Assembly (NCBI GenBank): GCA_004102645.1
Contig: CP034928.1
Location: 1,612,001-1,676,000 of the forward strand
Direction: 5' to 3'
Length of the DNA stretch: 64,000 bases
Source of the DNA: Candidatus Bipolaricaulis sibiricus
GTDB lineage: Bacteria > Bipolaricaulota > Bipolaricaulia > Bipolaricaulales > Bipolaricaulaceae
Positions within the stretch are counted from its first letter, which is position 1. Every line of letters begins with the position of its first letter. Positions 1-64,000 of this stretch are shown here, piece after piece. Made by a program: the position numbers and the translations under genes. The notes beneath the pieces are model-generated. The model did no database searches and was not told the DNA's origin. It was given only the letters and a program-made list of their open reading frames with translations.

Positions 1-99
1 CTTTTCCGTCCGTTCTCCGTACTGGTGTCTTGCCGGCGGAGCGGAGGTGCCAAGACCGATGACGTTCGGGATTCGAGAGTGAACGAGGGCGGTTCCGGC

Positions 100-122
100 T
101 ATGATGGCCACCGAGGTGGCCA
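100..122 (+). promoter_or_regulatory. Likely promoter -10 and palindromic operator of the antitoxin gene
   Basis: TATGAT at 100-105 resembles a -10 element. It runs into a perfect inverted repeat at 105-122 with arms TGGCCACC and GGTGGCCA and a 2-base spacer. The right arm also supplies AGGTGG, a Shine-Dalgarno-like site 5 bases before the ATG at 125. A palindrome over the promoter and RBS fits autorepression by a Phd-type antitoxin, but the binding itself is inferred. Confidence 0.45.
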
Positions 123-124
123 CC

Positions 125-388
125 ATGCGCATTGTGGGATTGAAGGAACTGGGGGATCACGCGTCGAAGCTCCTTACGAGTCGAGATCACGTCCTCGTCA
201 TGCGTCGCGACAAGGTCGCGGGCGTATTCCTCCCCCTGGACGGAGACGGCCTCGCGCTCGAGCTCGGCGGGCGGGTCCATCTCGGGCTCGCAGCCAGGAT
301 CGGGAGAGACAGACGGGCAAGAGGTATCGCAGAACGGGACGCCCCCGATGACCTCGAAGCTTCCCGCAGGGCTCGCCTTCGACGGTAG
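125..388 (+). CDS. Type II antitoxin, Phd/YefM (prevent-host-death) family
   Basis: An 87-residue protein. Its N-terminus, MRIVGLKELGDHASKLL, matches the Phd/YefM N-terminal domain (short strand, then a helix containing LKE-L). It continues with VLVMRRDKVAGVFLPLD, the usual strand pair of this family. Such proteins dimerise, bind an operator upstream of their own gene and neutralise a cognate toxin through an unstructured C-terminus; here the tail from about residue 60 is Arg-rich. I chose the ATG at 125, not the ATG codons at 101 and 104, because AGGTGG lies 5 bases upstream and the family begins at this point. No PIN, Doc or RelE toxin follows. The next gene is a GNAT acetyltransferase 43 bases downstream, so this is either an orphan antitoxin or an unusual pair. 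Confidence 0.7.
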   Translation: MRIVGLKELGDHASKLLTSRDHVLVMRRDKVAGVFLPLDGDGLALELGGRVHLGLAARIGRDRRARGIAERDAPDDLEASRRARLRR

Positions 389-431
389 CGTCATCCTCTC
401 CGCCACCGTTGGAGGCGGAGAAACCGATATC

Positions 432-878
432 ATGAACACCCGCCATCCCATGGACATCCGAGACCTTTCGGTGGACGACTGCGACGAGCTGATCCGCTTG
501 TGGAAGGAGGCGGGGCTTCCGTTCCGCCCCCAAGGCCGGGACAGCCGGGAGGCGATCGCCCGCCAGATGGAGGGAGGGACGGCGATCTACCTCGGAGCGG
601 AACAGGACGGACAGCTTATCGGCGCGGTCCTGGGGACGCACGACGGCCGCAAGGGCTGGATCAACCGGCTCGCCGTCCACCCTGCCCACCGCCGCCGGGG
701 GATCGGACGAGCGCTCGTCGGCGCCGTGGAGGAGCGCCTCCACGGGATGGGAATCGAGATCATCGCCGCACTCATCGAGGACTGGAACGAGGACTCGATG
801 GCGTTCTTCGCCCGCCTGGGGTACGTCGCCCACCGGGACATCATCTACCACTCGAAGCGCCGCTCCCCGGAAACGTAG
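432..878 (+). CDS. GNAT family N-acetyltransferase
   Basis: A 148-residue acetyltransferase of the GNAT fold, which transfers acetyl from acetyl-CoA to an amine; the substrate is unknown. The family signature is clear: a beta4 stretch around INRLAVHPAHRRRGIGRALV, where RRRGIG is the Arg/Gln-x-x-Gly-x-Gly/Ala pyrophosphate-binding loop, then a second conserved block, NEDSMAFFARLGY, near the C-terminus. I chose the ATG at 432, preceded by GGAGGCGGAG at 411-420; an ATG at 450 (MDIRDL) is an alternative that starts exactly at the domain. It lies directly downstream of a Phd-type antitoxin gene. GNAT toxins that acetylate aminoacyl-tRNA are known but are normally paired with ribbon-helix-helix antitoxins, so a toxin role here is only a possibility. 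Confidence 0.85.
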   Translation: MNTRHPMDIRDLSVDDCDELIRLWKEAGLPFRPQGRDSREAIARQMEGGTAIYLGAEQDGQLIGAVLGTHDGRKGWINRLAVHPAHRRRGIGRALVGAVEERLHGMGIEIIAALIEDWNEDSMAFFARLGYVAHRDIIYHSKRRSPET

Positions 879-914
879 GGCGTCCTCCACCGGCTCGGAG
901 GCGCCTTCCCCCCG

Positions 915-2618
915 CTACTTCACAGAGCTGAGGCGCCCCTTGACGAGGTTGGCGAGGATCACGAGGCTCGCCGAGAGGCCGATCATCAGGATCCCGAGCG
1001 CGGAAACCTTCCCCCACAGCCCATCGTAGGCGTAGCGCATGATCTGCACTGACAGAACCTCACTCCCAGGACGGGCGAGCACTGCGGAGACGCTCAGCTC
1101 GCGCACGAACATCGCCGCCATCAACACCCACGCCGAGAGGACGCCCGGAGCGATAAGGGGCACGGTGATCCGGCGGAGCGTGCCGAGGAAGCTGGCGCCG
1201 CAGACCCGGGACGAGTCCTCGAGGTCGTGGTGGACCTGGATGAAGGCGCTGGTGAGGGGGCGGACGCCGTACGGGAGGTAGGTCCCGATGTAGGCGACCA
1301 GCAGCGCCCATAGGGTGGCGTAGATCGGCGTGCGGATCAGGAACCACATGAACCCTACCCCAATGATGAGGCCGGGAAAGGAGAACGACAGGAACACGAG
1401 CGAGTCGAGGAGGCTCGTGGCGCGGCTCTTGATCTTGACCAGGACGTAGGCGATGAACACCGACAGGAGCACGCCGAGCGTTGCCCCGCCCACGGCGAGG
1501 AGCGCCGTGTTCCCGATCGAGCGGAGGGCGATCCGGTCCTGGACGACGGCCCGCCAGTTGGCAAGCGAAAACAGGGTCAGGGCACGGCTGCCGGGCATCA
1601 CCGTGTAGGGCAGGAACGACATGTACCCGAGCGTCAGCGCGGGGATCACGATGAGCACGCAGAACAGCACCAACACGATCCCGAAGAACGCGTACCTCAG
1701 CCGGCCGAGGTCCACCACGGTGGGGCGGAACCCCTTGCCCGTGACGGTAACGAACCGCTCGCTCGCCGAGGTGAGGTAGCGGTAGAGGAGGATCAGGGAG
1801 ATCGCCGAGACGAGGACGATCACCCCCAGCGCCGCCGCGCGGCCATAGTCGGGCGACCACCCCACGGAGATCACGCGGTAGACGTAGGTCGTGAGCACTT
1901 GGATGCGGCCGGGGATGCCGATCATCTGGGGAACGGCGAACGCAGCCAGGCTACGGATCACGGCGAGCATGAACGCTGCGAGAATCGCTGGCCGGAGCAT
2001 TGGCAGCGTGATCTTCGTCAGGGTCCGCACATTCGATGCACCGCTCACCCGCGACGCCTCCTCGAGGCTGATGTCAAACGAGTACAGCGCGGGAGAGATC
2101 ACCATAAACGTCACAGGGAGATCGAGCAGGCCCTCGAGGAAGATCATCCCCCCGAGGGAGTAAATGTTAAGGGGCCCCCAGCTCGTCCCGAGGATGCCCC
2201 GCAGCCACTGGTTGAGGATCCCGTTCGTGGGGTTGAGGAGGATGATCCACGCCGCGGCGAACAGGACGTGGGGGAACATCATCGGAATGAGCGGCAGAAT
2301 GCTGAACGCGCGCTTGAGGGGGATGTTCGTGCGGACGCTCAAGTACGCCAAGAACGTTCCCAGCGCGGTCGAAAACAAAGCCGAGCCGAAGGTGAAGATC
2401 AGCGTATTGAGGAGCACCCGGGGAAGCGAGGGATCGGAGTAGGCGGCGATGTACTTGTCGAGCGTGAACGTCCCCAGCGCGCCCAGCCCGCGGGAGAAGC
2501 TCCCCAGGAGGAGCATCACGACCGGGCCGACGGTGAGGGAGGCCACGACCAGGATGAGCACCGCGACGAACATGGCCCGCGGCGGAACGGCGCCCCGCAG
2601 CCAACCGTGCGCGGTCAT
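915..2618 (-). CDS. ABC importer permease, two fused FbpB-like domains
   Basis: A 567-residue inner-membrane protein with about 12 hydrophobic segments in two homologous halves. Each half carries the cytoplasmic EAA loop that contacts the ATPase: EEASRVSGAS in the first half (about residue 200) and EDSSRVCGAS in the second (about residue 475). This duplicated layout is typical of permeases for ferric iron, and of related thiamine, spermidine or phosphonate importers. The ATG at 2618 was chosen because it overlaps the stop of the upstream ATPase gene as ATGA; a longer version from 2645 would overlap the ATPase by 31 bases. Last gene of the binding protein-ATPase-permease operon. The substrate is most likely Fe(III) from overall type, but is not proven. 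Confidence 0.9.
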   Translation of the reverse strand: MTAHGWLRGAVPPRAMFVAVLILVVASLTVGPVVMLLLGSFSRGLGALGTFTLDKYIAAYSDPSLPRVLLNTLIFTFGSALFSTALGTFLAYLSVRTNIPLKRAFSILPLIPMMFPHVLFAAAWIILLNPTNGILNQWLRGILGTSWGPLNIYSLGGMIFLEGLLDLPVTFMVISPALYSFDISLEEASRVSGASNVRTLTKITLPMLRPAILAAFMLAVIRSLAAFAVPQMIGIPGRIQVLTTYVYRVISVGWSPDYGRAAALGVIVLVSAISLILLYRYLTSASERFVTVTGKGFRPTVVDLGRLRYAFFGIVLVLFCVLIVIPALTLGYMSFLPYTVMPGSRALTLFSLANWRAVVQDRIALRSIGNTALLAVGGATLGVLLSVFIAYVLVKIKSRATSLLDSLVFLSFSFPGLIIGVGFMWFLIRTPIYATLWALLVAYIGTYLPYGVRPLTSAFIQVHHDLEDSSRVCGASFLGTLRRITVPLIAPGVLSAWVLMAAMFVRELSVSAVLARPGSEVLSVQIMRYAYDGLWGKVSALGILMIGLSASLVILANLVKGRLSSVK

Positions 2619-3718
2619 GACTGCGGCCGAAGCACGCGGCACCACTCGGGGCGTACTCGGAACCGAACTTCGTCCCCTTCGGTCACGCGATCGGCCAAGC
2701 CCAGCTTCGCCAGCAGCTCGACCCCATTCACCTCCACCCGCACCTCGTAGGCCTCGCCCGTGAACAAGGCCGCCTTGACCCGGCCGTCGAACTCGTTCAT
2801 CTCACCGGGGAGTCCAGGCTGAACACGCTCCACCGACTCGGTGCGGAAGTACATGGTGGCTTGCCCATGCGGGGGAAGGTCTGGGGGCGCTGCGGCCTTC
2901 ATCCGTCCGAGGGGCGTGTCGACGAGGGCGAGTCCGTCGCCCACGTAGGAGACCACCGTCGCCTGAACAAAGTTCGCCCGCCCGATGAAGTCGACCACGA
3001 ACGGGTTGTCGGACTGGAAGTAGAGCTCCGTCGGTGTGCCCCGCTCCACGATCGCCCCACGGTGCATGACCGCGACCTCGTCCGAGATGGCCAGAGCCTC
3101 CACCCGGTCGTGGGTGACGTAGATCGAGGAAAGGCCGAGCGAGGTGATGAACGCCCGCAGCTCCTGGCGTGTGCTCTCGCGCAGTTTGGCATCGAGGTTG
3201 CTCAAGGGCTCGTCGAACAGGATGACCTTGGGTTCAGCCACCAACGCCCGCGCCAACGCGACGCGCTGCTGTTGGCCCCCGCTGAGCTTGGTGGCCGGGC
3301 GGTTCTCGAGGCCCCCCAGTTGCACCATGTCCAGTACGGCCTTCACCCGCCGCGTGACCTCGTGACGGGGAACCTTGCGGAGGCGAAGCGGGTACGCCAC
3401 GTTGTCGAACACGGTCATGTGGGGCCAGATGGCATAGGACTGAAACACCATGCCCAATCCACGGCGTTCGGGCGGGAAGGCGATGCCGCGGGCCTTCGAC
3501 CAAACGACGTCGTCTCCCACCTTGATCTCTCCGGAGTCCGGGTTCTCCAAACCGGCAATCGACCGGAGAAGGGTGGTCTTCCCGCACCCCGACGGGCCCA
3601 ACAGCGTGAGGATCTTGCGCGGGGGGGTGATCAGCGAGACCCGATCGAGGGCCTTGACCTCCTCATGCTTCGATCGAAACGTCTTCGTGAGCTCGGCGAC
3701 GGATACCTGCACATCCAC
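2615..3718 (-). CDS. ABC importer ATP-binding protein, FbpC/PotA type
   Basis: A 367-residue ATPase that powers the neighbouring permease. In order: Walker A GPSGCGKTT near residue 40, Q-loop, signature LSGGQQQRVALARAL near 135-150, Walker B VILFDEPLSNLD, and the switch His in YVTHD. The C-terminal third (about 240-367) is the TOBE-like extension seen in ferric-iron, polyamine and sugar importers (CUT1/FbpC/PotA class). The start is a GTG at 3718 with a weak AAGGA upstream. It is separated from the binding-protein gene by 66 bases containing a strong hairpin and overlaps the permease by 4 bases. Regulation is not evident apart from that hairpin. Confidence 0.9.
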   Translation of the reverse strand: MDVQVSVAELTKTFRSKHEEVKALDRVSLITPPRKILTLLGPSGCGKTTLLRSIAGLENPDSGEIKVGDDVVWSKARGIAFPPERRGLGMVFQSYAIWPHMTVFDNVAYPLRLRKVPRHEVTRRVKAVLDMVQLGGLENRPATKLSGGQQQRVALARALVAEPKVILFDEPLSNLDAKLRESTRQELRAFITSLGLSSIYVTHDRVEALAISDEVAVMHRGAIVERGTPTELYFQSDNPFVVDFIGRANFVQATVVSYVGDGLALVDTPLGRMKAAAPPDLPPHGQATMYFRTESVERVQPGLPGEMNEFDGRVKAALFTGEAYEVRVEVNGVELLAKLGLADRVTEGDEVRFRVRPEWCRVLRPQS

Positions 3719-3740
3719 GTCCTTTGCCCCGATGGGCCGC

Positions 3741-3774
3741 GAGGTGGCCTGCCGTAGAGCCGGCAGGCCACCTC
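3741..3774 (-). promoter_or_regulatory. Strong intercistronic stem-loop between binding protein and ATPase genes
   Basis: A perfect 14-bp inverted repeat, GAGGTGGCCTGCCG / CGGCAGGCCACCTC, with a 6-base loop. It lies between the stop of the binding-protein gene (3785) and the GTG of the ATPase gene (3718). No T-run follows on the minus strand, so it is not a classic terminator. In binding-protein operons such hairpins commonly stabilise the upstream message or attenuate read-through so that the binding protein is made in excess; that role is inferred here. Confidence 0.6.
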
Positions 3775-3784
3775 AGTAGACCAC

Positions 3785-4788
3785 CTACCTGAAGATGCCG
3801 GCGAAGAACTGGCTCCAGTACTGGATCTCTTCGTCGGAGAGATCGCGGATGGGCCGCACCACGGTCTGGTCGATCCCAGGAACCGGCGGGTAGATCCCCT
3901 CGTAGAGGACGTATTCCCCGACCTTGTCGGCCAGAAGCTTCATCGAAACGTCGGACAGCCAGAAGTCGATGAACAGCTTGGCCGCCTCGGGGTGACGGGG
4001 GTTCTTCACGATGGCGATCGCCCGAGGCGATCCGAACAGCCCTTCCGTCACGTTCGCCCACCCCAACGGAGCCGGGGCCTTGGTGATGATGTACTTCGGC
4101 ATCGAGATCCCGAGCACCCGCTCGCCACGGGCAATCGGATCCGGCGTGGGCCCGAACGACGCCACGTACAACGGGCGGTTCGCCGCGATCCCCCGCAGCC
4201 ACTGCACCCAGGAAGCCTCGCTGTCGAACACCTCTTCCTTGAGGGCAACAAGCCACGAGATCGTGGTAGCGTGTACCGTGGGATCGGGCATCAGGAGCTT
4301 GTCGCGCCACTTCGGGTCGGCAAGCTCGAGGTAGGACGTCGGAACCTGGTCAGCAGCGAGGAGCTCCGTGTTGTAGAGAATGCACACGTACTCGATGCCG
4401 AACAGCTGGATCACTCCGTCCTCATCGAGGGCCCAGTCAGGGTACAACGCGGCGTTGGAGACACGTAGGAACCCAACACACCCTGCTCCTTGAGGATCTG
4501 AAGGATGGGGAGTGGCCCCTGGACAACGTCCGCGAGAAGTTTGCCGGCCTGGAACTCCGTGAGCACAGTAGGTACGAACTTGTCCGTGGCCACCCGCACG
4601 TACTCCGCGTTGAACCCGTAGGTGCTCGCGAATTCTGCCAGAATCGGCTCGATCGCGGTGATGTTGGCGTAGAACGTGACCTTGCCCTCGGCCTTTGCCG
4701 TGTCCACGTCGGCTTGGCCCCACACAGCAAACGCAGCAAACGCCAGACAGACCGCAGCGGTAAACAAACGGGACCGGACTCGCTTCAC
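3785..4788 (-). pseudogene. Frameshifted ABC importer extracellular solute-binding protein
   Basis: An Fe(III)/polyamine-type periplasmic or lipid-anchored binding protein split over two frames. The N-terminal part (4788 down to about 4460) has a signal peptide, RLFTAAVCLAFAAFAVWGQA, then a typical first strand, KAEGKVTFYANIT. The C-terminal part continues in another frame from about 4455 to the stop at 3785 (GIEYVCILYNTEL, LELADPKWRDKLLMPDP and KNPRHPEAAKLFIDFWLS are family hallmarks). The break is at TCTCC near 4457-4460; restoring one base (for example a third C) would read YVSPNAALYPDW through the junction. Start: GTG at 4788 with GGAGGTGG upstream. It overlaps the stop of the preceding gene as GTGA. 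This may be a true mutation or a sequencing/assembly error, since the rest of the operon is intact. Confidence 0.75.
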
Positions 4789-5337
4789 TCGATACCACCT
4801 CCGGTCTGAATGTAGCTTGGGTGTGGGGCTTCCTCAACACGGACACCAGACGGGGAGCGGCCGAACCGTCCGTCGCCGGCCCAGCCCTCCCGGGTTTCAG
4901 GATGCATCCAGCACATCTCGACTCTGGTCAGGAGATCGACCTCCTCGGTCTCCACCGCGAGCGTGCAGTGAACCACGATGCTCCCCGGGGGTGTACAGCG
5001 GGTCGCACGAGAGCCCGCAGGCACGGACGAGCGCGACGTGGGCCCCGTGGGCCCGCACCTGGTCAGGGGAGGGGACGGCGGGAGAGTACGGCGTGGGCTT
5101 CTCTCTGCGGGACGCGCCGAACGGAATGGGCCCCGGGCCCGAATCGGTCACCTCGAAGACGTCGACGAGGGTCGCGAGCACCGCGCGGTCCCCGTCTGTG
5201 AACAGGGAGAACGCGACGTACGGGGAAAGGCCGAGCTGGTCCGAGTCATTGCCCACCCGAGCCTCCTCCAGGACCCGCCACAGGTCGCAGGTCCTCGCGC
5301 CCGTCCGTGCGTCAAGCGTCAGTCCGATTCCGAACAT
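4785..5337 (-). pseudogene. Frameshifted 2'-5' RNA ligase-like (2H phosphoesterase) protein
   Basis: The reading frame from the ATG at 5337 gives MFGIGLTLDARTGARTCDLW and then LGLSPYVAFSLF, matching the start and first core motif of the LigT/2H phosphoesterase family. It shifts frame at a GGGG run near 4986-4989: removing one G restores YTPG-SIVVHCTLAVETEE, where HCT is the second H-x-T motif. The first motif reads Y-x-A where H-x-T/S is expected, so a catalytic His appears lost even before the shift. The C-terminal tail after HCTLAV is short and not convincingly family-like. The start lies inside the end of ribD, and the TGA overlaps the GTG of the binding-protein gene. Decay, or an indel error, is likely; a functional product from this reading is doubtful. 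Confidence 0.6.
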
Positions 5338-6443
5338 AGCGTGTCGTGGACTGGGTAGCCGGTGACGAGGAGGTCCTCCCCCACGTGCTCGACGACGAGG
5401 TCGCGAACCCGGATCGCCTGAGCGGGATCCTCCACGCCCTCTCCACCCACGGAAGGGGCGGCCTCCCGCCCGCCGAGGACCAGTGGCGCGTAGAAGAACG
5501 CAACCTTGTGGACGAGCCCCCTGGACAGGAACGACCACGCCACCTCAGACCCCCCCTCGACGAGGAGGGAGTCGGTCTCCTCCCCCAACCGGCACAGGAG
5601 CGCGGCGAGGTCCACCCGGCCTCCCGCCCCCGGAAGCCGCCACACCTCGGCTCCTCGGTCCTGCAGCGCAGCTTCGATCTCCACGGGCATCCGGTCGGTG
5701 GTGGCGACGACGGTCCTCGCCTCGGGGGATAGAACCCTCGCCCGAAGGGGGATCCGGCCCGCGGAGTCGAGGACCACCCGCAACGGCTGTCGTCCGTCGG
5801 CCTCGCGCACGGTGAGGGAAGGATCGTCGGCAAGCACGGTTCCCACGCCGACGAGAATCGCCCCATACCGGGCGCGGAGGGAGTGGACGAGCCGCCGGGA
5901 GGCAGGCCCGGTGATCCAGCGCGACTTCCCGGTCCGGGTGGCGATCTTCCCATCGAGGCTCAGCGCGAGCTTGAGGACGACGAACGGGGTGCGGTGGACG
6001 ATCCAGTGGAAGAAGACCTCGTTCAGCCGCCGGGCGTCCTCGGCAAGCACCCCCTCCACCACCTCGACCCCCGCGTCCCGCAGTTGGGCCAGGCCGCGGC
6101 CGTTCACGCACGGGTTGGGATCGGCCGCGGCCACGATCACCCGCCGAACCCCGGCCCGAAGAATCGCGTCGGCGCACGGTGGCGTCTTCTTGCCCGGGAA
6201 CGCGACGCACGGCTCGAGGGTGAGGTAGAGGTCAGCGCCCCGCGCCCGCTCCCCCGCCTCGAGGAGGGCCACCGCCTCAGCGTGGGGCCCCCCGCACACG
6301 GCGTGGTAACCCTCGGCCACCACAACGCCGTCCTTCACGACGACCGCACCGACGAGCGGGTTGGGGCGGGTCCACCCTGCCCCGCAGCGAGCGAGCTCAA
6401 GGGCCCGCCTCATGAACGCTTCGTGCGTCCCGCTTTCGTCCAT
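5319..6443 (-). CDS. ribD: Riboflavin biosynthesis bifunctional deaminase/reductase RibD
   Basis: A 374-residue cytosolic enzyme for two steps of riboflavin synthesis: deamination of the pyrimidine product of GTP cyclohydrolase II, then NADPH-dependent reduction of the ribose. The N-terminal deaminase domain (about 1-150) shows the zinc site in GGPHAEAVAL (His-Ala-Glu) and TLEPC...PPCADAI. The reductase domain (about 155-370) starts at VVLKLALSLDGKIATRTGKS, diagnostic for RibD-C. Full length for the family. The ATG at 6443 gives MDESGTHEAFMRRALELA and overlaps rpe by 34 bases; an internal ATG at 6413 would give an exact ATGA overlap with the rpe stop. No other rib genes are in the window. Confidence 0.95.
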   Translation of the reverse strand: MDESGTHEAFMRRALELARCGAGWTRPNPLVGAVVVKDGVVVAEGYHAVCGGPHAEAVALLEAGERARGADLYLTLEPCVAFPGKKTPPCADAILRAGVRRVIVAAADPNPCVNGRGLAQLRDAGVEVVEGVLAEDARRLNEVFFHWIVHRTPFVVLKLALSLDGKIATRTGKSRWITGPASRRLVHSLRARYGAILVGVGTVLADDPSLTVREADGRQPLRVVLDSAGRIPLRARVLSPEARTVVATTDRMPVEIEAALQDRGAEVWRLPGAGGRVDLAALLCRLGEETDSLLVEGGSEVAWSFLSRGLVHKVAFFYAPLVLGGREAAPSVGGEGVEDPAQAIRVRDLVVEHVGEDLLVTGYPVHDTLCSESD

Positions 6444-7066
6444 AGTTCGAGCGCCGCCGCGGCAGGATCACCGTTCCCGAAGATCGACGACCCGGCGACG
6501 ATCACGTCCGCTCCCGCCTCGACCACGCCTCGGACGTTCGCCGGGCTAATCCCCCCGTCCACCGCGATCTCCACGGGCCGAGTCCCGATCTCTCGGCGCA
6601 GGGCCCGGATCCGTTCCAAGGCCTCGGGGAGGAAGGCCTGCCCCCCGAACCCCGGCTCGACGCTCATCACGAGGACGAGGTCCACCCGGTCGAGGAACGG
6701 AAACACCTTCTCGAGGGGAGTCCCGGGCCGGAACGAGATCCCGGCCTTGCACCCCAGCGCTCGGATCGCGCGCAGCGCCTCCTCCACAGGATCCGCAGCC
6801 TCGACGTGGACGGTGATCGAGTCCTCGGGCCCGACCCGGAACACAGGCGCGTAGCGGACGGGTCGCTCGATCATGAGGTGGATCGCGAACGGAAGGCGCG
6901 TGTAGGGGCGGAGGGCGTTCGCAACCGGCGGACCGAACGTGAGGTTGGGAACGAAATGCCCATCCATCACGTCCAGATGAAGGAGGTCCACCATTGCCTC
7001 CACCCGCTGCACGTCGCGGGCGAGGTGAGCGAAATCCGCGGACAGGATCGACGCGGCGAGCTTCAC
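6410..7066 (-). CDS. rpe: Ribulose-phosphate 3-epimerase
   Basis: A 218-residue TIM-barrel enzyme interconverting ribulose 5-phosphate and xylulose 5-phosphate in the pentose phosphate pathway. Family motifs are present: the N-terminus MKLAASILSADFAHL, LHLDVMDGHFVPNLTFGP (metal-binding His and catalytic Asp), VMSVEPGFGGQAF, and the phosphate loop VDGGISPANV with GADVIVAGSSIFG. The start is a GTG at 7066. It is followed immediately by ribD in the same direction with overlapping ends, which makes sense because pentose phosphates feed riboflavin synthesis. The 218 bases upstream (7067-7284) hold nothing I recognise. Confidence 0.97.
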   Translation of the reverse strand: MKLAASILSADFAHLARDVQRVEAMVDLLHLDVMDGHFVPNLTFGPPVANALRPYTRLPFAIHLMIERPVRYAPVFRVGPEDSITVHVEAADPVEEALRAIRALGCKAGISFRPGTPLEKVFPFLDRVDLVLVMSVEPGFGGQAFLPEALERIRALRREIGTRPVEIAVDGGISPANVRGVVEAGADVIVAGSSIFGNGDPAAAALELWTKAGRTKRS

Positions 7067-7284
7067 GGCCTACCCGTCACCCCGCCCCTCACCCCGACCT
7101 CTGTCGCGTCGAGGAGAAGGAGCAGAGGCACAACGCCTCCCGTTCCGAGGCGAGGGAGAGCACGCGGGCCGGGTCCCCCAACGGGGATGCGGAGCGCGGC
7201 TCGCGCCCGCTCGATCGATCCAGCAACTCGCCTCTTCGGTTCTCCGGTCTCGGCACACCCGGCAGTGAGACAGCACGGGCTCCG

Positions 7285-7965
7285 CTACCGGCGGCGGTTG
7301 GCGACCATGAGCATGGACAAAAGCTGCAGCGCCGCCATCGCCGCCGCGGCAACGTAGGTCAGGGCGGCCGCGCTCAGTACCTGCCGCACGCCGCCTAGCT
7401 CCTCCCGGGTCACGATCCCACCCGAGCTCAACGCCGCCACAGCCCGCCGCGAGGCGTTGAACTCCACCGGTAGGGTCACAAGGGTGAAGAACACCGCCGC
7501 AGCGAACAGGAGGATCCCCACGTTGATCAGCACGTCCGACTGGAAGAACAACCCGACGAAGAACAGCGGGAACGCAAGCTGGCTCCCAAAGCTCGCCACG
7601 GGAACAATCGTCGAGCGCAGTGCGAGGGGCGCGTAGCCGTGGGCGTGTTGGATCGCGTGCCCAGCCTCGTGGGCCGCCACCCCGACCGCAGCCACGGAGT
7701 TCGACCCCGGCGCAGACAGGCGAAGTGCCTTCCGGCGGGGATCGTAGTGGTCGCCGAGCGGCCGATCGGTGCGCTCGATCGCGACCCCGCTGACCCCAGC
7801 TTCCCGCAGAATCACCGCTGCCGCTTGTTCGGCAGTGACGCGCTTCTGAATGGGTACATGCAGGTACTTGGCGTACGTGCTCCGCACCTTGTACTGGGCG
7901 TAGATCGCCAGGATCAGCGCCGGCAGAAGCACGATCAGTGTTTCGGGGTAGAACAGCCAAAACAT
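7285..7965 (-). CDS. YugP-like zinc membrane metallopeptidase
   Basis: A 226-residue membrane protein of the neutral zinc metallopeptidase family typified by Bacillus YugP. An N-terminal transmembrane segment (ETLIVLLPALILAIYAQY) precedes a cytoplasmic stretch. AVGVAAHEAGHAIQHA holds the HExxH-type zinc site (HEAGH) at about residues 111-115. Further transmembrane segments follow (around 133-153, 158-175 and 205-222). Family length is about 225 residues. I chose the ATG at 7965, which has AAGGAGGT six bases upstream; the GTG at 7971 sits almost on top of that site. Substrates of the family are not well defined. It stands alone between rpe and the RNase P RNA gene. Confidence 0.88.
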   Translation of the reverse strand: MFWLFYPETLIVLLPALILAIYAQYKVRSTYAKYLHVPIQKRVTAEQAAAVILREAGVSGVAIERTDRPLGDHYDPRRKALRLSAPGSNSVAAVGVAAHEAGHAIQHAHGYAPLALRSTIVPVASFGSQLAFPLFFVGLFFQSDVLINVGILLFAAAVFFTLVTLPVEFNASRRAVAALSSGGIVTREELGGVRQVLSAAALTYVAAAAMAALQLLSMLMVANRRR

Positions 7966-8004
7966 CCGCACACCTCCTTGAAGACCTTGTGATTGTAGCC
8001 TGGG

Positions 8005-8361
8005 TAAGGGAGAGGGCCGTAGGCCGGATTCTGTCGTGGGGGGCCATTCATCTACGCGGCCTACCCGGAGGCATCGGGCGGGCCACCCTCAACCGCCTCC
8101 CTATTTGGCCTTGCTCCGGCTGGGGTTTGCCGTGCCCGGAGACCTCACGGCCCCGGCGGTGGGCTCTTACCCCACCGTTTCACCCTTGCCCGCACCCCCC
8201 TCCTTCCCCCTAGGGAGAGGGAGTCGAGAGAGGCCGTTGGCGGTCTGTTCTCTGTGGCACTTTCCAGGGGTCGCCCCCTCTCGGATTGCCCCGAGCAGCC
8301 TGCCCTGCGGAGTCCGGACCTTCCTCAGGGTTTCCCCCGCGGCCCCCTGGCCGTCTCCCTA
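8005..8361 (-). ncRNA. rnpB: RNase P RNA, bacterial class A
   Basis: The catalytic RNA that trims tRNA 5' leaders. Read on the minus strand it has the conserved core in order: GAGGAAGGTCCGGACTCC then GCAGGGCAGG near the 5' end, GGAAAGTGCCACAGAGAA, AGACCGCC, GGTGAAACGGTGGGGTAAGA, GGCAAACCCC, and the 3' block ACAGAATCCGGCC. Helix P1 forms from AGGGAGACGGCC at 8350-8360 and GGCC-C-TCTCCCT at 8006-8016, which fixes the ends to within a few bases (about 357 nt). The 5' end coincides with the TAG stop of the upstream TPM-domain gene. Transcription may therefore run through from that operon or start inside it. Confidence 0.95.
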
Positions 8362-9096
8362 CCGCAGGCCGGTCCTCGTGAACCTGCACCGAGGACACGT
8401 CCACAGTATACCGCGGAACGATGCGCGCCTACGGAGCGGACGCAGGCAGTGCGGACAGAGGAAGGTGCGTGCTGCGAGGAACAGCACGCCCCCCCCCGCC
8501 ACGGAGAGGACCACGTAGGCCCACGTCCACGACCGAGGCCTCTCCGTACGCTCTTTGGGCCCGGAGATGAGGAGGTCAAGGAGCCGCGTGGCGAGGTTCG
8601 CGATCGCCAACGCGGGGTGAGCTCGGTTCGCTTCGATCCGCGCCTCAGCGAGAATCCCCTCCCACTCGGGCGGTGCCACCCGCCCCGCCGCCTTCTCCCC
8701 CAGCCGCGCCTCGACGCTCCACCGACGGTCTTCGCCGCGCAGGAACACAACGAGTACCGCGTCAGCGGGCAATCGCCACGCGGAGAAGACAGCACTGGCG
8801 TACACAGTTGGGTTCGAAAAGGGGTCGTGCCACGAGGCGAGGTACACGAGCGATACACCGTGACCTTTCAAGGATGCGATGGCGGACTCCAACCGGTCGC
8901 GGTCCGCCCGCTGCAAGGTCTGGCCGTAGTCGTTGATGGCACCAACCTGCTGAGGAAGCTCCGGGCGAGTCTGGGCAGCGGCTAGGCAGGCCGCAAGTAG
9001 AGGAATCGCGAACAGTGCTCGCAGGTCACGACCTCCCGACCGGCCTTCACCTTCTCCACCGTCGTCTCCGCAAGCCGAAGGTGGCACCCACCGCAC
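8359..9096 (-). CDS. Secreted/membrane TPM-domain protein with C-terminal zinc ribbon
   Basis: A TPM (YgcG/Psb32-like) domain protein. After a signal-like segment (LRALFAIPLLAACLAAAQ), the TPM domain runs from VGAINDYGQTLQRADRDRLE to the region around LATRLLDLLISG. One transmembrane helix follows (WAYVVLSVAGGGVLFLAART), and then a cytoplasmic four-Cys ribbon, CPHC...CPRC, at the end. TPM domains act in photosystem repair, metal handling or as phosphatases; the role here is unknown. The start is unresolved. The only ATG (9096) gives a 24-residue Gly/Arg-rich leader and a 115-base overlap with the upstream gene. A CTG at 9024 has GGGAGGT upstream and starts right at the signal peptide. The stop abuts rnpB. 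Confidence 0.75.
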   Translation of the reverse strand: MRWVPPSACGDDGGEGEGRSGGRDLRALFAIPLLAACLAAAQTRPELPQQVGAINDYGQTLQRADRDRLESAIASLKGHGVSLVYLASWHDPFSNPTVYASAVFSAWRLPADAVLVVFLRGEDRRWSVEARLGEKAAGRVAPPEWEGILAEARIEANRAHPALAIANLATRLLDLLISGPKERTERPRSWTWAYVVLSVAGGGVLFLAARTFLCPHCLRPLRRRASFRGILWTCPRCRFTRTGLR

Positions 9097-9689
9097 ACCC
9101 CGGCCACCACCGGCACCACTGGGCTGCCCCCGCCGGCGAGGAGCCGCTCGTAGTGCCCGCGCAGGTGCGCGGGAACGCTTTGGAGAAGTCCCTGCCTCCG
9201 GACGCGCAGGGCCTCCCGCTCCGCCAGGGTAGCTGCGCGACGATCCGCAACAGCAGCGAGCTCATCCTCCAACCGTCCGCGTCGCACCGCGTGCTCGTCG
9301 CTCTCCACCCGCAGCGCCCCGTCGTCGGCGTCGGCGTCCGCCATCAGCTGCAACGCCTCGGTCGCGAGTTCGTCAAGCCTCTCCCGCAGCAAGGCCACCT
9401 GTTCACGGAGGTACTCCATCTCCTTGTAGGGGATGATGTCGTGGTCGAGCTTGTGCTGATAGCTACGGATTCTCTCGTCGGTGGCGTCCACTTCGCCCGT
9501 CTTGGCCAGGGCGGACAGACGGAGGGCACGGTTCGTCTCCTGACGGCGCTTGAACTCCTCGTCCTCGAGGGTGAGCCGCTCGTGAAGATGCTTCTCCTCT
9601 CGTTCGAGGTCGGACAGACGTCCGTCGAGCACGCGGAGGTACGCATCGGCTTCCGCAAGCTCCAGGAGCCGGCTCAGGGCATCGGTCAT
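8982..9689 (-). CDS. Coiled-coil protein with C4 zinc ribbon (DUF164/CT398-like)
   Basis: A 235-residue protein of the zinc-ribbon family COG1579. A long antiparallel coiled-coil hairpin (about residues 1-170, rich in Glu/Arg/Leu heptads) is followed by a C-terminal ribbon, GVCGGCHLRLAET, and VVTCEHCSRFLY supplies the second Cys pair. Chlamydial CT398/CdsZ of this family binds secretion and sigma54 factors, but in most bacteria the role is unknown. The ATG at 9689 overlaps the stop of nif3 as ATGA, so the two are translated in series. A nif3 - DUF164 pair is a common bacterial gene neighbourhood. Confidence 0.9.
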   Translation of the reverse strand: MTDALSRLLELAEADAYLRVLDGRLSDLEREEKHLHERLTLEDEEFKRRQETNRALRLSALAKTGEVDATDERIRSYQHKLDHDIIPYKEMEYLREQVALLRERLDELATEALQLMADADADDGALRVESDEHAVRRGRLEDELAAVADRRAATLAEREALRVRRQGLLQSVPAHLRGHYERLLAGGGSPVVPVVAGVCGGCHLRLAETTVEKVKAGREVVTCEHCSRFLYLRPA

Positions 9690-10747
9690 CGCTCCTCCAC
9701 CGCCAGATCGGGAAACCGCCCCCGTACAAGCCTCCCCACGTGGGCCACGAAGGGCATCTCCGTCTCTCGATGTCCAAGCGCGATGGCCGTCAGGCCCGCC
9801 TCAGCTGCAGCCAGGCCCTGGTGGTAGCCAAGCTCGCCCGTCAGGTAGAGGTCAGCACCGGAAGCAAGAGCTTGCGGCCACAGGTCACTCCCGCTGCCGG
9901 CGCACAGAGCCACACGACGCACCTGCCTGTCCAGATCCCCATACACCGCCTGGGGCTCCACTCCGCCAAGCGACGTGCCGACGTGACGCACCACGTCCCT
10001 TGCCGCAGCCGGGTGCGGGAGATCTCCCACGCGGCCCAGCCCATGCAGAGGGGATGGGTTTTTGAGCGGGTACACGTCATAGGCCACTTCCTCGTACGGA
10101 TGGGCCCCCTTCATCGCGGCGAGCACGGATGGGAGGCGCTCGGCGGGGACGACCGTCTCCAGCCGGATCTCGTCGGCCCGCGCCTCCTGTCCCACTTCCC
10201 CCAGGTAAGGATGCGCCCCTTCCCCAGGAAGGAACGTCCCGACCCCGCGCGAGCGGAACGAGCACCGGCTGTAGCGCCCGATCCCCCCTGCCCCCGCCGC
10301 GAACACGGCCTCGGCCACCTTCTCCTCGTGCCCGGGGGGCACGAACACGGCGAGCTTAACGAGCCTCCCCCGGGGGGAGAGGGGCCGCAGGGAAGCGAGG
10401 GAGAGGGACCGCGCCAGGACCTCGCCCATGCCCCCCTGGGCGATGTCATAGGGGGTATGGACCGCGTAGCACGCCGCTCCCGCGGCGAGGAGGAGGCGCA
10501 GCTTCTCTCCGAGGGGCGTCCCCGGGAGGAGTCGGTCCAGGGGGCGGAACAGGAGCGGATGATGGGTCACGACGAGGTCCACTGCCCCCAGATCACGAGC
10601 GAGGTCGAGATCGAGGTCGAGGGCCACCACGACCCGCCGACATGGCCGCTTGAGCCGCCCCACCTGGAGCCCGGACCGATCCCACTCCTCAGCGAGCGCA
10701 GGCGGGAACAGCTCATTGAGGAAGGCGACCACGTCCTGCCGATCCAT
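9686..10747 (-). CDS. Nif3-like dinuclear metal centre hexameric protein
   Basis: A 353-residue member of the Nif3/YqfO family (annotated in some organisms as GTP cyclohydrolase I type 2). N-terminal motifs are DRSGLQVG, the metal ligands in VVTHHPLLFRP, and VHTPYDIAQGGMGEVLA. A middle insertion (about 135-245; HEEKVAEAVFAAGAGGIGRY, then MKGAHPYEEVAYDVYPL) is the PII-like domain of the long YqfO form. The C-terminal half resumes with CAGSGSDLWPQALASGADLYLTGE and ALGHRETE. Start: ATG at 10747, the first codon of the domain; anything longer would run through the divergent DUF763 gene. Precise function is unsettled. A second, different Nif3 protein lies at 45.6-46.5 kb. Confidence 0.92.
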   Translation of the reverse strand: MDRQDVVAFLNELFPPALAEEWDRSGLQVGRLKRPCRRVVVALDLDLDLARDLGAVDLVVTHHPLLFRPLDRLLPGTPLGEKLRLLLAAGAACYAVHTPYDIAQGGMGEVLARSLSLASLRPLSPRGRLVKLAVFVPPGHEEKVAEAVFAAGAGGIGRYSRCSFRSRGVGTFLPGEGAHPYLGEVGQEARADEIRLETVVPAERLPSVLAAMKGAHPYEEVAYDVYPLKNPSPLHGLGRVGDLPHPAAARDVVRHVGTSLGGVEPQAVYGDLDRQVRRVALCAGSGSDLWPQALASGADLYLTGELGYHQGLAAAEAGLTAIALGHRETEMPFVAHVGRLVRGRFPDLAVEER

Positions 10748-10810
10748 GACAGCACGAGTGTAGCGACCCGCTGGCTTGCCGGGCAAGGAACCGTGGCTAC
10801 CATCCCACCG

Positions 10811-11929
10811 ATGGCGGGACGCACAGGGACCGCGGACCTCCCCCTCCACGGGGGCCATGCCCCGCGCTGGCTTTTCGCGCGGATGGTCCGCCTGTCGCGG
10901 GAGATCGTCCTTGCCCTCGCCGACGAGTTCGAAACGGAGGGCGTTCTCGCCCGGCTGTCCGACCCGTGCTGGTTTCAAGCCCTGGGGTGCCTCCTCGGCT
11001 TCGACTGGCACTCGAGCGGGCTCACCACGACCGCCTGTGGAGCGCTCAAGGAGGCGCTGCACGCCGTGGGAGAGGAGATCGGCCTCTGGGCAGCGGGGGG
11101 CAAGGGGGCCGCGTCGCGGCGTACCCCCCTCGAGATCGCTGAGGCCGCCCTGAAACTCGCGGTCGAGCCAGACCCCCTCGTGTACGCCTCCCGGATGACG
11201 GCTAAGGTGGACTCTGCGGCCCTCCAGGACGGATTTCAGATCTACCACCACGCCTTCTTCTTCGACCGGGCGGGACGATGGTGCGTGGTCCAACAGGGGA
11301 TGAACGAGAGGACGGGGATGGCCCGCCGCTACCACTGGAGCTCTGAGGTCGGCTCAGCATTCGTCTGCGAGCCCCACGCCGGGATCGTGGGGCCGAGGTC
11401 CGATCTCGTCCTGAACCTGGTGGCGCGGGAATCCGAGGGGGTGCGGAGGGCGATCCCCGAGCTCGCCCGCGAGCCCCCGGACCACCTCTCCGCCGAGCTA
11501 GGCCGGGCGCAGAGGATGGCCCTTCCCCGGAGGCACGCCCTTCTCCTCGCCGACCTCGACCCGCAACGCCTCCGCTCCGTGTTCCTGTCCGCGTACGAGA
11601 GCCAGGCAGCGGACTTCGCCGGGCTTCTCGCCACCCCGGGAGTGGGGGCGAAGGGGCTGCGGGCCCTCGCCCTGCTCGCGGAGCTCCTCTACGGGGTACC
11701 GATCTCGTTCCGCGATCCCGCCCGGTTCGCCTATGCCCACGGCGGGAAGGATGGGACGCCCTATCCCGTGGACCGGGAGACCTACGACCGGACGATCGAG
11801 GTCCTTGGCCAGGCGGTGCGGCGGGCGCAGCTCGGGAAGAGGGACGAGCTGGGCGCGCTGCGGCAGCTGGCCCGCGTTGGCACCGCCCTCACGACGCCAC
11901 CCCCGTCGCGGCGGCCGGGGTCCGGATGA
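10811..11929 (+). CDS. DUF763 family protein
   Basis: A 372-residue cytoplasmic protein matching DUF763, a family found mainly in archaea and thermophilic bacteria. The start MAGRTGTADLPLHGGHAPRW is characteristic, with further blocks around YHHAFFFDRAGRWCVVQQGM, ARRYHWSS, and a helix-hairpin-helix-like stretch, LLATPGVGAKGLRALALLAEL (about residues 280-300). That stretch and FAYAHGGKDGTPYPVDRETYD near the C-terminus suggest a nucleic-acid-related role; no activity has been established to my knowledge. The ATG at 10811 is the family's usual N-terminus. It is divergent from nif3 by 63 bases and overlaps the end of the MATE gene by 41 bases in convergent orientation. Confidence 0.85.
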   Translation: MAGRTGTADLPLHGGHAPRWLFARMVRLSREIVLALADEFETEGVLARLSDPCWFQALGCLLGFDWHSSGLTTTACGALKEALHAVGEEIGLWAAGGKGAASRRTPLEIAEAALKLAVEPDPLVYASRMTAKVDSAALQDGFQIYHHAFFFDRAGRWCVVQQGMNERTGMARRYHWSSEVGSAFVCEPHAGIVGPRSDLVLNLVARESEGVRRAIPELAREPPDHLSAELGRAQRMALPRRHALLLADLDPQRLRSVFLSAYESQAADFAGLLATPGVGAKGLRALALLAELLYGVPISFRDPARFAYAHGGKDGTPYPVDRETYDRTIEVLGQAVRRAQLGKRDELGALRQLARVGTALTTPPPSRRPGSG

Positions 11930-13280
11930 CCTTCCGCTTCCACGTCCCGCGCTGCAGCCACACGACGAGGGCGATCCCGGCCAAGAAGTTGCTGAGGGCC
12001 ATCCCCGCCCACAGCCCCGTTGCCCCGAACCCCAACGGATAGGCAAGGGCCCAGGACAAGAACACCCTCAACACCCACAGCCGGACGATCGCCATCACCA
12101 TCGGGGGCACGGTGTGGCCGGAGCCGCGGAACGTGGCCGCCGCCCCATCGAACAGGCCGAAGAACGGGATGGAAGTACCGAACACCGCGATGTACCAGGT
12201 GCCCTGCCGAATGACCTCCGGGTCGGCCACAAACAAGCTAAACAGGGGGCGGCGCAGGAGGAGGGCCACGAAGTACAGGCCGACCAGGGCGAGGAACGTC
12301 GCCCCGATCCCCCGCCGAGCGATCATCTCCGCCCGCTCGGTCCGGTCGGCCCCCAGGTTCTGGCCGACCATCGCCACGAGGGCACTGCCCGCCCCCCAGC
12401 TGATCACGTTCACGAGGTTGATGATCCGGTTCCCCACCGTGTAGGAGGCCACGACCGCCGTCCCAAACCCGGCCACGAGCCCCATCACCATCACGAACCC
12501 GAGCGACGTGCTCGCCTGGTCAAGGACGTTGGGGAGACCCACCCGGAGGATGGGGAGGATGCGGGAGGGCCGCGGCCGCAGGTCACGGAAGCGGAGATTG
12601 ATCCCCACCCGGCTGGAGAAGAGGAGGCCCAAGCCGATCGCCGCCACGAGGGCCCGGGCGAGGACCGTCGCCCCCGCCGCTCCGGCGACGCCCCACCCGG
12701 GGATCGGGCCCCACCCGAAGATGAACAGGGGGTCGAGCGCCCCGTTGAGAAGGAGCGAGGAGACGCTCAAGTACATCGCGAGCCGGGTGTTGCCGAGGCC
12801 GAGCATCAGTCCACCGAACGCCTGGGCGAGAAACATGATCGGGAGCCCGAGGCACTCGATCCTCAGGTAGGTGAGAGCCAAGGGGTAGATCTCTTCCGGT
12901 GCGCCGATGAGACGCAGCACGGTCGGGGCAAGGGTAAACCCGAGTGCCGCCAGGACCGCCGACGCCAGCCCAAGGAACGCCAGGACCTGACCGGCCGACT
13001 CCTCCGCGCCCCGCTGGTCCCGCGCGCCGAAGTGCTGGGCGACGAACGTCGCCCCGGCGGCCTGGAACCCGCCCGCGAAGGACATGAAGAAGAACAGGAT
13101 CGGCCACGCCATCCCCGGCGCGGCCACCGCGGCCGTGCCCAGCCGCCCAAGCCAGAACGCGTCCACCAGGTTGTACAACGCCTGCAGCGCACTGGTGAGC
13201 ATCACCGGCCACGCCAGATGCAGCATCGTCGAGAGGATGGGCCCGTTCAGGATCCTTTCGCGTACGGATCTCGGGTTCAT
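11889..13280 (-). CDS. MATE family efflux transporter
   Basis: A 463-residue inner-membrane protein with 12 predicted helices in two six-helix halves, the size of MATE/NorM multidrug and toxin exporters driven by H+ or Na+. It starts MNPRSVRERILNGPI and has the family pattern LAWPVMLTSALQALYNLVDAFWLGRLG in helix 1 and GVAGAAGATVLARAL in helix 5, with GFGATGLWAGMALSNFLAG near the C-terminus. The ATG at 13280 is preferred over the TTG at 13304. TATACT at 13294-13299 on the minus strand sits only about 13 bases before it, with no clear Shine-Dalgarno site, so a near-leaderless message is possible. The substrate is unknown. Confidence 0.92.
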   Translation of the reverse strand: MNPRSVRERILNGPILSTMLHLAWPVMLTSALQALYNLVDAFWLGRLGTAAVAAPGMAWPILFFFMSFAGGFQAAGATFVAQHFGARDQRGAEESAGQVLAFLGLASAVLAALGFTLAPTVLRLIGAPEEIYPLALTYLRIECLGLPIMFLAQAFGGLMLGLGNTRLAMYLSVSSLLLNGALDPLFIFGWGPIPGWGVAGAAGATVLARALVAAIGLGLLFSSRVGINLRFRDLRPRPSRILPILRVGLPNVLDQASTSLGFVMVMGLVAGFGTAVVASYTVGNRIINLVNVISWGAGSALVAMVGQNLGADRTERAEMIARRGIGATFLALVGLYFVALLLRRPLFSLFVADPEVIRQGTWYIAVFGTSIPFFGLFDGAAATFRGSGHTVPPMVMAIVRLWVLRVFLSWALAYPLGFGATGLWAGMALSNFLAGIALVVWLQRGTWKRKVIRTPAAATGVAS

Positions 13281-13347
13281 TGGCAGAGGGGGGAGTATAC
13301 GCAACGGAGAAGGGAAGGGGTATCATCGCCCCCGAAGGAGGCTTCCC

Positions 13348-13629
13348 ATGGACTGGAGACTCGTGCTGACGACGTTCGGGATGGTGTTCCTCGCCGAGCT
13401 AGGGGACAAGACCCAGCTCCTTGTGTTCACCCTCTCCTCGCAGCACCACGCCCCGTGGGCGGTGTTTCTGGGCGCGTCGCTCGCCCTGTCCCTGGTAAGC
13501 CTCCTCGGGGCGTCCGTGGGGGGAATCGTGGGGGAACTCCTGCCCACAAAGTACGTTCAGATGGGAGCAGGGATTCTATTCGTCGCCGTGGGGGGCCTCG
13601 TCATCTACCGGGCGGTCGGCAGGGGGTAG
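13348..13629 (+). CDS. GDT1/TMEM165 (UPF0016) family membrane protein, half-size
   Basis: A 93-residue protein with three hydrophobic segments and one copy of the family's ion-binding motif, E-x-G-D-K-T (AELGDKTQLLVF, residues 17-28). GDT1/MneA proteins export Mn2+ or Ca2+ and normally hold two such motifs in tandem. Half-size versions with one copy occur in bacteria and probably pair as homo- or heterodimers. No second half-gene is adjacent. Start: ATG at 13348, with AAGGAGG at 13335-13341. It is divergently placed from the MATE gene. Confidence 0.85.
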   Translation: MDWRLVLTTFGMVFLAELGDKTQLLVFTLSSQHHAPWAVFLGASLALSLVSLLGASVGGIVGELLPTKYVQMGAGILFVAVGGLVIYRAVGRG

Positions 13630-13746
13630 GTAGGTATCCCGCACTCTCTCTGGCTTCCTCGTCGTCATTCCGCATAACATAACATGCTGTTCCCGGTGCC
13701 ACTTTGCTCGCCCTCGCGCTCAGATAGGCTATCTGCACGTTTGTTC

Positions 13747-13794
13747 CGCACTTCACATCCGCACTTCACAGCGAAGGTAACAATGATTACAATA
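13747..13794 (+). promoter_or_regulatory. Likely promoter of the giant surface-protein gene with a 12-bp direct repeat
   Basis: TTCACA at 13766-13771 and TACAAT at 13789-13794, 17 bases apart, are each one base from the sigma70 consensus hexamers. A direct repeat, CCGCACTTCACA, occurs at 13747-13758 and again at 13760-13771, the second copy forming the -35 box. The repeat could be a tandem activator or repressor site. The start codon follows 44 bases later, after a GAGGGGAGGA ribosome-binding site. Confidence 0.5.
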
Positions 13795-13838
13795 CACGGT
13801 CGAATGTCCACCATATCGAGGTAGAGGGGAGGACGATC

Positions 13839-16800
13839 GTGAGGATGTGTCGCGCGCTGGTATTCCTATTCCTCGTTGCGGTGGGGTGCGTTGCGGTTGG
13901 GCAGACCGTGGGGCTCAACGGCCCCACGGGGATGGGGCGGTGTGAACAGGCGATGTTCACCGTCGCGTTCACAGCGCACGCCAGCCAGACCGCCAGTGCG
14001 ATCTGCTTCACCGTGACCCTGCCCAACGCGGGGTTCGTCTACGTCGCGGATTCGGGGCAGATCACGCTCCACGATGGGGAGGTCGTGGCCGCCGAGCCCA
14101 CCCCCTCCGGGCTCAACCTGGTGTGGGACCTAGATCTTCTCTTGGGGTATCCGTACGCGCTCCCACCCGGGGAGACCGTCACCCTGGAGTTCGCGGTGGG
14201 GACAGGTTGCGGGACGATCTCCGGAACCCTGAGCGCGCGGGTCGACTACGAACAACAGGGCATCCCCGGATACCTTACAGATTCTCAGCCGGTGGAGATC
14301 CTGCCTGGCGCCGTCCAGATCAGCAAAGAGCCTTCGGTGCAAGACGCCCGGGTGGGAGATACCGTGGCCTGGACGATCACCGTGGAGAACACGGGCCTGG
14401 GCCCGATCCACAACGTGGTGGTGACCGATACCCTGGGCGCGGGGCTGGCCTACGTCTCGGCCACCCCTGATCCGGATGCTGTGGGCGGCCAGGTGATAAC
14501 CTGGAGCCTGGGCTCGATCCCTGCCGGAGGTCAAGAACAAGTCCAGCTTTCGGCCGAGGTGGTCGCCTGCAAGGGGCTGGACAACGCTGCCGACGCGAGG
14601 TTCGGCTGCGACGATGGCTCCGTGTGCTACGACACCGCGGTGGACGGGGGGACGGCCACGGCCTCCGTTCGCCTCATCCTCCAACAACCCCTCCTCGCCT
14701 GGCCCCCGCCAACGGTCGAGATCCCCTATTGCGCCCAAGAAGGTGTGGAGGTCGTGCTCCCGTTCACGAATGTGGGGGAAGGCCCCGCGTACAACGTGCG
14801 CTGGTGCGTTGACTGCGACCCGTTGGTCATCACCAATGTGGGCGCAGGGGCTTACTACGAGGAGGGATGCTTCATCCTCGAGGATCCAATCCCCCCCAAC
14901 GAGACGTTTAATCTGACCTTCACCGTTTCGGTTCCGGATGGTTGGGACTGGTGTGCCGGAGTACCAAGCGGCCTTGTGATCTGCAAGATAGTATATGAGA
15001 ACGTGTGCGGAGAGAAGTTCTACCCCCCGGTGCAGCTGGGGGGCTTCTCCACGACCTACGGCCCGGAGGGTCCCCCCACCCTCAACGTGAGCCTCACTGG
15101 AGCGGAAGAGGTGTACATCTGCACTGAACAAGACTACACCCTCTCCGTCTCCTTCTCGGGCCTCGATGCCTGCGGGAACGGTGGGACGAGCGACATCTCC
15201 GTGGTGGTGGACGTCCCCGCCGGGTTCACCGTCTTAGACGCGGGTGGTGGTGATTGGACTCCTGGCTCAGACGGCACGGGCGGAACGATCTCCTGGACGA
15301 TCCCGCCCACGAGCCCCCTCTCCACCACGATCCGCCTCCGTGCCCCCGATTCTCAGCAGTGTCACCAAGTGGCCACGCTAAGCGCCACTGCTACCGCGTA
15401 CGACTGCTGTGGCTGCGCGATCTCCGCGACAAGCTCGGTTCCCATTGCCATCGAGTGCTATCAGCTCGCAAGTGTTATACGAGAGGCAAGTCCCTCAGTT
15501 CAGGAAAAGTGCGCGGAGATTACGTACACGAACACCTATACCTTTGCCGACGATGGCCCTGAAGTCTACTTTACCGATCTTGAGTTCATCGCCTACGCGG
15601 AAAACGCTCAGAAATACGTCGCCGGGAGCCTCACAATCACGATCGACGGAAATCCGGCGAGTCCGATTACTGTCATTGACAACACCCCCGGCAGGTCTCT
15701 GGTCATTCAAGGGATTGACGATAGCGGTCTTGTGTGGGGGCACACCCTTGTGATCTCCTACCAGCTCAGACTCACCCCGGACTCGGAGCCGCCTTCGTGC
15801 CCGAGCTCTTCCACTTTTTATACCTGGACCACACTAAATCTTGACGGCAAATGCGCCATCGGGGACGAATGCACCGAGCCTTGCCAGGTGACAGAGATCC
15901 TTGCCGTTACCTCCGCGACCCCCACGATGAGTGTTTCTCTCACCGGCCTTCCCGATGACTTCGTGGACCCCTGCGGCACCTACGACATCACCCTCACCCT
16001 CACGAAGACCTCAACGTTTGACCCCCACGATGTGGTCCTCACGCTGGAGAACTTGAACTACTACATCGTGGACCTGAATTCAATCCAGGTGAGCGGGGTG
16101 CAGCCCGCAAGCCCCATCCCCAAGGATTACGGAACCTACTACGAATGGGAGTATGGGGAGGCCTTCGTGGGCCAGCCGAATGGAGCGCAGTCGGTGCTTC
16201 AGTTCCAGGTGCGCAAGCGCTGTGGGCCTGAGGTGGAGCTCCGCTCCGAAGCGCTCTACACGGATAGGTGCGGGGGCACGTGCTCCGTGAGCGACACCGA
16301 GGCCCCCGCTTACCTGCGCAGCCCCAACCTCTTCGTCTACAAAACCCCGGAGGTCGTTTATGCCACCCAAAACGAGATCACGTGGACGATCTACGTGGTG
16401 AACAGCGGGAACGGCTATGCCTACGAGGTGTGGGTGGATGATGTCTTAGGAAGTGGCCTGAAATACGAGTCCTCATCCGTTACGCCCTCTACCGGCGTCA
16501 CCACGACCCCGCACTACGATCACCTCGGGAACTCGATCAACGGCGTCTCCTGGCACATCGATGCTATGACTCCAGGCGAGCAGCGGGTGATCACCCTCAC
16601 CGCGCGGATGGTGGCCTGCAGTGATCTCTGGGACGAGGTGACGACGAGCCTGGGCTGTGGTGGGGAAGATTGCCTTCCACCGGTGAGCGATGACTCCACA
16701 GTGCTCATCCCCCCTACACAGCTCGTGGCCACTTCCTCCACGACGTCACCCATCGCTACCTGCACTGAGCAAAAGGCTCTCATCCGCATCCGCAACGCCG

Positions 16801-19800
16801 GGGACCCGGCGGTGTACGAGCTCGTGGTCCGGGAGGCCCTGCCCCCGGGAATCGAGTACGTCGCCGGGACGACCCGGTGGCGCAAGGGGAGCGGTTCTTG
16901 GCAGTCTGGCTCTGATCCCACGTTCAGTGGGGACATTTGGAGCGGTTACACCCTGGAGTGGACAGAGACCGAAGTCCCAGGGCTCGCTGAACTCCGTTCC
17001 CGCCAGACCCTGGAGATCGAGTTTGGGATCCGCGCCCTGTGCAATTTCACGGGCGGGAACCTCGGGGGACAGGTGGGCTACCTGAACGTGTGCGGAGAGC
17101 CGGGGAGCTTACCAGTGGGCACCTTCCGCCTCGATGCCCGTCAGCCGAGCCTCTCCGTGAACAAAGTCCAGACTTCCCCGATGGGTCCGGTGGATTGCGA
17201 CTCTCTGATCACCTGGCGCATCGATGTCACGAACACCAGCGACATTCCCATCCCCTACGTCTGGGTGGAGGACGAGCTGGGAAGCGCCTTTGAGTACGTG
17301 TCCTCTACGGGCGGGATTGACGGAGGATATGGGAGTGGGTCCACTGCCACTTGGGTCATTGAAAACCTTGCCCCGGGAGCCACGGCCCAGCTCACCATTA
17401 CCGCCAGGCACGTTTTCTGCGGCGACCTAACCAACACCGTTTCCGCCTGGTGGGGCTGCGGATCCGACTCAGATGGAAGCTCCGACACCATGGACGCCGA
17501 CTGCCTCACCGATATACCCGCGACCAAGATGATCACCGCTTCGCGAAATCCCACGGTCAGCCTGAGCATGAATCTGGACCCTGCCCTGATCCCCGCCTGC
17601 GAAAAGAGCACACTAACCCTCACCCTCCACAACCCCTCCACCGCCAGTGCCGCGGCGGTGGACGTGCGAATCAGTTTGCCTTCGGGGCTTTCTTATGTGC
17701 TCGGCACCACCAGGATCGACTGCGGAGGCGGATTTGTGCCTGCCGGCGATCCAGTGGAATCCGGCGGCTACCTCTATTGGTACGATCCGGTTGACCAAGG
17801 GAGCAACCTGTGCGATGCGATTCCACAGGGCGGATCGGTGAGCCTGCAGTTCGATGTCCAGGCCAACTGCTACATCACCGCGGGTTCGCTGGGGATCACC
17901 GTCTACTACTATGACTGCTGTTATTCGACCCAGTTCCAGCGGAGCTCCTCGCCCACAGTTCAGCCCGCCTTGCCCGTGCTCACCGTCACCAAAACCCCGG
18001 ATTCTGTGGCGCTGGATTGCCACGACCCGAACAGCACGGTGACCTGGACCATCACCGTGACGAACACCGGGGCTGCCCAAGCGGACTGGGTAAGAGTGGA
18101 GGACACCTTGGGGTCGAGCTTCGTTTACGTGGACTCGAACCCGGGAGCCACGCAAATAGACGGGTACACCTACGCCTGGGAATTCGGGCCTTTGGCGCCC
18201 GGGGAGTCGACGAACCTGTCGATCACGGCTCATCTCACCAGGCCTTCGGAGACCTGCTCCGCTGGGCCGCGTACCAACACGGTGCGCGCGACCTGGGGTT
18301 GCGGCACCCCGGACGGGGATCCCACAACTCCGGAAGGATGTGCGTCGGGGATCTGGGTCCAGGATACAGCCCTGGTGACCATCTCTGATCTCTACCTTGC
18401 GCCGAGCGACATCCAGCCGGTCCTGACCTGTGTGGCAGACGGCAATTACCAGGGCCGGATTCAAGTCCGCGTGCGCAACCAGGGCGATGCCCAGGTAACA
18501 GAGGATTTCCGGCTCACCTTAACCGAAGCGCAGACAGGGTGGTCCGTCACAGGATATTTCTACCAGGATTTTGGCGGGACTTTGCCCATTAATTCCGGAT
18601 CTTCACGCACAATCTGGGTAGAGAACTGGCCTGTGAGCTGCGATACCTGCACCTACCAGTTCGTGATCCAGCTCGACTCGGCTGATGAGATCTGCGAATG
18701 CCGTGAGGGGAACAATCAGAACAGCCGCACCTGGACGATCACCATCCCGGATATCACTGTTCGCAGGGAGACCTTGGCCCTCGTCTGTGCTGGGGATGGT
18801 CAAGTTCGCATCTCTGGGACGGTCACGTTGGGGAACGAGGGCTGTGGGAGCAACCTGACCGCGGACGTCCCGATGCGGTTTGTCCTCCACGACGGGACGG
18901 GCTGCTCCGGGACGGTGCTCCACCAGTGGACGGAGACGTTCAGCAATGTAAACATCCCTGCTGGAGGTGAGCAGACTTTCGATGTAAGTCACACCTTCTC
19001 GCTTGATCTCTGTGCTGAGGCCAGTGGCTGCACTGTATCCCTCTTTATAGAGGCCGACTACACGGACTCCATATGCGAATGCGACGGGACAAACAACACC
19101 TTCTGCACAGAGTTCAATATCGACATCCCCGACGTGGTGGTGACCCACGAGAACCTGGCGCTCACCTGCGCCGGGGACGGGCAGGTCAGGATCTCGGGCA
19201 CGGTGACCCTGGGCAACGAGGGCTGTGGAGACAACCTGACCGCGAACGTCCCCGTCCGGCTCACCCTCTACGATCAGGCAGGGTGCAATGGGACGGTGCT
19301 CCACCAGTGGACGGCGACGTTCAGCAGCGTAAACATCCCTGCTGGAGGCGAGCAGAGTTTCGATGTAACTCACACCTTCCCGCTTGATCTCTGTGCTGAG
19401 GCCAGTGGCTGCACTGTATCCCTCCTTATAGAGGCCGACTACACGGGCTCCATATGCGAATGCGACGGGACGAACAACACCCTGTGCACCTCTTTCCCCG
19501 TGGAGATCCCTGATCTTGCGGTGGTGACCGTGGAACCGACCGTGCCCGACTCCTGCTCGCCAGGGCAGGTGGCGGTGACGGTGGCCAACGTGGGGTGCGT
19601 GGAGAGCCCTGCGGGCACAGTGGTGCGGATCACCGGCGACGCCACCGGAGAGACTGATCTTCCCTCCATCCCTGCCGGGCAGGAGATCACCGTGACCGTT
19701 TACCTGAACGAGGTTCTCCCCTGTGGCACGCATCAAGTCACCGCCACAGTGGATCCCGTCGGTACCGTCTGTGAGTGCTCGTCGGAAAACAACTCCCAGG

Positions 19801-22800
19801 AAGCCGAGTTCACCGTGGTCGACCCTGATCTCACCGTCAGCGAGCTCACGGTGGAGTGCCAAGGCGACGGAAGCTTTGCCGTGAGCGCAGCGGTCCAAAA
19901 TGTTGGGACTGAAGCCGCGCCACCCACTACGGTGCGTATCTACGTAGAAGTTGCTCTGTTCAATACCGTGGACATTCCCCCGCTAGCGATCGGTGGGAGC
20001 TACACCGTGAACTACGTGACCCCGCGGATCAAATGCGGTGAAGCCCACTTATTCCGCCTGGTTGTGGACGAAAACAATGTGATCTGCGAGTGCGACGAGG
20101 GTAATAACGAGGCCCAAGCTACGGCAAGCTGTGGCTGTCCCGCTTTGGTAACGCAAAAAGAGATCGCCCAGATTACCCGTGGTGGAATACCTATCGATCC
20201 CAGCCTTCCCATTCAGGCAGGCGATGTGATCACCTACCGCCTCGCTGTGCAGAATGTGGGCGAGGGGAAGGCTTTCAACGTGGACATTTCCGACACCCTC
20301 CCCAGCGAATTCCTCTACATCTCGGGGACAACACAAGCCAGCTGGCCCTCCGGAACGTACAGTTCTAATCCAAGTGGTGCTCCGGGGCCAAGCCTCTTTT
20401 GGGACACCTCGGCGGAGTTGTGGCCAAGTGAGACCCTTGTCCTGGAATTCCAGGCGGTGGTCACAAACGCCGTGGTCCAGGGGGAAATTTACACAAACTG
20501 GATGTATACCACCGGGGAAGAAGGCGACGGGAGTTCCATTCCGCCCGATATGAGCGCCACCGTTCCCGCCGATGACGATCCCTATGACTGTAGCTCCGTC
20601 TCCCACGAAGCTGCGGCTATCCCCGCCTTGTCGGTCGATAAGGAAATCGCCGATGTGATCAGAAATGGTGTCTCCATTTGGCCCACGAATACGGTGGAGC
20701 CGGGCGACCTTATCCACTGGCGGTTTACCATCAGGAACATAGGTATGGGGACCGCTTACGATGTGAACTTCACTGACGAGCTCCCTGCGGGCCTCGTGTA
20801 TGTGGAAGGGACGTACGAGGTGGACGATCCGCCGCAGGCTGGCTCCCTGGGAATATCCGTTGGAAGTACCGGTCATTTGGTGGCCGATATCTCCGCGACG
20901 ATCAATGGGGGCGGCACCTTAACGGCCGACTTCTTCACCTATGTGACCAGCGCCGTTCAGCAAGGTGTAGCTTTGGATAACTACGCCGGGACAACGGGAA
21001 AGGATGGGTACAACACTCCCATCCCTGCCGAAAACCCGCAAGCGGATGACACTTCCGATGATGACCCTGACGATCTTGATCCGGATGACACGGGCTTTGC
21101 CACGATCGGGGTGGCCGAGCCGGCCCTGGCGTTGGAGAAGGAAATCATCGATGTCCTGCGGGGCGGGGTGAGCATCTGGCCCACCCCAATCGTCCTCTGG
21201 GGCGATGTGATCGTGTATCAGGTCACGGTAAAGAACGTAGGTCTCGGTACAGCCTACGACGTGGATCTGACGGATGAACTACCTCTTGGCCTGGCTTACG
21301 ACACCTCTTATGGAGACGGGACCTACACGGTGGACAATCCCGCTGCCTCCGGATCTCTGGGGATCCCGGCCGGGGCCACAGGCAAGATCGTCGCTGACAT
21401 CTCTGCCACTGTGGCTGGGGGTGGAACCCTAGTGGCGGTGTACCGGGCCCAAGTAACACCGGACGCGGTGCCAGGGGTTTATGTCACCAACCTGGCTCGC
21501 GTTACTGGTCGGGATGGTGCTAAGACGCCGATTCCCGATTTCAACCTCTATGTGAACGACACCTACCCCGATCAGGATTCAACCACGATCCGCGTCGGTG
21601 CTCCAGCACTGGTCACGAACAAGGCGTACTACTGCGAGCCGTGTGATCCATGCGCGCCGGAATCCGGGGACTGCGATCCATGCCTAGAGGAACCAATCGA
21701 GGTCAGCGTGGGCAGTACCGTGGGGTTCCAGCTCGTGGTTGCCAACGTCGGGTACAGCCCCGCCTACGACATCATGGTCGAAGATTTCCTCCCCGCAGGT
21801 TTGGTCTACGTTGAGAAGTCCGCCGTGGTCAGATGGTCCGGAGGCACAGTGCAGGTTGAACCAACTGGCTCACCAGGCCCTGTGCTCACGTGGGTGACGG
21901 GACAGACCCTGGGACCGGGGGAGCGCCTGGTCATCACCTTCGATGCCCTGGTGACGGTTGATGCCTCAGTGGGCACCGAGGTCCACAACCTGATGTTCGC
22001 AAGCGGTGTAGATACTTTCAGCACCCCCATCCCCGCAGACTCGAGCTCGTTTGTCCCGCAGGACGATGATCCCGATGACCGCTCGGCCCTGAAGCTCATC
22101 GTGCGTGCAGGGCCCATAGGTACAGCACCTCCCATCACGGGTACGGCATCGGCAGCGCGTGCAGCTGGTGGGTGGGCAGCGCTGGGGCTTGTGGCGCTCG
22201 GTGGGCTGCTGGCGCTGCGTTTTCGGAAGATAATCGTGGCACGTGTTTTGTGGCTTGGGGTTCTTGTCTTCCTCATCCTCGCGGGTTGGGGAGCCGATTC
22301 CCACGGGGCAACGCACACGATCGTCCTAACTAGCGATCCGCTCCGGGGAGGGACTGTGTTCGGCGCCGGCCAGTATGAGACGGGCGAACGCGTCACGTTG
22401 ACCGCGCTTCCCAGTCGCGGCTTTGTGTTCGTAGCCTGGTTTGAAGACGAAGAGAACGTCTCCTCCTCGCCAGTGCTGGAGTTCATCGCCGACCGCGATC
22501 GCACCCTGGTGGCGAGGTTCCAGCCCTCCCTTGAGTTCGTGGGGATCATAGGTCTGGGGCAGGGAAGGCTGGCCCTTCTGCCCACCGTGGCCTTGGACAC
22601 CGGACGTGTCGAGATTCGGCCCCGCTTCCTGTTCCGAACAACCCCCTGGGATCTCCGGTTCGTCGCAGCATTCGCGGGCGAGAACTGGACGGACGCCCAG
22701 GTTCACCTCACCGGGTCGTGGGAGAAGCTGAGGTTCGGAGGCGGGATGATGTTCAACCCAGCTGGTCCCGCGTACCGATCCGCGTACTTCATGATCTCGG

Positions 22801-23579
22801 GCCCGTGGGATGACCTGCGACTTGGGTTTCGAGTCACCCACTACCCAGCATCGGGCTCGCCCCCTGCCCCGTATTTTCTCCACACCCTGACCCTGAGCAC
22901 GCGCGATCTGTCGGTCACCCTGCGCGGAGAGGAGCGCGCGGGGCTGATGTTCAAGGATGCTTCGGTCAGCGTGTTCGGCATGCCCATCTGTTGCGGAATC
23001 ACAGCCCAAGGGACCTTCTCCTTCACCAAGGCGGGGTTCTCCCACGCTCAGGTAGCCCTGACCCAGCTACCCTTCTTCTGCTGCGGTTTGACCATCGACA
23101 CCGCCGTCACGTTTACCGCGGACCGCAAGGCCATTGAGCTCTCTCCCCGGTGGAGTCCCCTCTGCGATGTGTGTCTTACGGTGTACGGCGACGTCCTGTG
23201 GGATCGGGACGCGTTTCATTGGAACGGGTTCGCCCTCTATGGGTACAAGATCCGGTGCTGTTTCGGGTCCTCGTGTTGTCCAGGAGGTGCCGGCGGGTAC
23301 GTGGAGATCCTGACAGCGTTTGATCCGAGCCAGGTCTCTGGTGATTTCCAGGGCGACGAGTTCGAGTACCTAAAGGTCCACGCCTGTCGCCCCGCCTGTT
23401 GCGGCGGAACGTACGCGTTCGATGTGATCGCGTTCTTCTCCCCGACGGGTCTGTTCGGGCTCTCGCGGATCAAGACCGCCCTCTCAGCTCCTCTCTTCCC
23501 GTCGTTCGTCCTGACCGCGACACTGGAAGCACAGGCGGGGGGCGCTGCGCTGAGCGTCGGCTGGGAGGTCAGGTTCTAG
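13839..23579 (+). CDS. Giant secreted repeat protein: DUF11 and CARDB domains, membrane segment, InlB-B repeat, barrel-like C-terminus
   Basis: A 3246-residue exported protein. Signal peptide: MRMCRALVFLFLVAVGCVAV. Many beta-sandwich repeats follow. DUF11 (conserved repeat) domains are seen at about nt 14314-14565, 16327-16610, 17150-17410, 17980-18235, 20136-20480, 20620-20960, 21121-21480 and 21604-21960, recognised by phrases such as WTITVENTGLGPIHNVVVTD. CARDB-like domains lie at 18390-20125 (ICECDGTNN motifs), including a 127-residue tandem duplicate. A hydrophobic segment followed by RFRK (about residues 2775-2798) looks like a C-terminal anchor, yet the frame continues with a second signal-like stretch (residues 2800-2825), an InlB-B repeat (about nt 22312-22530) and a Cys-rich beta-rich domain ending VGWEVRF. 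Start: GTG 13839 or ATG 13845, after GAGGGGAGGA. A cell-surface adhesion or envelope-layer role is likely. It may be two genes joined. Confidence 0.85.
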   Translation: MRMCRALVFLFLVAVGCVAVGQTVGLNGPTGMGRCEQAMFTVAFTAHASQTASAICFTVTLPNAGFVYVADSGQITLHDGEVVAAEPTPSGLNLVWDLDLLLGYPYALPPGETVTLEFAVGTGCGTISGTLSARVDYEQQGIPGYLTDSQPVEILPGAVQISKEPSVQDARVGDTVAWTITVENTGLGPIHNVVVTDTLGAGLAYVSATPDPDAVGGQVITWSLGSIPAGGQEQVQLSAEVVACKGLDNAADARFGCDDGSVCYDTAVDGGTATASVRLILQQPLLAWPPPTVEIPYCAQEGVEVVLPFTNVGEGPAYNVRWCVDCDPLVITNVGAGAYYEEGCFILEDPIPPNETFNLTFTVSVPDGWDWCAGVPSGLVICKIVYENVCGEKFYPPVQLGGFSTTYGPEGPPTLNVSLTGAEEVYICTEQDYTLSVSFSGLDACGNGGTSDISVVVDVPAGFTVLDAGGGDWTPGSDGTGGTISWTIPPTSPLSTTIRLRAPDSQQCHQVATLSATATAYDCCGCAISATSSVPIAIECYQLASVIREASPSVQEKCAEITYTNTYTFADDGPEVYFTDLEFIAYAENAQKYVAGSLTITIDGNPASPITVIDNTPGRSLVIQGIDDSGLVWGHTLVISYQLRLTPDSEPPSCPSSSTFYTWTTLNLDGKCAIGDECTEPCQVTEILAVTSATPTMSVSLTGLPDDFVDPCGTYDITLTLTKTSTFDPHDVVLTLENLNYYIVDLNSIQVSGVQPASPIPKDYGTYYEWEYGEAFVGQPNGAQSVLQFQVRKRCGPEVELRSEALYTDRCGGTCSVSDTEAPAYLRSPNLFVYKTPEVVYATQNEITWTIYVVNSGNGYAYEVWVDDVLGSGLKYESSSVTPSTGVTTTPHYDHLGNSINGVSWHIDAMTPGEQRVITLTARMVACSDLWDEVTTSLGCGGEDCLPPVSDDSTVLIPPTQLVATSSTTSPIATCTEQKALIRIRNAGDPAVYELVVREALPPGIEYVAGTTRWRKGSGSWQSGSDPTFSGDIWSGYTLEWTETEVPGLAELRSRQTLEIEFGIRALCNFTGGNLGGQVGYLNVCGEPGSLPVGTFRLDARQPSLSVNKVQTSPMGPVDCDSLITWRIDVTNTSDIPIPYVWVEDELGSAFEYVSSTGGIDGGYGSGSTATWVIENLAPGATAQLTITARHVFCGDLTNTVSAWWGCGSDSDGSSDTMDADCLTDIPATKMITASRNPTVSLSMNLDPALIPACEKSTLTLTLHNPSTASAAAVDVRISLPSGLSYVLGTTRIDCGGGFVPAGDPVESGGYLYWYDPVDQGSNLCDAIPQGGSVSLQFDVQANCYITAGSLGITVYYYDCCYSTQFQRSSSPTVQPALPVLTVTKTPDSVALDCHDPNSTVTWTITVTNTGAAQADWVRVEDTLGSSFVYVDSNPGATQIDGYTYAWEFGPLAPGESTNLSITAHLTRPSETCSAGPRTNTVRATWGCGTPDGDPTTPEGCASGIWVQDTALVTISDLYLAPSDIQPVLTCVADGNYQGRIQVRVRNQGDAQVTEDFRLTLTEAQTGWSVTGYFYQDFGGTLPINSGSSRTIWVENWPVSCDTCTYQFVIQLDSADEICECREGNNQNSRTWTITIPDITVRRETLALVCAGDGQVRISGTVTLGNEGCGSNLTADVPMRFVLHDGTGCSGTVLHQWTETFSNVNIPAGGEQTFDVSHTFSLDLCAEASGCTVSLFIEADYTDSICECDGTNNTFCTEFNIDIPDVVVTHENLALTCAGDGQVRISGTVTLGNEGCGDNLTANVPVRLTLYDQAGCNGTVLHQWTATFSSVNIPAGGEQSFDVTHTFPLDLCAEASGCTVSLLIEADYTGSICECDGTNNTLCTSFPVEIPDLAVVTVEPTVPDSCSPGQVAVTVANVGCVESPAGTVVRITGDATGETDLPSIPAGQEITVTVYLNEVLPCGTHQVTATVDPVGTVCECSSENNSQEAEFTVVDPDLTVSELTVECQGDGSFAVSAAVQNVGTEAAPPTTVRIYVEVALFNTVDIPPLAIGGSYTVNYVTPRIKCGEAHLFRLVVDENNVICECDEGNNEAQATASCGCPALVTQKEIAQITRGGIPIDPSLPIQAGDVITYRLAVQNVGEGKAFNVDISDTLPSEFLYISGTTQASWPSGTYSSNPSGAPGPSLFWDTSAELWPSETLVLEFQAVVTNAVVQGEIYTNWMYTTGEEGDGSSIPPDMSATVPADDDPYDCSSVSHEAAAIPALSVDKEIADVIRNGVSIWPTNTVEPGDLIHWRFTIRNIGMGTAYDVNFTDELPAGLVYVEGTYEVDDPPQAGSLGISVGSTGHLVADISATINGGGTLTADFFTYVTSAVQQGVALDNYAGTTGKDGYNTPIPAENPQADDTSDDDPDDLDPDDTGFATIGVAEPALALEKEIIDVLRGGVSIWPTPIVLWGDVIVYQVTVKNVGLGTAYDVDLTDELPLGLAYDTSYGDGTYTVDNPAASGSLGIPAGATGKIVADISATVAGGGTLVAVYRAQVTPDAVPGVYVTNLARVTGRDGAKTPIPDFNLYVNDTYPDQDSTTIRVGAPALVTNKAYYCEPCDPCAPESGDCDPCLEEPIEVSVGSTVGFQLVVANVGYSPAYDIMVEDFLPAGLVYVEKSAVVRWSGGTVQVEPTGSPGPVLTWVTGQTLGPGERLVITFDALVTVDASVGTEVHNLMFASGVDTFSTPIPADSSSFVPQDDDPDDRSALKLIVRAGPIGTAPPITGTASAARAAGGWAALGLVALGGLLALRFRKIIVARVLWLGVLVFLILAGWGADSHGATHTIVLTSDPLRGGTVFGAGQYETGERVTLTALPSRGFVFVAWFEDEENVSSSPVLEFIADRDRTLVARFQPSLEFVGIIGLGQGRLALLPTVALDTGRVEIRPRFLFRTTPWDLRFVAAFAGENWTDAQVHLTGSWEKLRFGGGMMFNPAGPAYRSAYFMISGPWDDLRLGFRVTHYPASGSPPAPYFLHTLTLSTRDLSVTLRGEERAGLMFKDASVSVFGMPICCGITAQGTFSFTKAGFSHAQVALTQLPFFCCGLTIDTAVTFTADRKAIELSPRWSPLCDVCLTVYGDVLWDRDAFHWNGFALYGYKIRCCFGSSCCPGGAGGYVEILTAFDPSQVSGDFQGDEFEYLKVHACRPACCGGTYAFDVIAFFSPTGLFGLSRIKTALSAPLFPSFVLTATLEAQAGGAALSVGWEVRF
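18774..19535 (+). repeat. Tandem 381-bp duplication inside the giant gene (two CARDB units)
   Basis: Two adjacent 381-bp units (18774-19154 and 19155-19535) encode 127-residue copies. They share long identical protein stretches, for example CAGDGQVRISGTVTLGNEGC, and near-identical DNA across 18911-19090 versus 19292-19471. The high nucleotide identity relative to the other repeats in the gene points to a recent in-frame duplication. Confidence 0.85.
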
Positions 23580-24784
23580 GGCCCCGCCAGGAAGAACCTG
23601 TGGAATAGGGATAGCACGGCTCGATGGTGGCCGGGGACGAGGACGTGGTGGTTCCCAAGCGGCTCCTGGAGAAGGCGCGCCAGGGCCCCCTTCGCCATCT
23701 TGAACACGACTTGGGTCCGGCAGAGGTCCTCTCGGCCTAAGTGTTCGGGCAGGACCGACCCCTCGGCGAAGAACCCTCCCTCCAGCCCCTTCCCCCCGAA
23801 CCGGACGAGGGTGTAGGGGCCCGGGCGGACCCGCCCCGCCACGGCGAGGCCGATCCCCGACTCGAAGTGGGTCCGCAAGCGGTAGGAGGCGACGATGGCA
23901 AGGGGCACCGTGCAATGGGCGAGGACGAGCCGCCCTCGCTTGAGGTCGAGGTCAGCGGGGTTGGCGAGGAACCCCGGGCCGCCGGTGAGTTCCTGCGCCA
24001 CCATCAGGGCGAGGAGCGCCGGGATGTCCCCCTCGCAGCCACCTGGAATGCCGGCATCGGACAGGCATGACAGCGCCCAGCACGCGGTCATCCGGTGGGG
24101 GAGGAGCCCGAAGCACGCGATGGTCAGGGCATCCAACCGCTCGTCGTGCACCAACCGCGCCAGCGCAGCATGGACACCGCTCGCCATCGTCCGTTCTCCA
24201 TCCCCGATCCCTTCCCCCTCCCCCGGGACGGGGGCCTGCGCCTCCGTCGGCCGCCGGACGAGGACAGCATCCAGAGGAAATTGGCGGACGACCAACCCCA
24301 ACTTCTCCGCAAGGACGTCCATGCCCAGCGAGCTGGCCACAAGCCAGGGCGAGGGTTCCCCCACCAACCCCACCCGCTTCCCTCTCAAGCCCCGGGCAAG
24401 GGCCACCGCTCGCCCCAGTACGGGGAGGGACACCGTCTGGGACACCGTCTCCGTCCCGAGGTGGACAACCCACACCGAGCGACGATCCTGGTGTAGCTGG
24501 GCCGCGACCTCGAGCGCCGCGGGGAGGGAGTTATGCCCGGGATGGGAGAGAAGGACGATCGGCCCCGTCACCCGCTCCGCGAACGCCACGGCCTCCCCTT
24601 CGGTGCCACCGGTGAGGACAAGGAGAAGGTGGGCCGGCTCGGTCACGATCGTGTCCGCATCCGTCACAACCAGCTCCACGCCCTCCCGTTCCCGAAATGC
24701 TGCCACAACCCGGCACGCCAGGTCGGCCACCGCGCCGTGGAGGCCCGACGCAAGGGGGAGCACCGGCAAGCGAACCTCAGCCAT
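23576..24784 (-). CDS. L-fucose/L-arabinose isomerase-like protein
   Basis: A 402-residue protein of the fucose-isomerase-like family (FucI/AraA C-terminal fold). The N-terminal half has alternating beta-alpha units (VVTDADTIV, LLLVLTGGTEGEAVAFAE, GPIVLLSHPGHNSLPAALE). The middle has GKRVGLVGEPSPWLVASS, and the C-terminal half carries CFGLLPHRMTACWALSCLSD, GGCEGDIPALLALMVAQ, LVLAHCTVPLAI and the closing HHVLVPGHH, as in sugar isomerases of this group. The specific sugar is unknown, and genuine isomerase activity is not shown for many members. Start: ATG at 24784, which overlaps the rbfA stop by 8 bases; this makes it the last gene of the infB operon. It shares a CTAG with the giant gene's stop, so the two genes converge with overlapping stops. 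Confidence 0.75.
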   Translation of the reverse strand: MAEVRLPVLPLASGLHGAVADLACRVVAAFREREGVELVVTDADTIVTEPAHLLLVLTGGTEGEAVAFAERVTGPIVLLSHPGHNSLPAALEVAAQLHQDRRSVWVVHLGTETVSQTVSLPVLGRAVALARGLRGKRVGLVGEPSPWLVASSLGMDVLAEKLGLVVRQFPLDAVLVRRPTEAQAPVPGEGEGIGDGERTMASGVHAALARLVHDERLDALTIACFGLLPHRMTACWALSCLSDAGIPGGCEGDIPALLALMVAQELTGGPGFLANPADLDLKRGRLVLAHCTVPLAIVASYRLRTHFESGIGLAVAGRVRPGPYTLVRFGGKGLEGGFFAEGSVLPEHLGREDLCRTQVVFKMAKGALARLLQEPLGNHHVLVPGHHRAVLSLFHRFFLAGP

Positions 24785-25115
24785 CTCCCTCTCGCGGCGG
24801 AACAGGGAAACCGAGGGGACTCGCAACGACGAACGTGAGCCTGGGCACCCGGCGCACGGACAGCCGGCGGGCGAGCTGCGCGCGGATGAACCCCCGGTCA
24901 TGGACCAGAGCAGCGCGGGCCTTTTCCTGATCCGTGGGCACCCCCTGGAGGGCCACCGCCACCACCGCTTCCTCCCGATCCGGGGACAACCTCACCCCCA
25001 TCACGGTGGGCAAGGCCACCCGGAGGGCAGGATCTTTGACCTCGAACTCGAGGATTCGCGCTACCTCACGGGCGATCGTAGAGACGAGCCGGGAGCGGCG
25101 ATGCGCCGACATCAC
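24777..25115 (-). CDS. rbfA: 30S ribosome-binding factor RbfA
   Basis: A 112-residue KH-like factor that binds the immature 30S subunit and helps process the 5' end of 16S rRNA. Family pattern: RRSRLVSTIAREVARILEFEVKDPAL, then VMGVRLSPDREEAVVAVAL, and the closing RGFIRAQLARRLSVRRVPRLTFVV. Normal length. Starts GTG-ATG (25115/25112); the GTG overlaps the stop of the DUF503 gene as GTGA. Placed after infB and the DUF503 gene as in many bacteria; truB, usually next, is replaced by a sugar-isomerase-like gene. Confidence 0.93.
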   Translation of the reverse strand: MMSAHRRSRLVSTIAREVARILEFEVKDPALRVALPTVMGVRLSPDREEAVVAVALQGVPTDQEKARAALVHDRGFIRAQLARRLSVRRVPRLTFVVASPLGFPVPPREGDG

Positions 25116-25393
25116 AGGACGGACAGGTCGTGCCCCTCGACGTAGTAATCTCGATTCCCGTCGAGCGCGTCGAGGAGCCTCATCAGCACCTCATCGGTGT
25201 GACCACGGGCGTTGGATAGGTAAGCGAATCCAAGGACCGCGCTCTTGGGATCGTCCAAGCCATCCAACTCCGCTGCCGACACGTTGAACTCCCGCCGCGT
25301 CCGGGCGAGGATCGCAGCCACCACCGACCGCTTCTCCTTCAGGGTCCTCGTGCCGGGAAGCCTCAGCCGTACCTCAAGCACGCCCACGGGCAT
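25112..25393 (-). CDS. DUF503 (YlxP-like) protein
   Basis: A 93-residue protein of the DUF503/YlxP family, conserved between infB and rbfA in many bacteria. It begins MPVGVLEVRLRLPGTRTLKE, followed by KRSVVAAILARTRREFNVSAAELDGLDD, matching the ferredoxin-like core. The family is linked to ribosome maturation mainly through gene context; its activity is unknown. The ATG at 25393 lies 4 bases after the infB stop, and the stop overlaps rbfA. Confidence 0.9.
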   Translation of the reverse strand: MPVGVLEVRLRLPGTRTLKEKRSVVAAILARTRREFNVSAAELDGLDDPKSAVLGFAYLSNARGHTDEVLMRLLDALDGNRDYYVEGHDLSVL

Positions 25394-25397
25394 CGCC

Positions 25398-27125
25398 CTA
25401 GATGGGGATCTCCTCGACGGTGTAGATCTCGAGCGTGTCCCCGGTACGAACGTCGTTCCAGTCGCGGATCCGGATCCCGCACTCCCGGCCCGCCTGTACC
25501 TCCCGCACATCATCGGCGAACCGTTTGAGAGACGCGATCTCGCCCACGAACACCTCTTCCCCACCGCGGAACGCCTTGACCCTCCCGCCCCGCACAACGC
25601 GCCCCGTGCGGACGGAGCACCCAGCGATCCGACCCACACCGTCGATGTCGAACGTCTTCAGGACCTCGGCCTCGCCCACCTTGACCTCGCGGTACTCGGG
25701 CCCGAGGAGCCGGCGCAGGGCGCGCCCCACGTCCTGGGCAAGGTCATAGATGATGTCGTAGGTCCGCACGGGGACGTTGCGCTGCTCCGCCAGCCGTGCT
25801 GCCTTCCCGTCCACCCGCACCGCAAACCCGACAACGAGAGGTTGGCCTTCCTCCTCCGCCGAAGCGAGGAGGATGTCGGACTCGGTGACCGGCCCCACGC
25901 CAGCGTGAAGGAGTTGGAGCTCCACCCCATCGGCTTGGAGCGTCCCCAGCTCGTGCCGCGCCGCGTCAAGGGCACCCGTGCTCGCCGCTTTGAGCACCAC
26001 AACGAGCTTCTTCGTCTGGGCGACCTGGATTAGCTCCTCGAACGTCTTCGGAGCGCGGACCGCCCGTCGCTCATCCGCGGTGACCCGCGCCCTCTCCGCC
26101 GCGATGCGGCGCGCTTCGTTGGGGTTCTCGATCCTCTCGACGACCTCTCCCGCCGGGGGAACACCATCCAAGCCGAGGATCTGGACCGGCATCCCCGGTG
26201 TCGCCGCGGCGACACGCTCTCCCCGGTGGTCGAGGAGGGCTCGCACCCGCCCCCACGTGCTCCCCACCAGGATCACGTCCCGCTCCCGCAGGGTCCCGTT
26301 CTTGATCACAGCCGTGGCCAAGGGCCCCCGCGTCGGATCGAGGCTGGACTCGATGATCGTCGCCTCGAGCTTCCCATCTGGGTCCCCATAGATCCCCTCC
26401 ATGTCCGCAACGAGGAGGATCATCTCCAGGAGATCATCCACCCCCTGTCCAGTGAGGGCGGAGAGGGGGACGGTGACCGTTGTCCCTCCCCACTCCTCGG
26501 GGGTGTACCCAAGCTTGGCGAGGTCTTGGAGCACGCGGTCCTTGCTCACCCCAGGCTTGTCCATCTTGTTGATCGCCACGATCATCGGCACCCCGGCGGC
26601 CTTGATGTGGTCCACCGCCTCCACGGTCTGGGCCATCACCCCATCGTCGGCAGCCACGACGAGGACGGCGATATCCGTGACCTGCGCCCCACGAGCGCGC
26701 ATCGCCGTGAACGCACGGTGCCCCGGAGTATCGATGAACGTGATCGCGCGCCCGCCCACGGTCGCTTGGTAGGCACCGATGGACTGGGTGATGCCGCCCG
26801 CTTCCCCTTCGGCGACATGGGCCGCGCGGATCGCGTCAAGAAGGGTTGTCTTCCCGTGATCGATGTGGCCAAGCACGGCCACGATGGGCGGGCGGGGCGC
26901 CCCCCGGGGCTTGGCGGGGGCCTTGGCCCTCTCGGGGGCCGGCGCCTCGGGGAGAGCGGGGGGAACCCTCTCGCGGAAGAACTCGCGGATGAGCTCCGCC
27001 TCCTCGTCGGTGATCGTGCTCACCGCCCGCAATCCGGGCATCCCCAGCTCGCCGAGCGCCTCCAGGAGGTCCCGGGACGGAACCCCGAGGTCACGGGCGA
27101 TCTCGTACACGCGTTTCTTGGTCAA
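25398..27125 (-). CDS. infB: Translation initiation factor IF-2
   Basis: A 575-residue GTPase that delivers initiator fMet-tRNA to the 30S subunit and promotes subunit joining. It has one short IF2-N module at the N-terminus ([21 protein letters not shown]), then a short linker. The G domain shows GHIDHGKTT (G1), DTPGHRAF (G3) and NKMD (G4). Domains II-IV follow, ending [17 protein letters not shown]. It lacks the long N-terminal extension of E. coli IF-2, giving a compact form. Start: TTG at 27125 preceded by GGAGGAGG. The upstream neighbour is rpmH rather than nusA, the more usual partner. Confidence 0.97.
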
Positions 27126-27144
27126 GTTCCTCCTCCGCCGTCCG

Positions 27145-27285
27145 TCAGACCGGCGTCAGCCGATGCCGTCCCTTCTTCCTCCTCCGGGCGAGCACGGCCC
27201 GTCCCGCCGGCGTCCGCTTGCGGGCCAGGAACCCGTGGACGCGGTACCTGCGCCGACGATGGGGTTGAAAAGTGCGCTTGGGCAT
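27145..27285 (-). CDS. rpmH: 50S ribosomal protein L34
   Basis: A 46-residue, very basic protein: [20 protein letters not shown], continuing [20 protein letters not shown]. The block RTFQP...RVHGFxAR...GRxVLxxRRxKGRxxL is diagnostic of L34. Start: ATG at 27285 with AAGGAGG upstream; stop at 27145, 19 bases before the TTG of infB. L34 is usually beside dnaA and rnpA near the origin; here it heads the infB operon and no rnpA is near. Confidence 0.95.
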
Positions 27286-27306
27286 GAGTTCCTCCTTCTC
27301 ATCCGC

Positions 27307-28002
27307 TCACCGTAACTTTGCCCATTCTCCCTTGGTTTCGTCCGGGGTGCAACTTCCACGGCATTCCCCGAGCCGCGGCGCAAGGAGATCCTGCACACAT
27401 GCCCATCGTGTGCGGCAGATCGGAGGGAGGGTCCCCTCCTCCGCCAGCCACGAGGCGAGGTACTGCTGGACCTTGGGTTCAGCGGGATAACCCCACCCGA
27501 AGTCCCCAAACCGCTGGCGCAGGGCAACCACGTACCCATCCCGCACCACCTTCGCCAGCAGCGAGGCCGCAGCGACAGCCGGATGATCGCGGTCCGCCTT
27601 GGGGAAGGCATCGATGGTCGGAGGGGGAGAAGCGCACCGCGCGGAGAGGGCGGCCACGAACCTCCCCACGGCAAGGGGGGCAACCGGGGCATCAACCACG
27701 ACACGCTCCGGCCCCAGGCGGTCCACCAAGCTGGCCGCGGCAGCGAGCTCAAGTGACGTCAAGCTGCCCCCATCCACGGCAGAGGCCGGGATGACCACCA
27801 CCCTCCCCCGGGCGCCTGCGGCGGTCAGTGCCCTCACCACAGCGAGTCGCCTTGCGCGCGGCACGAGCTTCGAGTCCCGCACCCCCAGCTCCCACAGGCC
27901 CGCGAGGCCCTCCTCCACCACGCACACCCCAGCGACAACGAGCGGCCCCAGCACCGCCCCCCGTCCCGCTTCGTCGATCCCGAGAACCGCCCCCACCCTC
28001 AC
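27307..28002 (-). CDS. rnhB: Ribonuclease HII
   Basis: A 231-residue nuclease that nicks 5' of ribonucleotides in DNA and removes RNA from RNA-DNA hybrids. The first catalytic pair is in VLGIDEAGRGAVLGPLVVAG (Asp-Glu), followed by VRDSKLV, and later AFPKADRDHPAVAAASLLAKVVRD, the conserved Lys/Asp region. The GTG at 28002 was chosen because it overlaps the rhomboid stop as GTGA and lies a few codons before the catalytic DEAGRG; longer frames would run into the rhomboid gene. It is co-directional with rpmH-infB, 21 bases upstream of rpmH. Confidence 0.93.
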   Translation of the reverse strand: MRVGAVLGIDEAGRGAVLGPLVVAGVCVVEEGLAGLWELGVRDSKLVPRARRLAVVRALTAAGARGRVVVIPASAVDGGSLTSLELAAAASLVDRLGPERVVVDAPVAPLAVGRFVAALSARCASPPPTIDAFPKADRDHPAVAAASLLAKVVRDGYVVALRQRFGDFGWGYPAEPKVQQYLASWLAEEGTLPPICRTRWACVQDLLAPRLGECRGSCTPDETKGEWAKLR

Positions 28003-28829
28003 CGCCAGTACCGACGGTCGCGCCGCCACCACGTCACGAGGCCCGGGGCTACCTCTCGACGCTTGAGGGGGAACACAAGGAGGGCTCCCGCGAGGAACCC
28101 CCCGATGTGCGCGAACCACGCCACCCCCTCCGCCCCCCCCAGATCAACCAGGCCCGAGAAGAGTTGCATCAGGAACCAGAACCCGAGCAGGATCAGCGCC
28201 GGGATCTCCACGAAATGGAAGAAGAAAAACAGCGGGACCACCGTCAGCACCCGGGCCCATGGGAAGAGAACGAGATAGGCGCCCAGCACGCCCGCGATCG
28301 CCCCCGAGGCCCCGATCATGGGCACCGTCGACCGGGCGCTTACCGCTGCCTGAAGCATCGCCCCCCCCACCCCAGCGAGGAGGTAGAAGAGGAGGAACCT
28401 CCACCGCCCGAGGGCGGCCTCGACGTTGTCCCCGAAGATCCACAGGTAGAGCATGTTCCCCAGGAGATGGAGCCACCCCCCGTGGAGGAACATCGAGGTG
28501 AGGATTGTGAGCCAGATCGGGAACGGCACCGTGGGAGCGAGGTCTGTCCCCAACCACAGCTCGGCCGGGATGAGCCCGAAGCGGATCACGAACTGGTCGC
28601 GCTCCGTGATCGGGTAGAGGCAGCCCCGCCCGTACCTCCGGTACAGGAGGGGATCGAACCCGGGCGCGGGCTGGCCGAATGTACTCTCCCACGCGCAGCG
28701 ATCGAGGAACACGAGCACGCGGTCGGAGTAGCTCAACGTGTAGAGGAAAGCGACCATGTTGAGGGCGATGAGAACGATCGTGACGTAGGGCACGATCCCG
28801 CTCGGTCGGCCATCGCGCAACGGAATCAT
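27999..28829 (-). CDS. Rhomboid family intramembrane serine protease
   Basis: A 276-residue polytopic membrane protein. The catalytic Ser is in MIGASGAIAGVLGAYLVLFP (GxSG, about residue 168) and the catalytic His in WFAHIGGFLAGALLVF (about residue 244). LHGGWLHLLGNMLYLWIFGDNVE is the conserved HxxxN region after the large first loop. Six to seven hydrophobic segments are visible. Rhomboids cut transmembrane helices of other proteins; the substrate is unknown here. It is followed by rnhB with a 4-base overlap. Start: ATG at 28829, the domain start. Confidence 0.95.
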   Translation of the reverse strand: MIPLRDGRPSGIVPYVTIVLIALNMVAFLYTLSYSDRVLVFLDRCAWESTFGQPAPGFDPLLYRRYGRGCLYPITERDQFVIRFGLIPAELWLGTDLAPTVPFPIWLTILTSMFLHGGWLHLLGNMLYLWIFGDNVEAALGRWRFLLFYLLAGVGGAMLQAAVSARSTVPMIGASGAIAGVLGAYLVLFPWARVLTVVPLFFFFHFVEIPALILLGFWFLMQLFSGLVDLGGAEGVAWFAHIGGFLAGALLVFPLKRREVAPGLVTWWRRDRRYWR

Positions 28830-28927
28830 CTCAGCTCCTCGCGTTCCATTCTAGCGCTCCTAAGGAGGGGGCGGTAGTTGTGCCTGCATCGCCTTCCCTA
28901 TACCATGCCCGGACAAAGGAGGCGAAG

Positions 28928-29959
28928 GTGGAGCTTCTGCGCAAGCTGTCCGAAGCAGCGGGAATCCCCGGCCGGGAGGACGAGGTGCGGGGGATCGTTC
29001 GCGGCGCCCTGAAGGGGCACGTCGACACAATGGAGGTGGACAGGCTCGGGAACTTGATCGCCCACAAGCGAGGCAAGGGGCCGAAGGTGGTCGTGGCTGG
29101 ACACATGGACGAGATCGGATTCCTCGTGTCCCACGTCGACGAGGAGACGGGGTTCCTGCGGATCGAGCCCGTGGGCGGATTCGACCCCCGCACCCTCATC
29201 GCCTCCCGGGTCACCGTCCATGCCCAGGGCGGTCCACTTACCGGCCTCATCGGAACGAAGCCGATCCACATCCTCACCGAGGAGGAGAAGAAGAAGGAGA
29301 TCCGCGTTCAGGACTTGTTCGTGGACGTCGGGGTCCCGGGGAAGAAGGTAGCGAAGAAGGTGCGGGTCGGTGACCCGGTGACCCTCGCCCAGTCGTTCAC
29401 CCAGGTGGGGGACCTTGTCTCGGGGAAGGCTCTCGATGACCGGGTCGGCGTGTACGTGGGGATCGAGGCCCTGCGCAGACTGAAGAGCCACCAGGCCGAC
29501 GTGTACTTCGTGGGGACAGTCCAGGAAGAGATTGGCCTACGCGGGGCGCGGGCGAGCGCGTTCGCGATCGATCCCGACATCGGTGTGGCCCTCGACGTCA
29601 CCCTCGCCTGCGACATGCCCGGGGTGTCCGCTCACGAGCAGGTCACAAAGCTCGGTAAGGGCGTGGCGATCAAGCTCAAGGACTCCGCGTCGATTTCCCA
29701 TCCCGGCCTCGTACGGTTCCTTGTCGACCTCGCCGAGAAGAAGAAGATCCCGTACCAGATGGAGATTCTCCCCCGTGGCGGAACCGACGCCGGCGCGATC
29801 CAGCTCGCGCGGGAGGGAGCGGCGGTGGTGACCCTGTCCGTGCCCACCCGGTACGTGCACTCCGTGGTGGAGGCCGCCCACGTCGAGGACATTGAGGCCG
29901 CGATCAAGCTCCTCACCGCGTTCCTCGAGACCTGCCACCAGGCCGAGCTCAAGCTGTGA
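28928..29959 (+). CDS. M42 family metallopeptidase (glutamyl aminopeptidase/endoglucanase-type)
   Basis: A 343-residue dinuclear-metal aminopeptidase that usually forms a tetrahedral dodecamer and trims peptides. Metal and catalytic motifs: VVAGHMDEIGFLV (His, Asp), KALDDRVGVY (Asp), FVGTVQEEIGLRGA (catalytic Glu-Glu), GVALDVTLA and the closing VPTRYVHSVVE (His). I chose the GTG at 28928 because AAAGGAGG lies 5 bases upstream and VELLRKLSEAAGIPGREDE matches the family start; the GTG at 28880 would add 16 non-conserved residues. The amidohydrolase gene starts 13 bases after its stop, so the two are probably co-transcribed. Confidence 0.93.
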   Translation: MELLRKLSEAAGIPGREDEVRGIVRGALKGHVDTMEVDRLGNLIAHKRGKGPKVVVAGHMDEIGFLVSHVDEETGFLRIEPVGGFDPRTLIASRVTVHAQGGPLTGLIGTKPIHILTEEEKKKEIRVQDLFVDVGVPGKKVAKKVRVGDPVTLAQSFTQVGDLVSGKALDDRVGVYVGIEALRRLKSHQADVYFVGTVQEEIGLRGARASAFAIDPDIGVALDVTLACDMPGVSAHEQVTKLGKGVAIKLKDSASISHPGLVRFLVDLAEKKKIPYQMEILPRGGTDAGAIQLAREGAAVVTLSVPTRYVHSVVEAAHVEDIEAAIKLLTAFLETCHQAELKL

Positions 29960-29972
29960 CGGGTGACGAGGG

Positions 29973-31361
29973 ATGGGTGACGGAGATCAGAAGCGCGTGA
30001 ACAGGGTCCTCTTCCACGACGTGGACGTGATCGCCACGTTCGACGCCGCGCGGCGCGAGCTGCGCGGCGGGTGGCTCCTCGTCGAGGGAAACCGAATCGC
30101 TGCCCTCGGTGAGGGGAGCCCACCGCGGGGTCCGTTCAGCGAGGTGGTCTCGGGCCGCGATCGGGTGATGATCCCAGGGATGGTGAACACTCACCATCAC
30201 CTGTACCAAACCCTGTTCCGCGCCGTGCCCGGGGCCCAGGACAAGGAGCTCTTCGATTGGCTTCAGTTCCTGTACGAGGTGTGGCGGGGGATCGACGAGG
30301 ACGCGGTGCGCACCTCGGCAATCGTGGGGTGCGTCGAGCTTCTCCTATCGGGATGCACGACGACCACCGACCACCTTTACCTCTTCCCCCGCGGGAAGGA
30401 GAAGCTCACCGACCTCGAGATCGAGGCAGGGCGCGAGGTCGGAGTCCGTTTCCATCCTACACGGGGCTCGATGTCCCTGTCCCGCGATGAGGGGGGCCTT
30501 CCCCCGCCGGATGTGGTCCAAAAGGATGAAGAAATCCTTCGGGACAGCGAGCGAATCATCAGTCGGTGGCATGATCCGTCGCCGGGGGCGATGGTGCGGA
30601 TTGCCCTCGCCCCGTGCTCGCCGTTCTCCGTGACGCGGGAACTTATGCGCGACACCGCCAAACTGGCCCGGGAACATGGGCTCCTCCTCCACACCCACCT
30701 CGCCGAGACCACGGACGAAGAGGAATTCTGCCTCGCGAAGTTTGGAATGCGGCCCGTGGACTACCTGGAGAGCGTGGGCTGGCTCGCGGACGACGTATGG
30801 CTCGCCCACCTCGTCCACATCACCCCCCACGATATCACCACCCTCGCCCGGGCCGGGGTAGGGATGGCCCACTGCCCAACCTCGAACATGATCCTCGGGT
30901 CGGGGATCGCCCCCGTCCCAGAGGTCCTCCGGGCTGGGATGGCGGTCGGCCTAGGCGTGGATGGCTCGGCCTCGAACGACACCTCGAACATGATCCGCGA
31001 GGTGCGGCAGGCGATGCTCGTGGCCCGGGTTAAGTACGGAGCGAGGGCGATGTCCGCCCGCCAGGCGCTTGAGCTCGCCACCGTGGGCGGCGCGAGGGTC
31101 CTCCACTGGGACCAGGAGGTTGGCTCCCTCGAAGCGGGCAAGTGCGCGGACCTCTCGCTGTGGGACCTCTCCACCCTCGAGTTCGCCGGCGCGGCGGACC
31201 CCGTGGCCGCCATCGTCCACTGCGGGGCCCAGTACGCCGACCTGGTGATGGTGAACGGGGAGTTCCGCGTCCGGGGAGGGCGGCTCGTAGAGGAGCGCCT
31301 GTACGATTTCGTCCCCCGCCAACGGGCGATCGCACAGAAGCTCGTCGGAGGAAGTGGATGA
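29973..31361 (+). CDS. Amidohydrolase of the 8-oxoguanine deaminase / TRZ-ATZ group
   Basis: A 462-residue metal-dependent hydrolase of the SsnA/AtzA/guanine-deaminase-like branch. Metal ligands: PGMVNTHHHLYQTLFRAVPG (HxH, about residues 74-76), HTHLAET (about 232), LAHLVHI (about 270) and the Asp in GLGVDGSASND (about 327). The TLFRAVPGAQDKELFDWL stretch and the ASND motif are characteristic of 8-oxoguanine deaminase-like proteins, so purine or triazine-like ring deamination is the best guess. An ATG at 29973 and a GTG at 29997 are both possible starts. The stop overlaps the next gene as ATGA. Confidence 0.85.
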   Translation: MGDGDQKRVNRVLFHDVDVIATFDAARRELRGGWLLVEGNRIAALGEGSPPRGPFSEVVSGRDRVMIPGMVNTHHHLYQTLFRAVPGAQDKELFDWLQFLYEVWRGIDEDAVRTSAIVGCVELLLSGCTTTTDHLYLFPRGKEKLTDLEIEAGREVGVRFHPTRGSMSLSRDEGGLPPPDVVQKDEEILRDSERIISRWHDPSPGAMVRIALAPCSPFSVTRELMRDTAKLAREHGLLLHTHLAETTDEEEFCLAKFGMRPVDYLESVGWLADDVWLAHLVHITPHDITTLARAGVGMAHCPTSNMILGSGIAPVPEVLRAGMAVGLGVDGSASNDTSNMIREVRQAMLVARVKYGARAMSARQALELATVGGARVLHWDQEVGSLEAGKCADLSLWDLSTLEFAGAADPVAAIVHCGAQYADLVMVNGEFRVRGGRLVEERLYDFVPRQRAIAQKLVGGSG

Positions 31362-31639
31362 AGGTCGAGGTCCACGTGCTCTTCCCGTTCCGGGCCGAGA
31401 TCGGCGAGGGACCGGTCTCCCTCGACCTCCCGTCCGGAGCGGACATCGCGGCGGCGGTTGGGGCGCTGGTGGAGCGATACCCCCACCTTCGGGGACGGAT
31501 CTACGGATCCGACGGCCGGATCGGCCGCCACGTTTCGGCCCTCGTCAACGGGACCTCTATCCAGTTCAAGCAGGGACTCGCCACACCCCTATCTCACGGG
31601 GACGTCCTCACCCTTCTCCCGCCGGTAGGCGGGGGGTGA
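31358..31639 (+). CDS. MoaD/ThiS-family ubiquitin-like sulfur carrier protein
   Basis: A 93-residue beta-grasp protein: MKVEVHVLFPFRAEIGEGPV, then LDLPSGADIAAAVGALVERYP, ALVNG and HGDVLTLLPPVGGG. The C-terminal double Gly is the site that is adenylated and thiocarboxylated in molybdopterin or thiamine synthesis. No moaE, moeB or thiF homologue is adjacent, so the pathway is unknown. Molybdopterin is the more likely because of the ALVNG and LLPPVGGG phrasing. Start: ATG at 31358, overlapping the amidohydrolase stop as ATGA. The gene is followed by convergent tRNA genes. Confidence 0.85.
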   Translation: MKVEVHVLFPFRAEIGEGPVSLDLPSGADIAAAVGALVERYPHLRGRIYGSDGRIGRHVSALVNGTSIQFKQGLATPLSHGDVLTLLPPVGGG

Positions 31640-31689
31640 GGTTCCACCACCCAGGGATCTCAGCAGGGAGAACCGCGGTACCGCCGGCT

Positions 31690-31766
31690 TGGTGGGTGGT
31701 GCAGGAGTTGAACCTGCGACCCCGCGCACGTCAAGCGCGTGCTCTACCAAGCTGAGCTAACCACCC
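31690..31766 (-). tRNA. tRNA-Val (GAC)
   Basis: On the minus strand a full cloverleaf starts GGGTGGTTAGCTCAGCTTGG. The anticodon loop is TTGACGT (anticodon GAC) on a GC stem, the T arm is GCAGGTTCAACTCCTGC, and the acceptor ACCACCC ends with A and an encoded CCA. 77 nt. Confidence 0.97.
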
Positions 31767-31845
31767 GCAACATCGATTGACCGGTTCTCGGTGCAATGGT
31801 CCGACCGCTCTAACCTGCAACCGACCAACTCTGCGACCAGCTTCC

Positions 31846-31921
31846 TGGAGGCGGCGCCCGGATTTGAACCGGGGAATAAGGGATTTGCAGTCCCTCGCCT
31901 TTGCCGCTTGGCTACGCCGCC
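31846..31921 (-). tRNA. tRNA-Cys (GCA)
   Basis: On the minus strand: acceptor GGCGGCG pairing with CGCCGCC, D arm TAGCCAAGCGGCAAAGGC, anticodon loop CTGCAAA (anticodon GCA) on a GGGA/TCCC stem, T arm CCGGTTCAAATCCGG, discriminator T and encoded CCA. 76 nt. It is 4 bases downstream of the tmRNA 3' end, so the two are likely processed from one transcript. Confidence 0.97.
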
Positions 31922-31925
31922 CCTC

Positions 31926-32282
31926 TGGTGGAGGTGGGGGGAGTCGAACCCCCGTCCGAAAACCCCTCGGCTTCGGCTTCTACAAGCTTAGCCCGCGTTC
32001 TTGTTCTCGGGCGTCACGCTCCCACGGGCGGGATCGCTCGGCCCCCAGCCTCGTTGAGTTTCGTCCAGCCGGCCCAAGGCCAGCCACCTGGACTAGCCCG
32101 TCTTGTCGACGCCCGGCGGCACCCCACGGGCGGGGGAACCCCAGACGGCCTACGCCTAGTTCAGGGCGTAAGCAGGAACAGTTGCGTAGTCGGCATTTGT
32201 TTGCCGTTCCGCCGGATTTAGGAGGAGACGGCCCTCCGCTTGCTGCCTGGCCTCGGTGTTCCCGTCGAGACCGGTCACCCCC
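31926..32282 (-). ncRNA. ssrA: Transfer-messenger RNA (tmRNA)
   Basis: A one-piece tmRNA of about 357 nt that rescues stalled ribosomes with SmpB. 5' end: GGGGGTGACCGGTCTCGACG. 3' end: TTTTCGGACGGGGGTTCGAC, then CCCCCCACCTCCACCA with encoded CCA; GGGGGTG pairs with CACCTCC. The tag frame that ends in two in-frame TAG codons reads NADYATVPAYALN at its end (around 32195-32156). A plausible resume codon is GCG at 32212, giving AERQ before TNADY, but the resume codon is not certain. Helices and pseudoknots were not modelled. Confidence 0.95.
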
Positions 32283-32292
32283 AAGCTCCTGG

Positions 32293-32298
32293 ATTATA
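32293..32298 (-). promoter_or_regulatory. -10 element of the tmRNA promoter
   Basis: A perfect TATAAT on the minus strand, 10 bases before the mature tmRNA 5' end at 32282. No convincing -35 hexamer is visible at the right spacing, so it may rely on upstream or extended elements. It lies in the 38-base gap between ssrA and the divergent comEC start. Confidence 0.5.
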
Positions 32299-32320
32299 CT
32301 CCCTGCGGAGGCGATGGCCA

Positions 32321-33853
32321 GTGGGACGAGCTCTTCTCCCCGGACTCGGGGCGGCGCTCGGGTTCGGGATCGCGTTCGGCTACCTTCTCACCCCCGGCCT
32401 CTCTGCGATGGCTGCAGCGGGAGGGGCCCTGATCGTCGCGGCAGCGCGGCGATCCCCCATCGCCCTGTGGGTGGCAGCGTGTGCGCTTGGCGCCGGTCTT
32501 GCCGTTCCAGAGACCCTTCCTTCCCACTACGCCTTCCAGCTCCCCAACCTCCGCGAGGTTACGGGCCGGGTTCTCGACATCCCCGAGCCACGCACGAAGA
32601 ACGTCTCGTTCACCCTCTCCGTGGACACCCTTGGGGTGGACCTGCTGGCGTACGTCCCCCGTCATCCAGCAGTCGGACCTGGGGACCAGGTAAAGGTCAT
32701 CGGCCGATGGGGACTGCCTCAGCCGGAAGGATGGCGGGCGGGTCTGGCCCGCCGCGGGATCCACGGGCTGTTCTGGGCAGACGAGGTTGAGGTTCTTGCA
32801 CCGGGTCCGCCCTCGCTCGCCCGCTGGGCGTCCCACGTTCGACAGACCCTGCTTAGTCACCTGTACCGGGTGGCCCCAGAGGGGACCGAGCGTGCTTCCC
32901 CCGCACTGGACCTGCTTGCTGCGCTGCTCCTCGGAGCGCGGGGCATGTTCCCAAGCGAGGAACAACAGGCGTTCCGGACAGCTGGTGTGGCCCACGTCCT
33001 CGCTCTGTCCGGCCTTCACGTCGGGATACTCGTCGCCGGTGGATGGTGGCTCCTCGGCCTGGTGAGAGTACGCCCAGCGTGGCGGTACCTCGTCCTGGTC
33101 CCAGCGGTCGGGTTCTACGTGCTCGTCGGTGGAGCACGGGTATCGCTGATCCGGGCAGCGATCATGTTCGCAGTGCTTGGCTTGTTCTGGCTTCTGCTGG
33201 AGCGAGGGTGGGTTCTGCGTAGATGGCTCGATCCTGTCCAGGGGCTTGCGCTGGCGGCAACCGTCGTCCTCCTCGTCTGGCCATGGTCCGCTCTCGACAC
33301 AGGTTTTCAGCTGTCGTTCCTTGCCACAGGGGGGATCGTCGTACTCCTTCCCGGTTGGACGGGGTCCGACCTGCGCCGCCGCCTTCCGGGTTGGACCCGA
33401 AGGGCTGCGGACCTTCTCGCGGTGACCCTGTGTGCCCAGGCGGGGGCCGTTCCCGTCATCGGGACCGTCTTCGGCCACGTGTCGCCGTACGGGATCCTGG
33501 CAAACGTCGTCCTCGTCCCGTGGACCGGCCTCCTCCTCTGGGGCGGGATTCTCGTCATCGCGCTTGCCGCGCTCCCGATCTCGCTTCCACTGACGTTCCT
33601 CGTCGAGGCCGTGCTCGTCGGTCCCTACTTGGCCATCGTCCAATGGGTGTCGGGGCTCCCCGGGGCCTCGCTCGTCGTCGGTCCGGGGTTTGGCGCGTGG
33701 TGCCTGTTGGCCGCGCTGGGCATTCTGCTCCTGCGTGTGATCGCGGAGGAGCCCGGTAGCCCGTGTGCGAGCCCGTCGCGTTGCCGCGGGCCGCGCGGAG
33801 AAGACCCACTCCGTGCGAAACGCGTGGCACCTCGTTCGCCCTCGGTGGGTTGA
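32321..33853 (+). CDS. comEC: ComEC/Rec2-family DNA uptake channel protein, short form
   Basis: A 510-residue inner-membrane protein of the ComEC family, which moves single-stranded DNA across the membrane during transformation. The N-terminus has several hydrophobic segments, then the OB-like DUF4131 region (REVTGRVLDIPEPRTKNVSF, GDQVKVIGRWGLPQP). The competence domain follows with the hallmarks LLAALLLGARGMFPSEEQQA, FRTAGVAHVLALSGLHVGIL, GGARVSLIRAAIMFAV and LSFLATGGIVVLLP. The C-terminal metallo-beta-lactamase domain of long ComEC proteins is absent; the frame ends in a basic tail. Start: GTG at 32321 with GGAGG upstream; longer frames would overlap tmRNA. dprA lies 1.8 kb away. Confidence 0.9.
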   Translation: MGRALLPGLGAALGFGIAFGYLLTPGLSAMAAAGGALIVAAARRSPIALWVAACALGAGLAVPETLPSHYAFQLPNLREVTGRVLDIPEPRTKNVSFTLSVDTLGVDLLAYVPRHPAVGPGDQVKVIGRWGLPQPEGWRAGLARRGIHGLFWADEVEVLAPGPPSLARWASHVRQTLLSHLYRVAPEGTERASPALDLLAALLLGARGMFPSEEQQAFRTAGVAHVLALSGLHVGILVAGGWWLLGLVRVRPAWRYLVLVPAVGFYVLVGGARVSLIRAAIMFAVLGLFWLLLERGWVLRRWLDPVQGLALAATVVLLVWPWSALDTGFQLSFLATGGIVVLLPGWTGSDLRRRLPGWTRRAADLLAVTLCAQAGAVPVIGTVFGHVSPYGILANVVLVPWTGLLLWGGILVIALAALPISLPLTFLVEAVLVGPYLAIVQWVSGLPGASLVVGPGFGAWCLLAALGILLLRVIAEEPGSPCASPSRCRGPRGEDPLRAKRVAPRSPSVG

Positions 33854-33927
33854 GTCGGTCGGTTTGGAGGGTGGAACAGGTCGCTGTGTTCGCCCGACCT
33901 GTAGATCACCGGACCGCCCCACGGGGG

Positions 33928-34617
33928 CTAGATCAGAGCTTGATCGAGCGCCCAATCGAACATCCGGGGGGTGAGGCGGCCGGTCTGGGTGTTCTGTCGC
34001 GAGGGGTGGTAGGAGGCGACGAGCGCGGGAAACGCGGTGCCCGGTTCGTGGCGTGCAGCGTGAGCGAACCTGGGCGCAGCGATCGTTCCACCGAGCGACC
34101 GCAGGACCCCAACACACCCGTCGAACGCGATCTTCCCGAGGGCGAGCACGGTTCGAACGTCTGACAGAACGGCCAGCTCATGAACCAGGTACGGCAGACA
34201 GCTCCGGATCTCCTGACCTGAGGGCCGGTTCCTCGGTGGGGCGCAGCGGACAACCGCGGTCAGGTACACGCCGCGCAGTCTCAGGCCATCGTCCCTGCAG
34301 CTCGACGTCGGCTGGTTGGCAAGCCCCGCCCGATGGAGGGCGCTCACCAGAAAGTCGCCCGCGCCCCGCGGCCCATCGCCGGTGAACATTCGCCCCGTAC
34401 GGTTCGCACCGTGGGCAGCGGGGGCTAGACCCACGATGAGCAGACGTGCCCCCGGATCGCCGAACCCGGGAACCGGACGGCTCCAGTAGGTCTCCGTACG
34501 GTAGGCGGGGCGCTTGACCCGAGCGACCTCTTCCCGGTGGGAGACAAGCCGAGGACAACGCCGACAGTCGACCACCCGTTTGTCGAGATGAGCGAGAGCT
34601 AGTTCCCGATCGTCCAC
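33928..34617 (-). CDS. Type 5 uracil-DNA glycosylase (UDGb)
   Basis: A 229-residue Fe-S uracil-DNA glycosylase of family 5, common in thermophiles, which removes uracil and other deaminated bases. Motifs: an N-terminal Fe-S Cys pair, CRRCPRL, near residue 18; motif 1, GLAPAAHGANRTGRMFTGD (about 63-81); a further Cys, VVRCAPPRNRP; FeS-associated CLPYL; ALGKIAF; and motif 2, ASYHPSRQNTQTG near 206. The Ala in GLAPAA, where other UDG families have a catalytic Asp or Asn, is typical of UDGb. It overlaps the upstream WD40 gene stop by 19 bases and converges on comEC. Confidence 0.95.
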   Translation of the reverse strand: MDDRELALAHLDKRVVDCRRCPRLVSHREEVARVKRPAYRTETYWSRPVPGFGDPGARLLIVGLAPAAHGANRTGRMFTGDGPRGAGDFLVSALHRAGLANQPTSSCRDDGLRLRGVYLTAVVRCAPPRNRPSGQEIRSCLPYLVHELAVLSDVRTVLALGKIAFDGCVGVLRSLGGTIAAPRFAHAARHEPGTAFPALVASYHPSRQNTQTGRLTPRMFDWALDQALI

Positions 34618-35588
34618 AATCGGATCGTGTTGTCGCGCGAGGTCGTCACCACCCGAGCTCCGTCGGGAAAGACGATGAGACCCCAGATGCTGTCGCTATG
34701 CCCGGCGTGCTCGGAGACCATCGCCCGCGAGCCAACATCCCACACCTCCAACCGGTTCGAGAACCCACCGCAGAAGATTCGCTTACCGTCGGGAGAGAAG
34801 GCCATCACGTACAATGAACTCGCTCGCCCGCCACTGACCCTCTCCGCACGCAGCCGCACCGCCTCCTCCCAGGTGTCGGTGCGGTAGAGGCGGATCTCTC
34901 CAGGGTTGTTGACGCACCCCAGGAACTGCCCATCGGGGGAAAACGTGACGAAGTACACGTTGATGCCGGCTTGGATCGGATCCCTACGCAGGCGCAACGA
35001 GTCCACGTCCCAGATCCGCACGTACCCATCGCATCCGCTCGTGGCCAGCGTGCGGCTGTCGGGGGAGAAGGTCACGCACCGCACCCACCCCATGTGTGCC
35101 CGGTCCTTGTTCTCGGCATCCACGAGTCGGGGCTCGATGAACAACCCGACCTCGATCCATGTCGCGGTATCCCACAGGCGGACCGTGCCGTCGAACGCCC
35201 CCGACGCCAGAAGCGTCCCGTCGGGCGAGAAAGCCACCGACCACACAGAGAACCGGTGCGCGTATTTCTTGAACACGAGCTGCCCCGAGGCGATCTCCCA
35301 CACGATGAGATGGCCGTCCTTGTCGCCCGCGGCGACGAACCGGCCGTTGGGAGACACAGCAAGCGAGACGACGAACGCCTCTGCTCCTCGCAGCGACTGA
35401 ACGACCCGGCTCGGGCTCGCCCACGACCGGATTTCGACGGTGCGTCCCTGCCCCACGGCGAACGTGTCCGCGCCCACCCGCGCCAAGGCGTGTTCGTCGA
35501 ACGGCCCTTCGATCCCACCCTGGGCAGCCGCCGTGATCCCAAACGCCCCGCACACAGTCAAGACCGAGACCGCCACCCATCGCATCAT
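34599..35588 (-). CDS. Secreted WD40-repeat protein
   Basis: A 329-residue protein with a signal peptide (RWVAVSVLTVCGAFGITAAA) and about six to seven WD40 blades. These are visible as recurring VAFSPDGTLLASGAFDGTVR and VRLWDT, and similar phrases such as VTFSPDSRTLATSGCDGYVR and IRLWTIGN at the end. It probably folds as one seven-bladed propeller used for protein binding outside the cytoplasmic membrane. Function unknown. Start: the first of two ATG codons (35588), with AGGAGG six bases upstream. The next gene downstream is the uracil-DNA glycosylase, overlapping by 19 bases; no functional link is obvious. Confidence 0.88.
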   Translation of the reverse strand: MMRWVAVSVLTVCGAFGITAAAQGGIEGPFDEHALARVGADTFAVGQGRTVEIRSWASPSRVVQSLRGAEAFVVSLAVSPNGRFVAAGDKDGHLIVWEIASGQLVFKKYAHRFSVWSVAFSPDGTLLASGAFDGTVRLWDTATWIEVGLFIEPRLVDAENKDRAHMGWVRCVTFSPDSRTLATSGCDGYVRIWDVDSLRLRRDPIQAGINVYFVTFSPDGQFLGCVNNPGEIRLYRTDTWEEAVRLRAERVSGGRASSLYVMAFSPDGKRIFCGGFSNRLEVWDVGSRAMVSEHAGHSDSIWGLIVFPDGARVVTTSRDNTIRLWTIGN

Positions 35589-35651
35589 CGCTGGCCTCCT
35601 AGGAGGCCATCCTACCCCATCCACACCAGATCCGGCTACCATCATCGGGCG

Positions 35652-36713
35652 ATGGACCGCACGCTGGCCTGGGTGGGCCTGAACCTGCTCCCGTCCCTCA
35701 CCCCGCGCCGCCGGGACCTCCTGGTGCGGAGGTGCGGAGGCCCGGTGGAGGGATGGCAGTGCCTGGAGGGACCCCTCCCCGACGATCTCCAGGAGGCGAT
35801 CGGCGCCAAGGTTCTCTCCGAGTACAGGAGTGCCGATCCGGAACGGGAGCTGGACCCGGCACGCCGCCGTGGGGCGCGGGTGATCACGGTGGACGACGCC
35901 GACTATCCCCCACCCCTGCGCGCCATCCCTGCAGCCCCACCAGTTCTCTACGTGCTCGGGAGCTGGGAGCCCGCCGATGTCCGGGCGGTGGCGGTCGTCG
36001 GCACCCGCCGATGCACGAGCTACGGGCGGCTCGTGGCGCGGAAGCTGGGGGCAGAGCTGGCCGCTCGCGGTGTCACCGTTGTGTCGGGACTCGCCCCGGG
36101 GATCGATGCCGCAGCCCACGATGGAGCGTTGACCGCTGGACGCACGGTGGCTGTCCTCGGGACCGGCTTGGGGAACCCGTACCCAGCAGGGAGCGAAGGG
36201 CGGATCGAGGGGATCGCTTCCCGCGGGGCCGTCATATCCGAGTTCCCCTGGACCACACGCGGATCGCAGTGGACGTTCCCCCGTCGAAACCGCATCATCG
36301 CTGGCCTGTCCCAACTCGTGGTCGTGGTAGAGGCGCCAGAGCGATCAGGCGCTCTCATCACGGTGGACTACGCCCTCGCTCAGGGCAAGGACGTCCTCGC
36401 CGTACCAGGCCCCATCACGTCCGAGGCCTCGATGGGCTCGAACCGGCTGATCCAAGATGGGGCTAGACCCGTTCTCTGCGCTGGGGACATCTTGTCCGAG
36501 CTGGGGATGCCATCGTTGCCCCTTGCCTCCCCGCCGGCCCTCAAGCCCGAGGCCCAACGGGTGTACGACCTCCTGTCCCACGAGCCCCTCGACCCATCCG
36601 AGATGGTTGCCCAAACAGGCCTGTCACACGCAACGGTCGCCCGGATCTTGCTCGACCTCGTCCTGTCCGGGCACGTCCACGAGCTGCCAGGCCGCAAGTA
36701 CGTTCGGGCGTGA
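35652..36713 (+). CDS. dprA: DNA-processing protein DprA
   Basis: A 353-residue protein that binds incoming single-stranded DNA and loads RecA during transformation. The N-terminal helical/HhH part is weak. The Rossmann-like DprA core (about 75-285) has ADYPPPLRAIPAAPPVLYVLG, VAVVGTRRCTSYGRLVARKL, TVVSGLAPGIDAAAHDGAL, AVLGTGLGNPYP, SQWTFPRRNRIIAGLSQLVV and GSNRLIQDGARPV. A C-terminal winged-helix domain follows (LDPSEMVAQTGLSHATVARIL). Start: ATG at 35652, divergent from the WD40 gene by 63 bases. With comEC it points to a transformation capacity. Confidence 0.96.
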   Translation: MDRTLAWVGLNLLPSLTPRRRDLLVRRCGGPVEGWQCLEGPLPDDLQEAIGAKVLSEYRSADPERELDPARRRGARVITVDDADYPPPLRAIPAAPPVLYVLGSWEPADVRAVAVVGTRRCTSYGRLVARKLGAELAARGVTVVSGLAPGIDAAAHDGALTAGRTVAVLGTGLGNPYPAGSEGRIEGIASRGAVISEFPWTTRGSQWTFPRRNRIIAGLSQLVVVVEAPERSGALITVDYALAQGKDVLAVPGPITSEASMGSNRLIQDGARPVLCAGDILSELGMPSLPLASPPALKPEAQRVYDLLSHEPLDPSEMVAQTGLSHATVARILLDLVLSGHVHELPGRKYVRA

Positions 36714-36752
36714 AGTGTAGTGTATGTTACAGATCAGGAGCGAATTCCTCGT

Positions 36753-36793
36753 TATACTCCTCCCGGCTGTCCCACGGGAGACGCCCCCGTGGG
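36753..36793 (+). promoter_or_regulatory. Possible promoter and leader hairpin of the VWA/RTX gene
   Basis: TATACT at 36753-36758 is a good -10 element; no strong -35 is seen. An 8-bp stem, CCCACGGG / CCCGTGGG, follows at 36771-36778 and 36786-36793 in the leader. The leader then runs to the AAGGGAGG ribosome-binding site before the ATG at 36846. Confidence 0.35.
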
Positions 36794-36845
36794 GCGCTTG
36801 CGATGGACAACTGAGGAGCCATGAGATGAACCAAGGGAGGCGACG

Positions 36846-38954
36846 ATGAGGAAAACCCTGTTGTTCGTGGTATGGTGTGCCCTCGCTCTGACGGCGTGGG
36901 CGGCCCCGCAGCGGCTGGCGTTCATCCTTGACGCATCGGACTCGATGAACATCGGCCTTGACGGCGGCCCCACCCGGTTCGCGTGGGCCAAGGAGGCCTT
37001 GACGTTGGTTCTAGACGACCTCTCGGACGAGACGTCGTTTGCGGTCGCGGTGTTCGGCCACCGGATACCGAAGACGCAGGAGCCAGCAACGTGCCGTGAC
37101 ATCGAACTCATCGCGTCCTTGGGAACCTACGGCGCAGTGGATCGCGCCGTACTCAAGGCCACGATCGCCAACCTGGTTGCGATGGGGAAGACCCCGCTCG
37201 CCGAGTCGCTCCGATTCATTGCAGGAAGAGTCCCCGCACCGGCGCGCATTGTTCTGCTTACCGACGGAGGGGAGACGTGCGGGGGAGACCCGGTCGCGGA
37301 GGCGCGGCGCCTGTGCGCGTTGGGGTACACGGTAGATGTGGTTGGCTTGGCCCTCACCCCCGCTGATGAGCAGGCACTCCGCGCGATCGCTGCAGCGGGG
37401 TGTGGCCAGTTTATCGTCGTAGCAGAACCGAAAGATCTTGTTCCGTTGTTCCGTGAATTTGTGATCCCGACGCCTCCGATTCCGGCGCCAACGATTCCGC
37501 ACTGCCTCGCCACGTACAAGGTTGACCCCGCCATCGTCGCCCTGCTCCTGAAGCATCTTCCCTATGCACCATGCACGGACCCGATGTGGCACGTGATCCT
37601 GTGCTTCCTCGAGCAGAACCCACCCGCCAAGATCATCGTCGGAACTGAAGGTGATGACGTCCTGTTCGGAACGCCGGGCAACGACCTGATCCTCGGCCTG
37701 GGTGGCGACGATCAGATCTTCGGGTTCGCCGGGAACGATCTCCTCATCGGCGGCCCGGGGAACGACCTCATCCAGGGAGGCGATGGCGACGACCTCATTC
37801 TGGGTGGACCAGGCAATGACCTCCTGTTCGGCGGTGCCGGCGACGACATGATCTACGGTGAGGATGGCGACGACCGGATCGAGGGCGAGGCCGGGAACGA
37901 CAAGCTGTTCGGCGGTCCGGGCAACGACATCATCCTCGGCGGTCCTGGCTGCAACGTGATCGACGGTGGCCCCGGGAAGAACTTCATCTACGATGAGGGA
38001 ACGTGCGCCCCGCGGCCACTGGCTCCCGACTGCACGCCAGTCTGCGCGCCGCCTGTTCCCGCGACACCGAAGCCGACCATCTCCCCCACCTGCCAGGTCG
38101 CCCCGGAGATCAAGACGGTCGTCGAAGGAGGAAGCATTGTCCTGCGCGCAATCGTTCACGATCCCGACGGGGACCCGGTCCGGGTAACGTGGTCGGCTCC
38201 CAAGGGCCATTTCTCCGATCCACACGCGTTCGAGCCCACGTACTACGCGCCGTGGGTCAAGTCGTGCGATGGCGAACGGATCGAGATCACCCTCACAGCG
38301 GTCGACGCTTGCGGCGCGCAGGCAGTGGATAAGCTCGTTCTCCACGTGCTCAACGTGAACCATCCGCCAGTGGTGGACGCCGGGCCGGATCTCGCGGTGG
38401 ACGAGGGCGGCAAGATCAGGCTCCTTGCCTCGGCCTGTGACCCTGACGACGATGCGTTGTCCTTCCTCTGGACGATTGGTTGTGGCCGCGGATCGCTCGA
38501 CAACCCGCGGGCCCTTCAGCCGATCTACACAGCCCCGCTCACCTCGCGGTGTGAGGGAGAGACGGTCGAGCTCACCCTCACCGTGACCGACGCCTGCGGT
38601 GCGGTGGCCCAGGACACGGTGCGGATCCACGTGCGAAACCTGAACAAGCCGCCGTGGGCTGATGCCGGGCCCGACCTCCAGGTACCCGAGAAGGCGCAGA
38701 TCATGATCCTCGGCCAGGCCGGGGACCCCGACGGCGAGAAGCTCACCGTCACCTGGTGGGCGAGCGCGGGGACCCTTCTCAACGCCGACACCCTGTGCCC
38801 GATCTTCGTCGCTCCCGAGGTCGAGGGCTGTGACCACATGCTGGTTACGGTCACCCTGTGCGTCATGGATCCGTGCGGCGCTGTCGCCCAGGACTCGCTT
38901 GTGATCAAGGTCCTCAACGTGAACCGGCCGCCGCAGGTCAAGGCAGATCCGTAG
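36846..38954 (+). CDS. Secreted VWA protein with RTX-like calcium-binding repeats and three Ig/PKD-like domains
   Basis: A 702-residue exported protein. Signal peptide: RKTLLFVVWCALALTAWA. VWA domain (about 22-205) with the MIDAS motif ILDASDSM (DxSxS) and TDGGETCGG. A 120-residue block at about nt 37640-37990 has at least a dozen GGxGxDxxx nonapeptides (GPGNDLILGG-like), the calcium-binding beta-roll of RTX proteins. Three homologous domains follow from about nt 38080 to the end, each with an Asp-Pro-Asp-(Gly/Asp) turn (DPDGDPVRVTW, DPDDDALSFLW, DPDGEKLTVTW) and a closing TLTVTDACGAVAQDTVRIHV-type strand. There is no membrane anchor. It probably acts at the cell surface in adhesion or metal-dependent binding. 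A strong terminator follows. Confidence 0.85.
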   Translation: MRKTLLFVVWCALALTAWAAPQRLAFILDASDSMNIGLDGGPTRFAWAKEALTLVLDDLSDETSFAVAVFGHRIPKTQEPATCRDIELIASLGTYGAVDRAVLKATIANLVAMGKTPLAESLRFIAGRVPAPARIVLLTDGGETCGGDPVAEARRLCALGYTVDVVGLALTPADEQALRAIAAAGCGQFIVVAEPKDLVPLFREFVIPTPPIPAPTIPHCLATYKVDPAIVALLLKHLPYAPCTDPMWHVILCFLEQNPPAKIIVGTEGDDVLFGTPGNDLILGLGGDDQIFGFAGNDLLIGGPGNDLIQGGDGDDLILGGPGNDLLFGGAGDDMIYGEDGDDRIEGEAGNDKLFGGPGNDIILGGPGCNVIDGGPGKNFIYDEGTCAPRPLAPDCTPVCAPPVPATPKPTISPTCQVAPEIKTVVEGGSIVLRAIVHDPDGDPVRVTWSAPKGHFSDPHAFEPTYYAPWVKSCDGERIEITLTAVDACGAQAVDKLVLHVLNVNHPPVVDAGPDLAVDEGGKIRLLASACDPDDDALSFLWTIGCGRGSLDNPRALQPIYTAPLTSRCEGETVELTLTVTDACGAVAQDTVRIHVRNLNKPPWADAGPDLQVPEKAQIMILGQAGDPDGEKLTVTWWASAGTLLNADTLCPIFVAPEVEGCDHMLVTVTLCVMDPCGAVAQDSLVIKVLNVNRPPQVKADP

Positions 38955-38979
38955 GACCACGCACTCCTGGTGACCAAGG

Positions 38980-39008
38980 ACGGGGCCGCCCCCAGGCGGC
39001 CCCGTTTC
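38980..39008. terminator. Rho-independent terminator between converging genes
   Basis: An 11-bp GC stem, ACGGGGCCGCC / GGCGGCCCCGT, with a short C-rich loop, followed on the plus strand by TTTCTT. It ends the VWA/RTX gene and could also serve the converging DUF4282 gene. Nearly the same stem recurs at 45344-45370. Confidence 0.75.
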
Positions 39009-39031
39009 TTGGTTCAGGCACCCGGCGACGA

Positions 39032-39304
39032 TCAGCCCTTGCCCAGCCTATCCCTGATCTCGCCCAGCGTGTCGAGAATCCGAAACACCACGATGAGCAG
39101 CTCGCACCAGATGCGCACGCCGAGGGGCCCCAAGAGGATGACCAGGATTCCCGTGAGTACTGTCGTGCCGCCGCCGTACGTCGCCGATGCACCGCTGACG
39201 ATGCTGACCAGCCCGACGATCACACAGGCGACGATGCCAACCCAGAAGATCACCTGGATCGCAACGGGGGTGATCATCTTCCGAAACGATAGATAGTCCT
39301 GCAT
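39032..39304 (-). CDS. DUF4282 membrane protein
   Basis: A 90-residue protein with two transmembrane helices (about 15-37 and 48-70) separated by a short polar loop and ending in a basic tail. MQDYLSFRKMITPVAIQVIF and the second-helix block VRIWCELLIVVFRILDTLGE match the DUF4282 family of small bacterial membrane proteins of unknown role. Start: ATG at 39304 with AAAGGAGG upstream. It is co-directional with the lipoate operon but separated by 36 bases from the DUF501 gene, so it could be that operon's last member. Confidence 0.85.
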   Translation of the reverse strand: MQDYLSFRKMITPVAIQVIFWVGIVACVIVGLVSIVSGASATYGGGTTVLTGILVILLGPLGVRIWCELLIVVFRILDTLGEIRDRLGKG

Positions 39305-39340
39305 GTGTGCCTCCTTTGGCCGGAGTATAGGAACCCGGAT

Positions 39341-39916
39341 CTAGGGGAGACAACTCGACGCCGGGATGTCGGTGAGTCCCTCCGCGCACATGATCCGCTG
39401 CGGCGGACAGAACAGGGCCGGCAGCTCGGCGGCCACGGACTCCCCGATCGGGTTCCCTCCCCGCGCAAGAAAGTGGGCCAGATGCGCATGGAGGCACTTC
39501 ACGCGCTGCCTGTTGCTCAGCCCGGCGATCCCCGTCTGCAGCCGGTCGAGAGCCCCGACCTTCCCGAGAAAACCCCGTTCTTCGGGCGACAGAAGGGCGG
39601 CTCGTTCCCGTCGGTAGCTCTCGTGCGCCTCCGCGTACCGACAGACGAGGTCAGGCTGCACCGCCAGGAGATCCTCGTACCTCCGCACCCCGCCTCCGGA
39701 TTCCACACGCGCCACCTCGGCTGTCAGGTACGGGCACGATAGCCAGAACAGGGTCGGGAACACCCCGAACTCCGCTCCCTGGCGGTGGAGGGGGTGAGTG
39801 AGGATCACCTGAGGGTAGCCGTAGGGACAGCGGTGTGCCACGGCGACGGCACCCGTCGGAGGCCGCCCGATCTGTCGCTCGACAACCCTGCGATCCGCGG
39901 GAGAAAGCACGTTCAA
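39341..39916 (-). CDS. DUF501 family protein
   Basis: A 191-residue protein of the DUF501 family: VERQIGRPPTGAVAVAHRCP, then YGYPQVILTHPL, FPTLFWLSCPYL and RVKCLHAHLAHFLARGGNPI are family hallmarks. The conserved Cys and His residues (CP, CLHAH) suggest metal or redox chemistry, but no function is established. I chose the TTG at 39916, which overlaps the lplA stop as TTGA; a GTG at 39910 is the alternative. Last clear gene of the lipoate operon. Confidence 0.85.
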   Translation of the reverse strand: MNVLSPADRRVVERQIGRPPTGAVAVAHRCPYGYPQVILTHPLHRQGAEFGVFPTLFWLSCPYLTAEVARVESGGGVRRYEDLLAVQPDLVCRYAEAHESYRRERAALLSPEERGFLGKVGALDRLQTGIAGLSNRQRVKCLHAHLAHFLARGGNPIGESVAAELPALFCPPQRIMCAEGLTDIPASSCLP

Positions 39917-40635
39917 CCCGCTCCGCGGGCGGAAGCCAGGCGGATGTCCGCCAGCGCCCACTCGTGCAGAGAGATCGTCTCCATACCGGCCCGCCCTAGC
40001 GGGCGAAACGCAGCCAGAATGGTTCGTACTCCCTCTTCGATCGGGACCGCACGGCCGATGAGGGACCCCAGGTCGCCCACCACAGCCGGTCTCGAGGCGA
40101 CACCGCGCGGGGAATAGCCCGGACGCAGGGCAAGGAGAAGCGTGTCCATTGGAATCACGTCCGCCGCGAGAATGAGCGTTCCGTGGTGAAGAACAGCCCG
40201 TCGACGCAGCTGCGCTGACCCGGAGATCTTGCGGTCTCCGGCGAACACGGCTCCATCGCGCGCATCCACCGGCAGACCCAGACGACGACGTACGGTCTGA
40301 GCGAGGTGGTCTGTGATTAGATCCTGGGACTCCCGCACAGAAGTCCATGGATCGACAAGCGGGAGGCAAAGACTGAAGTTGAGGTTTCCGGGGTGATGGT
40401 AGACGGCACCGCCTCCCGACGACCGCTGCAGCACAGGGATCCTGAACTCTTTGCAGGCGGTGAGATCGGCTTCGTCCTCGATGCGCTGTCCGCGTCCCAC
40501 GACCACGCACCGGGGGTTGCGCCAGATGCGCAGCGTGGGGGGCGAATTCCCGCACGCCACCGCGGAGAGGATCGCCTCGTCCAAAGCAAGGTTGAGCGCG
40601 GGATCGCGGTAGGGGAGGTCGAGAAGGATCCTCAT
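39913..40635 (-). CDS. lplA: Lipoate-protein ligase A family protein
   Basis: A 240-residue enzyme that attaches lipoate or octanoate to lipoyl domains by an adenylate intermediate. Motifs: ALDEAILSAV, RIWRNPRCVVVGRGQ, the conserved RSSGGGAVYHHPGNLNFSL, and the Lys-containing DGAVFAGDRKISGSAQLRRR with VLHHGTLIL. It lacks an obvious C-terminal accessory domain, the form seen in LplA1/LipM-like proteins, so octanoyl transfer (LipM-like) is an alternative. It overlaps lipA by 4 bases and the DUF501 gene by 4 bases. Confidence 0.9.
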   Translation of the reverse strand: MRILLDLPYRDPALNLALDEAILSAVACGNSPPTLRIWRNPRCVVVGRGQRIEDEADLTACKEFRIPVLQRSSGGGAVYHHPGNLNFSLCLPLVDPWTSVRESQDLITDHLAQTVRRRLGLPVDARDGAVFAGDRKISGSAQLRRRAVLHHGTLILAADVIPMDTLLLALRPGYSPRGVASRPAVVGDLGSLIGRAVPIEEGVRTILAAFRPLGRAGMETISLHEWALADIRLASARGAG

Positions 40636-41498
40636 CGCAGCGCCGCGTACGCTTCGGCGGCCCGGAACGAGGTTCGGGCGAACGGTGCCGCTACAACGGC
40701 CCCGAAACCGAGATCGCGCGCCCGGTCTTCCCAGTAGCGGAATTCCTGCGGTGTCACGTAGCGCACCACGGGAACCTGGGCCGGCGTCGGGCGGAGGTAC
40801 TGCCCGAGCACAACCACATCTACCCCCGCCGCCCGCAGGTCGGCGAGGGTTTCTCCGATTTCCGCATCGGTCTCTCCAAGCCCAAGGAGCAACGATGACT
40901 TGGTGACGATCCCCGGCGCGAGCTCCCTGAGGTGTCGCAGAACGTCGAGCGAGGTCACGTAGCTGGCGCGGGAATCCCGGACGGACAGACTCAACCGCTC
41001 CACGGTCTCCACGTTATGCCCTACGACGTGAGGACCGGAGCCTACCACCACCCTCAGTGCGTCCCGATCCCCCCCGAAGTCCGGGACCAGCGCCTCTACC
41101 CGTGCCTCGGGCACGACCTCCCGGACACGGCCGATCGTCGCTGCGTAGTGTGACGCCCCGCCATCGGGAAGGTCGTCTCGGTCCACCGACGTAAGAACCA
41201 CGTACCGCAGATGAAGCTCGGACACCGCACGCGCAAGACGGGTCGGCTCCTCCGGGTCGGGAGGCGCGGGCCGGCCGTGACGAACCGCACAGAACCGGCA
41301 GGCACGGGTGCACACGTCGCCGAGGATCATGAACGTCGCCGTGCCGGCCCCCCAGCAGGCGGGAAGGTTGGGGCACCGTGCAGACCGGCACACCGTGTGG
41401 ATCCTGTGCCTGTCCAGAACCTCGTCCACGCGGCGCGCCCCCCCCACGGCGGCCGTGGAGACCTCAACCCTTAACCAGTCAGGCTTTCGCTCATCCAC
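40632..41498 (-). CDS. lipA: Lipoyl synthase
   Basis: A 288-residue radical-SAM enzyme that inserts two sulfurs into protein-bound octanoyl groups. The auxiliary Fe-S cluster site is HTVCRSARCPNLPACW near residue 35, the radical-SAM CxxxCxxC is in GDVCTRACRFCAVRHGRP near 65, and the C-terminal serine ligand is in RTSFRAAEAY. Further blocks: VLTSVDRDDLPDGGASHYAA, GLGETDAEI and GQYLRPTPAQ. Start: ATG at 41498, overlapping lipB by 28 bases. Complete. Confidence 0.97.
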   Translation of the reverse strand: MDERKPDWLRVEVSTAAVGGARRVDEVLDRHRIHTVCRSARCPNLPACWGAGTATFMILGDVCTRACRFCAVRHGRPAPPDPEEPTRLARAVSELHLRYVVLTSVDRDDLPDGGASHYAATIGRVREVVPEARVEALVPDFGGDRDALRVVVGSGPHVVGHNVETVERLSLSVRDSRASYVTSLDVLRHLRELAPGIVTKSSLLLGLGETDAEIGETLADLRAAGVDVVVLGQYLRPTPAQVPVVRYVTPQEFRYWEDRARDLGFGAVVAAPFARTSFRAAEAYAALR

Positions 41499-42166
41499 GC
41501 CGCGATCACCTCCTCGCTAGCCGGGCGGATCTCCTCACCCAACACGTCGGACACCGCTGCCCGCGCGGCTACCCACGCCTCACCCATCGAGACCGGCCGG
41601 TCAAGGGTATCCGCGATCGACACCGCCTTCGCTCCGGCGATCCCGCACGGGATGATCCACTGAAAGCCGTCCGGGTCGAGATCCACGTTCAGGGCGAGCC
41701 CGTGCATTGTGACCCAATCTCGGACATGGATCCCCACCGCGCCGAGCTTGCCCCGCTCGTGCCAGACTCCGGGGAATCCCCTGCGGCGCTCCGCCTCCAC
41801 CCCGAGTGAACGCGCGATGCGGATCATGATCTCCTCGAGGTCGGCCACGTAGCGGTGCAGGTCCTTTCCCCGCCCTCGTAGGTCGAGGATGGGGTACAGG
41901 ACAAGCTGTCCCGGCCCGTGGTACGTGACATCGCCCCCCCGCTCTATCGCGACGATCTCGACGCCGAAGGAGGCGAGCGTCTCGGGGGGAGCGAGGATGT
42001 GTGCCTCAGTTCCCCCTCGCCCAATCGTGATCACGGGATCGTGCTCCAGGGCTAGGACCGTGTCACGAATCCTACCGTCCCGGCGCAGTCGATGAAGATG
42101 GCGCTGAAGCTTCAGGGCCAACCCGTAGCGGACTCGGCCGAGATCAGCGTAGAGAAAAGAGCTCAC
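41471..42166 (-). CDS. lipB: Octanoyl-(acyl-carrier protein):protein N-octanoyltransferase
   Basis: A 231-residue enzyme that moves octanoate from ACP to a lipoyl domain as the first step of lipoate synthesis. Motifs: DPVITIGRGGTEAHIL, ERGGDVTYHGPGQLVLYPIL (conserved GG-x-x-T-x-HGPGQ), the Lys in GVWHERGKLGAVGIHVRDWV, HGLALNVD and the active-site Cys in IIPCGIAGAKAVSI. Start: ATG at 42166, overlapping the stop of the lipoyl-domain gene as ATGA. Confidence 0.97.
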   Translation of the reverse strand: MSSFLYADLGRVRYGLALKLQRHLHRLRRDGRIRDTVLALEHDPVITIGRGGTEAHILAPPETLASFGVEIVAIERGGDVTYHGPGQLVLYPILDLRGRGKDLHRYVADLEEIMIRIARSLGVEAERRRGFPGVWHERGKLGAVGIHVRDWVTMHGLALNVDLDPDGFQWIIPCGIAGAKAVSIADTLDRPVSMGEAWVAARAAVSDVLGEEIRPASEEVIAAWMSESLTG

Positions 42167-42393
42167 CCACTCCTCAGACGGGCGATCGTCTCGCCAGGCC
42201 GGGTCGACTCGCCGGAACCCACCAGAATCTGGTCAACGATGCCTGTGCCGGGCGCTTCGACCACAAACACCGCCTTGTCCGCCTCGACCTCGGCCACCGC
42301 GTCCCCGGTCTGAACCCGATCGCCCGGCCCGACGAGCCAGCGGACGAGCTGGACTCTCCCCACCTCTCCGAGGTCAGGCACGACGATGTCCAT
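42163..42393 (-). CDS. Free-standing lipoyl (biotinyl/lipoyl-attachment) domain protein
   Basis: A 76-residue protein that is little more than one lipoyl domain: MDIVVPDLGEVGRVQLVRWL, then GDRVQTGDAVAEVEADKAVF. The Lys in EADKA (about residue 40) is the expected lipoylation site, and GTGIVDQILVGSGESTRPGE completes the fold. It resembles the lipoyl domain of 2-oxoacid dehydrogenase E2 subunits, but with no catalytic or subunit-binding domains. I chose the second ATG (42393), five bases after AAGGAGG, over the first at 42396. First gene of the operon with lipB, lipA and lplA, so it is probably their main substrate; the partner dehydrogenase is not in the window. Confidence 0.9.
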   Translation of the reverse strand: MDIVVPDLGEVGRVQLVRWLVGPGDRVQTGDAVAEVEADKAVFVVEAPGTGIVDQILVGSGESTRPGETIARLRSG

Positions 42394-42490
42394 CATGACC
42401 TCCTTTCGGGTCCATTCTAAGGTCTGGGGCTGCCCAGGAACAGACCGCCCCGGTCTGGGGCGGTCCGCGCGAGCTCCGACAGGAGTGGGT

Positions 42491-43120
42491 TCAGGTCGTT
42501 GGGCGTTCGACAACCACCTCGGGTCCCATCCCCCCACACCCCCCGTCCTGCAGGGGGACATTGCACAGGCCTCGGTAGCAGGCACCGTTCGCTGGCAGGA
42601 ACAGCCCGTAGGCAGTTGGGTCCTCTCCGTTCGCAGCCAACGCCCGCGCCACATAGTAGTCGCCGTGGATGAAGCGGAGCCACTGGTCCATCGCCCGCGT
42701 GACCTCGTCGGCTGGATACCCGTTGCGGACCAGATAGGACCCCAAGCCCCGCGCTGTACGGACCACGTTGCAGATGAGCCCGCCGCGCTCGCAACAGCAA
42801 TGGGCGAGGGGGTTGTCGTCACAACACGGGGCGGCCAGCGGAGCGAGGGCGGCTTCAAGGATCTCTGCTTCCGTCGCCGTCAACCGAAGGGTGTCGTACC
42901 ACATGGCGAACAACTGAGCATTCGTCCACGCGAGCGGGAGCCCGTACACCGTCGCTAGTCCCTCCTTGGGCACGTTCTCGGTGTAGAGCGGCGCGAGCGA
43001 CAGAGCCCCTTTGGAAGAAGCCAAGGCTGCCATCCCCCCGGTGAGCACACTCCCCACAACCACGAGGAGGATGCCCCTGCGGATGGCCCTACTCCTCACG
43101 CGGATCTCGCTTTCCAGCAT
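42491..43120 (-). CDS. Cys-rich secreted or membrane-anchored protein, unknown function
   Basis: 209 residues. An N-terminal hydrophobic segment (RRGILLVVVGSVLTGGMAAL) is a signal peptide or anchor. The exported part has a Cys cluster, PCCDDNPLAHCCCERGGLIC (about residues 98-117), then helical NVVRTARGLGSYLVRNGYPA and DEVTRAMDQWLRFIHGDYYV, and a second Cys group, ACYRGLC...GGCGG, near the end. Eight or more Cys in an exported domain suggest metal binding or disulfides, in the manner of PCYCGC-type proteins, but I do not recognise a named family. Start: ATG at 43120 with AAGGAGG upstream. It stands alone, 97 bases upstream of the lipoyl-domain gene on the same strand. Confidence 0.8.
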   Translation of the reverse strand: MLESEIRVRSRAIRRGILLVVVGSVLTGGMAALASSKGALSLAPLYTENVPKEGLATVYGLPLAWTNAQLFAMWYDTLRLTATEAEILEAALAPLAAPCCDDNPLAHCCCERGGLICNVVRTARGLGSYLVRNGYPADEVTRAMDQWLRFIHGDYYVARALAANGEDPTAYGLFLPANGACYRGLCNVPLQDGGCGGMGPEVVVERPTT

Positions 43121-43283
43121 CGAACCTCCTTCTCATCCGTTCCGTGGGACTGTGATCCTTGGTGGTGGAGAGGGTGTCGAGCGTGTGTGCAGGAAACATG
43201 AACGCGTTCAGGCGCCACCGGATTGCTCCCTGTGGATGGGCGTTGCGACCCTACCCCACTTGGGATGGATGGCGTGCGGAGCC

Positions 43284-43634
43284 CTAGAGAGGAAAGGCGC
43301 CGCCGACCTGGCCACGAGGCGCCTGATCCCGGGGCGCGTTCCCTGGATGGAGCTCAACGCCTGCCAGCCCCGCCAGCCGGCGCCGGTGCGCGGCAGCGTT
43401 CCTCAGTTCGCGGGTGGCAATGGCCTCGTACCGTTGGGCCACCAGATCCTCGCCCGGATCGGTGAGCTCGTTCAGACAACGCCGAACCCGTCGCGCCGCC
43501 TTGCGCCTCAGCTCGGCGAATGCCGCCCGTTCACGGTGGACCTTCGCCTGTTCCGCTTCGATCGGGTGATCCACGGGATGGAGCTTCCGGAACTGCTCGA
43601 TCTCGTGGAGAGTCCACTGCCGAATCCTGGCCAT
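43284..43634 (-). CDS. Hypothetical basic helical protein
   Basis: A 116-residue protein, rich in Arg and Glu and probably all-helical: MARIRQWTLHEIEQFRKLHP, then EAEQAKVHRERAAFAELRRK and further charged helices up to about residue 95, ending in a Gly/Pro tail. No recognised family. I chose the ATG at 43634, which has GGAGGG seven bases upstream. It starts 25 bases after the stop of the DUF4097 lipoprotein gene on the same strand, so the two are likely co-transcribed; cytoplasmic by the absence of any signal. The 163 bases downstream to 43120 hold nothing clear. Confidence 0.55.
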   Translation of the reverse strand: MARIRQWTLHEIEQFRKLHPVDHPIEAEQAKVHRERAAFAELRRKAARRVRRCLNELTDPGEDLVAQRYEAIATRELRNAAAHRRRLAGLAGVELHPGNAPRDQAPRGQVGGAFPL

Positions 43635-43659
43635 GAGCGCGCGCCCTCCGTCCACCCCG

Positions 43660-44529
43660 TCAGTCGGCGGCCTCGATCCGAATCGAACCGTTGCTCGTTC
43701 GGAGGTCCATCTCGGTCAGAGCAGGAGGATTGAGGACCGCGTTCCAGTCCTTTCCCTCCGTGTCACCCACCAGGGCAAGGTCCGAGGTGATGCTCCCGTT
43801 GCTCACACTAGCGCGGAACGCGATGGACAGACCCCTCGGCACCCGCACGACCACGCTGCCGTTGCTCGTTCGCAGTCGATGGGGGCCGATCCCTTCCGGG
43901 TGTCCGACGTAGTGGACCCAACCGTTGCTCGTCTCGCCGTCCACCCCGCCTTGCACCCTCTCGAGGCGGATCTCGCCGTTCGAGGTGCGAACCGTGAGAT
44001 CCCCCACGCGGTCTGCCACCGATACTCGGCCGTTGCTTGTCGCAAGGTATGCGGTGCCAGCGCCCCCTTGAAGCGCGATCGACCCGTTCGAGGTCCGCAC
44101 CTCGACCTCTGCTTCTGCGGGAACCGTCACCTCGAAGTCAACACCGCCGTACCTCCCGACGTCGCCCGGTTGGTCTGCCTGCTGGTACCGAAGCGTGATC
44201 ACGGGCCCATTCGCGGCCGCGGTGTATACAAGCTGCCCGAGCCGCCGTTCGGCCTCGGCCACGGTCCGCCCACGGCTGTGTCGGGTCACGGTCGCGGACG
44301 CGGTCTGGAGACCCAGTTCACCGCGAACAACGATGCGGCCATTCGACGACTCCGCAATCAGCCGCACAGGCCCGGCCACGGTGAACTCGTGGTGGTCCGC
44401 AGCGGTCGCCTCGGCACGGAACGCTCCCTCATCGCAGCCCGCCAGGCACAGTGCCACCCCAGCCAACGCGAACCCGATTCCCCCCATCCGCAGCCGACGT
44501 CGTGTTCTGTCCAGGCTTCGCCTTGTCAC
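43660..44529 (-). CDS. DUF4097-type lipoprotein with repeated TSNG beta-repeats
   Basis: An exported protein with a lipobox, FALAGVALCLAGC, so probably lipid-anchored after Cys. The mature part is a beta-repeat domain (DUF4097/DUF2807-like). The phrase (T/S)SNG(S/R/E/W)(I/V) recurs about eight times, spaced roughly 20-40 residues: ESSNGRIVV, RTSNGSIALQ, ATSNGRVSV, RTSNGEIRL, ETSNGWVHY, RTSNGSVVV, VSNGSITS and RTSNGSIRI. This likely gives a right-handed beta-helix or beta-prism, but no biochemical role is known for the family. Start is uncertain: the GTG at 44529 gives a basic n-region before the hydrophobic core and was preferred; an ATG at 44487 would lack positive charges. Neither has a clear ribosome site. 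Confidence 0.8.
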   Translation of the reverse strand: MTRRSLDRTRRRLRMGGIGFALAGVALCLAGCDEGAFRAEATAADHHEFTVAGPVRLIAESSNGRIVVRGELGLQTASATVTRHSRGRTVAEAERRLGQLVYTAAANGPVITLRYQQADQPGDVGRYGGVDFEVTVPAEAEVEVRTSNGSIALQGGAGTAYLATSNGRVSVADRVGDLTVRTSNGEIRLERVQGGVDGETSNGWVHYVGHPEGIGPHRLRTSNGSVVVRVPRGLSIAFRASVSNGSITSDLALVGDTEGKDWNAVLNPPALTEMDLRTSNGSIRIEAAD

Positions 44530-44648
44530 ACTACATCGTACCGGTTGTGGTCGCTCGCGGCGACCCTGGCCGCACTCCACCGTGGGCGCTTGCCGGACCG
44601 CCGCCCACCGCCTAGAATGCCCTCTCATCTTCAGGGGAGGTGATCTGT

Positions 44649-45317
44649 GTGTTCACCAAGAAGTGTGTGCTTTTCCTCGGCCTGTTGCTGACGCTGACGA
44701 GCGTGGCCCTGGCTCAGGGTGTGGAGATGCGGGTGTTCACGGTGGGAACGCGGACGATCCACTGGTTCGCGAACACCACAGGGCAGACCGTCACCGGACT
44801 GCGCATCGCGTTCGACGAACCGGTGAAGCTCACCGGCAAGGTTGAGGTGTTCGGGGGGCTGCAGAACGTCACGGGGGTGAGCGAAGGAACTGAGTTCCTG
44901 TTCGTGGGCAGGGTTGCCCCGGGGGGATTCGTCGAGCTCCGCTGGGAGCCGATGACCACCAACCCCGTCCTCGTGATGTGGATGAGTGGGGACCGGCCAG
45001 CGGGAATGCCCTACTTCGCCACCGTGTCTGCGCTCATCAAGGTGATCTCCGGCGGACTCGTGATGCTTCGGGATGCTGATCCAATGGCATTCACGGCGCT
45101 GCTGACCGAGTTCTTCACCGTCAACGCCACGCTGGCGTCTTCCCTTGGACAACTCGGACTGAGCCCGGAGATCCTGAGCGGCATGCTCATGATCGCGCCG
45201 GCAGAGGGAGTCGAGAACCTCCTCACCACGCTCGTCAGCTCGTTCGGGCTCGACACCGTGGACAAGTTCATGGAAGCGCTCGACTGGTCGATCATCTTCC
45301 AGGCCCTCGGTCTGTAG
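44649..45317 (+). CDS. Secreted protein of unknown function
   Basis: A 222-residue exported protein with a textbook signal peptide, TKKCVLFLGLLLTLTSVALA, cleaved before QGVEM. The N-terminal half is beta-rich and resembles a small sandwich (GLRIAFDEPVKLTGKVEVFG, GTEFLFVGRVAPGGFVELRW). The C-terminal half is helical and hydrophobic (PYFATVSALIKVISGGLVML and LTTLVSSFGLDTVDKFMEAL). No recognised family. I chose the GTG at 44649 because GGGGAGG at 44634-44640 is properly spaced; the GTG at 44640 overlaps that site. It is divergent from the DUF4097 lipoprotein gene and ends in a strong terminator. Confidence 0.75.
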   Translation: MFTKKCVLFLGLLLTLTSVALAQGVEMRVFTVGTRTIHWFANTTGQTVTGLRIAFDEPVKLTGKVEVFGGLQNVTGVSEGTEFLFVGRVAPGGFVELRWEPMTTNPVLVMWMSGDRPAGMPYFATVSALIKVISGGLVMLRDADPMAFTALLTEFFTVNATLASSLGQLGLSPEILSGMLMIAPAEGVENLLTTLVSSFGLDTVDKFMEALDWSIIFQALGL

Positions 45318-45342
45318 ACACGCGCCTTCCACGGGACCACGA

Positions 45343-45630
45343 TCACGGGGCCGCCTGAGGCGGCCCCGTGTCTGTCGTCAGCAGGGGGGATCCGCCGATC
45401 GGGCGCGGTGCACCCCCGCCCCGATGCCGAGCAGCGTGCACAACACGACCCGCCAGGAAGTCGCGCACGTAGTCCGGCCAGACGAACGAGTAGAGCATCG
45501 CCCCGCTGCTCCAGAAGAAGCTCGAAGGGACAGGAACCGCAGGCCGCGGGACCGCCGGATGGGCCCCACCCGCTCCCAGGATCCCCTCGGGGTTGCCCAG
45601 GCTGGGTCGGCAGCGGTCAGGGATGCGCAC
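45343..45630 (-). other. Possible small membrane-protein gene or remnant
   Basis: The 299 bases between 45317 and 45617 hold no recognised gene. One minus-strand frame from a GTG at 45630 would give 95 residues with a hydrophobic patch, SSFFWSSGAMLYSFVWPDYV, then lose character. An adjacent frame continues with a hydrophobic RVVLCTLLGIGAGV, as if a membrane protein had been frameshifted near 45450. There is no Shine-Dalgarno site, and the 3' end runs into the terminator hairpin. It could be a decayed gene following the Nif3-like gene, or chance. Confidence 0.2.
45344..45370. terminator. Terminator hairpin
   Basis: A 12-bp perfect stem, CACGGGGCCGCC / GGCGGCCCCGTG, with a TGA loop, 27 bases after the stop of the secreted-protein gene. 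Only a weak T-rich tail (TCTGTCGT) follows. The stem shares its core with the terminator at 38980-39008. Confidence 0.65.
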
Positions 45631-46474
45631 GCGACCGGCGGCAGGGGTCCGCAGCCGGAACCAGCCCGAGGGGGACAACCTCCAGGCCTCGCTCCCGCAG
45701 AGCATCCACAAACGGGTTGATCCCCAGGGAGTCGCTCGCAATGTGCCCGGTGACCACGAGGTTCTTCCCGCAAGCCCCATACTCTCGGGAGAGCTGCCGC
45801 GCCACAGCCGGCTGGCAGTGAATGTAGACCAGCGTGTCTATACCGTGGTCGAAGTACGCCTTGGCCACAGCGTACCCTCCGTTCGTCCCCGCTCCGTGGG
45901 CCACGGCCACCCGGCCCACGCGGTTTTCCTCCCGCCCCACAAGGCACTGGATGCGGGTGAGTGCGTTCCGGAACTCGCCGAATCGGTTGCAGAAGTGGGC
46001 AATGAGTTCAGCAACTGCGTCGCGGGGACTCAGCTCGCCTGCCGCTTCCGCCATCCGCCGTCGGCCGATCTCATCGAGCGGGGTGTGGATGTTCATGTAC
46101 GCGACTCCGAGAGCCCGGGCAAGGGAGGGCAGCCGGTCGTAGTTCCGGGTCTGTCCCACCACACGATCCTCGAACAACCTCTCTTCGACTGCCGCCTGCG
46201 CCACGTCCCGGGGGACGCCAACCCGCACCATCAGCTCCACATGGCGAACGAACACCTCGTCCATGTGCAGGACGGCCGTCCCCCCCGCCGGATGATGGGC
46301 CAGTGCGAGATCGAACCCCTGCTCTTTCGCCCACATGAGCTCCGGCCCCTCGAGATCGATCCCGACCAGGACCCGTTGGATCGCCCGGCCTGGGCAGTAG
46401 ATCGCCGTATCCGCAGGGACTTCAGTCAACCCTGCCATGCTGAGCGAGAGCTGCAGGATGTCTTCTGTGGTCAT
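45617..46474 (-). CDS. Second Nif3-family protein
   Basis: A 285-residue protein related to Nif3 (NGG1-interacting factor 3) but without the PII-like insertion of the longer copy at 9.7 kb. Metal-binding motifs are LALAHHPAGGTAVLHMDEVF near residue 60 and MNIHTPLDEIGRRRMAEAAG near 135, with VAVAHGAGTNGGYAVAKAYF and LVVTGHIASDSLGINPF in the C-terminal half. It is divergent enough that a different substrate is likely. I chose the ATG at 46474, preceded by AAAGGGGG; longer frames would overlap the divergent mini zinc-ribbon gene's promoter. The reaction of Nif3 proteins is unsettled. Confidence 0.8.
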   Translation of the reverse strand: MTTEDILQLSLSMAGLTEVPADTAIYCPGRAIQRVLVGIDLEGPELMWAKEQGFDLALAHHPAGGTAVLHMDEVFVRHVELMVRVGVPRDVAQAAVEERLFEDRVVGQTRNYDRLPSLARALGVAYMNIHTPLDEIGRRRMAEAAGELSPRDAVAELIAHFCNRFGEFRNALTRIQCLVGREENRVGRVAVAHGAGTNGGYAVAKAYFDHGIDTLVYIHCQPAVARQLSREYGACGKNLVVTGHIASDSLGINPFVDALRERGLEVVPLGLVPAADPCRRSRAHP

Positions 46475-46497
46475 CGTTCCCCCTTTGAAGGACGGGA

Positions 46498-46524
46498 TTG
46501 TACGGCTTCCTGGCCCGGTATAAT
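46498..46524 (+). promoter_or_regulatory. Promoter of the mini zinc-ribbon gene
   Basis: TATAAT at 46519-46524 is a perfect -10 element. TTGTAC at 46498-46503 is a possible -35 with a short 15-base spacer. The ATG of the small gene lies 22 bases downstream of the -10. Confidence 0.5.
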
Positions 46525-46546
46525 CCCCCCCTCGGGAGTGTGTGGG

Positions 46547-46657
46547 ATGCCCATATGGTTGTGCACGGGGTGCGGGCAAGAGATCCGTGGGGGCTCGCGC
46601 CCGAAGACCTGCCCGCACTGCGGCGCCCCAAGGGACAAGATCGAGCGGTCAGAGTAG
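46547..46657 (+). CDS. Rubredoxin-like mini zinc-ribbon protein
   Basis: A 36-residue protein, MPIWLCTGCGQEIRGGSRPK, ending TCPHCGAPRDKIERSE. The Cys-x-x-Cys-Gly ... Cys-Pro-x-Cys-Gly pattern with W three residues before the first Cys is that of the rubredoxin-like domain at the end of rubrerythrins, here as a stand-alone gene. It would bind one Zn or Fe. A good promoter (TATAAT) lies upstream, and GGGAGTGTGTGGG could serve as a weak ribosome site. Free-standing versions occur in anaerobes and archaea; the role is unknown. It is divergent from the second nif3 gene. Confidence 0.7.
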   Translation: MPIWLCTGCGQEIRGGSRPKTCPHCGAPRDKIERSE

Positions 46658-46709
46658 AGGGCAGAGCGGTATCGCCCTGCCCTCTCCCGCAGTCCCGTCT
46701 GCGACAGCT

Positions 46710-48404
46710 CTACTTGACCTCGACGATCCGGCCCTCGACCTCGGCGCGAATCGGGGTGTGCTGGCGCACGTAGTCGGCAAGCACGTCGGCATCCACGAAG
46801 GCGAGAACGACACTCTCCTTCGCGTTCCGGAACGACTCGAATCCGTCCCCGCCGCCCGCGAGGAAGTTGTTCGTGACAACCTTGTAGGTGGATGTCCTGC
46901 GAATGGGAGCGAATCCGTCTGCGGTAAGAACTTCGGCCGACACGATCCGTTGCCCCGCTGGGCGGGCGGGGTCCCACGTGAACCGCATCCCCGCAACATG
47001 AGGAAACCGACCCGCAACCTTCTCCACCTGAGAGACTCCGTTCTCAAGCGCCGCCAGAATCTGCTCGCCCGTAAGGGTGAGCACCACCAGATAGTTGCCA
47101 AACGGGAGAACCTCCAGCGCCTGGCCGAGCGTGATCTGTCCCATCGGGATGGACCCACGGATTCCCCCTCCGTTCTGAACGGCGATCTGGGCTCCAGCAG
47201 GGGCCGCCTTCCATAGCATCGCGTCGGCAATGAGGTTCCCAAGGTTCGTCTCCCGGGTTCGTACATGGCCACGTTCACCATCGAGGTCGACCTTCGTCTC
47301 CCCGATCACCTCGCCCTTCAACGCAGCGATCGGCTCGCGAAACACCGCGAGCTGCGCCTCGATCTGCGCGTTCATCGGCAACTTGTCCACGGGAATGAGC
47401 TCCCCCCTCCAGGACCTCAAGACGCCCCCGTCGTCGAAGGTCGCCTCCAACCAGCCAACGTGGAGGGCTCGCTCGCCTGCCTGGACGACCAGTGCTGGCA
47501 CCACAGCGTCCACAACCGAGATCCGGTCGCGGATACCGGCCAGTGTGGCACTGCCGATCCCGCTCACCTTCGTGATGTCCTCGATCGTCTGGAACGGGCC
47601 GTGGGTCTGGCGGTAGTCGATGATCCGCTGTGCCAACGCCGGACCGATTCCCCGCAGGGTCTGCAGCTCCTCGGATGTCGCGGTGTTGAGGTTGACGAGG
47701 GTTCGCTCCACCACAGCCGGATACGTGTCGGGCAGCGTGTGGGAGTGCCCCCCGACCACGATGTCGATGCCCGTCACCGAACGCGCGAGCTCGAGATCGC
47801 GCTCCCACCCCAGATGGCTGAGGGCCACGATCGCGTGAACCCCGAGCGCCGTCAGCTCGGCCACTGCTGTCCGGGCAGCGGCGAACGGATCGTGGATCTC
47901 GATGTTCGGTCCCGGGTTTGAACTCCACGACGTGCTCTCCGTGGTCAGGCCGAGAATGCCCACCCGGCCACCGCCCGCCTCGACAACGATGTAGGGGACG
48001 ATCCGCCCGTGGAGAAGGGGTTCCCCCGTGAAGTCGAAGTTGGCACAGAGGAGTGGGAAGCTCACCTGGTCGGCGAACTTGGCCAGACCCCGGGGGCCTT
48101 CGTTGAACTCATGGTTGCCCAACGCCATTGCCGTGAACCCCATCTGCTCCAGAACCCACGCCTCTGCCAGACCTTTGTGCACCGTGTAGTACAAGGTGCC
48201 CATCACTGCGTCCCCCGCGTGGAGGAGCAGGGCGTCGGGAACCTGAAGCCGGATCTCGTCGATCAGTGACGCCTGGCGGGCCATGTTCTCAAGCTGGGAA
48301 TGGGTATCGTTCGTGTGGAGAATGGTGACCGTCCAGTCCTGTGACCAGCCCCCCACAGCCACGCTGATGGCCACAGCCGCTAGCAGGAACATCGTTCTCC
48401 TCAT
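46710..48404 (-). CDS. Secreted 5'-nucleotidase/2',3'-cyclic phosphodiesterase (UshA family) with an inserted ComEA-like HhH domain
   Basis: A 564-residue exported protein. Signal peptide RRTMFLLAAVAISVAVGGWS. The calcineurin-like phosphatase domain (about 24-330) has ILHTNDTHSQ, LLHAGDAVMGT, ALGNHEFNEG, LSHLGWERD and VVGGHSHTLP, all the metal ligands. The 5'-nucleotidase C-terminal domain (about 345-555) has ETNLGNLIADAML, VQNGGGIRGSIPMG and FLAGGGDGF. Between GHSHTLPDTYP and LVVQAGERALHVG, residues 235-297 (nt 47514-47702) form a helix-hairpin-helix pair, VNLNTATSEELQTLRGIGPA then KVSGIGSATLAGIRDRI, close to ComEA. Start: ATG at 48404 with AAGGAGG. It would cleave extracellular nucleotides; the insertion could give DNA binding. 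Confidence 0.9.
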   Translation of the reverse strand: MRRTMFLLAAVAISVAVGGWSQDWTVTILHTNDTHSQLENMARQASLIDEIRLQVPDALLLHAGDAVMGTLYYTVHKGLAEAWVLEQMGFTAMALGNHEFNEGPRGLAKFADQVSFPLLCANFDFTGEPLLHGRIVPYIVVEAGGGRVGILGLTTESTSWSSNPGPNIEIHDPFAAARTAVAELTALGVHAIVALSHLGWERDLELARSVTGIDIVVGGHSHTLPDTYPAVVERTLVNLNTATSEELQTLRGIGPALAQRIIDYRQTHGPFQTIEDITKVSGIGSATLAGIRDRISVVDAVVPALVVQAGERALHVGWLEATFDDGGVLRSWRGELIPVDKLPMNAQIEAQLAVFREPIAALKGEVIGETKVDLDGERGHVRTRETNLGNLIADAMLWKAAPAGAQIAVQNGGGIRGSIPMGQITLGQALEVLPFGNYLVVLTLTGEQILAALENGVSQVEKVAGRFPHVAGMRFTWDPARPAGQRIVSAEVLTADGFAPIRRTSTYKVVTNNFLAGGGDGFESFRNAKESVVLAFVDADVLADYVRQHTPIRAEVEGRIVEVK

Positions 48405-48523
48405 CGTGTCCTCCTTTGGATCGAATCGAACCCGTTGACTGCCGGCTCCCTCCCCGCTCTCACCCCCTCTCTCCGCCGCAACCGCCCTCGCGAGGTCGCG
48501 CGCATCGTGCGCCAATCTCTTAG

Positions 48524-48551
48524 AATATACTTGTGTGTAAGCCTAGCGCAA
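48524..48551 (-). promoter_or_regulatory. Possible promoter of the 5'-nucleotidase gene
   Basis: On the minus strand TTGCGC (48551-48546) and TATATT (48529-48524) are 16 bases apart, about 120 bases before the ATG at 48404. The long GC-rich leader between them holds no recognised riboswitch. Confidence 0.3.
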
Positions 48552-48648
48552 CACAACACCCAGGCTACAGGCTCAGCACGTGTTCAGAACGCTTACCGCG
48601 GCCTCCGAGACGAGTGGCCGGAATCCAGGCACGACGATCCGGGACAAC

Positions 48649-49458
48649 CTAGAGACGCGGCACGAGAGCCGTGAGGAGGCGGCCCAGATCCGCGGCCCGA
48701 CGGCGTGAGGTCTCGATGACCTCGTCGTGGGACAGGGGCGCGGGAGATACCCCTGCAGCGAGGTTCGTGACACACGAAATCGCCAAGACCCTCATTCCGG
48801 CATGACGGGCAGCGATTGCCTCGGGGACAGTGGACATCCCCACGAGGTCCGCCCCCAGTGCGCGAAACGCGCGGATCTCGGCTGGCGTCTCGTACGACGG
48901 ACCCAGGGTTGCCAGGTACACCCCTTCCTTGAGGCCGATCCCCAGAGAACGCGCCACGTCTCGCGCCGTCCTGCGCAGCGCGGGATCGTAGACCGCTGTC
49001 ATGTCGGGGAAACGCGGTCCGAGGGGGTCCAGGTTTGCCCCCCGCAGTGGGTTGTCGCCGAGGAGGTTGACATGGTCGGAGAGGAGCACCAGATCCCCTG
49101 CCTCCAAACCATGGGCGATCCCTCCCGAGGCATTGGTGAGAACAAGCACGCGTACCCCGAGCCGCGCGTAGACCCGAACAGAAAAAACGACATCGGCTAG
49201 CGGGTATCCCTCATAGTGATGGACCCGACCCCGCTGGACAAGGACAGTTCGTCCGGAGACAACACCCACAGCCACCTCACCGGCGTGGCCCGCCACGGAC
49301 GGCACGGGAAAGCCCGAGATCTCGCGGAAGGATAGTACCCTCTCCTCCTCCAGGGGGAACACACTGGACAGCCCCGACCCCAAGACCACGGCCACCTCGG
49401 GCGTCCCCAGCCTGGAAAGCGCCTTCGCGGCCCGCTCGATGCGCTCCATCTCCTCCAT
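48649..49458 (-). CDS. Purine-nucleoside phosphorylase, family I trimeric type
   Basis: A 269-residue enzyme that splits purine nucleosides with phosphate to give base and (deoxy)ribose 1-phosphate. Motifs: VAVVLGSGLSSVFPLEEE (phosphate site), GRVHHYEGYPLADVVFSVRV, LVLTNASGGIAHGLEAGDLV, DHVNLLGDNPL, ATLGPSYETPAEIRAFRALG (base-site Glu), GADLVGMSTVPEAIAARHAG and SCVTNLAAG. Start: ATG at 49458 with AAGGAGA upstream; a longer frame to 49491 is less likely. It lies downstream of disA on the same strand with a 56-base gap, and next to the 5'-nucleotidase gene, which would supply nucleosides. Confidence 0.93.
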   Translation of the reverse strand: MEEMERIERAAKALSRLGTPEVAVVLGSGLSSVFPLEEERVLSFREISGFPVPSVAGHAGEVAVGVVSGRTVLVQRGRVHHYEGYPLADVVFSVRVYARLGVRVLVLTNASGGIAHGLEAGDLVLLSDHVNLLGDNPLRGANLDPLGPRFPDMTAVYDPALRRTARDVARSLGIGLKEGVYLATLGPSYETPAEIRAFRALGADLVGMSTVPEAIAARHAGMRVLAISCVTNLAAGVSPAPLSHDEVIETSRRRAADLGRLLTALVPRL

Positions 49459-49514
49459 TCTCTCTCCTTCGCTCGATACTCGAACGGTCAACCGTTCAAT
49501 CGGCAGCCGCAGTT

Positions 49515-50579
49515 CTAGAACCCATCCATCGTTCCCGTATACCCGTTCTTGAATCGCCCCAGGCCGAACTCGATCGCCCGAGCTCGTGCCTCCGCGATCC
49601 CCTTCACTCGGTCAAGCTGTCGCCGCGAGGCGCGATAGACCTTGTCCACAGTCCCAATCTCCTCGATCAGCCGTTCGATCACGGAGATCGGCAGACGGGG
49701 AACCTTGGACAGCAACCGATACCCTCGCGACGGAATGGGTTCCTCGACCTCCTGGTCGGTGGTGATCCCCAACGGGCGGAGGACGACGTCCGGACGTAGG
49801 GCGTCCTCGGCCGACAGGGCGAGGAGATCGTCGACGATCTCCTCGGCAGGACGAGGGTCCGACTTGAAGTCCCGCACCAGAAGCTCCATCTCCTCCCGCA
49901 CTCCGCGCATGAGGGCGGTGAGGTGGCGCTCCGGAAGCTCCCGATGCACCCCCAGTTCGACGAGCGTCCGCTCCACGTCCCGCTCCAGCTCCATCATGTA
50001 CAGGACGCGTTGGAGCACAGCCGCCACGTGAGACGGGAACACCCGCCGCTCGAACTCCAGCTGGGCAAGTTCGGTGAGAAGCTCCCGCAGCTCCCGCCGG
50101 TACCGGTCAAGGATCTGCAGCGCCTGGGAAACCCGAGCCAAGAGGGTCTGGATGTCCTGGAGCTCATACCGCCAGTCGCCGTGGAACAGGGTCACCTGCC
50201 GGCTGTCCTCTGAGATCGCGATCACGAGCCGTTCGATCTCCCGCGCCACTTGCTCCGCCACGCGGTGGCGGGTTCCCGTCTCCTGAGAGGGGATGGCTGG
50301 GCTGGGGATGAGATGAGCGTTGGCATAGAGAATGGTCTTCAGGTCTTCGTCCACAACCACGGCCCGGTCCATCTTCGACAGCTCGACAATCGCCTGGGGA
50401 GTGAACGGGGCGTTGAGCTCGAACCCCGCAGCGATGATCGGGCTAGCGGCGCTACGGTCAGCGACGACGATGAGCCCACCCCGGCCAAACTGCACGATGC
50501 GGTCCACCGCTTCCCGCAGAGGGGTGCCCGGCGCGGTGCGCCGCAAGAACTCCAGCCGCGGATCCTTCTTCCCGCCCAT
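49515..50579 (-). CDS. disA: DNA integrity scanning protein DisA, variant active site
   Basis: A 354-residue protein of the DisA family, an octameric diadenylate cyclase that scans DNA and makes c-di-AMP. The N-terminal DAC domain (about 1-145) has GGLIVVADRSA, PQAIVELSKM and ILYANAHLIP, and the conserved TRHR at 103-106. The usual DGA motif reads D71-R72-A73: Gly is replaced by Arg (codon CGG at 50366-50364), so cyclase activity may be altered or lost. A helical spine (about 150-285) and a C-terminal helix-hairpin-helix DNA-binding domain follow (SVIERLIEEIGTVDKVYRAS, RVKGIAEARA). It starts 1 base after the radA stop. Context with radA and clpC is classical. Confidence 0.93.
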   Translation of the reverse strand: MGGKKDPRLEFLRRTAPGTPLREAVDRIVQFGRGGLIVVADRSAASPIIAAGFELNAPFTPQAIVELSKMDRAVVVDEDLKTILYANAHLIPSPAIPSQETGTRHRVAEQVAREIERLVIAISEDSRQVTLFHGDWRYELQDIQTLLARVSQALQILDRYRRELRELLTELAQLEFERRVFPSHVAAVLQRVLYMMELERDVERTLVELGVHRELPERHLTALMRGVREEMELLVRDFKSDPRPAEEIVDDLLALSAEDALRPDVVLRPLGITTDQEVEEPIPSRGYRLLSKVPRLPISVIERLIEEIGTVDKVYRASRRQLDRVKGIAEARARAIEFGLGRFKNGYTGTMDGF

Positions 50580-50580
50580 G

Positions 50581-51909
50581 TCAGGTCAGCTCGAGCGCCT
50601 CCATCGCTTCCTGCAGGCTCTGTGCCTGTACCACCTCCAACGATAGCCGCTTGGGGAGGGGGCCCTTCGGCGCTACCGCCCGACTGAACCCGAGCTTCGC
50701 AACCTCGCGAAGCCGCTCGGGTCCCTTCCGCACAGGACGGATCTCCCCAGACAGACCCACCTCGCCCAGGAGCACGGTGTCGGAAGCGATCGGTCTCCCT
50801 CGAACACTCCCCAGAATCGCCGCGCACACGCCAAGGTCGGCGGCGGGTTCCCGCACATCCAGTCCACCGGCGACCGCGAGGTACACATCCATCGCCCGCA
50901 CGTGCACCCCGAGGTACTTCTCGATTACAGCCAACAGAACGGAGGTTCGATTGAGGTCGAGCCCCGCTGTTCGACGCTGCGGGGGGCCAAACCCGCTTCC
51001 CGGGGCGATCAGTGCCTGGATCTCGACGAGGAGGGTCCGCGATCCTTCCAGCACAGGCACAATCGCTGCTCCTGGCTTCGGCACCCGATCCTGGGAGACA
51101 AAGAACAGCGAAGGGTTCGGAACCTCCGTGAGCCCGGTCGGCCCCATCTGGAGCACAGCAACTTCGGCCGTGGATCCGAACCTGTTCTTGAGACAGCGCA
51201 ACAGGCGGAGGTCCCCCTCCCGGACCCCCTCCAGCTGCACGGCCGCGTCCACGAGGTGCTCCACGGTCTTGGGGCCCGCGAACTCGCCCCCCTTCGTGAT
51301 GTGGGAGACAAGAAAGGTGACGATCCCCAGCCCCTTGGCCAACCGGGCAAGCTGAGCAGCGGCCTCGCGCACCTGAGCAACACTCCCGATCTCCCCGCCC
51401 TCGGGACGGGCGAGCACCGTCTGGAGCGAGTCCACCACGAGCACGGCTGGCTCGATCGCCTCCACCGCCCGCACGATCGGAAGGAGTTCCTGCTCAGCCT
51501 GCACATAGAGCATGGCATCGGAGATGCCCAACCGGTCCGCTCGCAGCTTGACCTGGGCCACCGCTTCCTCGCCCGACACGTAGAGGACCTTCCCGTGCCG
51601 CGCAGCAAGCCGGGAGGCGAGCTGGAGCAGCAGTGTGGACTTGCCCACGCCAGGCTCCCCCCCGAACAGGACCACGGTTCCGGGCAAGAGCCCGCCAAGC
51701 ACCCGATCCACCTCGGGCATGCCCGTCACCAGGCGCTCGCCGGACAGAGCCGGGACATCGGCCAGAGGCCGTGGAGGATCACCGCTGGCCGTTCCTCCCG
51801 CGGGTGAGGGGCCCGACGCCTCCTCGAACGTCTCCCACTTCCCACAGCCGGGGCATCGGCCCAGCCACTTCGGAGACTGGTAGCCGCACTCCCGGCAGTG
51901 GAAGGGCAT
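50581..51909 (-). CDS. radA: DNA repair protein RadA
   Basis: A 442-residue RecA-like ATPase and branch-migration helicase active in recombination and transformation. N-terminal C4 zinc finger, CRECGYQSPKWLGRCPGCGK. RecA-like core with Walker A GGEPGVGKSTLLLQLA near 90 and Walker B VLVVDSLQT, the RadA-specific KNRFGS motif near 255, and a C-terminal Lon-protease-like domain (about 285-440; LAVAGGLDVREPAADLGVCA). Complete. The ATG at 51909 directly follows the clpC stop at 51910. Confidence 0.97.
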   Translation of the reverse strand: MPFHCRECGYQSPKWLGRCPGCGKWETFEEASGPSPAGGTASGDPPRPLADVPALSGERLVTGMPEVDRVLGGLLPGTVVLFGGEPGVGKSTLLLQLASRLAARHGKVLYVSGEEAVAQVKLRADRLGISDAMLYVQAEQELLPIVRAVEAIEPAVLVVDSLQTVLARPEGGEIGSVAQVREAAAQLARLAKGLGIVTFLVSHITKGGEFAGPKTVEHLVDAAVQLEGVREGDLRLLRCLKNRFGSTAEVAVLQMGPTGLTEVPNPSLFFVSQDRVPKPGAAIVPVLEGSRTLLVEIQALIAPGSGFGPPQRRTAGLDLNRTSVLLAVIEKYLGVHVRAMDVYLAVAGGLDVREPAADLGVCAAILGSVRGRPIASDTVLLGEVGLSGEIRPVRKGPERLREVAKLGFSRAVAPKGPLPKRLSLEVVQAQSLQEAMEALELT

Positions 51910-54321
51910 CTACTCCTTCCGCACCGTGATCTCCCCGTCCTGGGCTTGGGCGATCACCCGGCACCCAGAGGGGAACTCCTTCGTCAGGATTCGCTCGGCG
52001 ATCGGATCCTCCAGGAGGCGCTCGATCGCTCGCCCCATCGGACGGGCACCGTACTTCTCGTCGTAACCCCGCTCGGTGATGATCTCCCACGCCGAGGGGT
52101 CGAGAACAAGCTCGATCCCGTGTTCCTCGCGGAGGCGACTCCCTAGCCGACCGATGAACAGGTCAGCGATCGCTTTCACTTGGTCCCGAGTGAGAGAGTG
52201 GAACACGATCACGTCATCGAGCCGGTTCAGGAACTCCGGCGAGAACTCCTTGCGGACCTCGCTCATCACCCGCGCCTTCATGTCGCGATACGCCTGCTCG
52301 GACTCGACATCCGCGGTGCTGAACCCGACGCCGGTGCGGTCAACGATGAGCTTGCTCCCGACGTTCGAGGTCATGATGAGCACAGTGTTGCGGAAGTCCA
52401 CCTTCCGCCCCTGGGAGTCGGTCAGAATGCCATCGTCCATGACCTGGAGAAGAATGTTGAACACATCTCGATGGGCCTTCTCGATCTCGTCGAACAGGAC
52501 CACGGAATACGGCCGACGGCGGACCGCCTCGGTGAGCTGGCCTGCCTCTTCGTACCCCACGTATCCCGGTGGGGCCCCGACGAGGCGCGATACCGCGAAT
52601 CGCTCTACGTACTCCGACATGTCGATTCGGATCAGAGCATCGTCGTCGCCAAAGAGGAAACCTGCCAGCGTGCGCGCGAGTTCGGTCTTCCCCACGCCAG
52701 TCGGCCCCAGGAAGAGGAACGACCCGATCGGGCGGCGGGGGTCCTTCACCCCGGCGTAGGCGCGGCGGATCGCACGGGCCACCGACTTCACTGCCTCATC
52801 CTGCCCCACGTACCGCTCGTGGATCTTCTCTTCCATGTGCACGAGCCGTGCCGTGTCCTCCTCCTGGAGGTGGCGGATCGGGATTCCCGTCCAGGCGGAT
52901 ACCGTCGCCGCTACCCGTTCCCCGGCCACCACCGGCACGGTCGGCTCGCGCCCTGCCTCCTCGAACTTCTTGAGCTCCTCGACCCTCGCGGTCCGTCGAT
53001 CGCGGATTCGGGCGGCCAGCTCGTAGTTCTGATCGGCCACAGCAGCTTCCTCTTCGTCCTCGAGCCGCGTGATCTCCTCCAGCAGCTCCCGCGCCTCCGG
53101 GGGAAGCTCGGTCGCCGCCAAGCGCACCTTCGCCGCCGTCTCGTCGATGAGGTCGATCGCCTTGTCGGGCAAGAACTGGTCGGTGATGTAGCGATCGGCA
53201 AGCCGCGCTGCCTGCCACAGTGCGTCATCCGTGATCTGAACCCCGTGGTGCTCCTCGTACCTTTGGCGCAGGCCGTGGAGGATCTTCACCGTGTCCTCGA
53301 CAGACGGCTCATCCACGTACACCGTCTTGAAGCGGCGTTTGAGAGCCGGATCCTTCTCGATCGACTTGCGGTAGTCGTCGGGGGTTGCAGTTCCAATGCA
53401 CTGCAGCGCTCCCGACGCCAGCGGCGGCTTGAGGATCGCCGAGGCATCGATGGCTCCCTCTGCCCCGCCTGCCCCTACCACAGTCTGGAGCTCGTCGATG
53501 AACAGGATGATGTTGTCCACGCTCATGACCTGGTTGAGGATCGTCTTCAGCCGCTGCTCGAATTCCCCGCGGTACTTCGTGCCGGCCACGATGCCTGCCA
53601 TGTCGAGCTCGACGATTTCCTTCTGGGCCAGTGCTGAAGGGACATCGCCGGCTGCGATCTTTTGGGCGAGGCCTTCCACGATCGCCGTCTTGCCGACGCC
53701 GGATTCACCGATGAGGGCCGGGTTGTTCTTCTTCCGGCGGCACAGAATCTCCACAACTCGTTCCAGTTCGCGGTCGCGGCCGATGACCGGGTCCAGGGCA
53801 CCGCTCGCCGCCTCCTCGACCAAGTTGCGGCCGAACTCCCCGAGCTCCCCCGGAAGGCGGCTGTGGCTGGTCCGAACTCGGACCCCGCCTCTGCGTCCCA
53901 GAGCAAAGTGCTCACGGGCCGAGCGAAGATCGATCCCTTGTGCTCTCAGAATCTCCGCTGCCGTGCACTCTCCCTCGCGCAGGATTCCCAGGACGAGGTG
54001 CTCGGGCTCGATTGCCTCCACGCCGTCGCGCCGCGCCTCTTCGTAGGCGAGCTTCATCACCCGCCGCAGGCGCTGCGTTGGCTCGAGCTCGTCCGGCGGT
54101 ACGTGCACCTTGCCGCGCCCTTTCTGACGCTCGACGAACCGCACGATCCGCTCGTAGTTGAGCCCCTTGGAGTCCAGGAACCGCGCCACACGGGATCCCT
54201 CCATGCGCGCCGCAGCCAGGAGCAGGTGCTCGGTCCCCACGTACCGGTGGCGCCAGTCGCCCGCTTCTTCCTGAGACGCGGCCAGCAGTTTCATGGACTC
54301 CTTGGAGAATTTCTCGTACAT
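51910..54321 (-). CDS. clpC: ATP-dependent Clp protease ATP-binding subunit ClpC
   Basis: An 803-residue Hsp100 unfoldase that feeds ClpP. It has a duplicated N-domain (about 1-140), a first AAA+ module with GESGVGKTAIVEGLAQ near 205 and LFIDELQTVVGAGGAEGAID, a middle domain with a UVR-like motif (NYELAARIRDRRTARVEEL, about 420-440) typical of ClpC, and a second AAA+ module with FLGPTGVGKTELARTLAGFL near 535 and VVLFDEIEKAHRDVFNILLQ. It ends with a C-terminal D2-small domain (PMGRAIERLLEDPIAE). The usual partners mcsA, mcsB and ctsR are not beside it. Start: ATG at 54321 with GGAGGT upstream. Confidence 0.97.
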   Translation of the reverse strand: MYEKFSKESMKLLAASQEEAGDWRHRYVGTEHLLLAAARMEGSRVARFLDSKGLNYERIVRFVERQKGRGKVHVPPDELEPTQRLRRVMKLAYEEARRDGVEAIEPEHLVLGILREGECTAAEILRAQGIDLRSAREHFALGRRGGVRVRTSHSRLPGELGEFGRNLVEEAASGALDPVIGRDRELERVVEILCRRKKNNPALIGESGVGKTAIVEGLAQKIAAGDVPSALAQKEIVELDMAGIVAGTKYRGEFEQRLKTILNQVMSVDNIILFIDELQTVVGAGGAEGAIDASAILKPPLASGALQCIGTATPDDYRKSIEKDPALKRRFKTVYVDEPSVEDTVKILHGLRQRYEEHHGVQITDDALWQAARLADRYITDQFLPDKAIDLIDETAAKVRLAATELPPEARELLEEITRLEDEEEAAVADQNYELAARIRDRRTARVEELKKFEEAGREPTVPVVAGERVAATVSAWTGIPIRHLQEEDTARLVHMEEKIHERYVGQDEAVKSVARAIRRAYAGVKDPRRPIGSFLFLGPTGVGKTELARTLAGFLFGDDDALIRIDMSEYVERFAVSRLVGAPPGYVGYEEAGQLTEAVRRRPYSVVLFDEIEKAHRDVFNILLQVMDDGILTDSQGRKVDFRNTVLIMTSNVGSKLIVDRTGVGFSTADVESEQAYRDMKARVMSEVRKEFSPEFLNRLDDVIVFHSLTRDQVKAIADLFIGRLGSRLREEHGIELVLDPSAWEIITERGYDEKYGARPMGRAIERLLEDPIAERILTKEFPSGCRVIAQAQDGEITVRKE

Positions 54322-54334
54322 CGGCGACCTCCAG

Positions 54335-54907
54335 CTAGATTATACGGTCCGGCCCTCTCGTCTCACGGGAAAACCGATCGAGGGCCCCAACGATCCCCGA
54401 TTGGAGGAACTCCCACGCCAGCTCGCTTGCCCAATCCACCGCCCGAGCCAAGGCCTCCACTTCCTCCCGGGGCGGGGGGGAGAGCACGTGATCCACCCAA
54501 TCGCCACCATCCGCCGGGCGGCCGATACCCACACGGAGCCGGGGAACGTCGTCCGTTCCCAGCGCAGCAAGCACGGACTTCATCCCTCGGTGCGTCCCCG
54601 GTCCTCCGCCAGGGCGCAGCCGCAGCGCGCCCACGGGAAGATCCGCCTCATCGTACACCACGAGAAGATCCTGCGGAGTGAGCGAGCCCTGCGCTAGAAG
54701 CTCGCGCACGGCGTCGCCGGATCGGTTCATGTAGGTTGACGGGCGAAGGAGATAGCCAGCAGAACTTCGGTAGACCTCCCCCCACGGCTGCACGCGACGT
54801 TTCCAGCCCCCTCGACCGATGAGGCGTTCGACAACCCAGAATCCGACGTTGTGGCGGCTGGCCGCGTACTCCGGACCGACGTTCCCGAGCCCGACGACTG
54901 CCCTCAA
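54335..54907 (-). CDS. pth: Peptidyl-tRNA hydrolase
   Basis: A 190-residue esterase that recycles tRNA from prematurely released peptidyl-tRNA. Motifs: VVGLGNVGPEYAASRHNVGF (catalytic His in RHNVGF, conserved Asn in LGN), STYMNRSGDAV (Asn), DLLVVYDEADLPVGALRLRP (Asp) and GGGPGTHRGMKSVLAALGTD. Normal length. It overlaps the rplY stop by 4 bases; the pth-rplY pairing is a common bacterial arrangement. Confidence 0.96.
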   Translation of the reverse strand: MRAVVGLGNVGPEYAASRHNVGFWVVERLIGRGGWKRRVQPWGEVYRSSAGYLLRPSTYMNRSGDAVRELLAQGSLTPQDLLVVYDEADLPVGALRLRPGGGPGTHRGMKSVLAALGTDDVPRLRVGIGRPADGGDWVDHVLSPPPREEVEALARAVDWASELAWEFLQSGIVGALDRFSRETRGPDRII

Positions 54908-55551
54908 GCTGCGGGTGACTCCCCTCCCGCTGGCTTGGCCTCCTCGGACACGGCGCCCTCAGCCGGGACGGCCTCGGCCGCCTCCGCGGCAACCGGCGCC
55001 TCCACTTCGAGCGCTCGGCGCGCAGCGACGGTCACCACAGCATCCTCGGCAGGGAGACGGGGTTCAACGCCCTCCGGCCACGGAAGGTCCTTGATGAGAA
55101 TCGAATCACCGATGCCGAGGGCGGAGACGTCCACCTCGATCCGGGGCGGCATCTTGGCGGGTACCGCCTGGACCGGGATGTAGCTGTGGAGGACCTCGAG
55201 AATCCCTCCATCCTTGATCCCTCGCGCCGTACCCCTGAAACGCACCGGAACGTTCATCTCCAGAGGGCGGTCCGGATCGGCGACGTACAGATCGAGGTGC
55301 AGGAACTTCTGCGTGATCGGATGGACCTGGATCTCTTTGAGGAAGACGTGGTAGGTCTCCTTCCCGTCCACCTTCACCTCGACCGGGGTGGAGCGGGTCA
55401 CGTGATCGAGCAGGTTCAGGAGCTCCTTCTCCGCGATGGAGACATGAAGGGAAGCCACCTCGGCGCCGTACAGCACGGCGGGGACGAATCCCTGACGGCG
55501 TAGGGCCCCCGCCTTGGTCGTGAGGGGCCGCCGCACTGCATTGACCATCAT
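54904..55551 (-). CDS. rplY: 50S ribosomal protein L25/general stress protein Ctc
   Basis: A 215-residue L25, long (Ctc/TL5) form, binding 5S rRNA. The N-terminal L25 domain has TTKAGALRRQGFVPAVLYGA, STPVEVKVDG and FLKEIQVHPITQKFLHLDLY. The C-terminal beta-domain is DRPLEMNVPVRFRGTARGIK, DGGILEVLHSYIPVQAVPAK and ALGIGDSILIKDL, ending in an Ala/Glu-rich acidic tail. I chose the first ATG of a tandem pair (55551), six bases after AGGAGG. It lies between prs and pth, a frequent arrangement. Confidence 0.93.
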   Translation of the reverse strand: MMVNAVRRPLTTKAGALRRQGFVPAVLYGAEVASLHVSIAEKELLNLLDHVTRSTPVEVKVDGKETYHVFLKEIQVHPITQKFLHLDLYVADPDRPLEMNVPVRFRGTARGIKDGGILEVLHSYIPVQAVPAKMPPRIEVDVSALGIGDSILIKDLPWPEGVEPRLPAEDAVVTVAARRALEVEAPVAAEAAEAVPAEGAVSEEAKPAGGESPAA

Positions 55552-55567
55552 CCAGATCCTCCTCCAC

Positions 55568-56602
55568 TTACACCGGCATGTACGCCAAGAGATCGGTGAG
55601 CGACTCGTGGCGGTTGATTCGGCGAATCGCATCCGCGAAGAACTCAGCGACCGAAACGATTTCGATCTGTGGGGCCTTCCGGACCGCGTCGCGGTGAGCA
55701 ATGGTATCGGTCACCAGCACCCGCTGCAACCACCGTGTGTTGAGTACCCGCAGCGCGTCCCCCGCGAACACGCCGTGGGTGCAGGCAGCGAACACCCGCT
55801 TCGCCCCGCTCCGCATGACCTCCTTCGCCGCGGTGACGAGGGTCTTGCCGCTCGAGAGGATGTCGTCCACCAGCAGAACGTCGCGACCGGAGACCCGCCC
55901 GATGACATCCTTGACGACGACTCGCTTCCGCTCCTCATCACGCTGCATCACGACCACAGCCAGCGGAAGCTCCCCCCCAGCCTGCACGAGCTCTCCAAGC
56001 CGCTTCGCCATCCTCCGGGCACGCCACACCCCCCCCACGTCCGGGGACGCGACCGTGAGATTGTCCAGCCACTCCGGGTGATGGTCAGAGATGTACTTCG
56101 CCATCATCCGATCCGGGCGCAGGTGATCGAGAGGGACCTTGAAGAAGCCCTGAATCTGCCCGGCATGGAGATCCATGGTCAGAACGCGGTTCACGCCCGC
56201 CGTTTCCAGAAGCTCGGCCACCAGCCGAGCCGAGATCGGAACCCGTCCCGTCATCTTCCGATCCTGGCGTGCGTACCCAAGGTACGGGATCACCGCGCAA
56301 ATCTCGCGGCAAGACGCCCGCCGCAGCGCATCGACCAGCACGAGAAGTTCCATCAGGTGATCGTTCACGGGCGGAGAGGTGGGCTGGATGACGAACACAT
56401 CCTTCCCGCGCACCGTCTGCTGGATCTGGACACGCACCTCTCCGTCGGGGAAGCGACCTGGACCGTAGCAGAGGCCGCCCTCGCTGGGAGCGTCGGCTTC
56501 GCACAGCCGAACGCCGAGGATCTCCGCAATGCGCCTGGCCAGGGGCAGATTCGCTGTCCCCGAAAGGATCCGAACGTCATCCAATCCTCTTTGCTCAGTC
56601 AT
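55568..56602 (-). CDS. prs: Ribose-phosphate pyrophosphokinase
   Basis: A 344-residue enzyme that makes PRPP from ribose 5-phosphate and ATP. Motifs: ILSGTANLPLARRIAEILGV, RFPDGEVRVQIQQTVRGKDV, VIQPTSPPVNDHLMELLVLV, VIPYLGYARQDRK, VLTMDLHAGQIQGFFKVPLD (metal site) and the PRPP loop DVLLVDDILSSGKTL, where many class I enzymes have DTGGT instead of SSGKT. About 25 residues longer than average, mostly in the ENFxxR-rich middle. The start overlaps the glmU stop by 8 bases; glmU-prs-rplY-pth is a classic operon. Confidence 0.95.
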   Translation of the reverse strand: MTEQRGLDDVRILSGTANLPLARRIAEILGVRLCEADAPSEGGLCYGPGRFPDGEVRVQIQQTVRGKDVFVIQPTSPPVNDHLMELLVLVDALRRASCREICAVIPYLGYARQDRKMTGRVPISARLVAELLETAGVNRVLTMDLHAGQIQGFFKVPLDHLRPDRMMAKYISDHHPEWLDNLTVASPDVGGVWRARRMAKRLGELVQAGGELPLAVVVMQRDEERKRVVVKDVIGRVSGRDVLLVDDILSSGKTLVTAAKEVMRSGAKRVFAACTHGVFAGDALRVLNTRWLQRVLVTDTIAHRDAVRKAPQIEIVSVAEFFADAIRRINRHESLTDLLAYMPV

Positions 56603-57986
56603 GCGCTTCCCCTCCAGTGACTGTTTGGCGAGCCCAGTCCGTCTTCACGATCTCGGGAGCTCGCTCCAGAGCCAACGCGTACGGGGGAACATCGTAGGTG
56701 ACCACAGAACCTGCGCCGATCACCGCTCCTTCGCCGATCCGAATGGGCGCGACCAGTGACACATTGCTGCCGATGAACGCACCACGGCCGATCTCGGTGC
56801 GGAACTTCTCCTTCGATCCAGGTCGGAAGTTGCAGGTGATGGCCCCGGCCCCGATGTTCGTTTCCGCCCCAACCTCAGCATCGCCGATGTAGGCAAGGTG
56901 CCCAGCCTTCACCCCATCGCCGAGGACAGCCGCCTTCACCTCAACGAAGTTCCCTACCTTGGCCTTCCGCCCGATCCGCGCGCCCGGGCGAAGGTGAGCG
57001 TACGGGCCCACGTTGGCCTCCGGGCCCACCGTCGCCCCCTCCACGACGGAGAGCCATACCCGGGCCCCGTCCTCGATCTGGGAGTCCACCACGTAGGCCT
57101 GCGGCCCAACCGTGCATCCCGCGCCGACGACCGTGGCGCCGAGGAGATGGGTCCCCGGGTGGAGGACCGTGTCCTCGCCGACCGTGGCGTCGAGCGACGG
57201 GTAAACGGTCGCCGGGTCGACAACGGTCACCCCGTCTCGCATCCAAGCCGCGAGGATCCTCCGCCGGAGGGCGCCCTCGACCTGGGCGAGGTCCAGCCGA
57301 TCGTTCACCCCGCGCAGGGCGTCCGCCTCCGGCCACAGAAGCGCCGCAGCCTTCCCCGGGGGCGAGAACCAGGCCACGAGGTCGGTGAGGTAGAACTCGC
57401 CCTTCGCGTTGGCGGTGGTGAGCCCGGCGAGCGCCTCCCAGAGCTCGGGGGAGTTCTCCAGACACCAGATCCCGGAGTTCACCTCGCGAATCGCGCGCTC
57501 CTCCGTGGTGGCGTCCGACGCCTCCACGACCCGCAGAGGGCGTCCGTCGTCCCCCCGCGCCACGCGGCCGTAAGAGCCAGGATCGGGGGGCTCCATCGTG
57601 AGGAGGGACACCGTGGCCTTCCGCTCGTGGTGGAACCGAACGAGGGCCCGCAGGGCGTCCGCGGGGACGAGGGGAACGTCGCCGGGAAGGACGAGGAACG
57701 TGCGCGCGGCCACTGCTCCCCGCGTGGCGAACACGGCGTGGCCGGTGCCGCGGGGCTCCCCTTGGTCTACGAACGTGACCCTGTCGGCTGCAGACGTGGC
57801 CCGCACCTCCTCGCCCCCGTGGCCCACCACGACCACGACCCGGCGTGGGGAAAGGGAGAACGCCGTGCGCAGCACGTGCTCGAGGAGGGGAACGCCACAC
57901 AGGGGGTGGAGGACCTTGGGGCGGCGGGAGCGCATACGCGTTCCCTTGCCCGCCGCCAGGACCACGATATCGAGCGAGTCGTCCAT
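56595..57986 (-). CDS. glmU: Bifunctional GlmU: glucosamine-1-phosphate acetyltransferase/uridylyltransferase
   Basis: A 463-residue enzyme that makes UDP-GlcNAc for peptidoglycan and other glycans. The N-terminal uridylyltransferase (about 1-230) has VLAAGKGTRMRSRRPKVLHP, VFVDQGEPRGTGHAVFATR-like QGxxxGTxHA and VLPGDVPLV. The C-terminal left-handed beta-helix (about 250-450) has GPYAHLRPGARIGRKAKVGN, the Lys/His acetyl-CoA region GAGAITCNFRPG and GAFIGSNVSLVAPIRIGEGA. Complete. Start: ATG at 57986. First gene of the glmU-prs-rplY-pth-clpC-radA-disA run. Confidence 0.96.
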   Translation of the reverse strand: MDDSLDIVVLAAGKGTRMRSRRPKVLHPLCGVPLLEHVLRTAFSLSPRRVVVVVGHGGEEVRATSAADRVTFVDQGEPRGTGHAVFATRGAVAARTFLVLPGDVPLVPADALRALVRFHHERKATVSLLTMEPPDPGSYGRVARGDDGRPLRVVEASDATTEERAIREVNSGIWCLENSPELWEALAGLTTANAKGEFYLTDLVAWFSPPGKAAALLWPEADALRGVNDRLDLAQVEGALRRRILAAWMRDGVTVVDPATVYPSLDATVGEDTVLHPGTHLLGATVVGAGCTVGPQAYVVDSQIEDGARVWLSVVEGATVGPEANVGPYAHLRPGARIGRKAKVGNFVEVKAAVLGDGVKAGHLAYIGDAEVGAETNIGAGAITCNFRPGSKEKFRTEIGRGAFIGSNVSLVAPIRIGEGAVIGAGSVVTYDVPPYALALERAPEIVKTDWARQTVTGGEAHD

Positions 57987-58024
57987 CGACCGCTTCGACT
58001 ATAGCCTCCCCGCGCTCCCCCTGC

Positions 58025-58062
58025 AAAACAGGGATCGAGGCGGGAAGCGCTGGCTTCCCGCC
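58025..58062 (-). terminator. Rho-independent terminator after the lamin-tail gene
   Basis: A perfect 10-bp stem, GGCGGGAAGC / GCTTCCCGCC, with a 4-base loop at 58039-58062, followed on the minus strand by a short T-rich stretch (CTGTTTTGCAG). It separates the secreted lamin-tail-like gene from glmU. Confidence 0.65.
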
Positions 58063-58101
58063 CCGGGCCCGGCCGGGGTCGAGCACGGAAGGACCGCGAC
58101 C

Positions 58102-58794
58102 CTACTCTTGCGCTGCTGAGCGGAGCTGTTCGATCCAGGCCCGGTTCTCCTCGGAGTTCGGCGCCCCAGGGTTCGAACCGCCTGGCGCGTCTGGCCCCAC
58201 AACCCACAGCGCCGGATCGTTGACCCCCACCACGCTCGTCCCCACGTACCCGGCCGCCTGGCCCCGCCCCACGTTCGGGATCTGGGGGAGCTGGCCCGAC
58301 CGATCGGCGTAGGACAGGCCGTCCACGAGCCGCCCCTCGGCGTCGAGGAGGACGAGCGAGTCGCCCGTGTTCCCCAGGCCCGCCCACTGGGCGAGGACGA
58401 AGTAGTCGCCCGTGACCGCGGGAAGGACGAGGACGAAGTCCGCGGGGTCGACATCGTCGTCCGGGAAGTGCGGCGGGAGGTTGGGCCTGTCTCCGGCGTT
58501 GTAGAAGACGACCAACGTCCCCGCCCGCACCTCGGCCCACAAGGGGTGGTCGGTGAACGTGAGGTACACCCCACCCCGATCCAAGCCCTGGTGGTCGCGA
58601 AACACCCACCCCCGCAGGTCCACGGTGGACCCGGGCCCGGTCCCCACGACGAGTAGCTCCACCCACTCCCCGTTTCCGGCCCGGCCCTGGCCGAACGCGT
58701 GGATGACCACCTGGAGCGTCTCCTCCTGGGCAGCGCCCAGTACCACGGCCCCCGCAAGGAGGGCCCCCACCAGCCACAGCCGCTTCGTTCTCAT
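58102..58794 (-). CDS. Secreted lamin-tail-domain-like protein
   Basis: A 230-residue exported protein. Signal peptide RTKRLWLVGALLAGAVVLGA, cleaved before AQEETLQ. The rest resembles a bacterial lamin tail domain: NGEWVELLVVGTGPGSTVDL, then RGWVFRDHQG, AGTLVVFYNAGD, GDYFVLAQWAGLGNTGDSLV and LLDAEGRLVDGLSYAD, ending with a Pro/Asn-rich stretch. Such Ig-like domains in bacteria decorate surface proteins and nucleases; here the domain is alone. I chose the ATG at 58794, with GGAGGT six bases upstream. A terminator follows. Function unknown. Confidence 0.75.
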   Translation of the reverse strand: MRTKRLWLVGALLAGAVVLGAAQEETLQVVIHAFGQGRAGNGEWVELLVVGTGPGSTVDLRGWVFRDHQGLDRGGVYLTFTDHPLWAEVRAGTLVVFYNAGDRPNLPPHFPDDDVDPADFVLVLPAVTGDYFVLAQWAGLGNTGDSLVLLDAEGRLVDGLSYADRSGQLPQIPNVGRGQAAGYVGTSVVGVNDPALWVVGPDAPGGSNPGAPNSEENRAWIEQLRSAAQE

Positions 58795-58925
58795 GGCGTC
58801 ACCTCCTCTCGGTCGCGTCCCTCCGACGCTCGACACCGCCGGCGGCCCGTTGAGCCCACACTAGCAGGCGGGGTCGGGGCCAGCAACCCCTCCCCGCCGC
58901 CCGCCGACCCAACGGGAGGCACCCC

Positions 58926-59165
58926 TCACCGACCGGCGGGGGCCCCAGAGAACGACCCCGCGAGAAGCTCTCCCGGGCCGCAGAACCGCAGCAGCAACCT
59001 CTTGCCGTCCTCCGCGCTCACGGTGAGCCGGGCCCGCCCCGGGGCGGACAGGGGGCACCGCTGACGGTCTTCGGGCCCGGACCGGTCGTCCTCCGTCGTC
59101 ACCTCCCCTGCCCGGAGTACACCGGCACAGGCCGGAGGTGGGTCCCGCCGCATCGCATCCATGAG
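58926..59165 (-). pseudogene. Possible remnant of a Crp/Fnr-type cNMP-binding domain
   Basis: A 79-residue frame after the ABC transporter gene. Its second half reads ARLTVSAEDGKRLLLRFCGP, then GELLAG, which fits the beta-barrel of a cyclic-nucleotide-binding regulator (compare G-x-V-R-L-...-DG-R-...-L-G-P-G-E-x-x-G). The first half (VLRAGEVTTEDDRSGPED) fits the preceding turn poorly. No DNA-binding domain follows, and no Shine-Dalgarno site precedes the ATG at 59165. Either a decayed regulator gene or coincidence. The remaining bases from 58795 to 59193 hold nothing else. Confidence 0.35.
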
Positions 59166-59193
59166 CTCGGCTGGGGGATCGGCGTATCCCCTC

Positions 59194-60972
59194 TCAGCCC
59201 GCCGTCGGTGGGCTCTCCTCGGGAGCAGCCCTCCCCTCGTGTACCAGCTGCTTCTCGAACAGGGCGCGGTATGCCGGGCAGCGCGCAAGGAGCTCTTCAT
59301 GCTTACCCTGACAGACAACCGATCCCTTCTCCAAGAGATACATCTGGTCCGCCATATGGATCGTGGAAAGGCGGTGCGCTACTACGACCAGCGTCGCCCC
59401 AAGATCCCGAAGCCTTTCGTAGATCTGCGCCTCGGTCTTCGAGTCCACGCCGGAGGTCGCCTCGTCCAAGATGAGGATCTTCGGCTTTCGGATCACCGCC
59501 CGGGCCAGAGCGATCCTTTGCCTCTCCCCATCGGAGAGCTTCGTCCCCCTCTCCCCAACGACGGTATCGTACCCCTGGGGCAGCGACATGATGAACTCGT
59601 GGATCCCCGCAATCTCTGCGGCCTCCACGATCTCGTCCTCAGTGTGTTCCCCACCGAGGGCGATGTTGTCCCGCACCGTCATGTTGAACAGGAACCCCTC
59701 AGCCGAGGAGAACGCGATCCCCTCCCGCAGGTCCCGCGTCCCGTACTCCTGGATGGGCCGGCCGTCGATCAGGATTTCGCCCTGTGTCGGCTGGTTGAAC
59801 CCAAGAAGGAGGGAAACGAGGGTCGACTTCCCCGAACCGCTTTCGCCGACGACGGCGGTCATCTTCCCGGGCGCACAATCCAAAGTCACACCAAAGAGCA
59901 CCTCTTTTGTGTCGTACCCTGCGCTGATGTTGCGAAAAGCAACAGCCGGCGAGGCCGAGAACGGAAGGCCTGGCCTTTCCTCCTCCGGCGGAAGGGCGAG
60001 AAGGCTCAACAGCCGCTTCCCCACCGGAATGATCTGCTGCTTGGAGTTGTTCCAGGCCACCAGCCCCTGTAGCGGCCCGTACAGGTTCCCCACGTACCAA
60101 AAGAAAGCGATGACGCTGCCCACGGACGTCCAGCCTCGGAGGGCGAAAACTGCTCCCACGATGAGGAGAACGATGGCCAGCACCTCGGCCGCCCGGGACA
60201 GCGCGGCCTCGGTGAGCTGACCGTACACCGCCGTTCGGCGGACTGAGTTGAACCACCGGCTGACGTCCTGCTGAAAACCCAACGTGAAGAACCGCCCTCG
60301 ATTGAACGCCTTGATGATCCTCAACCCGTCTATCTTCTCACGCAGCGATTCCACCGCCCTTTCCCATCCCTCCCGCTCGGCGTCCCACGCCATCCGCTGC
60401 CGCCAGTTGAGCCACCGGGTGCCGAGGAAGGACAAAGGCAGAATCCCCAAGGTGAGCACGGCGAGCCGCCACTCGAGCAGGAACAACACGGTGGCGGTCA
60501 CGCTCACTTGCAGAAAGTTGACCACCAGCATCGGGTACAGGACCACGATGCCCCGTCCCAAGTACTGGGTGTGGTCGAGGATCCTGGACAGGTACTCCCC
60601 TGTCGTGTGCTTCTTGAGCTCGGTGAGGCGAACGGTCTGAAGATGGCCGTAGAGTTCTACAATGAAGCTCTTTGCCACACGGTTGTAGCTCACCTCAAAG
60701 TAGTAGCGCAGGTAGGTCTCGAGGGCCTTTCCGGTGACCACCACCAGCAGCAACCCCACGACGAGCTGTGGTTGGAAGGACCCCACCCCAAGCCCGTCCA
60801 CGAACCGCCGAATCAGAAGTGGACTGAGCGCCCCAAGACCTATGCCCGCAAAACTGAGTACGCCCAGGGCAAGAAGCGTCCTCCACTCCCTGGCTGCCCG
60901 CATTCGAATGAAGCGAATGACGTCGGAGTCCCGAATCTCTCCTTCAACCGGAAACGGAGGCGATCTACCCAT
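59194..60972 (-). CDS. ABC transporter, fused permease and ATPase (exporter type)
   Basis: A 592-residue half-transporter that works as a dimer. Six transmembrane helices (about 30-310; LLALGVLSFAGIGLGALSPL is the first), then an ATPase with Walker A VVGESGSGKSTLVSLLLG near 385, signature KLSDGERQRIALARA (Gly to Asp in LSGGQ, tolerated in this class), Walker B ILILDEATSGVD, and the H-loop AHRLST. Most like lipid, peptide or bacteriocin exporters. Start: ATG at 60972 with GGGAGG six bases upstream. It overlaps the stop of the truncated SPASM gene by 8 bases, so the two were translated as a unit, suggesting export of a modified peptide. An N-terminal peptidase domain is absent. Confidence 0.92.
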   Translation of the reverse strand: MGRSPPFPVEGEIRDSDVIRFIRMRAAREWRTLLALGVLSFAGIGLGALSPLLIRRFVDGLGVGSFQPQLVVGLLLVVVTGKALETYLRYYFEVSYNRVAKSFIVELYGHLQTVRLTELKKHTTGEYLSRILDHTQYLGRGIVVLYPMLVVNFLQVSVTATVLFLLEWRLAVLTLGILPLSFLGTRWLNWRQRMAWDAEREGWERAVESLREKIDGLRIIKAFNRGRFFTLGFQQDVSRWFNSVRRTAVYGQLTEAALSRAAEVLAIVLLIVGAVFALRGWTSVGSVIAFFWYVGNLYGPLQGLVAWNNSKQQIIPVGKRLLSLLALPPEEERPGLPFSASPAVAFRNISAGYDTKEVLFGVTLDCAPGKMTAVVGESGSGKSTLVSLLLGFNQPTQGEILIDGRPIQEYGTRDLREGIAFSSAEGFLFNMTVRDNIALGGEHTEDEIVEAAEIAGIHEFIMSLPQGYDTVVGERGTKLSDGERQRIALARAVIRKPKILILDEATSGVDSKTEAQIYERLRDLGATLVVVAHRLSTIHMADQMYLLEKGSVVCQGKHEELLARCPAYRALFEKQLVHEGRAAPEESPPTAG

Positions 60973-61342
60973 CGTTTTCCTCCCCACCACGGCTGGTGGT
61001 TATCCCCTTATTCATCTTGCCCAACAATCCGATCTTATGCCGTGCAATCACATAAGCCTTGATCAGGTTCTCCAACGCAACGTCGAAGAACGGCTTCTGG
61101 CAGTTGATGTGCTTCCAGCTGCCAGTCATCGCGCGACAGCCTCCATAGCATATCGGTCCGTATTTGCAGCTCAACGCGCAACGTGGCTCGTAGCCAACAC
61201 CTTCATACCATTCCCAACCTAGCTCAGCTTGCCCTTGCGGACTCAGTCGGCCAACGGGACGCCCTGGATCTTGCCGCTCCGGGTCTATCACTCTAAGCTT
61301 GAGTGCCACTAGTACAGCGGTGTGTTCCTCAGCGTCAATCAA
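60965..61342 (-). pseudogene. 5'-truncated radical-SAM/SPASM peptide-maturase gene
   Basis: Only the C-terminal SPASM region remains. The Cys pattern CALSCKYGPICYGGC (C-x3-C-x5-C-x3-C), followed by GSWKHINCQKPFFD with one more Cys, and the helix ALENLIKAYVIARHKIGLLG, are typical of SPASM auxiliary Fe-S domains in enzymes that modify ribosomal peptides. The radical-SAM core with CxxxCxxC is missing, and the frame opens at a TTG with no ribosome site. The DNA is visibly less GC-rich than its surroundings, as expected of acquired material. It overlaps the ABC exporter start by 8 bases. Likely remnant of a peptide-maturation and export locus. Confidence 0.7.
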
Positions 61343-61428
61343 CTAGCTGAACGATTCCATTCATCTTAGCGAACGCAGAGGGCGAAGTAGGGTCTAGAAC
61401 GAGGATTCTTCCGAGAGGAGGACATTCG

Positions 61429-61617
61429 TCAGCTGAGCTGGCGCAGGTGCTCGACGTCCGCAAGGAAGACCCGCGGCGAGGCAACTTCGATCAACCCCTC
61501 GGCGCGCAGTAGCTGAACTTCCTCGCACGTCGCCTGCCGGCTCGCTCCGATCATCTCCGCCAGATCGCGAAGCGAAGGCGGGGTGCCAAACCACACTCGG
61601 CTCTCCTCGGCATCGCC
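61429..61617 (-). pseudogene. Remnant of a Crp/Fnr-family C-terminal helix-turn-helix
   Basis: A frame of 62 sense codons, closed upstream by a TGA at 61620-61618, reads VWFGTPPSLRDLAEMIGASR then QATCEEVQLLRAEGLIEVAS and VFLADVEHLRQLS, ending at TGA. This matches the winged HTH of Crp/Fnr regulators (L-x-x-L-A-x-x-I-G-x-S-R-x-T ... L-x-x-x-G-L-I). No nucleotide-binding domain precedes it. It is too short to be a complete regulator and probably a decay product. The start, if any, would be internal. Confidence 0.5.
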
Positions 61618-61668
61618 TCACTCTCTTCCTGGCAGTGCACCGTAGGGCGGAGTGGCGCTCGGTTCTCC

Positions 61669-61712
61669 TTGACAGTGTGGACTTATTGTCTACACTTGAG
61701 GACAGAATGTCC
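61669..61712 (+). promoter_or_regulatory. Promoter with two palindromes upstream of the MNT/HEPN genes
   Basis: TTGACA at 61669-61674 and TACACT at 61691-61696 are spaced by 16 bases. An inverted repeat, AGTGTGGAC-TTATT-GTCTACACT (61674-61696, one mismatch), fills the spacer and -10. A second palindrome, GGACA-GAA-TGTCC (61700-61712), covers the start codon at 61707. Both contain GTGGAC/GTCCAC-like half-sites, so repression by the winged-helix antitoxin that follows is likely. Confidence 0.6.
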
Positions 61713-62294
61713 ACGCAAGGACTGGCTGAGGCCCTCTTCTCACGGACACGCCTTGCAGTGCTCCGGGAGTTGTGTCGGCCCGGACACCCCGAACTTCACC
61801 TACGCGAGATCGCGCGACGCACAGGCTTCGACAGCCGCGGGATCATGCGTGAGCTCCATCGCCTTGAACAGGTAGGCATTCTCAAGTCGCGAAGAGCAGG
61901 CCGCCAGTTGATGTACGCGATGAACCCGAGCTGCAGCATCTGGCCTGAACTGACGATGCTCATTACAAAGACGGTCGGAATCGCAGACGTCATCCGGGAA
62001 GAGCTCGCTCCACTGGCTGATCGCATCGAGCTTGCGTACGTGTACGGCAGCTTCGCGGCAGGAGAAGCAGACACAGAGAGCGATGTTGACGTGATGGTCG
62101 TAGGTGACGTCGGCATACGTGACCTCGCCACGCCGCTCCGCCGTGCGGGGGAGAGATTGGCGAGGGAGGTGAACGCCACCGTGTACTCCCCGCAGGCCTA
62201 CCGCGACGAGCTAGGTAGACAGGGCAGTTTCGTCGCCCGAGCGCACACGGGGCCAAGGATCCCGCTTTTCGAAGGGCACGATGGGCCTGGATGA
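61707..62294 (+). CDS. MNT-type nucleotidyltransferase antitoxin with N-terminal winged helix
   Basis: A 195-residue protein in two parts. An N-terminal winged helix-turn-helix (about 1-75; LHLREIARRTGFDSRGIMRE, then LHRLEQVGILKSRRAGRQ) is followed by a minimal nucleotidyltransferase domain with the signature YGSFAAGEADTESDVDVMVV (G-S-x(n)-D-x-D, about residues 113-132). In MNT/HEPN pairs the nucleotidyltransferase antitoxin AMPylates or otherwise blocks the HEPN toxin. The N-terminal DNA-binding domain and the palindromes over the promoter suggest autoregulation. Start: ATG at 61707 with TGAGG upstream. It overlaps the HEPN gene by 14 bases. Confidence 0.85.
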   Translation: MSTQGLAEALFSRTRLAVLRELCRPGHPELHLREIARRTGFDSRGIMRELHRLEQVGILKSRRAGRQLMYAMNPSCSIWPELTMLITKTVGIADVIREELAPLADRIELAYVYGSFAAGEADTESDVDVMVVGDVGIRDLATPLRRAGERLAREVNATVYSPQAYRDELGRQGSFVARAHTGPRIPLFEGHDGPG

Positions 62295-62748
62295 TCTTGT
62301 GCGGCGCCGCCTGCTCCGTCCTCATGTTGCCGACCGAGCCGAGGTCAGATCGCTTCTTCTCGCAGCGCTACGGCGTTGCGAGGATGCTTCGAACCCATCC
62401 GTGCACGCGGAGACGCGTCTTGAGCAAGCCTACCACGCCGTGTTGTCCTGTGCGCTTGTGGCGCTGCGGGTGAAGGGCTACCGCCCCGGCCGGGGTGCCG
62501 GGATTCACGACTTGACCTTGCAGACCCTGGCCGAGACCCTGCAGCTTGAGCCCGAGCGCATCGACTACTACCAAGCCCTTCGTCGGCAGCGGCACCAGTG
62601 TCTGTACGAGGGATTCCGCGCCCTGACGGACGCTGACGTCAACGAAGCTGTCGGCGAGGCCCGCAGGCTTGTCGGGGAGACGATCAGCTGGCTACATAAT
62701 CACCATTCGCGAGTCGCACCTGACGACCTTCCCGACGTCATCTCCTGA
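62281..62748 (+). CDS. HEPN-domain protein, probable RNase toxin
   Basis: A 155-residue all-helical protein of the HEPN superfamily. The N-terminal region (RSLLLAALRRCEDASNPSVH, then ETRLEQAYHAVLSCALVALR) and the second half with YYQALRRQRHQCLYEGF, where R-x(2)-RH-x(2)-LYEG replaces the usual R-N-x(3)-H core, match small HEPN proteins paired with nucleotidyltransferases. The His may still be catalytic, but the motif is non-standard, so RNase activity is uncertain. It starts inside the end of the upstream gene and is clearly co-transcribed with it. Confidence 0.75.
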   Translation: MGLDDLVRRRLLRPHVADRAEVRSLLLAALRRCEDASNPSVHAETRLEQAYHAVLSCALVALRVKGYRPGRGAGIHDLTLQTLAETLQLEPERIDYYQALRRQRHQCLYEGFRALTDADVNEAVGEARRLVGETISWLHNHHSRVAPDDLPDVIS

Positions 62749-62833
62749 AGGCGAGCCATCCGTGCTGGAACACACCCTGCCAACGGGAACCGGCTCAGGA
62801 AGCACGGCCGCGAGCGGACGATCGCCGGGGTTC

Positions 62834-63637
62834 TCAGAATCCCTCGAGCCCGTGGCGACGGGCGCAGCGCTCGAAGCGGACGAGTGCCCACCAGCCCAAC
62901 GCCACGTAGGCCACGGCCAGCGTCGCCAGGAGTCCGAGCTGGAGGCCCATGGGGAACATGGCGGGTGTGCCCAGCCACAGGGCGCGCACGGCGTCGACCC
63001 CGTAGGTGAAGGGGAAGAGGTAGGACAGCGGGCGGAGGAACACCGGCAGAAACGCGATGGGAAAGAACACCCCACCGAGAAGAGGGGCCACATTCCCAGC
63101 CAGGCTTAGCAGCGACTCGGCGTCCTTGAAGCGGAGCGTCAGCCCAAACAGCAAGAACGCCATCCCGTAGGAGCCGATCACCGAGCACAGGAGCACAAGC
63201 AGAATACCTCCCACCGCGGCCGCGCCGGGCCATCCGCCAAAGGGCAGCACGAGGGCAATGGCGAGGATCGAGTGCACGGTCACGCCGAGGAGGCTACGGC
63301 CCGACCAGGCGAGGATCATCCCCATGCGGGAAAGGCGTGTCACAAGAAGGGACTCCAACACGCCCCAGCGCATTGCCGCCCGCAACGAAAACGCGATCGA
63401 CCACACAGCTTCCACGTAGTTCCAATACACCGCGCCCAGGAGGAGGTACACGGCGTACCGCGCGGTGCCGGTCGCTTCGGCAAACGCCTCCAGATACCCG
63501 AGCTGCTCCCCCCAGTAGCCAAGAAGGAGCGCGGGAAGGGCGAGGAGAAGGGGAGTGGTGAACGACCCGTAGAACTCCGAGCGGTAGCGGGTCATGATGC
63601 GCAGGCTGTAGGCGAGGAACGCGAGCGCCGGCCGCAT
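62834..63637 (-). CDS. ABC-2 type transporter permease
   Basis: A 267-residue membrane protein with six transmembrane helices, of the ABC-2 class (DUF/NodJ/YhhJ-like). Features: FYGSFTTPLLLALPALLLGY and VYWNYVEAVWSIAFSLRAAM in the N-terminal half, the family stretch YGMAFLLFGLTLRFKDAESL and LLGGVFFPIAFLPVFLRPLS (conserved FFP), and a closing ALVRFERCARRHGLEGF. Such permeases export polysaccharides, drugs or lipids with a separate ATPase. The start at 63637 directly follows the stop of the upstream permease gene (63639), so the two form a heteromeric pair; the ATPase must lie beyond the right edge. Confidence 0.9.
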   Translation of the reverse strand: MRPALAFLAYSLRIMTRYRSEFYGSFTTPLLLALPALLLGYWGEQLGYLEAFAEATGTARYAVYLLLGAVYWNYVEAVWSIAFSLRAAMRWGVLESLLVTRLSRMGMILAWSGRSLLGVTVHSILAIALVLPFGGWPGAAAVGGILLVLLCSVIGSYGMAFLLFGLTLRFKDAESLLSLAGNVAPLLGGVFFPIAFLPVFLRPLSYLFPFTYGVDAVRALWLGTPAMFPMGLQLGLLATLAVAYVALGWWALVRFERCARRHGLEGF

Positions 63638-63638
63638 G

Positions 63639-64000
63639 TCAGAACTCCCCCGTGGTCCCGGCGGCGCGCATCCGCCTTTGGGCGCGCCCCAGAAGCGCCC
63701 AACCGGCCACGCCGTAGGCGGCTCCCGAAAGAACGAGCCACAGCAGCTGATCGCCGACCACCTCTCCCCCGAGAAGCCTGCGGGCTGCTTCGATGCCGTA
63801 GCTGAGCGGGATCACCCGCGAGATGATCCACGCCGCCTGTGGAAGGACCTGCGGCGGCGCGGTCATCCCGGCCAGCCCCCCGAGCACGGTCTGCGTTCCC
63901 GCCCCCAGGTTCTCCGCCCGTTTGACCAGCAACACGAGCCCCGCGTAGGCCATGCAGAAGCCGCCCAAGCCTAAGCCCGTGAGGAGCATCACCCCCATGA
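63639..64000 (-). CDS. ABC-2 type transporter permease, partial (5' end outside window)
   Basis: The C-terminal 120 residues of a second ABC-2 permease, cut by the right edge. TGLGLGGFCMAYAGLVLLVK then RAENLGAGTQTVLGGLAGMT and ISRVIPLSYGIEAARRLLGG match the C-terminal half of this family. It ends with ALLGRAQRRMRAAGTTGEF, with the stop at 63639, 1 base before the start of the downstream permease. Confidence 0.88.
   Translation of the reverse strand, partial: MGVMLLTGLGLGGFCMAYAGLVLLVKRAENLGAGTQTVLGGLAGMTAPPQVLPQAAWIISRVIPLSYGIEAARRLLGGEVVGDQLLWLVLSGAAYGVAGWALLGRAQRRMRAAGTTGEF

Follow-up and report, generated by a model that had tools for sequence, protein, structure and literature searches.

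A 5'-nucleotidase of Candidatus Bipolaricaulis sibiricus, probably exported, contains a helix-hairpin-helix (HhH) domain of the ComEA type inserted in its interior. The gene lies in a window of 64,000 nucleotides, i.e., the whole stretch of DNA that was analysed (contig CP034928.1, positions 1,612,001 to 1,676,000). The reading that is held here, with some reserve, is that of a salvage 5'-nucleotidase in which a once-inserted HhH domain would serve for nucleic-acid tethering outside the cytoplasm. The features on which the analysis is based are collected in Table 1.

Table 1. Features of the nucleotidase-HhH gene and of its surroundings (positions are those of the window; residues are those of the nucleotidase-HhH protein).
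Feature	Position	Strand	Basis
5'-nucleotidase, predicted secreted, with internal ComEA-type HhH domain, 564 aa	46710..48404	-	Ribosome site and signal peptide; Pfam; fold compared with 2z1a
N-terminal signal peptide (putative) MRRTMFLLAAVAISVAVGGWS, about residues 1-21, no lipobox	48342..48404	-	Read from sequence
Metallophosphoesterase domain, residues 27-223	47736..48326	-	Pfam Metallophos, E 4.6e-12; motifs compared across orthologues
Inserted ComEA-type (HhH)2 domain, residues 235-297	47514..47702	-	HHH_3, TIGR00426, AlphaFold2, Foldseek/VIA match to 8dss
5'-nucleotidase C-terminal (substrate-binding) domain, residues 366-525	46830..47309	-	Pfam 5_nucleotid_C, E 2.2e-46
Purine nucleoside phosphorylase (PNP), immediately upstream	48649..49491	-	Pfam PNP_UDP_1, E 2.4e-54
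DUF34/NIF3 protein, downstream, start uncertain	45617..46618	-	Pfam; adjoins the nucleotidase gene in most loci of the own genus, and also in g10
disA (diadenylate cyclase), upstream	49515..50579	-	Pfam DAC and DisA-linker
comEC, context, not linked	32240..33853	+	Pfam Competence PF03772, E 2e-51
Frame with dprA in its 3' half, not linked	34971..36713	+	Pfam DNA_processg_A, E 6.6e-72, residues 299-501

The Met start is at 48404 on the minus strand and a ribosome site, AAAGGAGG, is found just 5' of the gene. The protein begins with MRRTMFLLAAVAISVAVGGWSQ, which reads as a signal peptide without lipobox, and the hydrophobic N-terminus is kept in the orthologues. The protein is thus predicted from its sequence to be secreted or periplasmic, i.e., located outside the cytoplasm. 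Translation of the minus strand of the insert gives TLVNLNTATSEELQTLRGIGPALAQRIIDYRQTHGPFQTIEDITKVSGIGSATLAGIRDRISV, exactly the 63 residues 235-297. The insert and the rest of the gene have matching G+C and third-position G+C.

The enzyme part combines Metallophos and 5_nucleotid_C in one chain, which is the arrangement of the CD73/UshA type. Its fold matches that of the Thermus thermophilus 5'-nucleotidase 2z1a with Z 35.8 over 444 residues (434 bits by sequence), and CD73 and UshA are matched as well. The metal motifs of the window protein are HTNDTHS, HAGDAVMG, GNHEFN, SHLG and GGHSHT. The metal-ligand motifs (DxH, GD, GNHE, H, GHxH) are kept in the 21 fused proteins (i.e., nucleotidases with the HhH insert) upon 21, and both metal and substrate motifs are intact in this set; the window protein is predicted to act as a nucleotidase. 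It must be noted that GNHEFD, the motif of the His-Asp catalytic dyad, is replaced by GNHEFN in the window protein (residues 96-103, window 48096-48119, minus strand). Asn is found at this position in 13 fused proteins and Asp in the 8 others. GNHEFN is the form found in 2',3'-cyclic-nucleotide phosphodiesterases, and for this reason substrates other than 5'-NMPs may also be accepted.

The nature of the insert is clear from profiles and from models. Pfam HHH_3 is detected in the whole window protein at residues 234-295, between Metallophos and 5_nucleotid_C, with an E-value of 2.9e-21. The isolated 63 residues obtain 81 bits with TIGR00426 (ComEA HhH repeat region; cut-off 53.1) and 82 bits with TIGR01259 (comE), i.e., below the cut-off of 152 bits of the latter model. 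The layout is not that of a whole ComEA either, which is short and membrane-anchored or periplasmic, has the HhH domain as its working part and, in Gram-positives, carries an oligomerisation domain as well; here the HhH domain is internal to an enzyme. Folded alone by AlphaFold2, the 63 residues give a pLDDT of 89 and four helices (13-16, 24-36, 43-48 and 54-63), i.e., two HhH motifs with a loop between them and no connector helix. The (HhH)2 of ComEA likewise has no connector helix (PMC9747964). The best structural match of this model is the Geobacillus stearothermophilus ComEA 8dss (rmsd 0.8 Å over 66 residues, 50% identity, Z 13.9), followed by Thermus 2duy (Z 11.8); PsbU and GspK also match and are ranked below these two. 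By sequence, the top solved-structure match of the HhH is EEPD1 (PDB 9yi2). A first-pass annotation of this DNA had placed at 47514-47702 an HhH domain very close to that of ComEA, inside a 5'-nucleotidase, and the profiles and the predicted fold bear this out.

The full protein was modelled by AlphaFold2 from the window protein, fused orthologues and ComEA HhH rows. The pLDDT is 74 overall and 83-96 within the insert. In this model the insert is flanked by strands 230-235 and 301-308 and expands the turn at the tip of a β-hairpin, shortly after GGHSHT (218-223). The first-pass annotation had also supposed that the last metal motif and the next strand normally follow each other directly. The insert does lie between them, but GGHSHT is separated from LVVQAGE by about 25 residues even without the insert.

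The distribution of the fusion was determined in 100 genomes of the phylum. A match spanning the junction is found in 22 of the 40 genomes of the same family (Bipolaricaulaceae), belonging to five genera, and in none of the 60 phylum genomes outside the family; the survey of homologues proposed with the first annotation thus recovers the same insertion in relatives. The orthologues, at 57-79% identity, come from 11 genomes of the same genus and from four other genera, and the insert is at the same site in each. The nearest non-fused nucleotidases outside the family (L024-L026, at most 48% identity) pass directly from YPTIVE to the next strand. In a tree of the catalytic domains, calculated without the insert columns, a branch supported at 98/98 separates all 21 fused sequences from the others. 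The insert thus arose once, in an ancestor within Bipolaricaulaceae. In the tree of the HhH domains (67 columns, 141 rows, few columns resolved) most of the fused domains form one group (3 changes); the donor may have been the native ComEA or a foreign one.

Among the best 80 of 464 public relatives, obtained with narrow search patterns, 8 are fusions and all are close orthologues. The record titles are Acetothermia/Bipolaricaulota for six of them, «Thermotoga sp.» for one and «uncultured bacterium» for one. The record titled «Thermotoga sp.» (L033) matches Bipolaricaulota loci by sequence and gene order and is probably a misnamed MAG. Rare fusions in other phyla may exist beyond these best 80 relatives. 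No plasmid record has 80% of the junction covered at one place, and no relatives were found in viral contigs.

A misassembly or an annotation artefact, by which comEA and a nucleotidase gene would have been joined, was considered and rejected as having a negligible probability. The source genome is a single contig of 1.70 Mb, 99.83% complete, and it has a separate comEA elsewhere. Moreover, the identical junction occurs in 22 assemblies of five genera, i.e., in about 21 independent genomes besides this one, and in independently titled public MAGs. As a separate matter, two sequences (L035:3315-6782 and G006:C1:12966-16427) contain inverted copies of the nucleotidase, head to head. This is best explained by a palindromic artefact in the assembly of one MAG; in L035, PNP, disA and radA are also repeated in mirror order.

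The mean pairwise identity between fused orthologues is 71% for the N domain, 65% for the HhH domain and 70% for the C domain, and dN/dS is well below 1 in all three for the pairs with printed values. The IG core of the first hairpin and the GIG core of the second hairpin are invariant in the 21 fused HhH domains; the same is true of the Arg that follows the first hairpin and of the Arg at the position of ComEA K199. From these invariant residues and dN/dS values it follows that the HhH domain is kept by selection, while being somewhat freer than the enzyme.

The gene neighbourhood points to nucleoside salvage. In the own genus, the gene order is clpC-radA-disA-PNP-nucleotidase-NIF3; PNP adjoins the nucleotidase in the loci of this genus, and only one of the sampled genera does not have it as a neighbour. 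The nucleotidase-HhH gene of genera g5, g8 and g12 has a PNP-family phosphorylase on one side and a PnrA-like (Bmp) substrate-binding protein on the other; after the latter come an ABC ATPase and, on a contig that is long enough (L040), two BPD_transp_2 permeases. PnrA-type systems are known for nucleoside import, as the Pfam name also indicates. The own genome has three Bmp genes. The neighbours in genus g10 (L017, L039) are instead a trypsin/PDZ protease, NIF3 and an MFS transporter. The own genome also encodes, near G000:C1 452780 (L183:67-1989, minus strand), a signal-bearing frame of 641 aa with SNase, then a purple-acid-phosphatase-like N domain and Metallophos. Nuclease, nucleotidase, nucleoside importer and phosphorylase genes taken together thus suggest a salvage of external nucleic acid. 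The scavenging of nucleotides, already proposed at first pass, is well supported by these conserved neighbours, i.e., PNP (all but one genus) and the PnrA-like importer (three genera).

Other genes of the region may be mentioned. Within the own genus, disA is conserved close to both PNP and the nucleotidase, but it was not seen next to the nucleotidase of the other fused genera. Elsewhere in the window, one uninterrupted reading frame, of 3246 aa, extends from 13839 to 23579 (plus strand), and the frame at 36846-38954 (plus strand), with VWA, RTX calcium-binding repeats and Ig/cadherin-like domains, may encode a large surface protein.

The proposed mechanism is as follows: (i) a ComEA-type (HhH)2 was inserted once at a surface β-hairpin tip of the metal-binding domain; (ii) the nucleotidase would remove phosphate from nucleotides outside the cytoplasm; (iii) the resulting nucleosides would enter via the PnrA/Bmp-type ABC importer and would then be split by purine nucleoside phosphorylase; (iv) the HhH would hold the nucleotidase on extracellular or periplasmic DNA or RNA and on the nucleotides freed by secreted nucleases, so that the product would be dephosphorylated near its site of release. 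Against tethering, it must be noted that a mononucleotide hydrolase needs no DNA binding for catalysis; the benefit of tethering it to DNA or RNA would presumably lie in this proximity.

Does the HhH domain bind nucleic acid? It most likely would do so without sequence preference, via the backbone of its two hairpins, and a DNA (or RNA) tethering of the nucleotidase is plausible in view of sequence and model, although the residue evidence is mixed. The residue K164 of ComEA (Bacillus subtilis numbering) is replaced by Leu, Ile or Tyr in the 21 fused proteins. K164 is the best conserved ComEA DNA-contact residue in the literature, and the equivalent mutation in G. stearothermophilus ComEA, K166A, abolishes DNA binding in vitro (PMC9747964). 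Nevertheless, this lysine is not universal and its loss is not decisive, since Leu is found at this position in the 49 native ComEA HhH domains of the phylum upon 49 (L001, L135-L182) and, by alignment, in Thermus 2duy. K193 is replaced by Ala or Val in 20 of the 21 fused proteins, while Lys is found in 29 of the 49 native ComEAs of the phylum. The mean net charge of the HhH is −0.1 for fused domains vs. −2.6 for native ComEAs, i.e., the fused ones are about neutral and the native ones more acidic; this speaks in favour of DNA binding, although net charge is weak evidence.

The loss of K164 and K193 agrees with another reading, which has a real but clearly smaller chance of being right, namely that the HhH is a protein-binding, surface-binding or oligomerisation module. 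Without any binding of nucleic acid, it would anchor the nucleotidase to an envelope partner, e.g., the nucleoside importer. The HhH domains of PsbU and GspK, both of which match the model, serve protein contacts; the partner operon is conserved; and there is a precedent in Pasteurella ComE1, whose HhH is reported to bind fibronectin. On the other hand, DNA-binding ComEA is a better match than GspK and PsbU by sequence as well as by structure, and the hairpin glycines, important for phosphate contacts, are invariant. Nucleic-acid binding could also go further than tethering: the HhH may dock the metal-dependent active site directly on nucleic-acid ends, in which case the enzyme would act on the polymer (as an end phosphatase or a 3'/5' exonucleotidase) in addition to free nucleotides. 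This is rather unlikely; if true, a competence domain spliced into a CD73-type enzyme would have given a DNA/RNA-feeding enzyme in one chain. It is more doubtful still that the HhH has no role other than stabilising the fold, as a neutral passenger that the hairpin tip tolerates. A surface β-turn easily tolerates an insertion and the HhH is slightly more variable than the enzyme, but no orthologue, even at 57% identity, is without it, its hairpins are invariant and its dN/dS is well below 1.

A role in natural DNA uptake was suggested at first pass by the vicinity of comEC and dprA; the fusion would then bind transforming DNA and dephosphorylate the nucleotides of the strand degraded on import. 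Both genes are indeed present in the window and the genome has a comEA; however, comEC and dprA are 10-13 kb from the nucleotidase gene (and not 12-15 kb as first estimated) and on the opposite strand. No com genes adjoin the nucleotidase in the fused loci examined. The search for a separate comEA, proposed as a check, was positive for the own genome and for the relatives examined. Neither PF00437 (pilus/T2SS ATPase) nor PF00263 (secretin) is found in the 99.83% complete, one-contig own genome, though the PF00437 control search gave a match in 14 known genomes upon 14; the classical transformation pilus is thus missing. The competence set of this genome is incomplete, i.e., comEC, dprA and comEA without these two families. 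The lack of com linkage, the separate comEA and the lack of pilus and secretin families lead to the conclusion that a coupling to uptake is very unlikely, and this part of the initial proposal is not supported.

Salvage with nucleic-acid tethering thus remains the preferred reading. A competence-type HhH has been recruited once into a nutrient-scavenging enzyme, inside a domain and not at an end, and five or more genera of an uncultured phylum have retained it. If it binds DNA or RNA, bacteria with small genomes would have in it a way to keep a soluble salvage enzyme concentrated where its food is. The ComEA-like HhH would then be separable from competence, and its presence alone would be no evidence of DNA uptake.

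The comparison with known systems shows what is shared and what differs. The T. thermophilus HB8 5'-nucleotidase (2z1a) and the CD73/UshA family have the same two-domain secreted fold and the same metal and substrate motifs. They have no HhH insert, and their Asp in GNHEF(D/N) is Asn in the window protein. The ComEA DNA-binding domain (8dss, 8dfk, 2duy) shares the atypical (HhH)2 without linker helix, whereas the window protein lacks the transmembrane anchor, the oligomerisation domain, K164 and K193 and has its HhH internal to an enzyme. In B. subtilis YhcR, and with staphylococcal nuclease and AdsA, nuclease and 5'-nucleotidase act together on extracellular DNA; the link is there an enzyme fusion or cooperation, whereas the window protein has a ComEA-type domain. 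EEPD1 (9yi2) also combines ComEA-like HhH pairs with a phosphoesterase domain, but it is a eukaryotic DNA-repair nuclease with two HhH domains on the N-terminal side and an EEP fold.

ComEA-derived HhH domains are known to be joined to EEP DNases and to metallo-beta-lactamase (H3TH) proteins, and in DNaseTA of Thioalkalivibrio sp. K90mix such a domain strengthens DNA binding and thereby permits activity at up to 4 M NaCl (PMC4777378), which is a precedent for the tethering proposed here. These proteins likewise associate a ComEA-derived HhH with a hydrolase of nucleic acid or of its products. In DNaseTA, however, the HhH is at the C-terminus of an EEP enzyme, whereas that of the window protein is inside a Metallophos plus 5_nucleotid_C enzyme without EEP domain. 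The main text of PMC4777378 nowhere uses the term «nucleotidase», hairpin domains are absent from a review on 5'-nucleotidases, and no description of the ComEA-HhH/nucleotidase architecture was found in a full-text literature search, most subscription journals being outside it. This is apparently a lineage-specific domain architecture, undescribed as far as searched, and a variant on the known fusions of ComEA-HhH with phosphoesterases. What is new in it is the partner of the CD73/UshA type, the internal position of the HhH and, within the data searched, the confinement to a single bacterial family.
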